From IMG/VR virus record IMGVR_UViG_3300025131_000077, positions 1 to 47,091 of that record: a DNA stretch of 47,091 nucleotides; one strand, given 5' to 3'. Shown here piece by piece: positions 1 to 47,091 of this stretch. The notes under the pieces are model-generated. The model was not told where the DNA came from. It searched no databases and saw only the letters and a program-made list of their open reading frames with translations. A program made the translations under genes and the position numbers. The DNA comes from a virus. Every line of letters begins with the position of its first letter. The first letter of the stretch is position 1.

Positions 1-116
1 CATTGACCGTAGAAGAGGCAAATCCCGGATTTGGAATTGTCGGTTCTTACATGTCAATGAGATACGGATTGAAGGTTGTAAGACCATCAGTCGGTGCAAT
101 CTGTATTAACGCTTAG
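1..116 (+). CDS. C-terminal end of probable major capsid protein (partial)
   Basis: Only the last 37 complete codons are present (reading frame begins at base 3, stop TAG 114-116). The visible tail reads PGFGIVGSYMSMRYG then LKVVRPSVGAICINA. The start lies before the window. An ending in which a Tyr-Gly strand is followed by a hydrophobic 'RPxxVxxI' strand is common in HK97-fold major capsid proteins. The position directly upstream of fibre, neck and tail genes is where a capsid gene is expected. This is inference from a short fragment; another head protein is possible. Confidence 0.4.
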   Translation, partial: LTVEEANPGFGIVGSYMSMRYGLKVVRPSVGAICINA

Positions 117-144
117 ATTGAACTAATTGTTTTTACAAGGGTTC

Positions 145-165
145 GGAGGATACCCTAAATCCTCC
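145..165 (+). terminator. Hairpin after the capsid-like gene, possible terminator or attenuator
   Basis: GGAGGA (145-150) and TCCTCC (160-165) form a perfect 6-bp stem with a 9-base loop. The T-rich run ACTTTTATTT follows, just after the TAG at 116. It lies between a presumably very abundant capsid transcript and the fibre gene, where reduced read-through would make sense. Archaeal terminators are mainly T-rich and need no hairpin, so the role is inferred. Confidence 0.4.
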
Positions 166-180
166 ACTTTTATTTATAAC
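166..180 (+). promoter_or_regulatory. Possible TATA box for the collagen-like fibre gene
   Basis: The sequence CACTTTTATTTATAACC contains a TTTATAA element centred about 22 bases before the ATG at 198. Transcription would then begin at or very near the start codon. No strong Shine-Dalgarno sequence precedes the ATG (only AGAGAG). The element is a poorer match to the promoter core seen elsewhere in this window, and it overlaps the T-rich end of the preceding hairpin. Confidence 0.3.
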
Positions 181-197
181 CCGCAAGAGAGAATGTC

Positions 198-3100
198 ATG
201 GCAAAAAATGTGAAACAACTTCTAACAAGTACTAATACTTATGGGACTACAAAAGCCTTTATAGATGGAGGCGTAGGTGGTACTCTCTCAACTAAAGGAG
301 ACCTTCTCACTGTTAATCAATATGGTAGAAATATTAGAGTAGCATCAGGCTCTAATGGGCAAGCTCTAATTATAGATAATACTGCCGATGGGGGGCTAGG
401 TTGGGCAGCTTTTGCGGGCTCTAATTATTATACTGACGAAGCTACATGGGGCACAACAGATGCAAAAATTACAGGTAGTTTGACTGATGGAACTTCATCA
501 GCAGGAACTTGGAAGAGTGATGCATTAACTACATTTGGTCCCGAAGTTACATTTACGACTGGCTCAGTAATGGGTGGTAACACCGCAGCAGCTGGTTATA
601 TTACATTTGTAGAAGATACAAGTAATGGAAGTAACACTATGAAGCTTTCTGCCGCAGCTGCGATTGGTACTAATTTTGAATTAATTATGCCTGATGATGA
701 AGGAACTTCAGGATATGCTTTAGTAACTGATGGTAACAATCCTGCTCAATTATCATGGGCAGCTAATAGTGATGCTAATTATTATACAAGTGCTGGTGCA
801 TTAGGAACTAACATGTTATTAACAGGAACTATCGCAGGTGGTGGTTCTAATTGGACAGCTTCTTTTGCTAAACTTTATACCCACACAGTTTCTGGAAATA
901 TGTATATTGAAACAGGGGCTCGAACTCAATATACTATCGACCCTAATCTTGGCGCTACCAGAATGAAAATACAAGATTCAGGTATGTCATCTGGTGGGTC
1001 TTCTTATAAATATTTCCCTAACATTGAATTAAAACAAGATGCTACAGATGGAGCTGGTGGTGAGAATGCTGGATATCCAACTATATATTTTACTAAGTAT
1101 GGTCCTACATCTATAGCTAATCCAGCAGGAGACCCTGTAGGATGGAGAATGGCTGCTTCAGGAGCAGCAGGAGTAGCTTCTGCTCCTCAATCCATAGTAT
1201 GGGACTTTGCTAGTGACGCAACAACATATCAAGAAAAATTAAAATTAGCACAGGATGGTTCATTAACTATTGCAGGTGCATTTACATTACCTACAGCTGC
1301 GCCCGGTGCTAATGGTTATATTATTACAGGAGCTACTGATGGAAGTACAGCTTGGGTAGCAAATACAGGTGGAGCGCAGGGTTCCACTGGTGCTCAAGGT
1401 TCAACAGGTGCACAAGGTGCAACAGGTGGTCAAGGTGTTCAAGGAGGACAGGGAGTTCAAGGAACAACAGGTGGTCAAGGTGTTCAAGGAACAACTGGTG
1501 ATACTGGAGTACAAGGTTCAACAGGTTCTCAAGGAGCGCTTGGACCTCAAGGTTCAACTGGTGAAACTGGTGCTCAAGGTTCAACTGGTGCAACAGGTGC
1601 GCAAGGAGGAACTGGTGCTACTGGTGCTCAAGGTGGTCAAGGTGTTCAAGGAGGACAGGGAGTTCAAGGTGGTCAAGGAGTTCAAGGTGGTCAAGGAGTT
1701 CAGGGAGGACAAGGAACACAAGGTGGACAAGGTGTTCAGGGAGGACAAGGAGTCCAAGGTGGTCAGGGAACTACAGGTGCTCAAGGAGCAACTGGAGCTA
1801 CAGGAGCGCAAGGTTCTACAGGTGCAACAGGTGCACAAGGAGCTATTGGTGCTCAAGGAACAACAGGTGGTCAAGGAACTACAGGAGCACAAGGAGCTAT
1901 TGGTGCTCAAGGTCCACAAGGAGGACAGGGAGTTCAAGGAGGTCAAGGGGTTCAAGGGGTTCAAGGAGGACAAGGAACAGATGGTATAAGAGGTGGAACA
2001 GAATATATCTTTAGTACAGCTACATCTGATTCAGACCCCGGTGCAGGTAAACTTGCACTTAATCATGCTACATTTTCAAGTGTCGATGAATTATATATAG
2101 ATGATGCAGATGCAGATGGTAACGACCAACAAGCATGGTATCGAACATGGGATGATAGTACATCAACTGTTGAAGGTACAATTATATTACAATCAGCAAA
2201 TGGAGATGACACTTCATATGCTTCTTTACAAGTAACAGCTGTTTCAGAAGAGACAGGTTATTTCAAATTAACTGTCGCACCAGTTGTGGGTTCAGCTAAT
2301 CCACCTTTTGCGAACAGTGAAAATATTATATTAGCATTCCATCGTACAGGAGATAAAGGTGTCCAAGGTGGACAGGGTGTTCAAGGTAACGATGGAGATA
2401 CAGGTAGTGCAACACAAGGAACTACAGGTGCGCAGGGAGGAACTGGTGCTCAAGGAGGTACTGGAACTACAGGTGCACAAGGTGGTCAAGGAGTTCAAGG
2501 AGGACAAGGTGTTCAAGGTGGACAAGGTGTTCAGGGAGGACAAGGTGTTCAAGGAGGACAAGGAACACAAGGTGGTCAAGGAACACAAGGAGGACAAGGA
2601 GTTCAAGGTGGTCAAGGAACAACTGGTGAAACTGGAGTACAAGGTGCAACAGGTGCAACAGGTTCTCAAGGTGCAACAGGTGCACAGGGAGCAACTGGTG
2701 CTACGGGAGCGCAAGGTTCAACTGGAGCTACAGGTTCTCAAGGTGCAACAGGTGCACAGGGAGCAACTGGTGCTACTGGTGCTCAAGGTGGTCAAGGAAC
2801 ACAAGGAGGACAAGGAGTTCAGGGAGGACAAGGAACTACTGGTTCTCAAGGTGCAACCGGTGCAACTGGGGCTCAAGGTTCAACTGGAGCAACTGGTGCT
2901 CAAGGTGCTACAGGAGCACAAGGTGCTACAGGAGCTACAGGAGCACAAGGTTCTACAGGAGCACAAGGTTCTACAGGTGCACAAGGTGCAACGGGTTCAC
3001 AAGGTGGACAAGGAACACAAGGAGGACAAGGTAATACAGGTGCTACTGGTGGTGGAGGTGGATTAGGTTCACAAGGTCCACAAGGTCCTACAGGAGCAGA

Positions 3101-5303
3101 TAGTGTTATTCCCGGTCCACAAGGTCCACAAGGTCCGAAAGGTTCTGATGGTGGTCAAGGAGTTGCTGGTGCACAGGGTGATATGGGTCCACCGGGCGAC
3201 CCGGGACCAGATGGAGTTCAAGGTTCTACTGGAGCTCAAGGAGGAACGGGAACAACTGGTTCTCAAGGTGCAACAGGTGCTACAGGAGCTCAAGGTTCAA
3301 CTGGAGCTACAGGCGCGCAAGGAACTACTGGTTCTCAAGGTGCAACAGGTGCAACAGGTGCGCAGGGAGGAACTGGTGCTACAGGAGCTCAAGGTTCCAC
3401 TGGAGCTACTGGAGCTCAAGGTTCAACTGGTTCAACAGGTGCTCAAGGTGCTACAGGTGCAACAGGAGCGCAAGGTTCTACAGGTGCTACAGGGTATCGT
3501 GGAGGAACCCCATGGACATTCGATACTTCCACAAGTGATTCAGACCCCGGTTCAGGGGATATTAGGTTTAATCATGGCACTTTCAGTAGTGTTTCAAAAA
3601 TATTTATAGATGATACCGATGAAGACGGTAATGACCAACAAGCATGGATGCGTACATGGGATGATTCTTCTAGTTCAGTCGAAGGTGTTATAATCATACA
3701 GTCTGCTGATGGTAGTGATACATCTTATGCATCAATGCAAGTAACAGGAGTTTCTGAAGCATCAGGATATTTCAAAATTGATGTTACTCCATTAGTTGGT
3801 TCAGGTAATCCACCATTTAGTAATGGTGAAAGAATTGTTTTAGAATTTAATAGAACAGGTGACAAAGGAGTTCAAGGGGGACAGGGAGTTCAAGGTCCAA
3901 CTGGAGGAACAGGTGCTCAAGGTTCTACAGGAGCAACAGGAGGAACAGGAGGAACAGGAGCACAAGGTGCTACAGGAGGAACAGGTCCTCAAGGTTCTAC
4001 AGGAGCTCAGGGACCAGAAGGTGGTACAGGTAGTGCAACTCAAGGTCCACAAGGTCCAGCAGGTACTAATGGTTCAACAGGTGCACAAGGAGCTGCTGGT
4101 TCAACAGGTGCACAAGGAGCTGCTGGTGCAACAGGTGCACAGGGTGCGGCTGGTGCTACTGGTTCTCAAGGAGCTGCTGGTGCTACTGGTTCTCAAGGAG
4201 CTGCTGGTGCAACAGGTGCACAGGGTGCTGCTGGTGCTACTGGTTCTCAAGGAGCTGCGGGTGCAACAGGTGCTCAAGGTGCTGCTGGTTCAACAGGTGC
4301 ACAAGGAGCTGCTGGTGCTACTGGTTCTCAAGGAGCTGCCGGTGCTACTGGTTCTCAAGGAGCTGCTGGTTCAACAGGTGCGCAGGGTGCTGCTGGTTCT
4401 ACTGGTGCACAAGGTGCAGCAGGTTCTAATGGTTCTACTGGTGCTCAAGGTGCTACAGGTGCTACAGGTAATACAGGTTCTACAGGAGCACAGGGTGCTA
4501 CAGGAACTACAGGTAACACAGGTCCTCAAGGTTCTACAGGAGCTCAGGGACCAGAAGGTGGTACAGGTAGTGCAACTCAAGGTGGTCAAGGAGTTCAAGG
4601 TCCAGCAGGTTCTAATGGTTCAACTGGTGCTCAAGGTGCAACAGGTTCTACAGGTTCTACAGGAGCACAAGGTGCTACAGGAGGAACAGGTTCTACAGGA
4701 GCGCAAGGTCCACGTGGTAATATAGGTGCAACAGGTCCTCAAGGAGGACAAGGTGTACAAGGTCCCGGTAATGAGCCCGGTCCTGAAGGTCCACAAGGAG
4801 GACAAGGTGTTCAAGGAAGGATGGGTAATAATGGTAACACAGGAGCCCAAGGTTCTACTGGTTCAACTGGTTCAACTGGTGCTCAAGGTGCTACAGGTTC
4901 TACAGGTTCAACAGGTGCTCAAGGTGCTACAGGTTCTACAGGTTCTACAGGAGCACAAGGTTCTACAGGTTCCTCAGGTTCTACAGGAGCACAAGGGGCT
5001 ACAGGTTCTACAGGTTCTACAGGTCCACAAGGTGCACACGGTTCAGTAGGTTCAGCAGGTCCACAAGGTCCATCAGGTCCACAAGGAGCTAGTGGTGGTG
5101 GTGGTGGTGGAAGTTCAATATCACACGGAGGTTCTGGTGGTGGTGCATACGAAGTGCCCGGTGTAGGACCAGTAATAGCAGCAGGTTCAGGTGCACCACT
5201 CGACCCATTCGATATGGGAGGTAATGGTTTCGCAGGAAATGGTTATGCCTACGCTACTATTTCATCAACAAATTACTTTTGGCCAGTATGGATACAATTA
5301 TGA
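198..5303 (+). CDS. Giant collagen-like virion fibre protein (1701 aa)
   Basis: A probable receptor-binding or decoration fibre exposed on the virion. Residues 1-390 form a non-repetitive, Gly/Ser/Thr/Ala-rich region of the kind found at the base of marine phage fibres. Residues ~391-595, ~719-1100 and ~1224-1630 are long runs of Gly-X-Y triplets ([20 protein letters not shown] types), expected to form collagen-like triple helices. Two globular domains of ~120 residues interrupt the repeats (~596-718 and ~1100-1223). They are clear duplicates of each other, sharing [20 protein letters not shown] and [15 protein letters not shown]. The C-terminus (~1630-1701) is Gly-rich and then ends in a short aromatic tail. 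Y positions are mostly Q, T or V rather than hydroxyproline-type P. The repetitive DNA makes length variation by recombination likely. The family is recognised; receptor and target are unknown. Confidence 0.85.
1369..5090 (+). repeat. Triplet-codon tandem repeats encoding collagen-like Gly-X-Y
   Basis: DNA-level repetition in three blocks (about 1369-1985, 2350-3495, 3860-5090). The units are short multiples of 9 bases such as GGTGCAACA, GGTGCTCAA and GGAGGACAA, and longer stretches recur nearly exactly, for example GGAGCTGCTGGTGCTACTGG around 4140-4370. Synonymous third bases differ among units, so the array is partly degenerate at the DNA level. Long spurious reading frames on both strands in this span are side effects of the repeats. 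Confidence 0.85.
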
Positions 5304-5304
5304 G

Positions 5305-5318
5305 GAAAGCTTTAAATA
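5305..5318 (+). promoter_or_regulatory. BRE+TATA promoter immediately after the fibre gene
   Basis: GAAAGC (5305-5310) followed by TTTAAATA (5311-5318) matches the promoter core found at several other places in this window. It starts 2 bases after the fibre stop codon. The usual archaeal TATA-to-start distance of about 25 bases places the transcript start at or next to the ATG at 5341. It is the likely start of the neck/tail transcript. Confidence 0.55.
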
Positions 5319-5340
5319 TGAGAACGGGAGTAAATTATAT

Positions 5341-5556
5341 ATGAAGGTGCAGGAGCGCGACGAACTTCTAGTCCGAATGGATGAACGCGTAAAAACGGTA
5401 TTCAATCGTATGGAGAAGTTTGAAACTCTCTTCACTAACCACTTACATCACCATGAACAATGGGAAAATGATATAAAAGCTCAAATGAGATGGTGGGTAG
5501 GTATCGTCGTAACAGCCGCTACAGGTAGCGGAGCTATGATGATGGGAGTAATATAA
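5341..5556 (+). CDS. Small coiled-coil + membrane protein (XhlA/holin-like, 71 aa)
   Basis: The N-terminal ~45 residues are charged and helical (ERDELLVRMDERVKTV), contain a His-rich patch (NHLHHHEQWE), and are followed by one hydrophobic span ending in MMMGVI. This layout matches small XhlA/holin-associated proteins common in tailed viruses. They sit in the membrane and help release virions, but in archaeal viruses such a role is unproven. The ATG at 5341 was chosen because the frame upstream runs inside the fibre gene, the coiled coil starts here, and a TATA element lies at the right distance. The stop overlaps the next ATG (TAATG). Confidence 0.6.
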   Translation: MKVQERDELLVRMDERVKTVFNRMEKFETLFTNHLHHHEQWENDIKAQMRWWVGIVVTAATGSGAMMMGVI

Positions 5557-6020
5557 TGGCAGTAAGCATATCTTGGAACGCAACTTTCCGTAACAGAGTT
5601 CGCCTGTTGGCCGGTATCGAACAGGAAGAATTAGACAACGATACTATAGACATTCTAGCTAATATTGCAGCAGAATGGTTTAACGAAAATACAGGTACAA
5701 CTTTTTCACTTAATTCTAATAATACTTATGATAATGCAGTAATGTATTATACTTGTTATCTGGCTTGTATGGCTCAGAATGGTATAGGGATAGAGCGTAT
5801 ACAAGTAGGAGATTTAGCTGTCTATTATGAGAGCGAAGCTTATGTTCATTTTAAAGAATTAGCTGAACAACAACTAATAATGAAACTTGGACTAAGCATT
5901 AAAAGAAGCACTTACAACGCTAACCCATGGACTGGTAATGTCAACTGGATGAAAAACGTTAAAGGTGTTGATTCAACTAAGAATATGTATCCCGTACCTA
6001 ATGGAACTAGGAGGTATTAA
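5556..6020 (+). CDS. Putative head-tail connector (adaptor) protein, 154 aa
   Basis: A small, mostly helical protein (FRNRVRLLAGIEQEELDNDT, then IDILANIAAEWFNENTGT). It has the acidic N-terminal helices and compact length typical of gp6/gp15-type connectors that bind under the portal. The ATG overlaps the preceding stop, and its own stop overlaps the next ATG (TTAATG), so the three genes are translationally coupled. Order relative to the capsid end, the stopper-like gene and the tail-terminator-like gene supports the connector role. Sequence identity to a named family cannot be confirmed by eye. Confidence 0.5.
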   Translation: MAVSISWNATFRNRVRLLAGIEQEELDNDTIDILANIAAEWFNENTGTTFSLNSNNTYDNAVMYYTCYLACMAQNGIGIERIQVGDLAVYYESEAYVHFKELAEQQLIMKLGLSIKRSTYNANPWTGNVNWMKNVKGVDSTKNMYPVPNGTRRY

Positions 6021-7009
6021 TGCCCGGCCTTATAGGTTCACAAGGTGTCCGTCCGGGCGCTTTGAATATGAACAGAGTCTTTCGTGCTTTAAGATATAGA
6101 ACAGAACAGGCTCAATATGTCACTTATCATAGACCACCCATTTATGGTAAAGATAATTATGGAGTTTCAACAGGCGTAGTTAGTGGTAGTGAGATGTTAA
6201 TGCCCAACTTACCAGCTATTATTAGACCTGCTGTTACTGCGGATTATCAAATTGAAAAAGCAGGTGGTAATATTATAGGAGCTGCTAGAGTTTATACTCC
6301 TAATTTAGAAACTATAAAGAATATGCCTAATTTCGACCAAGATAATAATACTGATTTTAATGAGATAGAAGGTTGGGATAGATTAATAGTTAACAATAGA
6401 ACTATATATAGCGTTCCTACGTCTGGCACAACTGGATGGGCATCAGGCACAGCTGATATGGAGTTTACCTCTGATGGGCAAACTATTACAGCTACATTCG
6501 GTGATGATACGAATGGCACATTTTACTATAGTGCTAGTGCTCAGAATGTTCTAGAAGCAGATAGATTACGCTTCCAAATAAAGGGTAGTGGAGCAAGCAA
6601 TATAGCGCTTATGAATTTTAGTTCTTATCAGAGCGGTACTACTGCTAATGATAAACTTACCTATACTACAGGAAGTACTTTAACTATACCTACAGGTAGC
6701 TGGTTAACAGTAGATGTTCCATTTGGGAGTGGAAGTATAGATGATGGTACTAGTATATATAAGGCTGGTACTAGAACAGCACTAACTATGGCTAGTGGTT
6801 CTGCTTGGAACGAAGAAAACCCTTTTGAAAGATTTGAACTCAGTGTAGATGGAACTAAGGGTAATACTGTTATGATTAGAGGTATAGAATATTATAAGTC
6901 TATATCATGGCATGTTCATTCTTTAAAAGACATGACTGACGGCTATATTATATTTAATTGTGTAAGAACTAAAGGTAGGAGAGATTCACTAAGGAGGGCA
7001 TATGGCTGA
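6020..7009 (+). CDS. Neck (head-tail stopper-like) protein with inserted carbohydrate-binding-like domain, 329 aa
   Basis: The two ends read as one compact neck protein. Residues 1-130 include TEQAQYVTYHRPPIYG, RVYTPNLETI and EGWDRLIVNN; residues ~293-329 read ISWHVHSLKDMTDGYIIFNC. Between them, residues ~131-292 look like a beta-sandwich: ADMEFTSDGQTITATF, ADRLRFQIKGSG, GSWLTVDVPFGS and NPFERFELSVDG. That pattern resembles carbohydrate-binding modules of the CBM4/11 type. Removing it would leave a normal-size stopper. The position between connector and tail terminator fits. The gene overlaps its downstream neighbour by 8 bases, so expression is coupled. The stopper role and the CBM reading are inferred from sequence pattern. 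Confidence 0.5.
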   Translation: MPGLIGSQGVRPGALNMNRVFRALRYRTEQAQYVTYHRPPIYGKDNYGVSTGVVSGSEMLMPNLPAIIRPAVTADYQIEKAGGNIIGAARVYTPNLETIKNMPNFDQDNNTDFNEIEGWDRLIVNNRTIYSVPTSGTTGWASGTADMEFTSDGQTITATFGDDTNGTFYYSASAQNVLEADRLRFQIKGSGASNIALMNFSSYQSGTTANDKLTYTTGSTLTIPTGSWLTVDVPFGSGSIDDGTSIYKAGTRTALTMASGSAWNEENPFERFELSVDGTKGNTVMIRGIEYYKSISWHVHSLKDMTDGYIIFNCVRTKGRRDSLRRAYG

Positions 7010-7490
7010 TTTTATTAATACTATAGAACGCGCTATTATAGACCAGCTTAGAACAGACTTTTCTGGTTTTACTGTATATGGACAATATCCAGAAGCTATA
7101 GATGTTTCTTATCCATGTATTATAGTAGAACAACTTGCTAATGGTTCAGATACTCAGTTTTATGGACAGAACGCTACATTTGGTGGTAGTGATAAAACAG
7201 GAGAGATATATGGCCTTGCGTTTAGATTTCACGTTATAGTAGATAAAACTTCTTCTAAGAGTATCACCCCCGATGGTGGTAGTTCTACAGAAGTATATAA
7301 ACAAAGGAGGTTATTAAATTGGGCTATGCTCAATGTGGCAAATAGTCTCATGGATTTATCTTTTGATGCTACTAAGGTACAAATTATAGAAAGAAATTAT
7401 AATGGTTTTTCTGATGTAGCTTATAATGCTGATTTAGAACTATGGGGAGCTACTGCTACGATGGGTGTTAGTTTCGAGAATTTTAGATAA
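7002..7490 (+). CDS. Putative tail terminator / tail completion protein, 162 aa
   Basis: Starts IERAIIDQLRTDFSGFTVYG and continues YPCIIVEQLANG. This is the helix-strand-strand opening and size usual for gpU/gp17-type tail completion proteins, which cap the tail tube and join it to the neck. A near-perfect ribosome binding site AAGGAGG (6991-6997) lies 4 bases before the ATG and fixes the start, inside the end of the stopper-like gene. The late-module order (neck, terminator, tube, chaperones, tape measure) supports the call. Confidence 0.55.
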   Translation: MADFINTIERAIIDQLRTDFSGFTVYGQYPEAIDVSYPCIIVEQLANGSDTQFYGQNATFGGSDKTGEIYGLAFRFHVIVDKTSSKSITPDGGSSTEVYKQRRLLNWAMLNVANSLMDLSFDATKVQIIERNYNGFSDVAYNADLELWGATATMGVSFENFR

Positions 7491-7492
7491 GC

Positions 7493-9682
7493 ATGGCTAA
7501 GTGGACATTACCTAATAAGTTTCAACGTGGTCAAGGACAGAATGTTTATAGACAGGTGATGATGGGATATGTACCCTTTATGGCACAAAGTAAAATTGAA
7601 CAGTTTAATAAGGCATCAGATTATATTTTCTCTGAGAATCCCGGTACATCTGTATTTTCCGAAGGTGATGATAGTTATTTAGAATGGGGTCCTTCTATAG
7701 GTGGAACTGAAGCTTTTGATTTTTTAAAGAAAGATAGTTCTGTTAACGCAGGAGAAGGGCGAGAAGGTTATGTTACAGATGTATTATTACCTTATGTTCA
7801 TTGGTTATATGGAGGTAATGTTGCTTCATGGTTAGTTAACTTGCGTAGTTTACATCCTCAGGCTGGTGCTAAACAACCGTTTGCTTTTAGGGCAAGCAGA
7901 ACTTGGGATGCTATGAGTAAAACAATAGGTAAGATGACTGTAGCAGGAACTGGTTCAAAAGGAGGTGTTATTAAACCTAATAACTGGAGAGAATCTGCTG
8001 AAACTTTTGGTGGCTTAGATAAATTTGATAATTTACATGAGTTACTCGAAAAACTCTCTGTTAATGATAGAAATTTAACTCAACCAGAAAGTATGTTGGA
8101 TTATCCTACCTCAGATGGTCCTAAAGATTTATGGAGAGAATTACCATTTAAAGCCCCTCTAAGTAAATTAGTAGGAGGTACAGGTAAAACATTTGGTAGT
8201 AATCCTGCATGGTTACCTAGTAGAGGATTCTTAGCGCAAGCATCTAAAGCCTTCCAAGAATCTATACTTGATGATATCTCTGAAATTTATGCAGATGCTG
8301 AATCAGACCCCACAATAAATAAAAATCCTGTAACTGAAGGAGTAAATTACGGTGGTGAATCTCCAGAAGAATTGGGTATAGGTATTTTATGTAATAAATT
8401 AACAGAGGACGGAGAAGCAGCTAGGATAGGTATAGATAATCCAGAATTAATGAGAAAATGGGGTGAACGAGATTTAAACAAAAACCAACAGTTCTTAAAG
8501 GGTAGTAAGGTAGGTGCTTTACCTAAAGAATATGCTAGAACATTTTCAAAAGGTAATCGTCAGAATGTTGATATATCAACACAAGGAGCTGAAGGTGATT
8601 TGGTTTATACTTTAAGGTCATTAGATAATGCAGCTGGTAGAGATTTAAAGAAATTAGTACAATTAGAACAAAATTCATCAGTAGGTGTTGAAGTTACTGC
8701 TGCTAGTCTTTACAAAAAAGGAGGATATTCAGCCGCTTTTGCAGCGGAAGGATTTAAAACCACAGTTCCAGATGTTAAAACTGCTGTAAAAATTATTACA
8801 GATTTCAATCAACTACAAGCAGATATGATTAATAATGCATTTGAAGAATTAGGATTTGAAACTAGAGATATAGCACAAAGAATGAATATAGTAGCAGGTC
8901 AATTAGAAATGGAGGGTGTAAAGGAAGGAAAGGATGGATTTGGTGCTAATGTAGATATGGGAGCAACATTTCAGGCTAGACAAACTGCTGTACGTTTAAT
9001 AGACGCTATGATGATGGGTGGAGAAGGAACTGGTTTTGAATTTGTAGCCCCCTTTTATGTAGCCAAACAAAATAAAGAATATTTAGTTTCATGGAATTGG
9101 GTTATTGACCAAGGAGGAGCTACATTTTCTGACCCAGTAACTCTCGCAATGCGTGATGGTAATAGATTCTTTATAGATTTAGTAGGTAGTGCAATGTTTG
9201 CTAATGATACTAAATGGCAAGATTATAGAGATAATCGATTAAGACAACAAATGATGGATGAATATTATAGAAATGCAGCCATTGATAAATTATTAGGAAA
9301 ACAATTAGAAGGAGACATGTTATTAAGAGAACTTACGAGTATAGCTCCTCATGTAGAAGTAGGTGTAAAGGGTAATAGAGATATAATTGCTGCACTTAAT
9401 GCTAAGATTATGGCCAATATTAAGGAAAATATGGGGGGTAGTGGAGATTTTATGGCAAATATGAAAAAGAAAATGTCTGCTGGAGAACAACATTGGAAGA
9501 CTCGTTCTGAAGCCAATAAATGGGAAGGAAATAGAAAGTTTTTTGAAGATAATAGTCCTTGGGCTAACCAGACATCAAGTGGAAGACAAGAGGTTTTACA
9601 GTGGACACTTCCATTCATTAGGGCTGGTAGAGCTGGTGCAGGTGGAGCCGCAGGTCGAAAATATAAGGAAGTTGGTGCTTAA
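7493..9682 (+). CDS. Large unrecognised probable virion protein, 729 aa
   Basis: I do not recognise this family. It is a soluble-looking alpha/beta protein with no signal peptide or membrane span, with features such as RNRQNVDISTQGAEGDL, ARQTAVRLIDAMMMGGEG and a C-terminal Gly/Ala-rich segment RAGRAGAGGAAG. It lies between the tail terminator and the tail tube genes, where contractile-tailed viruses carry the sheath. None of the usual sheath N-terminal 'PGVYV' signals are visible, and it is longer than most sheaths. It is in the late operon, 2 bases after the preceding stop, so a structural role is likely. The upstream ribosome binding site is weak, suggesting coupled translation. Confidence 0.6.
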   Translation: MAKWTLPNKFQRGQGQNVYRQVMMGYVPFMAQSKIEQFNKASDYIFSENPGTSVFSEGDDSYLEWGPSIGGTEAFDFLKKDSSVNAGEGREGYVTDVLLPYVHWLYGGNVASWLVNLRSLHPQAGAKQPFAFRASRTWDAMSKTIGKMTVAGTGSKGGVIKPNNWRESAETFGGLDKFDNLHELLEKLSVNDRNLTQPESMLDYPTSDGPKDLWRELPFKAPLSKLVGGTGKTFGSNPAWLPSRGFLAQASKAFQESILDDISEIYADAESDPTINKNPVTEGVNYGGESPEELGIGILCNKLTEDGEAARIGIDNPELMRKWGERDLNKNQQFLKGSKVGALPKEYARTFSKGNRQNVDISTQGAEGDLVYTLRSLDNAAGRDLKKLVQLEQNSSVGVEVTAASLYKKGGYSAAFAAEGFKTTVPDVKTAVKIITDFNQLQADMINNAFEELGFETRDIAQRMNIVAGQLEMEGVKEGKDGFGANVDMGATFQARQTAVRLIDAMMMGGEGTGFEFVAPFYVAKQNKEYLVSWNWVIDQGGATFSDPVTLAMRDGNRFFIDLVGSAMFANDTKWQDYRDNRLRQQMMDEYYRNAAIDKLLGKQLEGDMLLRELTSIAPHVEVGVKGNRDIIAALNAKIMANIKENMGGSGDFMANMKKKMSAGEQHWKTRSEANKWEGNRKFFEDNSPWANQTSSGRQEVLQWTLPFIRAGRAGAGGAAGRKYKEVGA

Positions 9683-9702
9683 AAATAGTACGAAGGAGCA
9701 TA

Positions 9703-9735
9703 AGCTTTATATACTAGACTTGAGTATATAAAAAT
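9703..9735 (+). promoter_or_regulatory. Archaeal TATA promoter(s) for the tail tube genes
   Basis: AAGCTTTATATAC (9703-9714) is a strong match to the window's shared promoter core. A second A/T element TATATAAAAAT lies at 9725-9735. The 107-base gap 9683-9789 contains no gene and ends in a Shine-Dalgarno sequence AAAGGAG just before the ATG at 9790. A dedicated promoter makes sense for tail tube proteins, which are needed in many copies. Confidence 0.6.
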
Positions 9736-9789
9736 AGTCGAGTGAAATGTTCGCAATGTTGTCTAGACAAATAAAGGAGAAAAGATAGT

Positions 9790-10485
9790 ATGGTATATTT
9801 CCTAGGAAGAGACGTTGAAGTATTCGTCACCACGGAATCCTCACAGAGCGATGATAGTTCTGTAGGGATTACATCCAGAGAAGCCAAGGTTGTTGCTACA
9901 GGCAGCGCTGTATTCCCGTCAATGGAGAATGGGGCTTCTATTAGTGGAGGATTACTTTCAGACGTAACTGGCGTTGATGTCAGTATAGGTGTTTCAGATG
10001 AAGATGTTGGTCCATTCTTCGGTCAAACAAGCACCCACAAAGTTCAGTTAAGAGAAGAAAATACCGTTACAATAACCAAGAAGAAGACAAATGACAACTT
10101 CGATATTCTATTCAATGGACCAAGCGCTACGTCTACTTTCTATGGAAGTAATGCAGATGCTGCAAGAATGGGAGCAAGATTCGGAGTTATCTGGGATGGT
10201 ACTTCAGCATGGAATATTAATGACGGTAGAAGCAACCCTAAATTTACAAAGGGACAAACAGCAAGCAACAGGCCTTACGGCTACAGAGTTCATGTAAGAC
10301 TTAAGAATGCAGCAGCAGGACCAGTTTACGCCCTAAGAGGGTGTGAATGGACAGGTCATACGATGACATTAAATGCAGATGGTGCAGCCGAGGAAACCCT
10401 CGAATTCGCATCTACAATAATGCCAACGTTAACTACAGGTTCTAACACATTCGATAATGCAGACTTAGTGGCAGGAGATTGGTGA
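9790..10485 (+). CDS. Tail tube protein 1 (231 aa)
   Basis: Beta-rich protein opening with YFLGRDVEVFVTTES. Internal strands include GVDVSIGVSDEDV, NTVTITKKK and YGYRVHVRLKN, and it closes with GHTMTLNADGAAEETLEF. The next gene is a clear paralogue, and both precede the chaperone pair and tape measure, exactly where major tail (tube) proteins lie. It would polymerise into the tail tube. It has its own promoter and a good ribosome binding site (AAAGGAG). It is larger than its paralogue, with extra sequence around residues 110-165. Confidence 0.7.
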   Translation: MVYFLGRDVEVFVTTESSQSDDSSVGITSREAKVVATGSAVFPSMENGASISGGLLSDVTGVDVSIGVSDEDVGPFFGQTSTHKVQLREENTVTITKKKTNDNFDILFNGPSATSTFYGSNADAARMGARFGVIWDGTSAWNINDGRSNPKFTKGQTASNRPYGYRVHVRLKNAAAGPVYALRGCEWTGHTMTLNADGAAEETLEFASTIMPTLTTGSNTFDNADLVAGDW

Positions 10486-10489
10486 TAAT

Positions 10490-11092
10490 ATGACTTACTT
10501 TTTAGGAAGAGATATGAATGCTTACATCACAACAGAATCTACATTAGGTTTACACTTTAGTGGAACAACTGCTTCCACAGTAGGAACTGGTGCAGCAGGA
10601 TACACTACATTTGCAGAAGCACTTGCTTCTGGTATTGTAACCGCAGGTACTCACGACCTTTTCGGTAATTTAGTTGTAGATTTGACTGGTTGTGATTTGT
10701 CTATTGGAGCAGTCGACGAGGACGTTACCTATTTCGGTCTACGTTCTGTTCAGAAAGTCGAAGCAAAGAAAGAGACAACTGTAACACTCACTCGAAAGAA
10801 AATAGATTTGAGCTGGGATTTAGTATATAACAACGGATACCGCTGGGGTATAAGTGGTTCAGCCGACCCATGGGACGGTTTAGAAGAACCAACTGCAACT
10901 CACGGTTATAGATTATTTTTGGAATTGAAAAACGGTGTAGAAGTTTTCTCTATTCCAAATTGTTGTGTACAAGGTCACTCAGTTACACTAAATGTTGATG
11001 GTACAGCAGAAGAAACATTGGAGTTTATGACATATGTAACTCCATTACTCGCTGCTACAGCTACCACTACAGCAACTACTACAGGCCTATAG
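10490..11092 (+). CDS. Tail tube protein 2, paralogue of the preceding gene (200 aa)
   Basis: Shares the landmarks of its neighbour: YFLGRDMNAYITTES, DLSIGAVDEDV, TTVTLTRKK, YRLFLELKNG and GHSVTLNVDGTAEETLEF. It ends in a low-complexity Thr/Ala stretch (AATATTTATTTG). It starts 4 bases after the preceding stop and is co-transcribed with it. A tandem pair of tube-like proteins could build different tail layers or segments, or one could be a tail-tip or decoration variant. Which one forms the main tube cannot be told from sequence. Confidence 0.7.
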   Translation: MTYFLGRDMNAYITTESTLGLHFSGTTASTVGTGAAGYTTFAEALASGIVTAGTHDLFGNLVVDLTGCDLSIGAVDEDVTYFGLRSVQKVEAKKETTVTLTRKKIDLSWDLVYNNGYRWGISGSADPWDGLEEPTATHGYRLFLELKNGVEVFSIPNCCVQGHSVTLNVDGTAEETLEFMTYVTPLLAATATTTATTTGL

Positions 11093-11107
11093 ATAGGTAA
11101 GTAGTCT

Positions 11108-11132
11108 GAGGGGGAGGATTGACCTCCCCTTC
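11108..11132 (+). terminator. Strong hairpin after the tail tube genes
   Basis: GAGGGGGAGG (11108-11117) and CCTCCCCTTC (11123-11132) form a 10-bp stem (one G-T wobble) with a 5-base loop ATTGA. It is GC-rich in an otherwise AT-rich sequence and sits between the tube genes and the low-abundance chaperone gene. It is a likely partial terminator or mRNA-stabilising 3' end that sets different expression levels. Confidence 0.6.
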
Positions 11133-11156
11133 TAAAAAACAAAGGAATTGATTTAA

Positions 11157-11528
11157 ATGACAAAAGAAGAAAAACAAACGGCATGGAGCATAGAAGAATT
11201 GATTGCACTGACTGATGAAGTGCAGAACGCAAGTGTAGATTATAGAGGGAAAGACTTTGATTTTCATTTTTGCGAATTAGTGGAAGAAGAAGAGCCAAAG
11301 ATGGGAGCAATCCCTGAAGATGCTGATGATGATGAGAAAATGGCCCACTATTCTAAAATTGGAAACCAACGTATTGTAGCTATGATTGAAAAAGCTAATA
11401 AGAAACAACCAGCAAACGCTAGTATAATGGCAGAAAACTGGGGGATGTTACCCACATCATTGAGATATAAGATTTCAAATCATATAATGGGTGTAGAGAG
11501 CTCTGAGTCTGAAAATTTTACCATCTGA
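11157..11528 (+). CDS. Tail assembly chaperone, short form (gpG-like, 123 aa)
   Basis: Acidic protein with EEEEPKMGAI and DADDDEKMAH, directly upstream of a second small frame and the tape measure gene. This is the universal location of gpG/gpGT-type chaperones, which coat the tape measure during tail assembly. The ribosome binding site AAAGGA (11141-11146) precedes the ATG. Near its end, codons GAA-AAT-TTT contain the slippery heptamer AAATTTT (11513-11519) in the correct phase for a -1 shift into the next gene. The stop TGA (11526-11528) overlaps the next ATG. Confidence 0.65.
   Translation: MTKEEKQTAWSIEELIALTDEVQNASVDYRGKDFDFHFCELVEEEEPKMGAIPEDADDDEKMAHYSKIGNQRIVAMIEKANKKQPANASIMAENWGMLPTSLRYKISNHIMGVESSESENFTI
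11513..11519 (+). promoter_or_regulatory. Probable -1 programmed ribosomal frameshift site
   Basis: A-AAT-TTT in the reading frame of the upstream chaperone gene is a textbook X-XXY-YYZ heptamer. Slipping back one base continues as TAC-CAT-CTG-ATG into the downstream frame, which has no stop until 11821, giving a ~221-aa fusion. Frame arithmetic confirms that the downstream gene is in the -1 frame. A weak CGC/GCG hairpin follows. Confidence 0.6.
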
Positions 11529-11821
11529 TGACGGAATCGCCTGATGCGGTATTGATATACATCCCACTTATGAAGCACCTTCATATGAGTTGGGAAGATA
11601 TAAAGAAAACACCTCGTATTGAATTGAAAGGACTGCTTGCAGCCCTTAATGAACATGAGATGTTACATGCAATGGATGGATATACTGACAATGATGTAGC
11701 GTCATTGTCTAAAAATAAGCCAGAGATAAGACAAACATGGCACAGATATTTAGAAAAACGTGCCAAGTATGACGAAATGATAGGAAAGAAGCGACAAGTA
11801 AGTTTTAGTGGATTAGGATAA
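11528..11821 (+). CDS. Tail assembly chaperone extension (gpT-like, 97 aa)
   Basis: Helical, basic C-terminal part (LIYIPLMKHLHMSWEDIKKT; EIRQTWHRYLEKRAKYDEMI). It is probably made mainly as the tail half of a G-T fusion by -1 frameshifting at 11513-11519. Independent initiation at the ATG (11528-11530), which overlaps the upstream TGA, is also possible. The stretch 'IPLMKHLHMSWEDIKKTPR' resembles the T-segment of other tail chaperones, which binds the tape measure or tube subunits. The tape measure gene follows 9 bases later. Confidence 0.6.
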   Translation: MTESPDAVLIYIPLMKHLHMSWEDIKKTPRIELKGLLAALNEHEMLHAMDGYTDNDVASLSKNKPEIRQTWHRYLEKRAKYDEMIGKKRQVSFSGLG

Positions 11822-11830
11822 GGAGCACTA

Positions 11831-14800
11831 ATGGGTTTCGCTGGACAAGTATTTGCAGCAAGGGTAGCTATTGGTTTAGCTATGCCTTCAAAACAAGCCA
11901 TGGGCCAAGCAAGTCAAATAATTGGCGCAGGAGCCGCAGCTCTATATAAAAAGATGAATAGCATGCAGGTCCAGCAAGCTAAAAAACGTACTAAACAAAC
12001 TGAAACTGAATTAAATGCTGTACGAAGTAAGATAGAAAACCATCGTAAAAATTTACAATCCCAGATGTTACAGGGGCAAAAGAAGTTTGAAGCCTCTATG
12101 AACAAAACTAATATGGGAGCTAAAATGGTGGCTGGTAAAACACAAAAAGCTTTTGTAAAAACACAAAAAGCATTGGGTACAGCAAAGACCACTAAACAAT
12201 TAGAGAATACTTTTAAAGCAGGAAAAAGAGCTTTTCAAGATTTTGCTGCTCATGTTAAACAGCGTTCTCCAGACCTTTTTATTAAATTATTCGACCATGA
12301 AGATTTAGAAAAGGCTCAAAGAGAAATTGGTAAATTTGACATGGGTAAATTGTCAGATGTAATGTGGGACACTGGAAAAGAAGGAGACAAGAATAGAAAA
12401 GAACTTCAGCGTATAGCTAAATTAGAATTAGATAATGCTACGCGTAGAAGAGATTATGGAATGGAAGAAATCAAGATGATGAGAACCAAGACTGAATGGT
12501 TACTCAAAACAGGTCAAATAGGTGCTGATGCTCATAGAGAATCTATAGCACTTCTTGACGCAGAACAACAAGGATTTAAAGATAATGTAGATGCAGCTCG
12601 TAATTTCTATACCTTTGTCGATGAAGGTATAAGGGATTATAATGAAGCATATAGTGCATGGGATGCTGAATATCAGGATATGGTCAGAGATGAGAAAGAC
12701 CTTACTGATTTAATGACGAGAGCTATAAAAGGAGAAGAAGAGGCTATCAAAGAGTTAGCACGGGGTGCAGAACATGCAGCACGTAAGACAGCTCAATTTG
12801 CTGAAGCTTTGAAAAACAACTTCCAAAATGCTCTGAGAGAATCTATATCTGCTCTCACTGCTATGTTTTATAAATTACAACAAAATACTCAAGAATTAGT
12901 AGAATTTGAAAGAGAATTAATGAATGCAAACTCTGTGTTCAATCTAACTCGTAAGGAATTATATGAAACAAGTAACGTTATTACTCAATTTGGTCAATCT
13001 TTTGGAATGGAGATGCAAAATGGAGCGGAAGGTCTTTATCAATTAGCATCGGCTGGTTTAAGCGCTAATGATGCTGCTAAGGTATTACCTGAAACACTCA
13101 AATTATCTATGGCTGTTCAGGGAGACCACAATACTATAGCTAAATTAACTACACAGACTATAATGGGTTTCGGAATGGAAATGGAACAAGCAGCTGAAAT
13201 AACAGATAAGTTCGCACATGTTATTCAGAAATCTTTGATTGAATACGAAGATTTATCCAGTGCTGTTAAATTCGCAATGCCTTTCTTTACTGCTACAGGT
13301 CAATCTGTTGACCAATTACTGGGTGCGTTGGAAATATTAACCAACCGTGCACTCGAAGCAGGTATCGCAGGTCGTGGTCTAAGGCAAGCTCTCGCTGAGT
13401 TTGCTGAGCACGCTGACGATAATACGGCTGCATTCGCTAGAATGGGTCTAGAAATTAGAGAAGCAGATGGCTCTATGAAGGATTTGACTGTAATAGCTAA
13501 GGAATATTCAGATATCATTGGGCCCGAAGCCGCAAGCAATACTGAACTGTTAACGGGCCTTATTGAAGACTTGAATGTTCGTGGTGCTACTGCTTTCGTT
13601 CACTTAGTGCAAAATGCAGATGAATTTGGTGAAGCTGTTAAAAATGTAGAAAATGCTGGTGGAGAGTTAGATGAGATGGTTAGGATTCAGAATGAATCTA
13701 TGTCTGCTCAAATTCAAATTTTGAAAAATAATGTTCAGATGCTCTTCTTTATGTCAGATGGAGTAGAAAGAGCTAATGGAGCTATGAATGAGTTTCATAG
13801 TGCTATTATTGATGGAATAACAGGGCTTCAAGACCTATTAGTAGAGGGAGAAGAAGGTAATAAACAATTAACAGAGTTTGGTAAAACTATACAACAAGTG
13901 GCAGTTGAAGCAGTAAGAGAATTAACAGTGCTTATACAGGATGGTATAAAATTCCTTGCTGAATTCTCTGGAGAAGGTAAAACAGCGATTGGCGTACTCA
14001 AAGCTTATTTGTTACCAATTAAAGTATTAATGAAAGCTATTGACTGGTTAGGGCCTAGAGCTACTAGTCTAGTAATACAATTTACAATGTTAAATAAATT
14101 ATTCAGTCTTACAGCTGGTTTAAGGGCTACTGTAGCTGGAATGATGGCTTTATATACATGGGTTTTTGCAGCTGAAAAGGCTACTGAAGAGGAAACCGAA
14201 GCTGTTGTAAATAATATTACTGCTAAAACAACAGAAGTTGGGGTAAATCAAGCTCTTGCTGCTTCAGAATTAGAATTAGCAGGGGCTCGTGGTGTAGCAA
14301 CTCAAGCAGCCACGGCAGAAGCAGGAGCAGAAGCAGCTGGAGAGAGTTTACCTGTAGTTGGAGGAGCACCACCCGGAATGGGAGGTGGTGGTGTTACACC
14401 ATCCATGGAAAAAACTAAGGGTGGATATAAATCAGTAGATAAGACTGGTAAAAAACGATATCACTATGGTAAAAATGCTAAAAAGAATGCTGCTAAGTAT
14501 GGTAAGGCTGGTAAAGCCAAAGATGCAGCTAAAATTGGTAAAACGGCAGGTTCAGGTGCGGCTAAAGTAGGAAAAATGGCAATGGCCTTACAAACTTTAT
14601 ATACCGGTATTGGTTATGTAGTAGCAGCTCTAGGTACTATGGTAGGAGCTATTGTTGCTGTTGTTGTAATTATTGTGGCCGCTATTGCTGCTTTTGTTGC
14701 ATGGGGAGTTCAACTTATGGGTATATTTGAACCTATAAAACAAATGTTTGTAGACTTTAAAAATGGGGTCGTAGAGCTTTGGAATAATTTGGGTGGACTT

Positions 14801-15889
14801 TTTGATGGTTTGATTATGTGGATGGTAGAAATAGAATTAATAACTGCACAACAAGGAAAAAGCTTAGGATATTTAGGTTATTTGTGGGGTGGTTTTGTTC
14901 AATATGCTAAAGACGCTATGTCTGATTTAGGTTTCTCAATAAAGAGGGTAGGAATGGATATAGCCATGAGACTTGGTGGAGTTTTCGGTTATATGTTATA
15001 TCTTGTATCAGATGTATTTAAAAATATCTATGATGTAGTTATGTATTATATAGGTAATAGTGTAATAATTGATGCTATTGTTAGTGGATTCTCAAGCTTA
15101 TGGACTAAATTATTTGACTCGGAAGAGGGATGGTTAAGATGGATGACTCTTACGTGGTGGGAGGACAGATTTGCGGAATTAGTAACTTGGTGGAATGGTG
15201 GTCAGGTTGTGTTAGATACCTTCGCATCAGCTCTAGATTTTGGTACTGAAATGTTTGGTAGTATTCTCACTTTCATCGAGGAACTTCCTGATAAACTTTT
15301 AGGTATTGCAGCAAGTTTAAAAAATGCAGTGAGTTTAACTGCTATATTTGGTATAGATGCATTTAAAACAGCTTGGAATGCTATGGCTACCATGATGTCC
15401 AATATTGAGATGGAAATTGATATAGGTGGTTTTAGTTTTGAAGCACCTGATTGGGTTCCCGGAATAGGAGGCGAAGGCTGGGGATGGGCTGGTTACAATG
15501 AAAAAATTACTTTAGGTTCATGGCCTACATTTGATATAGCAGCAGTTGCTGCTGCTGCTGATACCACCACTGGAACAGACCCTCTAGTAAATAGGGCCGG
15601 CCGTCAGTATGGTGGTTATGTTACTGCTATGGCAAATGGTGGATATGGAAGCATGGGAGGCTCATATTTAGTTGGAGAACAGGGTCCAGAACTCTTTACA
15701 CCTAACCAATCAGGGCAAATTATAAATAATAGTAGGACCAATAATATATTAAGGAACCAGCTCGATGCTGGTGTTCACGCTAATCAAGCTAATGCAGGAG
15801 CCAGCTTAAATGTTCAAAATTTACATGTTGGTAAATTCACAGCAGGGCGAAGTAAGTTCAAAGTAGATACCTTCGCAGGAGTAGCATAA
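11831..15889 (+). CDS. Tail tape measure protein (1352 aa)
   Basis: The long helical protein that sets tail length and is ejected with the genome. The first ~450 residues are mainly coiled-coil, rich in K, Q, E and A. The middle carries TMP-type segments such as ALRESISALTAMFYKLQQNT, ALEILTNRALEAGIAGRGLR and QALAEFAEHADDNTAAFARM. A strongly hydrophobic span at ~931-965 (VGAIVAVVVIIVAAIAAFVAW) could insert into the host membrane. The C-terminus has the common GEQGPELFTPNQSGQIINN signature. The ribosome binding site AAGGAG precedes the ATG. No peptidase or lysozyme domain was recognised. The stop overlaps the next ATG (TAATGG). Confidence 0.9.
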   Translation: MGFAGQVFAARVAIGLAMPSKQAMGQASQIIGAGAAALYKKMNSMQVQQAKKRTKQTETELNAVRSKIENHRKNLQSQMLQGQKKFEASMNKTNMGAKMVAGKTQKAFVKTQKALGTAKTTKQLENTFKAGKRAFQDFAAHVKQRSPDLFIKLFDHEDLEKAQREIGKFDMGKLSDVMWDTGKEGDKNRKELQRIAKLELDNATRRRDYGMEEIKMMRTKTEWLLKTGQIGADAHRESIALLDAEQQGFKDNVDAARNFYTFVDEGIRDYNEAYSAWDAEYQDMVRDEKDLTDLMTRAIKGEEEAIKELARGAEHAARKTAQFAEALKNNFQNALRESISALTAMFYKLQQNTQELVEFERELMNANSVFNLTRKELYETSNVITQFGQSFGMEMQNGAEGLYQLASAGLSANDAAKVLPETLKLSMAVQGDHNTIAKLTTQTIMGFGMEMEQAAEITDKFAHVIQKSLIEYEDLSSAVKFAMPFFTATGQSVDQLLGALEILTNRALEAGIAGRGLRQALAEFAEHADDNTAAFARMGLEIREADGSMKDLTVIAKEYSDIIGPEAASNTELLTGLIEDLNVRGATAFVHLVQNADEFGEAVKNVENAGGELDEMVRIQNESMSAQIQILKNNVQMLFFMSDGVERANGAMNEFHSAIIDGITGLQDLLVEGEEGNKQLTEFGKTIQQVAVEAVRELTVLIQDGIKFLAEFSGEGKTAIGVLKAYLLPIKVLMKAIDWLGPRATSLVIQFTMLNKLFSLTAGLRATVAGMMALYTWVFAAEKATEEETEAVVNNITAKTTEVGVNQALAASELELAGARGVATQAATAEAGAEAAGESLPVVGGAPPGMGGGGVTPSMEKTKGGYKSVDKTGKKRYHYGKNAKKNAAKYGKAGKAKDAAKIGKTAGSGAAKVGKMAMALQTLYTGIGYVVAALGTMVGAIVAVVVIIVAAIAAFVAWGVQLMGIFEPIKQMFVDFKNGVVELWNNLGGLFDGLIMWMVEIELITAQQGKSLGYLGYLWGGFVQYAKDAMSDLGFSIKRVGMDIAMRLGGVFGYMLYLVSDVFKNIYDVVMYYIGNSVIIDAIVSGFSSLWTKLFDSEEGWLRWMTLTWWEDRFAELVTWWNGGQVVLDTFASALDFGTEMFGSILTFIEELPDKLLGIAASLKNAVSLTAIFGIDAFKTAWNAMATMMSNIEMEIDIGGFSFEAPDWVPGIGGEGWGWAGYNEKITLGSWPTFDIAAVAAAADTTTGTDPLVNRAGRQYGGYVTAMANGGYGSMGGSYLVGEQGPELFTPNQSGQIINNSRTNNILRNQLDAGVHANQANAGASLNVQNLHVGKFTAGRSKFKVDTFAGVA

Positions 15890-18800
15890 TGGTAGAAGTA
15901 AAACGAAATAGATTTTATGAAAGATATGACATGGATACAACTGGAATTGTACAATTAAACGCACTTTATAAAGACACGCCTGTCCTTACAGATAGTGCTA
16001 CTTTTAAATTAGAAGGTCACGCAAGTGCTAATAGGTATGTTGTTTCAGGTGTTGTGTCAGATTCTCCAAATACTGGTGCTGGAGATGTTATTGGAGGACA
16101 TTTAAGATTATATTGCAGTGGAACAGATTTGTCTAAATCTGCTGCTTTACCCCAAATATCTACATATAAAATAAGTGATAACGTTTCTATAAGTGAGGGA
16201 GGTTTAGGATTTTCAACTTCAGGTGCTAACACTAATACACCGGGTAACGTAGACCTTTATACTTCTTATATTGATACTTCTATACCATACATTCAAGAGA
16301 GTTTTGATGGTTCAGACAAAACATTAGGAGAAATAGACTTTATGGCCATTAATGCGGCTGGGGGAGTTAGTATTTCTTCAAAACCTTATTTCGATTTATC
16401 AGACGCTGAAAGTGATGATGCAAAAGGCGTTGTTAGTAATTTATTTGTAGGTGGACATGGAAGTATGTTCTATGGTAGCACTGAAGATGAAGAAGGGGCT
16501 AACTTCTTATTATATAATTTTGGTCAATTAGCCGAAGGACAGACTGGTTTTGGTCAAGGTGTTGTTATCCAACAAATAGATGTGAAGCACAGATACAGTG
16601 ATATAAAAGAAGCTGAAAAAGAAGGTAGAATGCTTTCTAAGAAAGCTTTACATAAACGCACAGGTAAACTATTTATTAAACCACAAAAGAAAAGAAAACC
16701 ACAAGGTTTGTGGAAGAATAGTGAAGATAACCGTACTGAAGCAGCCGTTTATACTGCTTATCCTCCATATTGGAGACATTCTAAGATTAAATCTTATATT
16801 AAATACGACCATTCAATGTCAATGCCAGAGATGGGAGATACACCTGTAGACCCAAATCCCAATAATACTATATTCAATAAATTCGGAGGAACTATAGATT
16901 CAGGAACTCCTTGGGAACAGGGAGGTAATCAAGATTCTCCTTATATTATGCAATCAATGGAGTTAACAAAGGATAAATATGACACGGGAGGTCAATCTTT
17001 ACTTATGCACGAATATTGGACTTTCAGTACTTCTACTGGTAACAAAATAAGTAGTGACATTTATGGTGTAAGTGGAGCTGTAAATAATCAATATCTTATG
17101 GCTTCTATGAATGCTGTACCTTTCCCTCAACCTCTAGATTTTGCTCTTACTTCTCAATATAAAGACCTAAATGGTACTATTAATGTAGGTTCAACTAATA
17201 CACAACTGATAAAACCAGAGATAAATTTAACATTTAGTGTAGCACAATTAGATTCTGAACCTATATTCCGATTGTCTCCAACGAACACACCTTCTACAGT
17301 GGCATCTGGTTCTAATTCACCATATGTTGTAGACTATGTATCAGGTTCAAGTCAAGGTGGAGTAAGTTCAGCAAACCCTGTAGCTATGATGAATAGTGGT
17401 TATTCAGCCCCAACCGCAGCAGACAGATGGCAATCTTTCTCTTACCATACTTTAAAACGTAGTTTTACTGTTACTTTAGCTAATTATGAACCTCAAGATG
17501 GTGAAACTATGGATGATTATATACATCGTGGTATGATGGATTTCTATTGTGAAAGAGCACCTGATGGAGTTACTGACACTTCTTCACAGACTCGTAAAAT
17601 TATAGGAGGATTTACCCTTAGAACTAGAAAAGTGGTATCTCCTACAAATACAGAAACTCCAGATGCTAATAAAGTTACAGCATATCCAATAATTACTCGA
17701 CCTTCACACTGGATAGCTTCAGGAGGTCAAAGTGCTGGTTATGGTTGGGAGACTGATACTTATCAAAAAACTTATAGAGGACGTCCAGCATGGTTACACT
17801 CAGGAGCTTCAGGTTTTCAAGCTAAAACTTTCCTTAATGGTGGAGGAAAAACAAAACAACCAAGTGGAAGTTTAAACAATTATGAGCCTTGTGTAGACCT
17901 TTCATTTGATGAATGGGTTAATGCTAAAATAGTTTTTGATGTTAATGAGAAAAATATGTTTTCAGCCGCAACCGTTGGTAGCTCCACTGACCGCACATTT
18001 AATTATTATTCAACAGAAAATACATCAAATGCCGCATTATCCACATCACCTACTACTTATTGGTCTAAACAGTCTCATGCACGTATGTGTAAAGTATATT
18101 TTACTAAAGGAACATTAACTACTAGTTCGGATGATGAAACAACTAGTACTGACGATGCTCCTTCTTTTTACGTTTATTTCCCTGTTAGGGAAGGTTCAGG
18201 TTCTCAAACCAATGCTAATTGGTCATGGATGGAAAAACCTGAATATTGGCCTAATGTTCTTACACTTTGGTGTAACAATTTCCGTTATTTTACAGATAAA
18301 GAAGCTACTTATTCAGCTTCTGGTTCAGCCGGTGGTTGGACAGCTGGTACAGGATTCTGGGGAGTAGGACGTAATCTTTCTACTACTCTAGACGGTGCTC
18401 ATACTGCTACTGTTACTGCTATTGATTTGGCTAGTGCAAGTAGTTTTCCAAGTAGTGGTACTATAATTATTAATCCCGGTACTGCAACTGAAGAGTATGT
18501 TAAATACACAGGAAAATCAACCAACCAATTAACAGGCTGTGTAAGAGGAAGAATGGGAAGTAGCGGTGTAGCTCACGATTCAGGAGTGACTGTTGTAGGT
18601 GGAGCTCCTCCATCAACTACTACTGGTATATACGATACAGGTGATGACACGCCTGATGGTACTAGCATTTATAGAGATTATTATGGTCTTACTGGTGAAT
18701 ATGTACCAAATCCTCAAGATGAAGATAATGATGGAGATAAAGATTTAGGTACTGGACGTCAAACTAAAGTATATTTTGATAATATTGACTTTAGAAATTT

Positions 18801-21800
18801 TAATTTAGAGATATTAAATAATTCAGCTAATCAAGCTTCGTTTACAATACCCGCAACCTTTAATCCTATTACAGTAACCTCCCCTGTTTCGGGAGGAGCA
18901 GCAGGAGCAGCTACAAGAAGAACCTCTGAAGCCGCTAATGGAGGTACAAATATGACATCTAGTAATACTTTATATACTAGATATGGACCTACCTATGTTA
19001 CTATGGGGTTCGATAGTCTATGGGATTTACCTATCGTTGCTTCCAAGACTGATTGTACAACTGATGTATCTGATAATGAAATAGATAGGACTAGTATTAA
19101 AGGTGATTTAACGCCCGGAACACCACTTATGGTGACAGCTGGTATTGATACTACAACAGGTATTTCTGCTGATACAGTTTATTATGTAAGTTCTGAAGCC
19201 CCTACTTCCAATAATGCTATTAAACTATCTTCTACTTATGACCTTGCTATTGCTGGTGTAAGTCTAACTTTAGGTGGTAGTGATGATGACCCGATAACTG
19301 TTCAATCGCCCGGTTTTGGAGCTGCTGCATGGTTAATGTTTAATGGTTATAATCAAAAGAATTTCCAAGATAATTTATATAATGATGGTTGGACAACTCA
19401 AGCTTTCAGGTCTATGACATCAGATGGTTCTAATGCAACTGGAAGAACAAATGATAGTTTCGTTAGTTACTATGGTGGACAAGCTCTAAACGCAGGTAAT
19501 ACTGCATTAACATCTACCTATAAATGTCCAGCTACTATTCAAGGATTAGATATAGACTTTACTAATGCCCCAACAGGTGATGCTTCAGAAGTAGACAAGA
19601 TATATTTTACAACAGGTACTGCTGGTAGCGGAACATTATCAACTGATGGTCTCAGTCAAAAAGGAACTGTATATATGTCACTTAGTGGTAATGTAGACTC
19701 GTGGGCTAAGAGAGAGAATATATTTACATCCGCTCGTATAATGGCTATACCTCAATTTACAGAGATAGGAGGTGAAAAGACAACGGATGAGATACCACGC
19801 AATGCTATATCTGTTGACAATCCTTCTTTATTTAGGCCCGGTGATACTACCAATGGACCTCATTACGTTATTTACAAATCTATGACAACAGGTAGTGATG
19901 CTGAGATTGTAGGAAGTGGTGCAGTAAGTGGTAAAAGAAGTAGATACTTATCTGTTAAAGCTGTTGATGGTCCTTTCGTAGAATTTAATGAAGATTATGA
20001 TACTGAAAACTTAGTTAATGTAGCCAATTTACCTTATCTATGGTGTAGTCCAGTTAAACACTGGGTGACTATGCAATTATTTCCATGTAATGTTAACACT
20101 AGTACTTCCGTTGTTTCTACAGATGTATCAGATAATGAAATTGTTGCTACTGCTCATGGATTAGCTCAAGGAACTCCAGTTTCATTCTCAGGATTGGACA
20201 ACACAACTACTCCTGTTGATGACACTATTTATTATGTTAGTGCAACTGGTTTAGCTACTAATGGTTTTGATATAACTACTCATGTTACTGGTGCTGCTAG
20301 TGGGGACGTAACCTTTGCTGGAACTGATGATACCGGTGTAACTATGACTGTTTATCATATAGGTCCTTATGAATCTGGTACTCGAGGAGGAGGTAAATCC
20401 TATGATAATATAGCTATATTAAACAATCTAAGTGGTGACAAACCAGCTCTTGCTGATACAGGTTCTACATGGAACGAATTTGAGTATTATTATAATGTGG
20501 GTGCTGTAGCTACAGGAGGACGTAGTGCTACTTATGGAAATCCATGGAGTCTAGATGTAACTTCTGGCAGTAATCTTGAATTAGGTATAGATTATGGTGT
20601 AGGAGCTTATAATGATGAATCAGGTGAAGGTGGACAAGTAGATATTAAGACACCTTATGTAGGAAAATTCACTGATTTCAATGTCAATGGATTGATTAAT
20701 ACTGATAGTCTTATGCCTAATGATAATTTTAAAATGGTAATGAATTTGAAGAATCCTACAGTTAATCAGAAAGTAGAATTTGTTAACGCTGACTATAGTT
20801 CGACTGATGCTGATATTCTTAAACCTCATTTCTTATGGACATATTTTGATGCTGTTCCTCTTATTGATAATTTCCAAGTTAATCCTTTATTCCAATTATT
20901 ACCTAACGCTGAGAACCCTGAACCTGTCAATTTATATGAATTAACTACTCAGGATTTAAGAGCTTTAAATTTTACATGGGAGGAAGATGCAGATGATGTT
21001 TGGTATCGTATGTTAATGATAGATGTTTCAGGAGCTACTATAAATAATAAATACCATAAAGCTAGAATGCATGTACCTTTTAATGAAGAACCTACTACAC
21101 CTACGAGCGCACCTACAAGTTACGTTTATAATTATTCTACAACTGGAGGACCTGCGGTTGCTTCTGGAACTATTACTGTTGGAAGTGATTGTCGCAGCCC
21201 TATTACAGGTATACAAGGTTATGCTATTCAAACTGCTAGTAGTTCTACAGCTACCAATGGTGTAGCAGTTATCCCTCACACAGTTACATATACTGGAAGT
21301 GAGACGTTTGTTACAAGTTGGCAACATTTAACCGAATGGACTTTAGCAGTTCATTTAACTCCAAGTGCTAATGATAGAGGTCATGATGCATATTTCTTAG
21401 CTAATGGTACAGATATAGAAGCTTATATCTTAGGAAGTAATGGTCATATTAGATTTGTATTAAATGGACAGGTAGTAGAAAGTGTGTCTGAAGTAGCTTA
21501 TGATGGAAGAACTCCTACTGCTATGATTGTAACTTATGATGCTAATGCTACAGATGGTAGGTATTTAAAATTGTATATAGATGGAGTTTTAGAAGATGTA
21601 GATACAAATACTCATACAGTTACAAGTGCATATAATACTACAATAGGAGCACAAGATGCACCTAATAAGAATTCTGCATATAGAGGTACTGTTGAAGAAG
21701 TGGTGCTTTGGGAAAAGGCTTATGAAATTCCTGATACTGCTGGAAGTTTTGCTTATAAAAACGCTTTATTAGCAGATAAAAATTCAGATAATAATTATTT

Positions 21801-21909
21801 AACACATAGTGCAAAACTATTTGTTATGGATTGGACTAATATCAGAGGAACTACACCTCAAGAAGTTGGTAGTTCTAAACAAACTAATTGGAAGGTGACA
21901 ACAGTATGA
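15889..21909 (+). CDS. Giant tail-tip/adhesin protein with LamG-like domain (2006 aa)
   Basis: A beta-rich, very large tail protein directly after the tape measure, where distal-tail and receptor-binding proteins are encoded. Residues ~830-904 contain a phage fibre motif (ASSFPSSGTIIINPGTATEE then YVKYTGKSTNQLTGCVRGR). Two copies of a 'TDVSDNEI...TP...YYVSS/T' module occur at ~1054-1137 and ~1403-1487. Residues ~1767-1940 look like a concanavalin-A/LamG-like lectin domain (FVTSWQHLTEWTLAVHLTPS; KLYIDGVLEDVDTNTH; GTVEEVVLWEKAY). This suggests glycan binding on the host surface. The stop overlaps the next start (ATGA), giving tight coupling. The exact baseplate role is inferred from position. 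Confidence 0.7.
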   Translation: MVEVKRNRFYERYDMDTTGIVQLNALYKDTPVLTDSATFKLEGHASANRYVVSGVVSDSPNTGAGDVIGGHLRLYCSGTDLSKSAALPQISTYKISDNVSISEGGLGFSTSGANTNTPGNVDLYTSYIDTSIPYIQESFDGSDKTLGEIDFMAINAAGGVSISSKPYFDLSDAESDDAKGVVSNLFVGGHGSMFYGSTEDEEGANFLLYNFGQLAEGQTGFGQGVVIQQIDVKHRYSDIKEAEKEGRMLSKKALHKRTGKLFIKPQKKRKPQGLWKNSEDNRTEAAVYTAYPPYWRHSKIKSYIKYDHSMSMPEMGDTPVDPNPNNTIFNKFGGTIDSGTPWEQGGNQDSPYIMQSMELTKDKYDTGGQSLLMHEYWTFSTSTGNKISSDIYGVSGAVNNQYLMASMNAVPFPQPLDFALTSQYKDLNGTINVGSTNTQLIKPEINLTFSVAQLDSEPIFRLSPTNTPSTVASGSNSPYVVDYVSGSSQGGVSSANPVAMMNSGYSAPTAADRWQSFSYHTLKRSFTVTLANYEPQDGETMDDYIHRGMMDFYCERAPDGVTDTSSQTRKIIGGFTLRTRKVVSPTNTETPDANKVTAYPIITRPSHWIASGGQSAGYGWETDTYQKTYRGRPAWLHSGASGFQAKTFLNGGGKTKQPSGSLNNYEPCVDLSFDEWVNAKIVFDVNEKNMFSAATVGSSTDRTFNYYSTENTSNAALSTSPTTYWSKQSHARMCKVYFTKGTLTTSSDDETTSTDDAPSFYVYFPVREGSGSQTNANWSWMEKPEYWPNVLTLWCNNFRYFTDKEATYSASGSAGGWTAGTGFWGVGRNLSTTLDGAHTATVTAIDLASASSFPSSGTIIINPGTATEEYVKYTGKSTNQLTGCVRGRMGSSGVAHDSGVTVVGGAPPSTTTGIYDTGDDTPDGTSIYRDYYGLTGEYVPNPQDEDNDGDKDLGTGRQTKVYFDNIDFRNFNLEILNNSANQASFTIPATFNPITVTSPVSGGAAGAATRRTSEAANGGTNMTSSNTLYTRYGPTYVTMGFDSLWDLPIVASKTDCTTDVSDNEIDRTSIKGDLTPGTPLMVTAGIDTTTGISADTVYYVSSEAPTSNNAIKLSSTYDLAIAGVSLTLGGSDDDPITVQSPGFGAAAWLMFNGYNQKNFQDNLYNDGWTTQAFRSMTSDGSNATGRTNDSFVSYYGGQALNAGNTALTSTYKCPATIQGLDIDFTNAPTGDASEVDKIYFTTGTAGSGTLSTDGLSQKGTVYMSLSGNVDSWAKRENIFTSARIMAIPQFTEIGGEKTTDEIPRNAISVDNPSLFRPGDTTNGPHYVIYKSMTTGSDAEIVGSGAVSGKRSRYLSVKAVDGPFVEFNEDYDTENLVNVANLPYLWCSPVKHWVTMQLFPCNVNTSTSVVSTDVSDNEIVATAHGLAQGTPVSFSGLDNTTTPVDDTIYYVSATGLATNGFDITTHVTGAASGDVTFAGTDDTGVTMTVYHIGPYESGTRGGGKSYDNIAILNNLSGDKPALADTGSTWNEFEYYYNVGAVATGGRSATYGNPWSLDVTSGSNLELGIDYGVGAYNDESGEGGQVDIKTPYVGKFTDFNVNGLINTDSLMPNDNFKMVMNLKNPTVNQKVEFVNADYSSTDADILKPHFLWTYFDAVPLIDNFQVNPLFQLLPNAENPEPVNLYELTTQDLRALNFTWEEDADDVWYRMLMIDVSGATINNKYHKARMHVPFNEEPTTPTSAPTSYVYNYSTTGGPAVASGTITVGSDCRSPITGIQGYAIQTASSSTATNGVAVIPHTVTYTGSETFVTSWQHLTEWTLAVHLTPSANDRGHDAYFLANGTDIEAYILGSNGHIRFVLNGQVVESVSEVAYDGRTPTAMIVTYDANATDGRYLKLYIDGVLEDVDTNTHTVTSAYNTTIGAQDAPNKNSAYRGTVEEVVLWEKAYEIPDTAGSFAYKNALLADKNSDNNYLTHSAKLFVMDWTNIRGTTPQEVGSSKQTNWKVTTV

Positions 21910-24900
21910 GCTTAGTATGGAGTTCAGCCAGTCAAACAGCATTTACTGAGTATACTGCTACTGGTAACTTTAATGATGATGATGTGCGTGCAGTATATAT
22001 AGATTGGGGAGATGGTCAAGACCCTGATGGTAACTTTACACAAGACCTTAAATATGCTAATTATCAATGGGTTAAACTTACTGAGCCTAAAAAATCAATC
22101 GAAGTCAAACATACTTATACCTCTACTGGGACATTTAATCCTGTGGTAGCTACTGTTAATTCAAAAGGATTTGTTTCCCGTTATTATAGTGCTTCATCAT
22201 CAGGCTCTAGTTCGCCTTTACCTTATAGTGTAGACTCTACTGTAACAGGCGCTACTGTGGTTGATGGTCAATCTACAGGTGTATTACGTGTAGAAAATAA
22301 GACTGTAAATTCAGGTATAGATAATAGTATTTTTGAATGGGAAGGGCCTAAACCACTCTACCTTTTCATACCTCCCTTACTGACTGAAACAGAGCTGGGC
22401 TATTTCGAGCCTCTTAAGATAGATATAGAAGCTGAAGTTATAGACTCTGGTAGAGATAGGGGAAGTAGTGACTCAGTGATAGGAGGAAGCGCACGCTTAA
22501 CTACGCTTAATGTTGTAGTTAGTGGAAATACATTAACACAAGGTAGTGGATTTGTAGATATATTTGCTTCAGGAGCTAATGGTTCGGCTTTACTTACTGG
22601 AGCTACTTGCGCTAGAATATTAAAGGTAACTTATAAGAATCCTAAATATGTAGTAGCACAACAATCTGCTACTCAATATTATACTCAGAATGCTGCGTAT
22701 AATAAAATGAAAGTATTTGTTGGAGTTTTATCTAACGCCTTATCAGGTTCATTAGGTGCAGCTACTAATGCATATAGACCTATATGTTATGTATCGCCCG
22801 GTATGCCTGTTAAGAAAGCAGAAGATAATACTAGAAACGCAGTGTTAGACTTTACACAGAGTAGAGCTAAAGCTGCTAATGTAAATTTAAAAAATTATAG
22901 ATATGATGCAGGTAAGATGTGGTACGATTGGTGGAACACATGGAGTGTTACAGGAACAAACTTTTTAAGTGACAATACTAAAACTACTGACCAAACTAAA
23001 ACATTATCTTATACATATCAAGTAGGTCCTTTGGGTCTTAACTCTGCTGCGGATGCTGATGCACAAGCATTTAGTAATAGTGTGGCATGGAGAAAGGGGT
23101 CTGCTAAGAATGGTCAAATAGACCAATATTTAATAGACGATTACGGTCGTTTTGCTGACATTTATCACTATGCACGGGTTCAAGTAGAGCCTTCTTCAGC
23201 TACCAATGGAGTAGATACTGAAGTTAGTTCTATCATTGACAATAAGATTGACGTGTATAGAATTACTCCTTTCGTTTGGGCTCCCTCTGGTGGAGAATCA
23301 AACAATAGAACTTTCCCTACTGTATTAACTAATACCGATGGTGGTAATTTAAGTGCGAACTATACTACTGCTGCCTTTGCTAATTCATATGGAACTGGTT
23401 CTAATACTATAGTAAACATGGCTGGAATGAATACTTCTGGCTTCAAAGACTTCTTAGATAACAGTAGAGAAGCTAGTGAATATCTATTACTATTAATGCC
23501 TAAGAAAACAAATAATGTAATGTTTAATATAGATTCTTATGCTAATCATTTAATGTCAGTGGCTATGGAAGGTACACACCCTGATGGTGCTAAACCTGCT
23601 TGGAACATTGCTGGTGTATATTATTTGGCAGGAGAGAAGACAGGAACTGTTCATCAGAACTTCCAATGGAAACCTTTAGAATTCTTTGATGGGACAGCTT
23701 TAGAAAAACAATACAGAAATACAGGAAGTGCTGCTCAAGATGGTAGTGCTTATACTACTATTAAAGCTTCACTAGCTAAATCTGGTCCTTTAACTTTTGA
23801 TATGCCTTTAGATTGGACAGCTACTACCTTAAGTGGTATGACAGCAGGAACTTTCTCAAGAGTAGAAAGTAGTTTATCTTTAGGTGATTCTGATGTTGTA
23901 GAAGTTCAACTCACAGGAACTGTTAAAACAGCTAACACTCCAGTTTCTGGTTACGGTAAATCTTTTTCAATTACTGGCGCTAACATCAATACTGATATGG
24001 CAGCTGCTGGATTTACACGTGGTTCTCAAGTAGGTTCTTATAAGTATGTATTTATTCCTAAGGTAACTGATGAAGGTGGGGATGATATGAATAGAATGTA
24101 TTGGGTAGCTAGTGGTGCTGCTGATGCTTGGGATGAAGATGATACTATACATTGTCAATACGGAGATACAACTGACCTACCTGCTCTAACTAATGATTCT
24201 GTAATAACTGGTAGTTTAAGACGTATAAACGTTTATGATGCTATAGATGGTTATTCAAAGGTATACAATGTAGGAACTAGTGGTAGTGCAGCTGGTTTAG
24301 AATTAACTCCTGTAGGAGCAAATGAAAATCCTTCTACTAATTACTTTAATGTTATGGATAGTCCTGCAAGCTCTGGTTGTGGTTATGATATCAGTGGTGC
24401 ATGGAAGACTACTGAAATGTATGCTTTAAAGGTAGTTTTCTCTGGAACAACTGGTAGCTCAACAGATTTTACACCGGGCATATACCCAACAATTAATAAT
24501 ATATTTGATGGTAATAGGGGATATGGTGAAGTTATTAAGGAGATAGATGATTCAGGATATAACTTAAACTCTCTACCTGTTACTACTGATATATCTATTA
24601 CTCGTGCAGGAACTTATTATACTGCTATAACACGTAAAGGTAAAGTCTTTATACAACGCACTGGAACTCCTATGCAAACAATGACTCTCACAAGTATTGG
24701 TACAGGTGATGAGTCTAGTTCAAGTGCTTTCACTGCTGCATCAGGTTCTAGTTTGTATGGACAATTACATATGATGAGACGTTTACAAGCAGATGCTGTA
24801 GATGTTTATTGGGACGAACCTCAAAAGGATGGAACCTTTGTAAGATTCTTTGGAGTTATAACACAGGTTTCTGAAAGTCATGCTGCAACTGGTCCACGAA

Positions 24901-25022
24901 GTTTAGTGAGATATAATGCTTCTATGCAGATTAAAGGGGTTGCCCTTCTTGATGGTCATGGAATTTTAAGAACTGATATATTCCCACTTGGAGGACTAAT
25001 AGATGAACGCGATTACACCTAA
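21906..25022 (+). CDS. Large tail protein with N-terminal PKD-like domain (1038 aa)
   Basis: The ATG at 21906 is chosen over an in-frame TTG at 21888 because it overlaps the upstream TGA (ATGA) and follows AAGGTGA. The first ~95 residues read AVYIDWGDGQDPDGNFTQD and later KHTYTSTGTFNPVVATV, the WGDG...HTYxxxG pattern of PKD folds used in cell-surface adhesion. The rest is beta-rich and unrecognised. It is probably a tail-tip or baseplate component acting with the 2006-residue protein before it and the hub-like protein after it. Confidence 0.65.
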   Translation: MSLVWSSASQTAFTEYTATGNFNDDDVRAVYIDWGDGQDPDGNFTQDLKYANYQWVKLTEPKKSIEVKHTYTSTGTFNPVVATVNSKGFVSRYYSASSSGSSSPLPYSVDSTVTGATVVDGQSTGVLRVENKTVNSGIDNSIFEWEGPKPLYLFIPPLLTETELGYFEPLKIDIEAEVIDSGRDRGSSDSVIGGSARLTTLNVVVSGNTLTQGSGFVDIFASGANGSALLTGATCARILKVTYKNPKYVVAQQSATQYYTQNAAYNKMKVFVGVLSNALSGSLGAATNAYRPICYVSPGMPVKKAEDNTRNAVLDFTQSRAKAANVNLKNYRYDAGKMWYDWWNTWSVTGTNFLSDNTKTTDQTKTLSYTYQVGPLGLNSAADADAQAFSNSVAWRKGSAKNGQIDQYLIDDYGRFADIYHYARVQVEPSSATNGVDTEVSSIIDNKIDVYRITPFVWAPSGGESNNRTFPTVLTNTDGGNLSANYTTAAFANSYGTGSNTIVNMAGMNTSGFKDFLDNSREASEYLLLLMPKKTNNVMFNIDSYANHLMSVAMEGTHPDGAKPAWNIAGVYYLAGEKTGTVHQNFQWKPLEFFDGTALEKQYRNTGSAAQDGSAYTTIKASLAKSGPLTFDMPLDWTATTLSGMTAGTFSRVESSLSLGDSDVVEVQLTGTVKTANTPVSGYGKSFSITGANINTDMAAAGFTRGSQVGSYKYVFIPKVTDEGGDDMNRMYWVASGAADAWDEDDTIHCQYGDTTDLPALTNDSVITGSLRRINVYDAIDGYSKVYNVGTSGSAAGLELTPVGANENPSTNYFNVMDSPASSGCGYDISGAWKTTEMYALKVVFSGTTGSSTDFTPGIYPTINNIFDGNRGYGEVIKEIDDSGYNLNSLPVTTDISITRAGTYYTAITRKGKVFIQRTGTPMQTMTLTSIGTGDESSSSAFTAASGSSLYGQLHMMRRLQADAVDVYWDEPQKDGTFVRFFGVITQVSESHAATGPRSLVRYNASMQIKGVALLDGHGILRTDIFPLGGLIDERDYT

Positions 25023-26055
25023 GATTTTAATTGACGGGGTGGATACAGATTACCTCGACGGGAGTTATACACAGCCCGGCCAACTTGGTTCTGCATCTTT
25101 AACGTTTAGAATACCACAAATACAGGGTGGAACGCGCAAGTTATGGAACAAAGAGGTACTTTTATATTTAAATGAATTTGATAGTACTCCAATTTTAAGG
25201 GGTTGGATAAAAAGAACAAACCCTACGTTTAATGACGTAGAGATATATGTTGAAGATGCTTTTGGTTATATGATTAAGGGTGGTGAATCAGAGAAAGCTA
25301 AAGTAATTTTAACTGATACAGATAATATTGATGGACTTACTTTAGGCGCTGCTATTCCTAAACTTTTAAAATTAGCTAAATTAGAAAATAAATGTAAGAC
25401 AGATTTAATAGGCGACACTACGCCCACAGTTAATAGCGTATCAGAGCCTATAAGGGGAACTAAGGTAGTGCTTGATATAATCAAAGAGTTATTAAGCAAA
25501 GCTATAGATAATAGCCAAACATTGCCTAGACCTAATGTAGCAAGATTAATAGATGATGGTTCTAATACGCAACTCGTAATAGAGCCTGAGGCTAATATAG
25601 ATAGTGACCAAATAGTGCATACCTATACAGAGCGAGATAATATAGTAGAGCTTAATATAGTAAATAGAAAAGTGCCTACTGTGATAATAGTAAATGGGAA
25701 AGATGGAGTGTCAGGTAAGTTTACACATGATACTGCTCTAGAAGCTTATGATAGAAATTATTTAGAAGTAACTAATGACAATCTTGAATCCCCTCCCGAA
25801 TGTATAGACTTTGCTAAAAAATTATTTGAAGCTAATTTAAAAAATCAATATGAATATGGATTAAAAGTTAGTGATGGTTTTTATCTTAATGAAAATGATA
25901 TAGTTAGAATACAAACAGATAACCCCGAATATGGTGGTAACTATAAAGTGATAGGAAAATCTATATCTTTCTCTCCCGATTCTTTTGAATTTGGTTTATC
26001 ATTGAATAAAAAACCTCCAACTCTAGCTGAGTATTTATCTAGTAGAGATAACTAA
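25003..26055 (+). CDS. Baseplate/tail hub-like protein (350 aa)
   Basis: Sequence pattern and order suggest a gpD/XkdQ/gp27-type hub: an N-terminal beta domain (ILIDGVDTDYLDGSYTQPGQ), the middle segment ERDNIVELNIVNRKVPT and IVNGKDGVSGKFTHD, and a C-terminal part DGFYLNENDIVRIQTDNPEY then GGNYKVIGKSISFSPDSFEF, as in hub proteins that give a curved sheet around the tail tip. The ATG lies 20 bases inside the end of the previous gene. This is the last rightward gene. Its stop (26053-26055) overlaps the stop of the convergent leftward gene. Confidence 0.55.
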   Translation: MNAITPKILIDGVDTDYLDGSYTQPGQLGSASLTFRIPQIQGGTRKLWNKEVLLYLNEFDSTPILRGWIKRTNPTFNDVEIYVEDAFGYMIKGGESEKAKVILTDTDNIDGLTLGAAIPKLLKLAKLENKCKTDLIGDTTPTVNSVSEPIRGTKVVLDIIKELLSKAIDNSQTLPRPNVARLIDDGSNTQLVIEPEANIDSDQIVHTYTERDNIVELNIVNRKVPTVIIVNGKDGVSGKFTHDTALEAYDRNYLEVTNDNLESPPECIDFAKKLFEANLKNQYEYGLKVSDGFYLNENDIVRIQTDNPEYGGNYKVIGKSISFSPDSFEFGLSLNKKPPTLAEYLSSRDN

Positions 26056-26315
26056 TTACCTTTATTTCTTGGATTACCTGTAGCTCCATCACCGTAGAAT
26101 CCTGAACGTGCACTGGTTGGAGCATAGTCTCCTACATCTCCAATTCCACCAGCTGATTCTGTATTGGATGGGTTTATGGTTCTAAAAGTGATTGTACCTT
26201 CTGGCATTCGCTCTCCTTGTAATTTGATAACTGATAGTGCTCTACCTTCATCATCAAGTCCTGCGTCTCGGCCCATTTTACGACCATAGCCAGTAATATC
26301 TGTTGCGAAAGGCAT
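26052..26315 (-). CDS. Small hypothetical protein, 87 aa
   Basis: Unrecognised, Gly-rich and probably partly disordered: DAGLDDEGRALSVIKLQGER then a C-terminal tail rich in G, S, N and P. The ATG comes 2 bases after the stop of the 58-aa gene upstream (TAA-AT-ATG), so it is likely translated by coupling; no separate ribosome binding site is visible. It is the last gene of the leftward module and runs into the late-module end. Confidence 0.55.
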   Translation of the reverse strand: MPFATDITGYGRKMGRDAGLDDEGRALSVIKLQGERMPEGTITFRTINPSNTESAGGIGDVGDYAPTSARSGFYGDGATGNPRNKGN

Positions 26316-26317
26316 AT

Positions 26318-26494
26318 TTATGCGTCCACAATTAAGGCGTAACTATATCCGCCATTGGTTGCATCTTTATATACTTCTAACAAGCGTATAGTCTTGGTGT
26401 TAGTTATAGTCTCTAATTTAGTTTCTAATAGAGCTAGTAAGTCTGCCATCGACTGGGCGCTGTCGGTAAAATCATCTACTGCGTAATTTGCCAT
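26318..26494 (-). CDS. Small conserved-looking viral protein, 58 aa
   Basis: Reads MANYAVDDFTDSAQSMADLL, then ETKLETITNTKTIRLLEVYK, then a short beta end (YSYALIVDA). Proteins of this shape (a helix pair followed by 'T.KTIRL.E' and a strand) are common as small genes in marine tailed viruses; function unknown. A strong ribosome binding site TAAGGAG, which overlaps the reductase stop, lies 8 bases before the ATG. Confidence 0.65.
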   Translation of the reverse strand: MANYAVDDFTDSAQSMADLLALLETKLETITNTKTIRLLEVYKDATNGGYSYALIVDA

Positions 26495-26505
26495 ATTATT
26501 TCTCC

Positions 26506-28371
26506 TTAAATTTCACATTTGTCGCCAGCACAAGCATACTCACCTTTACCTTGAGTATTGTCCTGTTGCTCATAATGCGACAGTTGTGTATAGTTAATTA
26601 GGGGTAGGGTCTTTATAAGCCTTTCGTAGGAATGTACATCAATTTCTTCATATGGAGCGAGCTCATATTTACCACCATCATAAGGTAAAAATGATACCCC
26701 ATTAATAATATCCCAGTTCTGGTAAACCCAATTACCTACTTCAAACCATTCATCTTCCCTGACATACACAGTCATACTGGCGTTATGTTCACACCAGTTA
26801 TGTTGTAAGTTTTTATAATGTCTTAGTTGGTCTAAAGCTGTTACATCCTTTCTGGTTATACAACCTTCAGGAGATTTAACTGGGAATTCTAAAACCCATG
26901 TAGATGCATTCGTCTTTGTCTGTCCTACTTCAGGATTACATTTTATTCCTGCATCTTTTAATAAAGCAAATAATGGGTCACGGGCTGCAATTCTATAACG
27001 ACGAATATAGTATTGAGAATAGCGAGGATGTACTCCTGATGCAGAGTCCACAAGTTGACTGACAGTTCCTGATGGCTTCACACAAGTGGTCGCTGCTGGC
27101 ATTTTAGTTCCTAGTATTCCTGATGCCTTGCGAGAAATGCGCAAAACACGGCTTTTAAGGGCCTTTAACGCGTCCGAAGTGAGAACCGAGGGGTTATCCA
27201 TCTGACCGGTCAAACTAACGCCTAGAAGCGCTTCTACGTCACAATTCTTTTTCCACTCTTTTCTGAGGTAAGGAAAATAGGTGAACGAACTTTGTATAAC
27301 ACCAAGCCACGTAGCTGTCTCCACTTTGTCCAACAATGAATCTAAGTCATCATCTTCTCTAACTACTACTTCTGAAAGGTTACAGAATTCCATATCCCGC
27401 AACATTATTTCTCCACAGGGATTAGTTCCCTGAATAAGAGGAGCGTAACGTCTGGAAGGAGCTTTGTTTTGTGCGGCTTCTAAATTAAATATACCACGCT
27501 CTCCTGTTCCAGACAAAGCTAAAGCTGCCCATTCTTTTAAAAATTGAGCAGCGGAAGGCTTCTCCCTGAATATAGCACTGTTATTAGCCATAGCTCTTTT
27601 AATAGGGAAAGGCCATTCCTTTGCATGACGCATTTCTTTATCATCAAGGTCACTCAAAGAGATTTGTGAGCTGCGTCTAACTCCACCCACCACTACAATC
27701 TCAGCAATTTGATTACAGATATCGTGAGCCTCCAAAGTTGTGAGCTTTCGACCTTGCGCATTGTGCATGGTTTCACGAATGAAGTCATGCAGTTTAATTA
27801 GTGGTGATGGACCAGATGCTCTACCACCCATTGTTTTAAGGCGAGCTCCTTCTAATCTTATTCCACTATAATCAAAATAAATGTTTTGTCCATCATATAG
27901 ACTGTTCATAAGTGTTTTAACTGAATCTGCCCAACCATCTTTAGAATCATCTATAACTATTTTAGCTAAAGCTCTACCAGATTTTATTGCTGGTACTTCA
28001 GGTAATTTTTCCACTTCTTCTTTTTCTACAGAAAAACCAAAACCAGTTCCACACATGAGTATATAAAGACATTCAGCGAATGCCTCCACAGAGTTTATCT
28101 TAGCAAAGGAGCAGTTATAAATACAGGTATTGTCAGCCTTAGCTGCTGGACCTGCTGCCCATAAAAATCTCATTGAGGGCATTACGGAAAACTCTGTCAT
28201 ATATTTTCTTATCTTGTTAATTGTCTTTTCTGGAATCTCAGGTCTTTCTGAAATTACAAAACTAATAAATCTTTCTATTGTCTCAGGCCAATCTTCACGC
28301 CTGTCTTCTTCTTCAATCCATCGAGAATATGTTCTCTTATATATAAATTCTGCTACGTTATTTTTAAACAT
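26506..28371 (-). CDS. nrdJ: Class II (adenosylcobalamin-dependent) ribonucleotide reductase, 621 aa
   Basis: Makes deoxyribonucleotides for viral DNA synthesis, independent of oxygen. The monomeric RTPR-type pattern is clear. KRTYSRW is near the N-terminus. CIYNCSF (~84-90) carries the first redox Cys. NPCGEIMLRDMEFC has the thiyl Cys (~318) and Glu, with the partner Cys 11 residues on (~329). PSGTVSQLVDSASGVHPRYS is the phosphate loop. A C-terminal Cys pair C614/C619 (CAGDKCEI) re-reduces the active site. It is about 120 residues shorter than the Lactobacillus enzyme (739 aa), with a shorter region between the first and second cysteines, so allosteric control may be reduced. The ribosome binding site is AAAGGAG. 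It depends on host or environmental B12. Confidence 0.92.
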   Translation of the reverse strand: MFKNNVAEFIYKRTYSRWIEEEDRREDWPETIERFISFVISERPEIPEKTINKIRKYMTEFSVMPSMRFLWAAGPAAKADNTCIYNCSFAKINSVEAFAECLYILMCGTGFGFSVEKEEVEKLPEVPAIKSGRALAKIVIDDSKDGWADSVKTLMNSLYDGQNIYFDYSGIRLEGARLKTMGGRASGPSPLIKLHDFIRETMHNAQGRKLTTLEAHDICNQIAEIVVVGGVRRSSQISLSDLDDKEMRHAKEWPFPIKRAMANNSAIFREKPSAAQFLKEWAALALSGTGERGIFNLEAAQNKAPSRRYAPLIQGTNPCGEIMLRDMEFCNLSEVVVREDDDLDSLLDKVETATWLGVIQSSFTYFPYLRKEWKKNCDVEALLGVSLTGQMDNPSVLTSDALKALKSRVLRISRKASGILGTKMPAATTCVKPSGTVSQLVDSASGVHPRYSQYYIRRYRIAARDPLFALLKDAGIKCNPEVGQTKTNASTWVLEFPVKSPEGCITRKDVTALDQLRHYKNLQHNWCEHNASMTVYVREDEWFEVGNWVYQNWDIINGVSFLPYDGGKYELAPYEEIDVHSYERLIKTLPLINYTQLSHYEQQDNTQGKGEYACAGDKCEI

Positions 28372-28400
28372 TCTTTACCACTCCTTTTGCGGTTCATTAC

Positions 28401-28430
28401 TATAGGATAGGCTCCTATAAAAGCCTTTTT
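28401..28430 (-). promoter_or_regulatory. Promoter and operator-like inverted repeat upstream of the reductase
   Basis: On the minus strand AAAAAGGCTTTTATAG fits the window's BRE+TATA core about 45-50 bases before the reductase ATG (28371). The arms TATAGGA (28401-28407) and TCCTATA (28413-28419) form a perfect 7-bp inverted repeat with a 5-base spacer. The repeat overlaps the TATA box, as expected for a repressor site. It could instead only be an RNA hairpin in the leader. Confidence 0.45.
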
Positions 28431-28436
28431 CTAAAA

Positions 28437-28625
28437 TTATAAATTCGCTTCAATCCACGTTTTTCTTTCTGTCATTGCATTGATTGTGAATATGTATTCA
28501 TATGCTTTATTCTTATCTGCTTCAGTGCTTATACTTCCTGTATTTAATACTGAGTTTAGGTTAGTTGTTGCAGTAGATATTGTAGATTCTATATCACTTA
28601 ACAATTCTGCTTTAGTTATTGTCAT
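28437..28625 (-). CDS. Small hypothetical helical protein, 62 aa
   Basis: Unrecognised. Mostly helical and soluble: ITKAELLSDIESTISTATTN and KAYEYIFTINAMTERKTWIE. The ATG overlaps the stop of the 29-aa zinc mini-gene (ATGA), so translation is coupled. It lies just before the reductase promoter. Confidence 0.55.
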   Translation of the reverse strand: MTITKAELLSDIESTISTATTNLNSVLNTGSISTEADKNKAYEYIFTINAMTERKTWIEANL

Positions 28626-28711
28626 TTATAATCTCTTAATACTCTTTTGCCGCAAGTGCAATCCTCATCGGGACTACACTTACAGCGACTTAGAGAGGTT
28701 AAAACCCCCAT
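28622..28711 (-). CDS. Zinc-binding micro-protein, 29 aa
   Basis: Reads MGVLTSLSRCKCSPDEDCTC and GKRVLRDYK. Four cysteines in CxC...CxC spacing fit a single zinc knuckle. The ATG directly follows the stop of the 46-aa gene (TAG-ATG), and its stop overlaps the next ATG. Exact abutment on both sides argues that it is real despite its size. Confidence 0.5.
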   Translation of the reverse strand: MGVLTSLSRCKCSPDEDCTCGKRVLRDYK

Positions 28712-28852
28712 CTATTCGAGGGTTTCTACGATTTCGCCAGTTTTCTTATTGACTTTTCTCATAAGTCCACCGACCATACGCTCTTCAAATTCAGACTTTG
28801 TTGCTGCTGTTTTCTTTGAGGCAGCTTTTACTGATTTTTTTAATGCGCCCAT
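28712..28852 (-). CDS. Small basic protein, 46 aa
   Basis: Begins MGALKKSVKAASKKTAATKS and ends with VNKKTGEIVETLE. Lys/Ala-rich N-terminus, possibly nucleic-acid binding. The ribosome binding site AAGGAGAATT lies inside the end of the 59-aa gene upstream. Function unknown. Confidence 0.55.
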   Translation of the reverse strand: MGALKKSVKAASKKTAATKSEFEERMVGGLMRKVNKKTGEIVETLE

Positions 28853-28854
28853 AT

Positions 28855-29034
28855 TTAAATTCTCCTTATGGTTCCTTCATCCACATTTCGGATGAACTTC
28901 ATACCGAGTCTCTCGATAATTTCTTCACCTGCTTGAACAGCATGTTCTTCTACAGGTTCAACAGCTACTTCCTTCTTAGGTTGAGCAGCTGGTTTGTCGT
29001 CAACGACTTTTTTACTTGCTTCTTTCTTAGCCAT
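28855..29034 (-). CDS. Small protein with charged low-complexity N-terminus, 59 aa
   Basis: Starts MAKKEASKKVVDDKPAAQPK with a Lys/Ala/Pro/Glu-rich linker, then a folded-looking end EEIIERLGMKFIRNVDEGTI. It resembles small 'host-recruiting' peptides with a disordered arm, but I cannot assign a family. It is preceded by AAAAGGAAAAAG as a possible ribosome binding site and lies 4 bases after the 50-aa gene. Confidence 0.55.
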   Translation of the reverse strand: MAKKEASKKVVDDKPAAQPKKEVAVEPVEEHAVQAGEEIIERLGMKFIRNVDEGTIRRI

Positions 29035-29038
29035 GATA

Positions 29039-29191
29039 TCACTTTTTCCTTTTGCGGCGTCCCGCCTTTTTCTTCTTTTTGACTTTGGTGGGAAGTTTAC
29101 GACCTTTAGGCGTCTCCTTCTCCCACTTCTTCGCCATCTTCGGCTTGTTCTTGTGCATCCAAGCTCTCTGCTTCTTGCTCTTGAAGGGCAT
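29039..29191 (-). CDS. Highly basic small conserved viral protein, 50 aa
   Basis: Begins MPFKSKKQRAWMHKNKPKMA and ends in a Lys/Arg run (KKKKKAGRRKRKK). The N-terminal 'PFKSKKQRAWM...P..A.KW' motif recurs in many small tailed-virus proteins of unknown role. The start at 29191 is chosen over one further upstream because AAAGGAG sits just before it and the motif begins there. The first 86 bases overlap, out of frame, the end of the 123-aa gene. Expected to bind nucleic acid; inference from charge. Confidence 0.65.
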   Translation of the reverse strand: MPFKSKKQRAWMHKNKPKMAKKWEKETPKGRKLPTKVKKKKKAGRRKRKK

Positions 29192-29477
29192 TTTCTTGAT
29201 TCTCCTTTTGTATTTCTTCAATAAATCCTTTCCAATCATGAACCATGTCATTCTCTTCTAAGAACTTATTGAGAATCTCATTGTTTGATTGTAGTGCTTG
29301 TTGTAATTGGGTTACCATGCTCTCATGTTGATTGCATCTTTCTCCCAACATACGTGACTGTCCTACCAACCAATTAAGATTGTCCATTGTTTGAACAGGC
29401 CCAGTGCCTTTTTCAAATTCCTTCACCCATGCCTCGACGTTTTCTAGTCTTTTCTCTACTCTTTTTAAATTTGCCAT
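29106..29477 (-). CDS. Coiled-coil acidic protein, 123 aa
   Basis: N-terminal ~85 residues are coiled-coil (LKRVEKRLENVEAWVKEFEK; QQALQSNNEILNKFLEENDM). The C-terminal ~35 residues are extremely acidic (AEDGEEVGEGDA). The acidic end is encoded by the same DNA that encodes the basic start of the next gene in another frame. The strong promoter core at 29554-29572 is suitably placed, and GGAAGTGA before the ATG can serve as ribosome binding site. Function unknown; an oligomeric scaffold is possible. Confidence 0.6.
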   Translation of the reverse strand: MANLKRVEKRLENVEAWVKEFEKGTGPVQTMDNLNWLVGQSRMLGERCNQHESMVTQLQQALQSNNEILNKFLEENDMVHDWKGFIEEIQKENQENALQEQEAESLDAQEQAEDGEEVGEGDA

Positions 29478-29489
29478 TTAATCACTTCC

Positions 29490-30572
29490 TTAGGTGCAAA
29501 GGCATTTATCTCCTTTGCATATTCCTAATTGTATTAACTTATCAACTGAATACCTATTTATAGCTTTCGCTCGAATTGACTCTATATGACGCCCTGCGGT
29601 ATTTAAATCGTCTGTATACCAGCCCCAATCTCCAGCGGCCTCATTATATATACTCTTGAATACAAAAGATATATCTCTATCAGACCACCCTCCATTCACC
29701 AATTCGAAAGCGATGACATTGTTCTCCTCATGGGAGCTATGTCCACGCTTTATATTATTCTCTATTAGCTCTACTACGCATCTTCTAGGGGGCTTAATAT
29801 ATTCATTGCCCAATAGAGACTTACTAGAGAGTTCAATAGAGCCTGTTGCTTCTTCTATCTTATTCAATAAATAAGCTATACTATTAGAAACAGTATGTTT
29901 TATTTCATACATGTCACACACAAATTCCACAAAGTTTCTCTGTGCTTTTGTGCTTTGCTCAGGAGGAATAGTTTTTTCATTCTCTTCCTGTGCCATAGCG
30001 TATAGTTCTTCTATACCCATCTTTAATATTTCTTCTACACTAAATTGAGTACACCATACGCCTGTCCCTTCACCAGTAATCTTAGAGATATACTCAGTGT
30101 TGGGTATACGTCTCATACAAGAGACACTATTATTTATACAAATATCATCTAACGTCTTTAAGGAATATTTAACCTTAAGGTGTTTCAAATACTCTCGTAT
30201 AGCTTGTCGCTTTACGTGTGCCGGTAAGTCCACTGGCGAATGAAAGTCTATATTCATTTGAAAGCCCTTTCCCCCTGTAAGATATATCCTCGGGGTAATC
30301 TTTAGTGGTTTGCAGAACCGGCGTATAAATCTTCTCACATCCATTAAACATTTTTTAACATCCTTATTATCATCAAAATCAAACCATACAGTGTTTAACA
30401 AAGCTGTTTCGTAGTTAGTTCTACCTTCAGCTTTTAATTTCTCATCATCAAATACATAGACACTCGCATAACAATTCTTCTTACCGTTGTATTGTTCTAC
30501 GAATTTCTCTATTTCTTCGACGTCTTTACACTTTCCAATTCTGGCTGGGATTCCGAATTCTCTGTAATACAT
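29490..30572 (-). CDS. Archaeal-type primase, fused PriS- and PriL-like domains (360 aa)
   Basis: Makes primers for viral replication. Residues ~62-160 hold archaeo-eukaryotic primase motifs: WFDFDD (metal Asp 65/67), LTGGKGFQMNIDF (motif II, with Gln in the place of the usual His) and SCMRRIPNT (motif III). The C-terminal part (~260-360) resembles the PriL Fe-S domain: PPRRCVVELIENNIKRG, NGGWSDRDISFVF and a final CKGDKCLC. Four cysteines (265, 352, 357, 359) fit a 4Fe-4S cluster. The ATG at 30572 (MYYREFGIPARIG) is preferred over a TTG at 30602: GAGG lies 10 bases upstream and the family begins near 'YYRE'. It overlaps the 101-aa gene by 64 bases. A promoter for the downstream operon lies inside its 3' end. 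Confidence 0.85.
   Translation of the reverse strand: MYYREFGIPARIGKCKDVEEIEKFVEQYNGKKNCYASVYVFDDEKLKAEGRTNYETALLNTVWFDFDDNKDVKKCLMDVRRFIRRFCKPLKITPRIYLTGGKGFQMNIDFHSPVDLPAHVKRQAIREYLKHLKVKYSLKTLDDICINNSVSCMRRIPNTEYISKITGEGTGVWCTQFSVEEILKMGIEELYAMAQEENEKTIPPEQSTKAQRNFVEFVCDMYEIKHTVSNSIAYLLNKIEEATGSIELSSKSLLGNEYIKPPRRCVVELIENNIKRGHSSHEENNVIAFELVNGGWSDRDISFVFKSIYNEAAGDWGWYTDDLNTAGRHIESIRAKAINRYSVDKLIQLGICKGDKCLCT
29554..29572 (-). promoter_or_regulatory. BRE+TATA promoter inside the end of the primase gene
   Basis: On the minus strand GCGAAAGCTATAAATAG is almost identical to the promoter core at 41391-41410. It would start transcripts near 29530, about 50 bases before the 123-aa gene. Being within primase codons, it is constrained by both functions. 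Confidence 0.55.
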
Positions 30573-30814
30573 TCCTTTAAAACCTCTATCTCCTGACACC
30601 AATCTGTTGGTATCGTTACTATATCCACACCATCAACATCATTCCAATGATTCACTAATATAATTGCTTTATCATCTTTAGCTATCATTTCACCTACACT
30701 CTCTGCTATAGAGAGATTCTCTACAGGTTCCATTATGTTTACAGCATGAGTTTTAACTTGCTGGGCGGCATCATTCCACCTAATCTTTACTATGGGTCCA
30801 TTCATTCCTAACAT
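30509..30814 (-). CDS. Hypothetical protein, 101 aa
   Basis: Unrecognised. Starts MLGMNGPIVKIRWNDAAQQV, with an SH3-like 'V.IRW.DA' opening seen in small phage proteins, then AIILVNHWNDVDGVDIVTIP and an acidic/Ser tail. It overlaps the HAD-like gene upstream (35 bases) and the primase start downstream (64 bases), so all three are coupled. Confidence 0.55.
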   Translation of the reverse strand: MLGMNGPIVKIRWNDAAQQVKTHAVNIMEPVENLSIAESVGEMIAKDDKAIILVNHWNDVDGVDIVTIPTDWCQEIEVLKECITENSESQPELESVKTSKK

Positions 30815-31154
30815 CGTTTGTCCACTCCTCGAACATGTCAGCTACCATTGACAAATCACGCTCGTGTTTATAATACTTTGCATTAGCTGGTGTTTCAGTT
30901 ACCATAATTGCATTATAAGGTCTATCAAATATTAACCTATCATAATGTATTTCATGTGCTTTACACCAATCTTTAGTAGCCATTACCCAATCTAAACTGT
31001 TGGGTCTTTTACACCATATAGTTATATGATGTCCTTTATCTCTTAGCCAATCCATAAACTCTTTCGCGTTAGTGATAGGCTTACTTCTTTCTACGTCTTC
31101 ATAGACTCTACACGGAGTAGAAATCACTCCATCCATTCCAAATACTAAATTCAT
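30780..31154 (-). CDS. Degenerate HAD-superfamily protein (124 aa), probably not a phosphatase
   Basis: The fold signature of small HAD phosphatases is visible: LVFGMDGVISTP near the start, NAKEFMDWLRDKGHHITIW, and WCKAHEIHYDRLIFDRP. The catalytic first Asp of the DxDG motif is Gly (codon GGA). The usual DD near the C-terminus is replaced by VTETPANAKYYK. Loss of both metal and nucleophile positions suggests a pseudoenzyme with a binding or regulatory role. The ATG overlaps the glycosyltransferase stop (ATGA). Confidence 0.6.
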   Translation of the reverse strand: MNLVFGMDGVISTPCRVYEDVERSKPITNAKEFMDWLRDKGHHITIWCKRPNSLDWVMATKDWCKAHEIHYDRLIFDRPYNAIMVTETPANAKYYKHERDLSMVADMFEEWTNDVRNEWTHSKD

Positions 31155-32674
31155 TTCTTTTTCCTCACTGGTTTAATCTTCGACGTAACGTCATTGAAGA
31201 ATTCAACCCATCTTTTTCCTATAACATCCCAACTATATTCTTTAAGAGCATGAGCACGTGCAGCTTTACCTGCCGCAACTCTTTTCTTAGGGTTGTCATA
31301 GTAATATTCTAGTGCTTCACATATAGCTTGTTCACTACATAAAGCTCTTTGTGGTGCTGCTCTCTTAGGAGTATCCCACCACATATCCTTATATGGTAAG
31401 AGTATACCTCTTTCGCATATATCTTCTTCTTCTAAATGGTCTCTACCATTAGGTGTAACATCGTCCCACTTACCACCGAGCGGATACATTGGAACCTTTT
31501 CATTCTCAGGGTCATCACATTTAATTAACTCATAACCTGTAGTGTAATTAGTTACACATATAGGAACTCCACAAGACATAGCTTCAACAGTAGGTATACC
31601 AAAACCTTCTCCACCTGTAGGTAGTACAAAAACATCCATACAGTTATATAGGTTTGCCATATCTTCATCACTTATGTGTTGTCCCATATCTAAATTACCC
31701 ATTAGAGGAGGCATTAGATATTCTTCTAAACCATATTGTTTAGCAAAGTCAGGGAATACCCATCCCATCGCATCATTCCAATCCATATGTAATATAAGTT
31801 TAGCTTGGTCGGGGGATAGTTTTCTCTTCTTAACGAATTGTCCAAACCCTTTTAATAAACGTGGTATATTTTTTCTATGTTGGTTACGTGCTACACATCC
31901 TACTATAAACGCATTAGGACAATTTTCTTTACCATACTTGGGTGCTAACATTGGTTTAAATAAGTCAGTGTCCACACCATGTGGTATATATTTAGCATCA
32001 CAATTAAAATCTTGTTTAAGTCCTTGTTGTCCATACCTAGACATAGCTACAGGAAAATCGATATTGTCTATCTGTTGTTGCCACATAGGTATAGAAGGTT
32101 CTCCATCAAAGGGTATAATAGCTGCTATCTTTGGTCCCTTTTGTTTTATAGTATTAACTTCTTTGTAAGCTTTATTCATCAGCTCAGTTCTTTCTTTCCT
32201 ATTTAATAGCTTACCTGTTTTTTGATTTATTAAAGGAAAGTTTACTGCTGTAGGCATTTTACTATCAGTTATATGTCTAAACATTTGAAAGTCTAAGTGA
32301 GCTAATATAACGTCAGGTCTATATTGTCTAACCCATTCAGGAAAAGATTTTTCTCCAAACCTTTCTTGACCGGGAAATAATATAGGTAAGTTTTCAAAAT
32401 GTGCCCACGTCTCTGTTTGACTCAAAGGCCATGGGGTACTCCACTTTACATGACTTGAATTTTGACACCCACCATATCCTATTCGATGACCATCACCATA
32501 TAGAATAGCTCCTATATTTCTCGTATTAGTTCCAAAACCAGTAGGAGCCCACGGGCTATCTGATATTGGCATTATCCTTAATTTCCCCTTTAAAGGTCTA
32601 TCAATCTGAATTTGTTTAGAAATGTTTCCTTGTTGTAACGGGTTACCCGTATGTAATATCTCTTCGGCAGTCAT
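31151..32674 (-). CDS. GT4-type glycosyltransferase (507 aa)
   Basis: GT-B fold enzyme that transfers a sugar from an NDP- or lipid-linked donor. The N-terminal lobe starts RIMPISDSPWAPTGFGTNTR. The C-terminal lobe carries AFIVGCVARNQHRKNIPRLL, a phosphate-binding VARNQHRKN segment, and the E-x7-E motif EGFGIPTVEAMSCGVP. 'PHGVDTDLFKP' is a GT4 hallmark. Likely targets are virion proteins (for example the fibre), the host S-layer or surface glycans, or modified DNA; neighbours do not decide. It ends in a basic tail (PVRKKK). No signal peptide or membrane span, so cytoplasmic. Confidence 0.85.
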   Translation of the reverse strand: MTAEEILHTGNPLQQGNISKQIQIDRPLKGKLRIMPISDSPWAPTGFGTNTRNIGAILYGDGHRIGYGGCQNSSHVKWSTPWPLSQTETWAHFENLPILFPGQERFGEKSFPEWVRQYRPDVILAHLDFQMFRHITDSKMPTAVNFPLINQKTGKLLNRKERTELMNKAYKEVNTIKQKGPKIAAIIPFDGEPSIPMWQQQIDNIDFPVAMSRYGQQGLKQDFNCDAKYIPHGVDTDLFKPMLAPKYGKENCPNAFIVGCVARNQHRKNIPRLLKGFGQFVKKRKLSPDQAKLILHMDWNDAMGWVFPDFAKQYGLEEYLMPPLMGNLDMGQHISDEDMANLYNCMDVFVLPTGGEGFGIPTVEAMSCGVPICVTNYTTGYELIKCDDPENEKVPMYPLGGKWDDVTPNGRDHLEEEDICERGILLPYKDMWWDTPKRAAPQRALCSEQAICEALEYYYDNPKKRVAAGKAARAHALKEYSWDVIGKRWVEFFNDVTSKIKPVRKKK

Positions 32675-32679
32675 GTTTA

Positions 32680-32874
32680 CTATTGTTTTATGGCAATAAT
32701 ATCCTTCTTATTAACTATGACTGTGCCCTTTTCACCTTTGAGGTAAACAAAATTATCATCATCATTAGTTATCATTCCTCTGCCAACTTTCGTTTTCTCT
32801 TCTTCTCGCCAGACTATTTTTACTTCTGCCGCATCTAAATGCGCTGCTAACGGTTTCTTATCATTTTCGTCCAT
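32680..32874 (-). CDS. Small beta-barrel-like protein, 64 aa
   Basis: Unrecognised. The alternating pattern EVKIVWREEEKTKVGRGMIT and VYLKGEKGTVIVNKKDIIAI suggests a small SH3- or Sm-like barrel, often found in RNA- or protein-binding factors. AGGAGAAT precedes the ATG. Located between the HNH-like and glycosyltransferase genes. Confidence 0.55.
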   Translation of the reverse strand: MDENDKKPLAAHLDAAEVKIVWREEEKTKVGRGMITNDDDNFVYLKGEKGTVIVNKKDIIAIKQ

Positions 32875-32878
32875 TTTC

Positions 32879-32977
32879 TCATTCTCCTATGGGAAGGGGA
32901 GCGACCGACGGGCCGTCCTCTTTTAGTTTTACGACGTTATAGTATTTAAAGATTTGCCTTAAGATAGCCAATAACAT
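32879..32977 (-). CDS. Possible micro-gene, 32 aa
   Basis: Begins MLLAILRQIFKYYNVVKLKE and ends GPSVAPLPIGE. It overlaps the end of the HNH-like gene and stops 4 bases before the 64-aa gene. The absence of a ribosome binding site makes it uncertain. It is the only open frame in the otherwise non-coding 71-base gap. Confidence 0.25.
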   Translation of the reverse strand: MLLAILRQIFKYYNVVKLKEDGPSVAPLPIGE

Positions 32978-33332
32978 CTGAAAATTTCTCTTTATCGTAT
33001 TTACTACGCCCCATGTTAGCTAATCTAGAACATATAACTATATTATCTTTAACATAGTCTCCTCCACATTCTAGTCTATCTACGCTTAGGGCTAAGGGAT
33101 GATATGATTCATTTACCCATTCTGGTTCCAAAGGTATACCCAACCAAAAACATTTACCTCCTTGTTGATTATACCATATGTCTTTTAAATCTTCTATATC
33201 GAAATCAATCTTACGAGGTTTATAGTCAGGGTCCAATATCTTTTGGGCTGAACCTTTCGGACCATTCGCTGCACTTCTCTGAACATTGTAGAACAATCTA
33301 CCAAAGGGGTCTTTATATTTCCTTGCCGCCAT
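32946..33332 (-). CDS. HNH-like (endonuclease VII type) nuclease, 128 aa
   Basis: The pattern KCFWLGIPLEPEW (Cys 61), then LSVDRLECGGDYVKDNIVIC (Asp 85, Arg 86, Asn 97) and NMGRSK matches the 'C..G......S.DRI...GY...N.....N' spacing of His-Me/HNH nucleases. The usual first-His position is not obvious, so the catalytic set may be altered. The ATG directly follows the PolB stop (TAA-ATG), so it is co-expressed with the polymerase and could act in replication or packaging, or be a homing nuclease. Confidence 0.55.
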   Translation of the reverse strand: MAARKYKDPFGRLFYNVQRSAANGPKGSAQKILDPDYKPRKIDFDIEDLKDIWYNQQGGKCFWLGIPLEPEWVNESYHPLALSVDRLECGGDYVKDNIVICSRLANMGRSKYDKEKFSDVIGYLKANL

Positions 33333-35552
33333 TTATATCCATTCCATTAAACTCTTTTGTTTTTTATCTACTACTGTAATAGGGGGCTTCTTACGAACCC
33401 ACTCATCTAATTTGAACTTTTGTAGGAGAGTAGTGATAGTATCCCAGTAGTAACGAATATCTATCTCATTTATATCTTTAATAGTATCTGTAAGTTTATA
33501 TCCTTCATTAGTCTTACAATAGTAGTAAGTGGTTCCTTGTGAAGGAGTCATACCTATTTGTTCTCCTTGTTCAATTAATTTCATTATTAAGTCAGTCTCA
33601 GATTTGTAATCCTTTTTCTCCCTACCTTGAGACTTTCTCATAATAAAATCATCTAAGGTATAAGCTTCTAAAGAATACAGGTCATCAATAAACTTAGTAT
33701 TAACAACGTTATTCATTCGACCATCTATTAATTTCTCTAACACTGTTAAATAAAATTTAGAACGTGATGTAGCTTTGAAGGTGCTTCCATGTTTTGTTAT
33801 ACTTCCATCTTCATTTCTTAAAGCATAGTTTCCTACTTGTAACCAAACACCTTCTTTAAAGTAATCTTTATCCATCGATATATGGTCCGGCTCAGCATCA
33901 GGAATAACATGTTTTAGTAATCTCCTTAATCTGTTTGTCAACCATAACTCATCAACATCCACATTAGTATTAATCCCATCTGTGTGTACATATACCACAG
34001 CATCTTCTCCATATCGGCTACGGATAATATTAACGCCGGAGAGGAGTAACCACCTCGCAATCGCTGTGATAGTAACACCCACGCCCATATCACCATAGCT
34101 GATATAAGGATTAGCATTTGCCCCATAGAAAGTATTCACCATTATTTTTAGAGCATCTGATTTGCTCTTATCTTCTTTCGTAGACCCAAGCTTATAAGGC
34201 TTTCGCATTTCCTTAAATTCATGACACATTTTATATAGACAGCTCTTCCTAGACTGGTCTATTTTAATCATTAGTCTTTTACCCACCTTGTTATCAGGCA
34301 CGTAAAGTATGTCATTTTTGAATTCTACCTCATCACTATACTCATCATAACCTACAATTTGTGTAGTATCTGGCCCTAAATTTAAGGCCATAGCTATAGA
34401 AGGATAGTAAGAACTAAAGTCTACCTTTACATTCTTCTGATGGAATCCCGGTCTATATAATTCAATATGAGCTGCTTGATAGTTACCTTTATCAGCTCTA
34501 TATATCTGAGGGTGACGCTCTTTATTTCTATCAAGCGTTACTATGCCTTGCTCAAACAAGCTCCTACCTTGTAAAATTTTGGTAATATAACTTGATGGAG
34601 CATTGACATATGTTGCCAGAGGAACGCATAAAGTCTCAGCGATATACTGGATTTGTGGGAAGTAGTGATTATATAAATACATTGTAGCATCTACATCACT
34701 TAATACATAATCATGTATCTCTTCCATAGTATAGTCTAATAAATCCTTATCGGCAAAATCAAGCTCGATAGGGTCTAGACCAAAGTTCCTAGACACGCTC
34801 TTCAGGCCACGGGGTATGCCTGATAGGGAGTAATCGAGTCGTGTCCAGCGCAGTAAATCGAGGACTATGCGCCCTCCAGCGTTCATCTTAAGTTCCTTTT
34901 GGTTCTCAGGGGTCTCCCAACCCCACTCACTATTATCTCTGTTAAGTATCTTTTTATACCCTTTAAGTCCATGGAAACTAGCTCTATGTAATATTTGAGG
35001 TATATCATACCCAACGAGGTTATAACCTACAATAACATCAGGGTCATAATCATGAATATATTCAGCAAATTTAAGTATAACATCTCTATCATCTTCACCA
35101 TCCCATAATAATACTTCTCTCTCACCACTACTTGTAACGATACCAATAGCTACCACTGGATATTTTTCTCCAAAGGGAAAGGAACCATCAGGTGAATGAG
35201 TCTCAATATCAAATACCAATGTCTTTAAATCATCTGTATTAGGAAACTGACTAAAGAAGTCAGGATGTTCTATCAATAACCTTTCTAGTATAGCCTCCCT
35301 ACCACCTTCAAATAAAGCAGTAGGAGGTAATATATCTCTACTTGGTAAGTAATTATGTTTAGATAACTTAACTGTTTTATCTGAAGCAATTACTTTATAC
35401 TCATCTCCTCCTTCACCGGGAAGATAATAATATGGTCTGTAAGGAGATTTTACAGCTTCGGTTTCACTATTCCTATATATCTTAACCTTTAAACTACTAT
35501 CTCTTAAATCAATAGTTCTTTGATTAATCGTCGCTATCAGTGGAACTTTCAT
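33333..35552 (-). CDS. polB: Family B DNA polymerase with 3'-5' exonuclease (739 aa)
   Basis: Replicative polymerase of the virus. Exonuclease motifs: FDIETHSPDG (~113), YNLVGYDIPQI (~175), YVLSDVDATMYL (~280). Polymerase motifs: A, VDFSSYYPSIAMAL (~376); B, KIMVNTFYGANANP (~467); C, YVHTDGINTN (~522). Motif C carries His in place of the first Asp of the usual DTD, while the essential second Asp is kept. The last residues QKSLMEWI (732-739) resemble a PCNA-interacting box, suggesting use of the host sliding clamp. It overlaps the 103-aa gene by 29 bases and is directly followed by the HNH-like gene. About 739 residues is short for cellular PolB but normal for viruses. Confidence 0.92.
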   Translation of the reverse strand: MKVPLIATINQRTIDLRDSSLKVKIYRNSETEAVKSPYRPYYYLPGEGGDEYKVIASDKTVKLSKHNYLPSRDILPPTALFEGGREAILERLLIEHPDFFSQFPNTDDLKTLVFDIETHSPDGSFPFGEKYPVVAIGIVTSSGEREVLLWDGEDDRDVILKFAEYIHDYDPDVIVGYNLVGYDIPQILHRASFHGLKGYKKILNRDNSEWGWETPENQKELKMNAGGRIVLDLLRWTRLDYSLSGIPRGLKSVSRNFGLDPIELDFADKDLLDYTMEEIHDYVLSDVDATMYLYNHYFPQIQYIAETLCVPLATYVNAPSSYITKILQGRSLFEQGIVTLDRNKERHPQIYRADKGNYQAAHIELYRPGFHQKNVKVDFSSYYPSIAMALNLGPDTTQIVGYDEYSDEVEFKNDILYVPDNKVGKRLMIKIDQSRKSCLYKMCHEFKEMRKPYKLGSTKEDKSKSDALKIMVNTFYGANANPYISYGDMGVGVTITAIARWLLLSGVNIIRSRYGEDAVVYVHTDGINTNVDVDELWLTNRLRRLLKHVIPDAEPDHISMDKDYFKEGVWLQVGNYALRNEDGSITKHGSTFKATSRSKFYLTVLEKLIDGRMNNVVNTKFIDDLYSLEAYTLDDFIMRKSQGREKKDYKSETDLIMKLIEQGEQIGMTPSQGTTYYYCKTNEGYKLTDTIKDINEIDIRYYWDTITTLLQKFKLDEWVRKKPPITVVDKKQKSLMEWI

Positions 35553-35835
35553 CCTTAACCTCCTGTGTTATATTCTTTGCTCTCCCTTCAGTAGGGTCTA
35601 ACATTATCTCTACATCATCTCCTTCAACTTCCCACATTTCTATAAGAGAAATAGCGTCACTTATCGCATTACTCCAAGCCATGTGTATTCTATAGACATC
35701 ATCATCTGCACCTATAATTTCAGGTTTATATGCTTCAGCCATATCCATATGATACTGAGCACCTCTTCTTAATAACTCCATCCATCCTTGACGTTGTTCA
35801 TCCGTAGATACTGTTAGTTTTTTGATTTCAACCAT
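35524..35835 (-). CDS. Hypothetical protein, 103 aa
   Basis: Unrecognised; acidic and helical: QRQGWMELLRRGAQYHMDMA and NAISDAISLIEMWEVEGDDV, with an acidic tail ESSTDSDD. It overlaps the MazG-like gene upstream by 8 bases and PolB downstream by 29 bases. Co-expression with replication enzymes suggests an accessory role, which is inference. Confidence 0.55.
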   Translation of the reverse strand: MVEIKKLTVSTDEQRQGWMELLRRGAQYHMDMAEAYKPEIIGADDDVYRIHMAWSNAISDAISLIEMWEVEGDDVEIMLDPTEGRAKNITQEVKDESSTDSDD

Positions 35836-36145
35836 TTCTATATGCTTCTTGTTGTTCAGGTGTCATTCTTTGAAATAGTTTATCTATATTGTTTAACATT
35901 AAATCTGATATCTTTATGTTATATACATCACATAGTCTCGTGAGATACCACAATACATCACCCATCTCATCTATTATTAAGTCAGTGTTATCTATTCTAT
36001 CTCTTATTTCTTTCTTAAAAGCTCCACCAACTTCTCCTGCTTCGTTCATTAAACCTATCATTAGGTATTCTTTTTCTCTACGCTTAGGATATTTAGCAGT
36101 TCTGCGTGTAAAATCCATATACGTTGCTTCTATTCCTTCTACCAT
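35828..36145 (-). CDS. MazG-like nucleotide pyrophosphohydrolase (105 aa)
   Basis: All-alpha NTP-PPase fold. ExxE (E35, E38 in NEAGEVGGAFKKE) and ExxD (E60, D63 in DEMGDVLWYLTRL) are the metal-binding residues, and YNIKISDLMLNNIDKL matches the last helix. It hydrolyses (d)NTPs or alarmone-like nucleotides to monophosphates. In viruses it is linked to nucleotide-pool control alongside ribonucleotide reductase. Its ATG overlaps the aIF1A stop by 7 bases. Confidence 0.8.
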   Translation of the reverse strand: MVEGIEATYMDFTRRTAKYPKRREKEYLMIGLMNEAGEVGGAFKKEIRDRIDNTDLIIDEMGDVLWYLTRLCDVYNIKISDLMLNNIDKLFQRMTPEQQEAYRNG

Positions 36146-36462
36146 ATATTCAACTCCTCAGGTATTATATCTCTTTTTATAACCCAATTCCTTTCAGTAG
36201 GTAAATACCTATATACTAAGTCAGCTTTACTATCTTCCTGTATAGGCCACGGCTGAATTATTATAAGGTCATTCATTCTTGTCCACATTCTTCGTTTAAG
36301 TTTACCACCAATACGAACCATGCGTGTTTTTCCATCTTCACATAATGCTTTCATTCGAGAACCACCTGACATTTCAATCACCACAGCGAACTGTTGGTTC
36401 CTTGTAGGTAGTTTAACCTTTCTTGTTGAAATGTTTTCTGATTGTTTCGTATTCTTTTTCAT
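36139..36462 (-). CDS. Archaeal translation initiation factor aIF1A-like protein (107 aa)
   Basis: The S1/OB-fold core (~25-85) reads FAVVIEMSGGSRMKALCEDG, KTRMVRIGGKLKRRMWTRMN and DLIIIQPWPIQEDSKADLVY. The cellular factor has the same order: 'GG.R..V.C.DG..R..RI.GK.K.R.WIR..D...V.PW....KAD...RY'. A basic N-terminal tail and a C-terminal helix flank the core. aIF1A binds the small-subunit A site during initiation. A viral copy could favour viral mRNAs or keep initiation going during infection. The ribosome binding site GGAGAT precedes the ATG, which lies 50 bases inside the ATPase gene. IF1-like or other OB proteins are less likely given the 'CEDG.TR..RI.GK' core. Confidence 0.85.
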   Translation of the reverse strand: MKKNTKQSENISTRKVKLPTRNQQFAVVIEMSGGSRMKALCEDGKTRMVRIGGKLKRRMWTRMNDLIIIQPWPIQEDSKADLVYRYLPTERNWVIKRDIIPEELNIW

Positions 36463-37894
36463 TATAATCTCCTTCTGCTTCCAATAAGAAAGCTTTATAT
36501 GTTTTTATTTCTGAGTCCCTTTTAGATTTAAAAATCTTAGGGTAGTCTGTTGACTCTACTTCTGTTGCCCTTTTTGTTCTCTTACCCAACCCAACGTTGT
36601 CGCCAGTAAACGGGTCAACAATTTCAATATCGCCACAAAAGCGGTCAATGTATTCCACAGCCACGGTAGGCCAGTTCTTTGCCATAAACTTTTCTGTTTC
36701 TCCAATTAAATCACTCCAATTTATTTTTGCTACTGGCTCTGTTATCAATGGACTTTTATAATAAAAGCGTTTACCTTTATCTTCATCCATCTCTAAGAAA
36801 CCAGTCATTACTAACGCACCTAATATAGGGTCCACTTTAGTAAAGGGTAGACCAGCAGCTTTAGCCGCCTTGCGAATTTCATTTGATGTCATTCTTACAG
36901 TGTCTCCATCTGCAAATCCAAACTTATCTAACCTTGTATCAGGAAACAGTTTTAATATATCTGTTCCATGACTAGGCATATGTAAACATTCAGATACAAA
37001 AGAGTTAAGGTATATCCTTAAGCCTAACCAATTATGTTTAGGTGTAACTATTCCATATCTCTTACCATCTTTCTCTACTGTTAACATTTCATCTGGATAG
37101 AATCGTGCTACTGCATTGATTAAGTTCAAAAGGTATTGAACCTTAGAACGTGAGACAGGGAAAACACTAGGAATTGCTTCGAATAAGAATGGTGCACAGG
37201 GATTCTTTAGCTCTAAAGCATCATCATCATCCCTCTGACATATCTGTTCTACGAAGTGTTTCCTCAAACCTTCTATCTCTTCATCAGTCATAGACGTAAG
37301 AAAGGATTTAGGTAGAGCCGCATCCATTAGTTTATGCTTGATTACCCTTTCAGTCTGTTTAACAGTAGGATTAGTGTGCATAATCATACACCGACGTTCA
37401 AGTTCTGCGTCGAAGTAAGATGCACCCTTTGTGTTTTCCACAGCCACACACATGAATACATATTTAGGGTTTAAGGTCTGTGATACTGTTTCCTTGATGG
37501 TTACGTCTGTTCTTTTTCTTTGTGCGGCTCTACCATCACCCCAAGTCTTTACCACTTCCATTACTGGTTCGGGTAATTTTTGGGCTTCCGGTATGGCAAC
37601 AAATCTAGCACGATTAATTTTGTCCATCTCATACCATACAGCAGTCTCAGATAAATGTTCCATCGTATGATAGAACTCATCAGGTAACAATCCAAAGATA
37701 GCATCCATGATGACAGTCTTACCTGTTCCACTATATGCTTTGATAACAAAGTTAGTATCCTCTAATAAATAAGATAGGATACTGGTCAAAGCAAGTTCAT
37801 CTTCTCCTAAGATAGGATTCAATGAACCATCTTTTTTCCTTACATTATGGAAATATCTTGTAACATCATATAGTTCATATTTCTTCATATCCAC
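36413..37894 (-). CDS. P-loop ATPase, probable replicative helicase or loader (493 aa)
   Basis: Walker A: AYSGTGKT (53-60) after VIK. Walker B-like: RFVAIPEAQKL (97-107). A later Arg-rich FDAELERRCMIMHTNP could supply an arginine finger. The C-terminal third contains a winged-helix-like segment (MTSNEIRKAAKAAGLPFTKV then LVMTGFLEMDE). The overall layout, ATPase then winged helix, resembles MCM/Cdc6-type or phage-plasmid helicases. It sits between the ssDNA-binding-like gene and primase/PolB genes. I cannot assign a named family, so the helicase role is inferred from domain layout and context. Overlaps neighbours by 10 and 50 bases. Confidence 0.6.
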   Translation of the reverse strand: MDMKKYELYDVTRYFHNVRKKDGSLNPILGEDELALTSILSYLLEDTNFVIKAYSGTGKTVIMDAIFGLLPDEFYHTMEHLSETAVWYEMDKINRARFVAIPEAQKLPEPVMEVVKTWGDGRAAQRKRTDVTIKETVSQTLNPKYVFMCVAVENTKGASYFDAELERRCMIMHTNPTVKQTERVIKHKLMDAALPKSFLTSMTDEEIEGLRKHFVEQICQRDDDDALELKNPCAPFLFEAIPSVFPVSRSKVQYLLNLINAVARFYPDEMLTVEKDGKRYGIVTPKHNWLGLRIYLNSFVSECLHMPSHGTDILKLFPDTRLDKFGFADGDTVRMTSNEIRKAAKAAGLPFTKVDPILGALVMTGFLEMDEDKGKRFYYKSPLITEPVAKINWSDLIGETEKFMAKNWPTVAVEYIDRFCGDIEIVDPFTGDNVGLGKRTKRATEVESTDYPKIFKSKRDSEIKTYKAFLLEAEGDYNEKEYETIRKHFNKKG

Positions 37895-38580
37895 TTCTCC
37901 CTTGCATTTCTCAGTGTGAGAACATTATTATCAACTAATTTAACTGCATAGGTTTTTAAATCTTTTTCATCTATACCACTAAAGTTATCCTTAAGTAGTA
38001 GAAATAAATCTATTAAAGATATAGGTTCACCCTCTTTATCTTTTAAGAATTCAACTATCTCTACTGGAACAACCCAATGATACTCTTGTTCTTCACTGTT
38101 CACAAGCGACGGTCTAAATTTTTCTTGAACAAAGGCATCCATATCAGTAGAATTAATATGATAACCATTAACAACTCTACCCGATGAGGTTTTAATCTTT
38201 GTTCTTTTTATTTCAAACACTATGTCCGTAGGGTTAACAGCTGTTTCAATTAGTTTAGAAAACGTCTTTTGAAAATGTGTATGGGTAGCAAGTGTTGCTG
38301 ATAGATATGAAACTTCTACGTCTCCTCCACCTTGATATTCAGAATTGTTATGATATAAACCATAAGTAAATTCATCTATCTTAGGCACTTTATTCTTACA
38401 GAATAGACAGTCTCCATCTCTAGCCCAACATTTAACTCTACGTCTCTGAGCTTGATTCCAATGTCTAACTCTATGAATGGGAGATATAAAAGCGAATTGG
38501 CATAGAGCCGTCATAGAGTCTTCTAACCAAACTCTCTGGCTCTTAGGCGATTGTATCCAGTCACTATAGGATTCACTCAA
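37885..38580 (-). CDS. Putative zinc-containing ssDNA-binding protein (231 aa)
   Basis: CWARDGDCLFCKNK (Cys 51, 58, 61) is followed by OB-fold-like strands TYGLYHNNSEYQGGGDVEVS and NPTDIVFEIKRTKIKTSSG. A zinc knuckle just before an OB-like core with a 'DP/NPTD..I.I.R' strand is the pattern of many viral SSBs. It lies next to the ATPase and upstream of the primase and polymerase. The C-terminal ~80 residues may be a winged-helix or partner-binding domain. Alternative: a virus-specific transcription factor. Confidence 0.5.
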   Translation of the reverse strand: MSESYSDWIQSPKSQRVWLEDSMTALCQFAFISPIHRVRHWNQAQRRRVKCWARDGDCLFCKNKVPKIDEFTYGLYHNNSEYQGGGDVEVSYLSATLATHTHFQKTFSKLIETAVNPTDIVFEIKRTKIKTSSGRVVNGYHINSTDMDAFVQEKFRPSLVNSEEQEYHWVVPVEIVEFLKDKEGEPISLIDLFLLLKDNFSGIDEKDLKTYAVKLVDNNVLTLRNAREKWI

Positions 38581-38968
38581 TGCTAATGGTTTTCCCTTTG
38601 GACTTCTCTTCCTTAGAGATTTTCATATCCAATACGCCATTGTTGAGAGTAGCTACTACATTCTCAGGGTCAAGTGTCTGTTCAAATCTTTTGTAGACAT
38701 TATAATCCCTTACATCTGTTACAGCCTTTATACTTACTGAGTGTGGTTCTACTACTATTTCTATATCCTTCTTTTCAATTCCGGGCATATCAATAGTAAC
38801 AGCTATCTCTCCATTTCTATCTTCCCAATCTCCCATAACATCTTGGTCACGGGCGATAGGGTTATCTTTCCAATTAGATAGTCCTTGCCACTTGGGATAT
38901 AGACTCATCAATTTCATCCATTCGTCTAATATCTCATCGACTCCCATTACAAAGTCTTTGCGAGGCAT
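38573..38968 (-). CDS. Small heat-shock protein (Hsp20/alpha-crystallin, 131 aa)
   Basis: The alpha-crystallin domain occupies about 48-131: EIAVTIDMPGIEKKDIEIVV, VYKRFEQTLDPENVVATLNN and the hallmark NGVLDMKI. It ends in an I-x-I-type tail (ISIE). It holds unfolding proteins, without ATP, during stress or assembly. Hsp20 copies are known in marine tailed viruses, where they may protect replication or capsid assembly. It overlaps the SSB-like gene by 8 bases. Confidence 0.88.
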   Translation of the reverse strand: MPRKDFVMGVDEILDEWMKLMSLYPKWQGLSNWKDNPIARDQDVMGDWEDRNGEIAVTIDMPGIEKKDIEIVVEPHSVSIKAVTDVRDYNVYKRFEQTLDPENVVATLNNGVLDMKISKEEKSKGKTISIE

Positions 38969-38970
38969 AT

Positions 38971-39195
38971 CTAATCCTCCATAGTAGTAGAAGCTTTCTT
39001 ACTACCTGCTTCTACTCTATGCATCAAACGGAAGTATGGTTTACTTTCACCTTCTTTCCAGTAAGAGTTTCTGAACATAACATATTCAGCTCCTCCTTCA
39101 TTCTTTCCAGTGTAATACACGTTTCCGTTTTTATCGGTGTTCCGGAACAATCCGGCTACTAATTCCAGTTCAGTTTTTCCTTTACTTTCTGCCAT
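38971..39195 (-). CDS. Small conserved-looking protein, 74 aa
   Basis: Reads VAGLFRNTDKNGNVYYTGKN and EYVMFRNSYWKEGESKPYFR. The 'GNxYYTGK...V.FRN...K....P.FR' pattern recurs in small viral proteins of unknown function that look like short beta sheets. Preceded by GGTGAT, which overlaps the upstream stop region. Confidence 0.6.
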   Translation of the reverse strand: MAESKGKTELELVAGLFRNTDKNGNVYYTGKNEGGAEYVMFRNSYWKEGESKPYFRLMHRVEAGSKKASTTMED

Positions 39196-39203
39196 TTTAT
39201 CAC

Positions 39204-39365
39204 CTATTGTGTTGTCCTCTCCATTTTACCAGTCAGAGGATTGACTGCTATACCATAGGTATTAGATACCTTAGGTTTGTTTGGTTCTTCATCTTTCTTC
39301 ACTTTTGGTTTCACTTCATTAAGCTTTTTAATAAGCTCATACGTTTCTTCAAAGATGAATTTCAT
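39204..39365 (-). CDS. Small hypothetical protein, 53 aa
   Basis: Begins MKFIFEETYELIKKLNEVKP, then a Lys/Pro/Glu-rich linker and YGIAVNPLTGKMERTTQ. The ATG overlaps the preceding stop (ATGA). Function unknown. Confidence 0.5.
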   Translation of the reverse strand: MKFIFEETYELIKKLNEVKPKVKKDEEPNKPKVSNTYGIAVNPLTGKMERTTQ

Positions 39366-39631
39366 GAGTGCATTGTTGAAGAGCTATATGGACTTCCATC
39401 CATCTTTATCTCTAACAACTTCTCTCCATACTGTTGTATTAATTTATCTAATGTCTTATTAAATAAATCTACTGTGTCTATATCTTTAGTCGGAACTATC
39501 TCCATATGAAAAGTTCCTATCCTCATTACATGAGTCATCTGAGTTTGACTTCGTGCTGATTCCATTTTAGCATGTAAAAGTTCATTCAGCATCGCCGCAT
39601 CCGCAGGTGCATCAGAAGATGAATCGGTCAT
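39362..39631 (-). CDS. Hypothetical protein, 89 aa
   Basis: Unrecognised; Ser/Ala-rich N-terminus (MTDSSSDAPADAAMLNELLH) and a beta-alpha core (MRIGTFHMEIVPTKDIDTVD; LFNKTLDKLIQQYGEKLLEI). It overlaps the 90-aa gene by 20 bases and the 53-aa gene by 4 bases. Confidence 0.55.
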   Translation of the reverse strand: MTDSSSDAPADAAMLNELLHAKMESARSQTQMTHVMRIGTFHMEIVPTKDIDTVDLFNKTLDKLIQQYGEKLLEIKMDGSPYSSSTMHS

Positions 39632-39884
39632 CTATGACCTCCAATTTAATTAGAATCTTCCTTAAGTTCTTTATCATTCCCTGTGTTTCTCCTAATTTAT
39701 TTTCCATCTCATGAATCTTTCCTTCGAGTATTGAGAACCTGTCCAACATATCATTAATGTTTTGAACGAAGGGCCACCAATTACTATCGTCGTTATAGTT
39801 TCTTTCGTTTCTTTTGTGGATATCTATTGCCCACATGGTGTGGCTTTCTGCCACCGCCTTTTCTTCTTTGCTGGTTTTTCGCAT
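39612..39884 (-). CDS. Coiled-coil protein, 90 aa
   Basis: A clear coiled coil at ~45-80 (NDMLDRFSILEGKIHEMENK). The ribosome binding site AAAAGGAGT precedes the ATG. Its first 92 bases overlap, in another frame, the basic tail of the 109-aa gene. Function unknown. Confidence 0.55.
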   Translation of the reverse strand: MRKTSKEEKAVAESHTMWAIDIHKRNERNYNDDSNWWPFVQNINDMLDRFSILEGKIHEMENKLGETQGMIKNLRKILIKLEVIDDRFIF

Positions 39885-40122
39885 TTCTACTCCTTTTTAA
39901 TTGTTTCATAGTCGTCTTATTCTTTCTTGGATTGATGTGATATTCTTGTCCAGTTAATTCATTCTTATAATATCTTACATAACCCATATAATAATCTCTA
40001 CAATTTTCTTCAGTCGGTTCTAAACCACGTAACGTGACCTTCTGCATTAATGATTGCACAGTTTTATTACTCTTACCTTTAGCCCATATCCTATTGAATT
40101 GTTCCCACTTATCACTCATCAT
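39793..40122 (-). CDS. Basic hypothetical protein, 109 aa
   Basis: The N-terminal part (DKWEQFNRIWAKGKSNKTVQ; NCRDYYMGYVRYYKNELTGQ) looks folded, and the last ~40 residues are strongly basic (RRKGGGRKPHHVGNRYPQKK), suggesting nucleic-acid binding. The ATG at 40122 follows AGGAG with 9-base spacing; an in-frame TTG further upstream was rejected. Confidence 0.55.
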   Translation of the reverse strand: MMSDKWEQFNRIWAKGKSNKTVQSLMQKVTLRGLEPTEENCRDYYMGYVRYYKNELTGQEYHINPRKNKTTMKQLKRSRNAKNQQRRKGGGRKPHHVGNRYPQKKRKKL

Positions 40123-40228
40123 AGAGACCAACTCCTAATTCTTCTTCAGCCATTTCTATTGCTATATCAAATAAATACTCACTTGTTATACATAACTCAC
40201 GAGCCATATCTAATACTTTTTTATTCAT
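40112..40228 (-). CDS. Micro-protein, 38 aa
   Basis: Reads MNKKVLDMARELCITSEYLF and ends in an acidic stretch EMAEEELGVGLYDE. A possible short helix-turn-helix-like pair. It overlaps the zinc-ribbon gene upstream (8 bases) and the 109-aa gene downstream (11 bases). Confidence 0.5.
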   Translation of the reverse strand: MNKKVLDMARELCITSEYLFDIAIEMAEEELGVGLYDE

Positions 40229-40319
40229 CTTTTAACCTCAATTCACCACAGTGGGGACAGTTAAACTTATGAGCTTTCTTCATTCCTACGTAGTCTCCAC
40301 CACATTGAACACATCTCAT
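40221..40319 (-). CDS. Zinc-ribbon micro-protein, 32 aa
   Basis: Two CxxC knuckles: MRCVQCGGDYVG and FNCPHCGELRLKDE, a complete zinc ribbon. The start at 40319 is fixed by an ATGA overlap with the preceding membrane micro-gene; AGGAG is 10 bases upstream. Likely a protein- or RNA-binding regulator. Confidence 0.6.
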   Translation of the reverse strand: MRCVQCGGDYVGMKKAHKFNCPHCGELRLKDE

Positions 40320-40423
40320 AGTATCCATACTCCTACTATCATACCTAAACAGTAACCAAATATCATACCTGATATATAATCTACTGCTCTTTGTTTACGT
40401 TCTTCAGTCCAGAAATTACTCAT
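40316..40423 (-). CDS. Single-span membrane micro-protein, 35 aa
   Basis: A polar start MSNFWTEERKQRAVD, then a hydrophobic span ISGMIFGYCLGMIVGVWIL. Starts and stops overlap neighbours (ATGA-type), between two zinc-ribbon micro-genes. Confidence 0.55.
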   Translation of the reverse strand: MSNFWTEERKQRAVDYISGMIFGYCLGMIVGVWIL

Positions 40424-40536
40424 ACTAATAACCTCGTGTAACATATGTAACAGTAGGGATTACCTGCTGTATCTTTATATTTAACGTAGTTTAGTGCTAA
40501 CTTACATCTGCATGTATTACAGTTAACGGTGTTCAT
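40420..40536 (-). CDS. Zinc-ribbon micro-protein, 38 aa
   Basis: NCNTCRCKLALNY and PYCYICYTR give a CxxCxC...CxxC set. The ATG overlaps the stop of the 116-aa gene (ATGA), and its stop overlaps the next gene. Confidence 0.55.
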   Translation of the reverse strand: MNTVNCNTCRCKLALNYVKYKDTAGNPYCYICYTRLLV

Positions 40537-40883
40537 CCAAACATACTCCCGTCATATGGTTCATGTTTCTGAGAGGTAGGGGTATTATTACCCATCATTC
40601 CTAACATTGAAGTGAACTCAGGCGTAGCCTTAGCTCTCTTTAACATTAACTCTAACATTTTAACATAGGACATTAAAGCTATATCTTGCCAGTGGTTGAG
40701 GTTATACTTCTTATTTACTTTTCTTATGCTTGGACCTATCTTCATTATATCTATTTGGTCCATAGCTTCTACCAGTATCTCCCAATCCACTCTATCTTCC
40801 TCTTCCATAAGAGATGCGAGGGTAACTTTATCCTCTGTCTCATCGTCTAACAGGCTTATGAATTTTGTTAGTAATTCACCCAT
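40533..40883 (-). CDS. Hypothetical helical acidic protein, 116 aa
   Basis: Unrecognised. Two helical acidic parts (LLTKFISLLDDETEDKVTLA; MEEEDRVDWEILVEAMDQID), then a basic helix LELMLKRAKATP and a Met/Gly/Asn-rich C-terminus. It follows the AbrB-like gene closely and is in the same operon. Confidence 0.55.
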   Translation of the reverse strand: MGELLTKFISLLDDETEDKVTLASLMEEEDRVDWEILVEAMDQIDIMKIGPSIRKVNKKYNLNHWQDIALMSYVKMLELMLKRAKATPEFTSMLGMMGNNTPTSQKHEPYDGSMFG

Positions 40884-40884
40884 G

Positions 40885-41055
40885 TTAATCCACGATTTCG
40901 ACGTTTACTTTCTTAAGCATATAAGACCCATCGTCTTCACACTGCATCCATGCAACATTACTACCGACATCGCAACCTAAATCCTCTAATATTGAATCAG
41001 GGATATAGATTCTTTTGTATTGGTCTATTGTCTTAATACTACTTATCTGTTTCAT
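40885..41055 (-). CDS. AbrB/SpoVT-like DNA-binding protein, 56 aa
   Basis: The pattern SSIKTIDQYKRIYIPDSILE then DLGCDVGSNVAWMQCEDDGS is the swapped-hairpin beta core (strand-'.R..IP..I...LG...G..V') of AbrB/MazE-type proteins. It is expected to dimerise and bind promoter DNA. It is cotranscribed behind the strong promoter at 41391-41410 with the WYL-like gene, consistent with an early regulator. Confidence 0.65.
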   Translation of the reverse strand: MKQISSIKTIDQYKRIYIPDSILEDLGCDVGSNVAWMQCEDDGSYMLKKVNVEIVD

Positions 41056-41357
41056 TTGACTACCATCCTATCTATACGGTATGCTCTATAGTGTTGAGGG
41101 TATTGACTTGCATACTGTTTAAGGTTATATCTGTTATCATAACCAACAGCGTAGCAGTTCCCATCCATAGAGACTTTGATATCTTCTACTAAGATATTCC
41201 TAACTGACTCACTATCTCTCTCATGTTTCCACTTAGAGAAATTAAAGTCAGTTCTTTGCTCAGGGTTATACCTAAAGCTAACTTGCTTATGCTTTCCTGT
41301 GCGGTGAAAATACTCAGCCGCTTTGAAAAGCTTGTCAAAGGTTCTTGTTCTCGACAT
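41052..41357 (-). CDS. WYL-like domain protein, 101 aa
   Basis: The second half (RNILVEDIKVSMDGNCYAVG; AYRIDRMVVK) matches the beta core of WYL ligand-sensing domains ('V.P..I...DG..YL.GYD......YRIDRI'), but no helix-turn-helix is attached. The N-terminus is basic (MSRTRTFDKLFKAAEYFHRT). The ribosome binding site AAGGAAGTGA lies before the ATG. It could sense nucleotides or small ligands and control the operon with AbrB. The WYL assignment is tentative. Confidence 0.45.
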   Translation of the reverse strand: MSRTRTFDKLFKAAEYFHRTGKHKQVSFRYNPEQRTDFNFSKWKHERDSESVRNILVEDIKVSMDGNCYAVGYDNRYNLKQYASQYPQHYRAYRIDRMVVK

Positions 41358-41384
41358 TTAATCACTTCCTTGAATCTCACATAA

Positions 41385-41486
41385 CTACACGCTATTTAAA
41401 GCTTTCGCTGTCGTGTAGCATATAATTTGTAAAGTATAAACCTTAAGCTGGTCTATACGTGAAACTTCTAATGGTATAATATCCAT
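41385..41486 (-). CDS. Micro-protein, 33 aa
   Basis: Reads MDIIPLEVSRIDQLKVYTLQ then IICYTTAKALNSV. The ATG overlaps the stop of the upstream zinc-ribbon gene (TGATG); function unknown. Its end lies within the promoter at 41391-41410. Confidence 0.4.
   Translation of the reverse strand: MDIIPLEVSRIDQLKVYTLQIICYTTAKALNSV
41391..41410 (-). promoter_or_regulatory. Strong BRE+TATA promoter for the AbrB/WYL operon
   Basis: On the minus strand CAGCGAAAGCTTTAAATAGC is the best example of the window's shared core. It would give a transcript start near 41372, about 15 bases before the ATG at 41357. Confidence 0.65.
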
Positions 41487-41626
41487 CAATCTTCTCTCTC
41501 ATATAGTAGTGTTTTTTTATTCCACTTAAACGTCTTAGGATTACAGTGGACACAGTAATATGAGCCATCATATAGGACAACAATGCCCCGTTTCTCACAT
41601 CTATAACATTTATATCTATTATACAT
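41486..41626 (-). CDS. Zinc-ribbon micro-protein, 46 aa
   Basis: YKCYRCEKRG and YYCVHCNPK, a CxxC...CxxC zinc ribbon, then a basic/aromatic tail. The ATG lies 2 bases after the upstream stop; its stop overlaps the next ATG. Confidence 0.6.
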   Translation of the reverse strand: MYNRYKCYRCEKRGIVVLYDGSYYCVHCNPKTFKWNKKTLLYERED

Positions 41627-41628
41627 TT

Positions 41629-41904
41629 TTATCTAAACCACAAATAATATGCGATTACTCCTAAACATATTAGATTTCCTATACTATATAATATTATCTC
41701 TTTCCAATTAAAATCTTTCTTATTGTATGTTGGACCTTTCATTACCTTACGTTGAACTGTTTGAACATTCTTTACTTGGTAATGTGGTATAGCGTTCCAA
41801 CACTCATCACATAGGTATGCTCTTAGGTGGGGTGCTTCACTCGTATAGTGTGTGCGACATCTATTACAGTTATGCCACATTACTTTATAGTATGTTGGTT
41901 TCAC
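41629..41904 (-). CDS. Zinc-ribbon protein with C-terminal membrane span, 91 aa
   Basis: HNCNRCRTHY and YLCDECWNA form a zinc ribbon, followed by a polar linker and a hydrophobic span IILYSIGNLICLGVIAYYLW. The longer start is a GTG with GAGGTG upstream; the ATG at 41880 (MWHNCNRC) is an alternative 4 bases after the phytoene synthase stop. A membrane-anchored zinc ribbon facing the cytoplasm is expected. Confidence 0.6.
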   Translation of the reverse strand: MKPTYYKVMWHNCNRCRTHYTSEAPHLRAYLCDECWNAIPHYQVKNVQTVQRKVMKGPTYNKKDFNWKEIILYSIGNLICLGVIAYYLWFR

Positions 41905-42487
41905 GTGCCACCTCTAAGTATGATTGGTTGGCTTGTAGTATAGGGCCACGTAAGTCTTCAGGTATGAAGTGTAGTCCTTCTACGCCTATCTGTAAATCTT
42001 CCATAAACAATTTAATATATAAAGTAAAGTCATCAGTAATATAGTGGTATCCATTAGCTATATCTTCTTCATAGTCTCTAACAAAGTTTATTATTTGATA
42101 TGCTCTACCTAAAGCCCTTGCATGTCTCTCAGCTCGTGGGTCACAACCTAATATAGATGCCATCATTACACCTACTGACTCAGCTGAACCTTTACAATAC
42201 TCAAGCATAGACTTCACAGTATGTTCTTTCTTAACTAAATCTGTATACATCGCTACATGGAAATCTGATAACCATTCACCCTTGAACTGATACTTATCAC
42301 TAACTTCATAGAATTGTTCTATTACTTCCCTCCATTGTTTAAAATCTTTAAGTTCAGCACCTTCTACCATCTCGTCACATACTCTTAAGTAAGCATATAA
42401 TTTATATATATCTTCTTTTATCTCATCGGGCCATGCATCCATACACTCAAAGAATGTAGTGCTATATCTCTTCATTATCTCTTTCAT
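41885..42487 (-). CDS. Phytoene/squalene synthase-like enzyme (200 aa)
   Basis: Head-to-head prenyl transferase fold. Landmarks: RYSTTFFECM, YAYLRVCDEMVEGAEL (first Asp-rich motif, D38...E42), YCKGSAESVGVMMASILG, and GRAYQIINFVRDYEEDIANG (second motif D138-D142). It joins two C15 or C20 prenyl diphosphates to squalene or phytoene. The length is about 70-100 residues below cellular enzymes, mainly at the C-terminus and between motifs, so activity is likely but unproven. The first motif ends in Glu rather than Asp. The ATG lies one base after the preceding zinc-ribbon stop (TAA-A-ATG), placing it in a viral operon. Which product is made cannot be told by eye. Confidence 0.85.
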   Translation of the reverse strand: MKEIMKRYSTTFFECMDAWPDEIKEDIYKLYAYLRVCDEMVEGAELKDFKQWREVIEQFYEVSDKYQFKGEWLSDFHVAMYTDLVKKEHTVKSMLEYCKGSAESVGVMMASILGCDPRAERHARALGRAYQIINFVRDYEEDIANGYHYITDDFTLYIKLFMEDLQIGVEGLHFIPEDLRGPILQANQSYLEVARETNIL

Positions 42488-42488
42488 T

Positions 42489-42596
42489 TTAATCAGGTAT
42501 CTGTATTTGTCTCAGTCCACAGTAGGGACAGTTTCTTGGTTCATATGGTTTCCAATCATATAAATTCTCTTTACACTTTTTGTTTAAGCATTTCAT
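42489..42596 (-). CDS. Zinc-ribbon micro-protein, 35 aa
   Basis: MKCLNKKCKENLYDW and NCPYCGLRQ: a Cx4C and a CxxC pair. It overlaps the 46-aa zinc-ribbon gene by 26 bases. The phytoene synthase gene starts one base after its stop. Confidence 0.55.
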   Translation of the reverse strand: MKCLNKKCKENLYDWKPYEPRNCPYCGLRQIQIPD

Positions 42597-42711
42597 TTTT
42601 CTTTTCCTCTTGATTTTTTTTATAACAATCATCACATACATATGTCTCAAATCTAACTGTCCATATAGCTACCATGTGACAGTATATACATTCTAATCGT
42701 TTAGCTTTCAT
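42571..42711 (-). CDS. Zinc-ribbon micro-protein, 46 aa
   Basis: LECIYCHMV and YVCDDCYKK form a zinc ribbon; the C-terminus is a Lys/Glu-rich helix (NQEEKKNEMLKQKV). It overlaps neighbours on both sides (11 and 26 bases). Confidence 0.55.
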   Translation of the reverse strand: MKAKRLECIYCHMVAIWTVRFETYVCDDCYKKNQEEKKNEMLKQKV

Positions 42712-42817
42712 CTTTCATTCTTATTTCTATCTTTAATCTTTTCCATATCATATACACGACTGCTATCAATGGTCCATCTATCACAGCGATAAACAGTATC
42801 CATTCAGATAGGGTCAT
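42701..42817 (-). CDS. Single-span membrane micro-protein, 38 aa
   Basis: A hydrophobic span MTLSEWILFIAVIDGPLIAV then a basic tail (WKRLKIEIRMKDES). Preceded by AAGAGGAAGAG; the start overlaps the 46-aa gene's stop (4 bases). Confidence 0.55.
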   Translation of the reverse strand: MTLSEWILFIAVIDGPLIAVVYMIWKRLKIEIRMKDES

Positions 42818-42954
42818 CTCTTCCTCTTTACGACTCTCTTAATAGGAACCTTTGATTTATATGGTTCATTAAAGTCTATAAACTGTCCACCCTTCTCAGC
42901 GGATGGGGGTAGGGTATATCCCTCGTATGGTATCTTTGTTGCTCTTTTTTTCAT
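42814..42954 (-). CDS. Basic small protein, 46 aa
   Basis: Reads MKKRATKIPYEGYTLPPSAE, then QFIDFNEPYKSKVPIKRVVK. Probably a nucleic-acid- or partner-binding peptide; function unknown. Its ATG overlaps the resolvase stop (ATGA). Confidence 0.5.
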   Translation of the reverse strand: MKKRATKIPYEGYTLPPSAEKGGQFIDFNEPYKSKVPIKRVVKRKR

Positions 42955-43457
42955 ATTACTTCTTCATACAATTTCTGTATGTTCCACCTCAGCGGGGCTT
43001 TCAATCTATCCACGCATACAGCGTGTTTATCAAACCATTCCCACTTTATACTCTTCTTTCCGTATGCCTTACTATATAAATATTTCGCTTGACTTGGCGT
43101 TATAGCATAACATTTTTTATTTCTATACTCTTCTCTTCGTATTAATATAAAGCTTAAACCACCTTTCCTTACTAACTGCTCTCCCTCTCTTATCTGATGA
43201 GTAGCGATAGAACGGCCACTACCATAATATAAAGGAAAAGAAGTAAGGTTCCGAGAAGTTTTAGCCTCCAACATAATTGGTCTACCTCTATATACTGTAA
43301 AGAAATCGGCTGGTTGCTTCTCAGCGACGGCTTGTTTAACAAATCTATTGATGTCATTAGTATCTTGTATCCTAAACCACCATATATGTTTAGATGATTT
43401 TAAGCTTCTTCTTATTTCACTTTCAAAGTTCTTTCCTGTATCTCTTTTCTTAGCCAT
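42951..43457 (-). CDS. RecU-like Holliday junction resolvase (168 aa)
   Basis: PD-(D/E)xK nuclease pattern: GKNFESEIRRSLK (Glu), WWFRIQDTND, QPADFFTVYRGRPIMLEAKT (Asp 51, Glu 64-x-Lys 66), SFPLYYGSGRSIATHQIREG and GGLSFILI. The last two match the 'FPL...HQ......GG..F.I' signature of RecU-type resolvases. It would resolve branched intermediates during recombination or packaging. It has its own promoter (43544-43560) and a leader of about 65 bases. Confidence 0.75.
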   Translation of the reverse strand: MAKKRDTGKNFESEIRRSLKSSKHIWWFRIQDTNDINRFVKQAVAEKQPADFFTVYRGRPIMLEAKTSRNLTSFPLYYGSGRSIATHQIREGEQLVRKGGLSFILIRREEYRNKKCYAITPSQAKYLYSKAYGKKSIKWEWFDKHAVCVDRLKAPLRWNIQKLYEEVI

Positions 43458-43543
43458 ATAGCATCACTACGCTAAATTATTAAAGACATTTCCTAATAGA
43501 GGATGCTCTATTAAGATATGCTTAATATATATCTTATAGGGGA

Positions 43544-43560
43544 GATATATAAAGCTTTGC
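43544..43560 (-). promoter_or_regulatory. BRE+TATA promoter upstream of the resolvase operon
   Basis: Minus strand GCAAAGCTTTATATATC. It begins at the last base of the preceding gene's stop codon (TAG-CAAAG). The gap 43458-43559 holds no gene, only this promoter and a leader with a second A/T-rich element. Confidence 0.6.
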
Positions 43561-43700
43561 TAAATAACGCTTAATGCTAAGAAGAGCATAATAGTGAAGT
43601 ATGTTATATATACAATGGCTGTTCCAATGCTATTAACATCTTTCTTACTATCTCTATCAGGTGGTCTTAGAAATAAATCTATAAGACTCGTAAAGAACAT
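43560..43700 (-). CDS. Membrane micro-protein, 46 aa
   Basis: Reads MFFTSLIDLFLRPPDRDSKK and then a hydrophobic span IGTAIVYITYFTIMLFLALS. GGAGGG precedes the ATG. Ends at the resolvase promoter. Confidence 0.5.
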   Translation of the reverse strand: MFFTSLIDLFLRPPDRDSKKDVNSIGTAIVYITYFTIMLFLALSVI

Positions 43701-43798
43701 AAGTTACAACACCCTCCATATAAGTCTGCTTCTGCTAATGATATACGTTTACCACACATTTTACAATATCTATCTATCACACTACTTCGACGGTTCAT
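43679..43798 (-). CDS. Zinc-ribbon micro-protein, 39 aa
   Basis: YCKMCGKRI and GGCCNLCSL form a zinc ribbon. It overlaps the 126-aa gene (17 bases) and the membrane micro-gene (22 bases). Confidence 0.55.
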   Translation of the reverse strand: MNRRSSVIDRYCKMCGKRISLAEADLYGGCCNLCSLRVL

Positions 43799-44162
43799 AT
43801 GCTCTTTGTAAGCTATGGTTCAATCTCTTAGTCATATCAGTCTTACGCTGTTCCATATCTTCTGATGCATATCCATCGTCTCTATATTTATTTGAATCAG
43901 GTAACTCTTCTTCTTCTTCTGTTTTCTCATCCTCAGCGTCAGCTGTAACGTCTACTGCTTCGGGATATCTCCACGTTACTTGTGTTTGAGCTTCGTCTAT
44001 CAAAGCTAATACCATCTTTATACTTTCTTTTAATGATTCATTATCAGTTGTATCTGCTATCTCCATGTCCATATCTATAAGCATTTGTTTTGCTATATAG
44101 GGTGACTGCCACTTTAACATAATCTGAATCATATGCGTTGCTTCTAATCTATTCGTTGCCAT
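43782..44162 (-). CDS. Hypothetical protein with acidic linker, 126 aa
   Basis: A helical N-terminus (MATNRLEATHMIQIMLKWQS; LIDMDMEIADTTDNESLKES), an acidic linker (AEDEKTEEEEELPD) and a polar C-terminus. The ATG at 44162 follows AAGGTGAG; a longer version beginning at a TTG (44225) was rejected. Function unknown. Confidence 0.55.
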   Translation of the reverse strand: MATNRLEATHMIQIMLKWQSPYIAKQMLIDMDMEIADTTDNESLKESIKMVLALIDEAQTQVTWRYPEAVDVTADAEDEKTEEEEELPDSNKYRDDGYASEDMEQRKTDMTKRLNHSLQRAYEPSK

Positions 44163-44262
44163 CTTTCTCACCTTTTCTTTTATACATTCTTGGTCTAAGG
44201 ACCATCTTCTTCTGACTGCGACCAAATCGCCTGTCCAATCCTACTAATATTTCTCTTATCAT
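44149..44262 (-). CDS. Basic micro-protein, 37 aa
   Basis: Reads MIREILVGLDRRFGRSQKKM and MYKRKGEKDGNE, very basic. GGAGGA is 8 bases upstream of the ATG at 44262, and the TATA core at 44304-44320 is well placed. It overlaps the next gene by 14 bases. Confidence 0.5.
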   Translation of the reverse strand: MIREILVGLDRRFGRSQKKMVLRPRMYKRKGEKDGNE

Positions 44263-44303
44263 TTTCATATTCCTCCAATGACATATCATAATAATTGATA
44301 TTT

Positions 44304-44320
44304 CTATTTAAAGGTTGTGG
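44304..44320 (-). promoter_or_regulatory. BRE+TATA-like promoter for the 44.2 kb operon
   Basis: Minus strand CCACAACCTTTAAATAG, a weaker match to the shared core, predicting a transcript start near 44288 and a leader of about 25 bases. Confidence 0.5.
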
Positions 44321-44911
44321 TAGAGAGAGATATAACCCTAAACAAAACTAAGTATATACCTTTCGGCTGATTTGCCTACTTGACCAAACTCATCTGACAA
44401 AAGAGTCACGATAGATTTACAGGGGTATGTTTAATAGGTTCGCTTGACGCAAAGGTAGTGCATAATGATTAGCTATATATCTTTCATCGCTATGCGACGT
44501 TCTCGATATATCTCCTAAGCTTGGTTCTCTTAATGGGTAGCACCATATCGTCTACCCACCTACTATATGTATAAACTTGCGTATCGACGTAGTCTCGTGC
44601 TCTACGTTAGCTGTATCCATTCTTGTCCAACGACGGTTATACATAGATATAACAGTTTTCCAGAGATGTGTATCCTGAGTTCCTATTTTTCAAGGTTCCG
44701 GATGTATATCTCAGCTGTTTGGGCCATTAGTCCTACTCTCCCTATGTTGCTTGATGTTATCAAGGGCGTGGCCATATGGCTCAGTTATATCTTTTACTTA
44801 GCGACTTTAGGGCGTATGTATTCAAGTCTCTACCACATTTCGTGGGATAGAAGCAACGAGAGGTAACAACAATGAGCTAATAAAGAGGTTTGTCACTTCT
44901 ATCCTATCACG
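44321..44911. ncRNA. Gene-free, hairpin-rich region: candidate structured noncoding RNA
   Basis: About 590 bases without a convincing gene on either strand, in a module where genes otherwise overlap. It appears richer in G+C than its flanks and contains several inverted repeats: TGGGTAG/CTACCCA (44534-44558, 11-base loop), ACGTAG/CTACGT (44587-44607), CTTGAT/ATCAAG (44750-44764) and GGATAGAAG/CTTCTATCC (44845-44904). A long imperfect stem spans 44651-44719: AACAG, GAGAT and ATCC pair with GGAT, ATCTC and CTGTT. It could be a long 3' untranslated RNA of the VWA operon, a separate viral RNA, or a replication origin. Direction is not decided. No tRNA, RNase P or SRP hallmark was found. Confidence 0.5.
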
Positions 44912-45052
44912 TTAGGGGGACATAAGGATTAATAACCACATCCATATCATAACGAACACACCAAATAGTATATACCATTCAGCTTCGTTTATGTCACGTG
45001 GATTACTCCATATATCCTTGAGTCTATTCACTATACTTTTTAAATAATCCAT
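44912..45052 (-). CDS. Membrane micro-protein, 46 aa
   Basis: Reads MDYLKSIVNRLKDIWSNPRD then a span WYILFGVFVMIWMWLLILM. It overlaps the 44-aa gene by 29 bases and uses its GGTGGAGG as ribosome binding site. Last gene before the hairpin-rich region. Confidence 0.5.
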   Translation of the reverse strand: MDYLKSIVNRLKDIWSNPRDINEAEWYILFGVFVMIWMWLLILMSP

Positions 45053-45158
45053 CCTCCACCTGTCTCTCTACCCATCTATCTTGATATCTTAAGGGTAGTT
45101 GCATATGTATTATCTCGCATATTTCATAGATTCTATCTTTTAGTTGTTCTTCATTCAT
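45024..45158 (-). CDS. Small helical protein, 44 aa
   Basis: Reads MNEEQLKDRIYEICEIIHMQ and LPLRYQDRWVERQVEDGLFK. The ATG overlaps the VWA stop (ATGA). Function unknown. Confidence 0.5.
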   Translation of the reverse strand: MNEEQLKDRIYEICEIIHMQLPLRYQDRWVERQVEDGLFKKYSE

Positions 45159-47089
45159 AGTTTCATCACTCTTTTCATCACTTTACTTAACTTGTTTGGT
45201 ATATCCTTAGTGTCACTAATATGCATGTAGTTATTAAACATCTTATCCATATAGTAGTCAGTAGCACCACCAAACCCTATCTGTATGATACTCCATCCTT
45301 TACTTTCTAACTCTCGAACTATACCTTTAACGTGCCTACGTGCCCCGTCACCGCCATATCTATGTGCGGCTGGTTGTCCATCAGATAGAACTATCATTAG
45401 TTTATTAGACATAGGTTGGTCACTTTCTTTAGATACTTTGTCAGCACAGGACCATATAGCATTACCATCTCTATTTTCAAATCGAGCTTTCATACCACCC
45501 ATAGCCATTGGCCTATCTTTCATTGATGGTCCCCAATATTGTGTCATATTAGTAGAACCTTTATCACTATGCCAATCATCATATCCATCAGCAGTATGTC
45601 CATATACCCATAGGTTGAGCTTAGGGTTATCAGCTAAAGCTTCTTTGATAGCGATAGCGGATTGCCTTGCATGAGTCATACGCCAACCACTATTCATACT
45701 ACCCGATTCATCTACGAGTATACATATATCTAAAGGTTTATCTTCTTTACTAAAGTCACACTTAAATAGTTCACGTGAACCCATAGGTATACGATGTAAT
45801 ACTCTTTTATCGAGCTTACCTCTCTTTTGATTCCTTATGGTATACTTCTGTGTGTTACCATATAGATTAATCTTCTTCTTTAAAGAGTTAATCACGGGCT
45901 TCATCTGTTTAACTTCAGTTTTATATACTCCCTTTTCATGTTCGTTAGGCATAGCAGTCCTCCATGTAACTTTAGTTTGTTTAGGATATAATACTTTATC
46001 CTTACCTAAAGTAGTCTCATGATAATCACTATCTTCTAACTCTTTGATAGCGTCAGCTAATGCTTTATCTAACTCAGATTCTAATTCTTTAGTATAGTCA
46101 GCCATTCCTTCTATACTATCCATATGACCATCATCATACATAGCCCTTTGTAGAGGACTACCTTTCTTCATCATATCTCTAACTAAGTCCTTCTTCATTT
46201 GTTCACGGACTTTATCCATCTCATCTTTAGAAAGCATATCACCCAATCTATCTTCTATCTCTTTCATAGCACTTTCGAGTTTATCTTTCATAGCCTCTTC
46301 ATCATCAGGTGCTAACTCTTCACATAGAGCTTTCATATACTGAAATATAGAACTAAACGCTTTATATGTAGAGTCTCTATCATCAAGACCATGTTGTAAT
46401 GCTTTAGCAAAATATCTTATATGCTTAGCATGACGCTTCCTTCTATCTTTATCAATAGAGGCTGGGTATCTTACAAATGCTAACAATGTATTGATAACAT
46501 CTAAGAACTCATCTTTATGTGGTTTTGATATAAGGTCTTTATTCTTCTCAAAGAAATGTTCTTTTACCTTATCTATATAACTAACAAAACCTGCACAGTC
46601 TTTAGATAACTGCTTTTCTATATACTCATCTTCTATTATGTTTACGATATTATGTAATAGTTTCTGTTCAGGCATAGTAAGATGATGCTCTAACTGATAC
46701 TCTTTTTCCCAATCCTTACAGGGTTGAGTATGAATAAGATGTAACTTTTCATGTATAGACAATCCTGCACATATATCTAAGTTATCATCACTATCCTTAA
46801 TAAGACTACCATCTATAACAATACGCCCATTGGCTATATTGGAATAGTTCCTACCATTCTCGTAAGCAAAGTCTAAAGTATGTTTTACTGTTGGGTCTAC
46901 AACTTTACATAGAGAATCTAAATGTCTCTTATGTCTAAGCATACGACCAGCATCAGTAGAATGACCGGTAGACCAGCTACCACCCCACATTGAAGTCATA
47001 GGACTCATGCGGTCAGTTATACCACTAACACCACGTTGCCACCATGATTGTCCACTACCCCACGTATATGCTCCACCTCTATTCCACAT
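45155..47089 (-). CDS. CobT-like VWA-domain protein (644 aa, start at window edge)
   Basis: A von Willebrand A domain occupies the last ~200 residues: LDICILVDESGSM with the metal-binding DxSxS (~459), then IVLSDGQPAAHRYG (~566). The upstream part is helical and charged, with a metallopeptidase-like IHEKLHLIHTQPC stretch, as in CobT and other VWA proteins that partner MoxR/CobS-type AAA ATPases. Such pairs remodel or metallate proteins, and viral copies are known in marine tailed viruses. A partner ATPase is not obvious in this window; it may lie just upstream. The ATG at 47089 is 2 bases from the edge, so the true start may lie further out. Confidence 0.75.
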   Translation of the reverse strand: MWNRGGAYTWGSGQSWWQRGVSGITDRMSPMTSMWGGSWSTGHSTDAGRMLRHKRHLDSLCKVVDPTVKHTLDFAYENGRNYSNIANGRIVIDGSLIKDSDDNLDICAGLSIHEKLHLIHTQPCKDWEKEYQLEHHLTMPEQKLLHNIVNIIEDEYIEKQLSKDCAGFVSYIDKVKEHFFEKNKDLISKPHKDEFLDVINTLLAFVRYPASIDKDRRKRHAKHIRYFAKALQHGLDDRDSTYKAFSSIFQYMKALCEELAPDDEEAMKDKLESAMKEIEDRLGDMLSKDEMDKVREQMKKDLVRDMMKKGSPLQRAMYDDGHMDSIEGMADYTKELESELDKALADAIKELEDSDYHETTLGKDKVLYPKQTKVTWRTAMPNEHEKGVYKTEVKQMKPVINSLKKKINLYGNTQKYTIRNQKRGKLDKRVLHRIPMGSRELFKCDFSKEDKPLDICILVDESGSMNSGWRMTHARQSAIAIKEALADNPKLNLWVYGHTADGYDDWHSDKGSTNMTQYWGPSMKDRPMAMGGMKARFENRDGNAIWSCADKVSKESDQPMSNKLMIVLSDGQPAAHRYGGDGARRHVKGIVRELESKGWSIIQIGFGGATDYYMDKMFNNYMHISDTKDIPNKLSKVMKRVMKL

Positions 47090-47091
47090 AT

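Follow-up and report, generated by a model that had tools for sequence, protein, structure and literature searches.

An aIF1A-type translation initiation factor encoded by tailed viruses of probable Poseidoniia hosts

Introduction

The archaeal translation initiation factor aIF1A occupies the A site and, together with aIF1, boosts the binding of aIF2 and the initiator tRNA (PMC7005279; PMC3828320). In Haloferax volcanii the factor is essential, and its two copies are interchangeable (PMC3828320). Genes related to translation have been described in several groups of viruses. Giant viruses (Klosneuvirus, Indivirus, Catovirus and LCMAC202) encode an IF1A of the eukaryotic type, eIF1A, which is also listed for the Loki's Castle NCLDV (PMC6401483). 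Huge phages carry bacterial IF1 and IF3 (PMC7162821), and four haloarchaeal viruses of the Hafunaviridae encode the ribosomal protein L21e (PMC8651126). Tailed viruses of Poseidoniia are represented by the magroviruses and other Poseidoniales viruses (Magrovirales, Adrikavirales); in the magroviruses, which have a family B DNA polymerase (PolB), the block of replication genes runs opposite to that of the virion genes. We know of no described tailed virus of Marine Group III, and the takeover of translation initiation by archaeal viruses is, to our knowledge, hardly described.

The sequence analysed in this work, referred to as the window, is the whole 47,091 nt of IMG/VR record IMGVR_UViG_3300025131_000077 (G000). 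Its main features are presented in Table 1.

Table 1. Features of the window, with nucleotide positions; secondary structure is given in residues of the viral aIF1A
Feature	Position	Strand	Remarks
Protein with collagen-like repeats	198-5303	plus	1701 aa
Tail tape-measure protein	11831-15889	plus	Evidence of a tailed virus
B12-dependent ribonucleotide reductase	26506-28371	minus	
Primase-like protein	29490-30602	minus	
Family B DNA polymerase (PolB)	33333-35552	minus	Constant neighbour of aIF1A
Conserved small protein	35524-35835	minus	Between MazG and PolB; no assigned function
MazG-like pyrophosphohydrolase	35828-36145	minus	Begins 7 nt inside the aIF1A end
aIF1A	36139-36462	minus	107 aa, ATG at 36462; profile matches and AlphaFold model
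aIF1A secondary structure	strands 24-31, 36-41, 46-50, 66-71, 79-85; C-terminal helix 88-96		AlphaFold model
AAA-type ATPase	36413-37894	minus	Walker A SGTGKT (by eye); phrog_12057; common to haloarchaeal tailed viruses
Shine-Dalgarno AAGGAG	36469-36474	minus	6 nt before the aIF1A ATG, within the 3' end of the AAA gene
Conserved protein	37885-38580	minus	Upstream in the aIF1A gene cluster; no assigned function
Hsp20 small heat-shock protein	38573-38968	minus	Profile matches
Phytoene/squalene synthase-like protein	41885-42487	minus	200 aa
VWA/CobT-like protein	45155-47089	minus	644 aa

Identity and predicted structure of the viral aIF1A

The ORF located between MazG and the AAA ATPase encodes a genuine aIF1A. 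Its product matches the Pfam profile PF01176 (eIF-1a) with the domain covered end to end (E 6.1e-17, 61.5 bits, cut-off 30.2), as well as the NCBIfam model NF003084, 'translation initiation factor IF-1A' (E 2.3e-30, 104.5 bits, cut-off 91). Scores below the cut-offs of narrower NCBIfam models, e.g. 87.5 against 102.9 for TIGR00523, are the behaviour expected of a divergent member. In a phmmer search of the PDB, the protein matched the aIF1A of P. abyssi (4.2e-27) and of M. jannaschii (2.1e-21) plus many eIF1A, and S1-only or cold-shock OB proteins were absent from the matches. The AlphaFold model (pLDDT 84) presents a five-strand OB barrel followed by a C-terminal helix, and its best solved match in Foldseek is P. 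abyssi aIF1A (4mno, E 1.6e-12, 1.4 A rmsd). Chance is ruled out for this observation.

All 25 aligned viral homologs match the eIF-1a profile, and the decoding-site tryptophan W60 shows no variation across these 25 proteins. Conservation of at least 90% was found at 21 positions in 72 cellular aIF1A, 13 of which are equally conserved in 29 viral sequences. On the other hand, several near-fixed cellular positions are altered in the viruses, namely P52 (to G), Q90 (to E), L94 and, in deep viruses, P71 (to K), while E30, A39 and R91 are viral-specific residues. Because of these changes, the function or specificity of the viral factor may be altered.

Viral nature of the contig and its relatives

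The genes of the window that bear on its viral nature comprise the tape measure, the B12-dependent ribonucleotide reductase, PolB, MazG and Hsp20. Among phage records, the sole relatives of its AAA ATPase are haloarchaeal tailed viruses. Scans of viral contigs revealed more than 35 further contigs that hold aIF1A in near-identical gene order, and of the 15 aIF1A-bearing relatives tested, 14 also have a large terminase on their contig. No terminase was recognised within the window, which may be partial. By the tape measure of the window and the terminases of its relatives, the group belongs to the Caudoviricetes. RNA families were not found in the window, and no other translation factor was recognised among its scanned ORFs.

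The original prediction had described the gene as a virus-encoded archaeal aIF1A, of a kind rarely carried by viruses of prokaryotes. Both parts are borne out: the profile search placed the protein in the IF-1A family and not with an unrelated S1/OB protein, and the gene lies among viral genes in an IMG/VR record. As for rarity, there was no aIF1A match in 50,697 phage records (INPHARED) and none in PHROGs, and the best matches in a viral structure library were the IF1A of giant viruses of eukaryotes.

Other genes of this group were also observed. The protein with many collagen-like repeats is possibly a virion fibre, and the VWA/CobT-like protein is conserved in relatives, where its gene opens the cluster. 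The ribonucleotide reductase has about 48% identity to marine and rhizobial phage enzymes. The primase-like protein was recognised by eye as archaeo-eukaryotic, with the motifs WFDFDD and YLTGGKGFQMNID in its L003 homolog, and gave no match in Pfam. One of the aIF1A-bearing virus contigs, L034 (NZMJ01000097.1), is misbinned in a public Maricaulis MAG.

Gene order, selection and losses

The order AAA-aIF1A-(MazG)-PolB is kept across the aIF1A loci, and aIF1A lies immediately 3' of AAA in 32 of the 38 AAA loci with sufficient downstream sequence. In the window, the aIF1A gene overlaps AAA by 50 nt at its start and MazG by 7 nt at its end, with the small gene and PolB next, which suggests one polycistronic message and coupled translation of aIF1A with the replication genes. 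The same AAGGAG motif precedes the aIF1A start in most viral homologs, where it is also maintained by the coding constraint of the AAA gene.

The dN/dS ratio between viral aIF1A copies is about 0.05-0.2, a sign of purifying selection, so the protein is in use. In a midpoint-rooted tree of AAA and PolB, the deepest split carries aIF1A on both sides, so that the common ancestor of the sampled virus family probably already had the gene. The absences require two changes on this tree and are best read as two later losses. Six of the 38 AAA loci have no aIF1A at this place; among their contigs that were searched over the full length and proved to have no aIF1A at all, the two longest measure 55.8 and 33.8 kb. 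Since it was lost at least twice, the gene is not indispensable; the viral aIF1A is probably useful but dispensable.

A candidate deletion scar in L266, whose next gene starts with MKKISKKSKK and resembles the start of the L246 aIF1A, was set aside, since this run of codons is shared with the overlapping 3' end of AAA and proves nothing. The record IMGVR_UViG_3300037195_000659 (L262 and L268) presents two opposed AAA/PolB blocks, one with and one without aIF1A, and is probably a chimeric assembly.

Origin and likely host

In the aIF1A gene tree, inferred from a short alignment of 99 columns, the viruses form a clade (100/97) within archaeal aIF1A, sister to an MGIII-like group of Poseidoniia (94/89). 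The position among archaeal sequences stands, and the support for the MGIII-like group as exact sister is good but not decisive, the AU test failing to reject Thermococci (p 0.47) or MGII (p 0.19). The MGIII-like group is distinct from other Poseidoniia; its genomes measure about 0.7-1.4 Mb and are bimodal in GC content (34-42% and 59-67%), and by these traits we regard it as Marine Group III.

Other comparisons also point to this group. The viral aIF1A profile scores 91-98 bits in MGIII-like genomes vs 72-83 bits in other Poseidoniia. The motif PYKPKGEMFA is present in MGIII-like aIF1A and missing from the other aligned cellular sequences, and close forms of it occur in the deep-branch viruses L033, L243, L244, L245 and L274. 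Among the 18 Poseidoniia genomes matched by Hsp20, 17 are MGIII-like, and both the Hsp20 and the phytoene/squalene synthase of the virus have their best Poseidoniia matches in such genomes. The putative host genomes hold their own aIF1A, in single copy in nearly all. From these sequence comparisons, the viral gene was probably taken from an MGIII-like host before the known family members diverged, and we infer that the present hosts are probably Poseidoniia of the MGIII-like group.

The synthase (SQS_PSY, 2e-26) is an example of an isoprenoid gene carried by a virus of archaea; this type of gene is conserved in most relatives and relocated beside PolB in some. The window has no tRNA genes, and 18 related loci presented one tRNA-Glu (L033), whose similarity of 77% to MGII vs 71% to MGIII-like is not decisive for the host. 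In the divergent virus L246, the aIF1A groups with MGIII-like genes (97/89), although by AAA and PolB this virus is a member of the window family, which may represent a second acquisition at the same site or a long-branch effect.

Proposed function

We propose that the aIF1A of these tailed, marine Poseidoniia viruses, of MGIII-like origin, is probably a functional additional initiation factor in the infected cell. That a second copy can be productive follows from the interchangeable copies of H. volcanii. After its acquisition from an MGIII-like host, purifying selection would have retained the gene within the cluster of replication genes. We infer that its product would, like the cellular factor, occupy the A site on the host's 30S subunits, act alongside the host aIF1 and aIF2:GTP:Met-tRNAi, and supplement the host factor at the time when PolB and MazG are expressed. 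Initiation-competent 30S subunits would then stay available for viral mRNA while the host shuts down or limits its factor. These viruses would probably thus take a direct part in the translation start of the infected cell.

Leader types and Shine-Dalgarno use

Shine-Dalgarno (SD) sites were counted as GGAG, GAGG or AGGA located 4-16 nt upstream of a called gene's first ATG. With gene starts from simple ORF rules, the SD frequency was 51% in the window and 50% in 15 related loci, internal ATGs presenting about 5-12%. In cells it was 14% for low-GC MGIII-like genomes and 25% for MGII, and the halovirus HRTV-5 showed 21%. In tight operons, the virus presented 54% vs 24% in MGIII-like genomes, with 50% in MGII; where the upstream gene was more than 30 nt away, the values were 47% vs 11% (Fisher p 7e-18). 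Hybridisation energies agree with the motif counts. Relatives without aIF1A presented 39% by motif and 49% by hybridisation energy. The anti-SD CCUCC is intact at the end of the 16S rRNA in the MGIII-like genome G037 as well as in several MGII genomes. These ends came from an SSU rRNA search, which took the place of a search with a 13-mer of the 16S tail; the two MGIII-like matches of the latter that were checked proved not to be rRNA.

The original prediction had also suggested that the viral copy could divert initiation toward viral mRNAs, including leaderless ones. The comparison of viral and host leaders points the opposite way, as viral mRNAs look SD-led in putative hosts that are mostly not. 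The leaderless link fails with about half of the viral genes preceded by SD sites and with similar values in relatives without aIF1A. Since these relatives are about as SD-rich, the leader type is independent of aIF1A; SD use is a family trait and does not directly show that aIF1A is there to serve it.

The same counts bear on a selective role, in which the divergent viral aIF1A, its altered residues shifting start selection on the host 30S subunit, would favour SD-led viral mRNAs over the mostly SD-less mRNAs of the host. We consider this role unlikely, although it agrees with the SD excess of viral genes, both overall and at the wider spacing, with the hybridisation energies and with the intact anti-SD of G037. 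The viral-specific residues, together with P52G, also fit it, as does the low SD frequency of HRTV-5, which comes from a collection without aIF1A matches. Against it stand the similar SD richness of aIF1A-less relatives, the simple rules by which starts were called, and the tight-operon genes of MGII, 50% of which are likewise SD-led. It is quite improbable that these are the first known archaeal viruses whose own factor switches an MGIII host from mostly non-SD to SD-led initiation.

Other readings

The viral protein could act in host shut-off, as a dominant-negative decoy that sits in the 30S A site and blocks host initiation. Changes at positions that are near-fixed in cellular factors would suit such a decoy, but viral translation would be blocked too, most of the conserved positions are retained, and the gene has conserved replication genes around it, outside any region of variable small genes; we regard this role as very unlikely. 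Equally slim are the chances that the OB fold was repurposed for genome replication, as a binder of RNA or single-stranded DNA. The constant neighbours, replication and nucleotide genes, and the place between the AAA ATPase and PolB are in line with such a use; however, in sequence and predicted structure the protein is nearest to aIF1A bound to the ribosome, and it retains the C-terminal helix and the invariant W60.

That the contig, wholly or around aIF1A, is a piece of archaeal chromosome is barely credible: binning errors do occur, as the relative in a bacterial MAG illustrates, but this origin is contradicted by the repeated gene order and the terminases on the contigs of relatives, and the window has a tape measure and an AAA gene that gave no match in the 146 Poseidoniia genomes searched.

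The conserved viral aIF1A, together with its cellular kin and the viruses that lost it, offers a natural system for studying what a virus gains from an additional initiation factor. This system could address bias in archaeal start selection between SD-led and other mRNAs. In addition, the gene helps to indicate the likely hosts, Poseidoniia and probably the MGIII-like group.

Comparison with known systems

The viral protein shares with cellular aIF1A (P. abyssi 4mno and 5jb3; Poseidoniia of MGII and the MGIII-like group) the OB fold with C-terminal helix, the 107 aa length and W60. Its identity to the P. abyssi factor is 46%, with most conserved residues common to both. It differs from the cellular factors by P52G, Q90E, E30, A39 and R91, and from those of Poseidoniia by one additional residue in the loop after PW..Q.

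The magroviruses and the other Poseidoniales viruses are tailed viruses of Poseidoniia, as those of the present group probably are. The profiles and literature examined mention no initiation factor for Magrovirales or Adrikavirales. The L21e of Hafunaviridae is likewise a translation gene in archaeal tailed viruses, but it encodes a large-subunit ribosomal protein and not an initiation factor.

Giant viruses share a virus-encoded IF1A with the window group, but they have eukaryotic hosts, large genomes and many translation genes, whereas the group described here is tailed, with contigs of up to 81 kb. Huge phages are also prokaryotic viruses with an initiation factor; theirs is of bacterial type and lies in very large genomes, while the factor reported here is archaeal and conserved in one group. 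A literature search, in which the Poseidoniales-virus literature was covered incompletely and may hold an earlier mention, returned no report of aIF1A in a prokaryotic virus. Virus-encoded initiation factors are thus already known, and an archaeal aIF1A as a conserved gene of prokaryotic viruses appears to be new.
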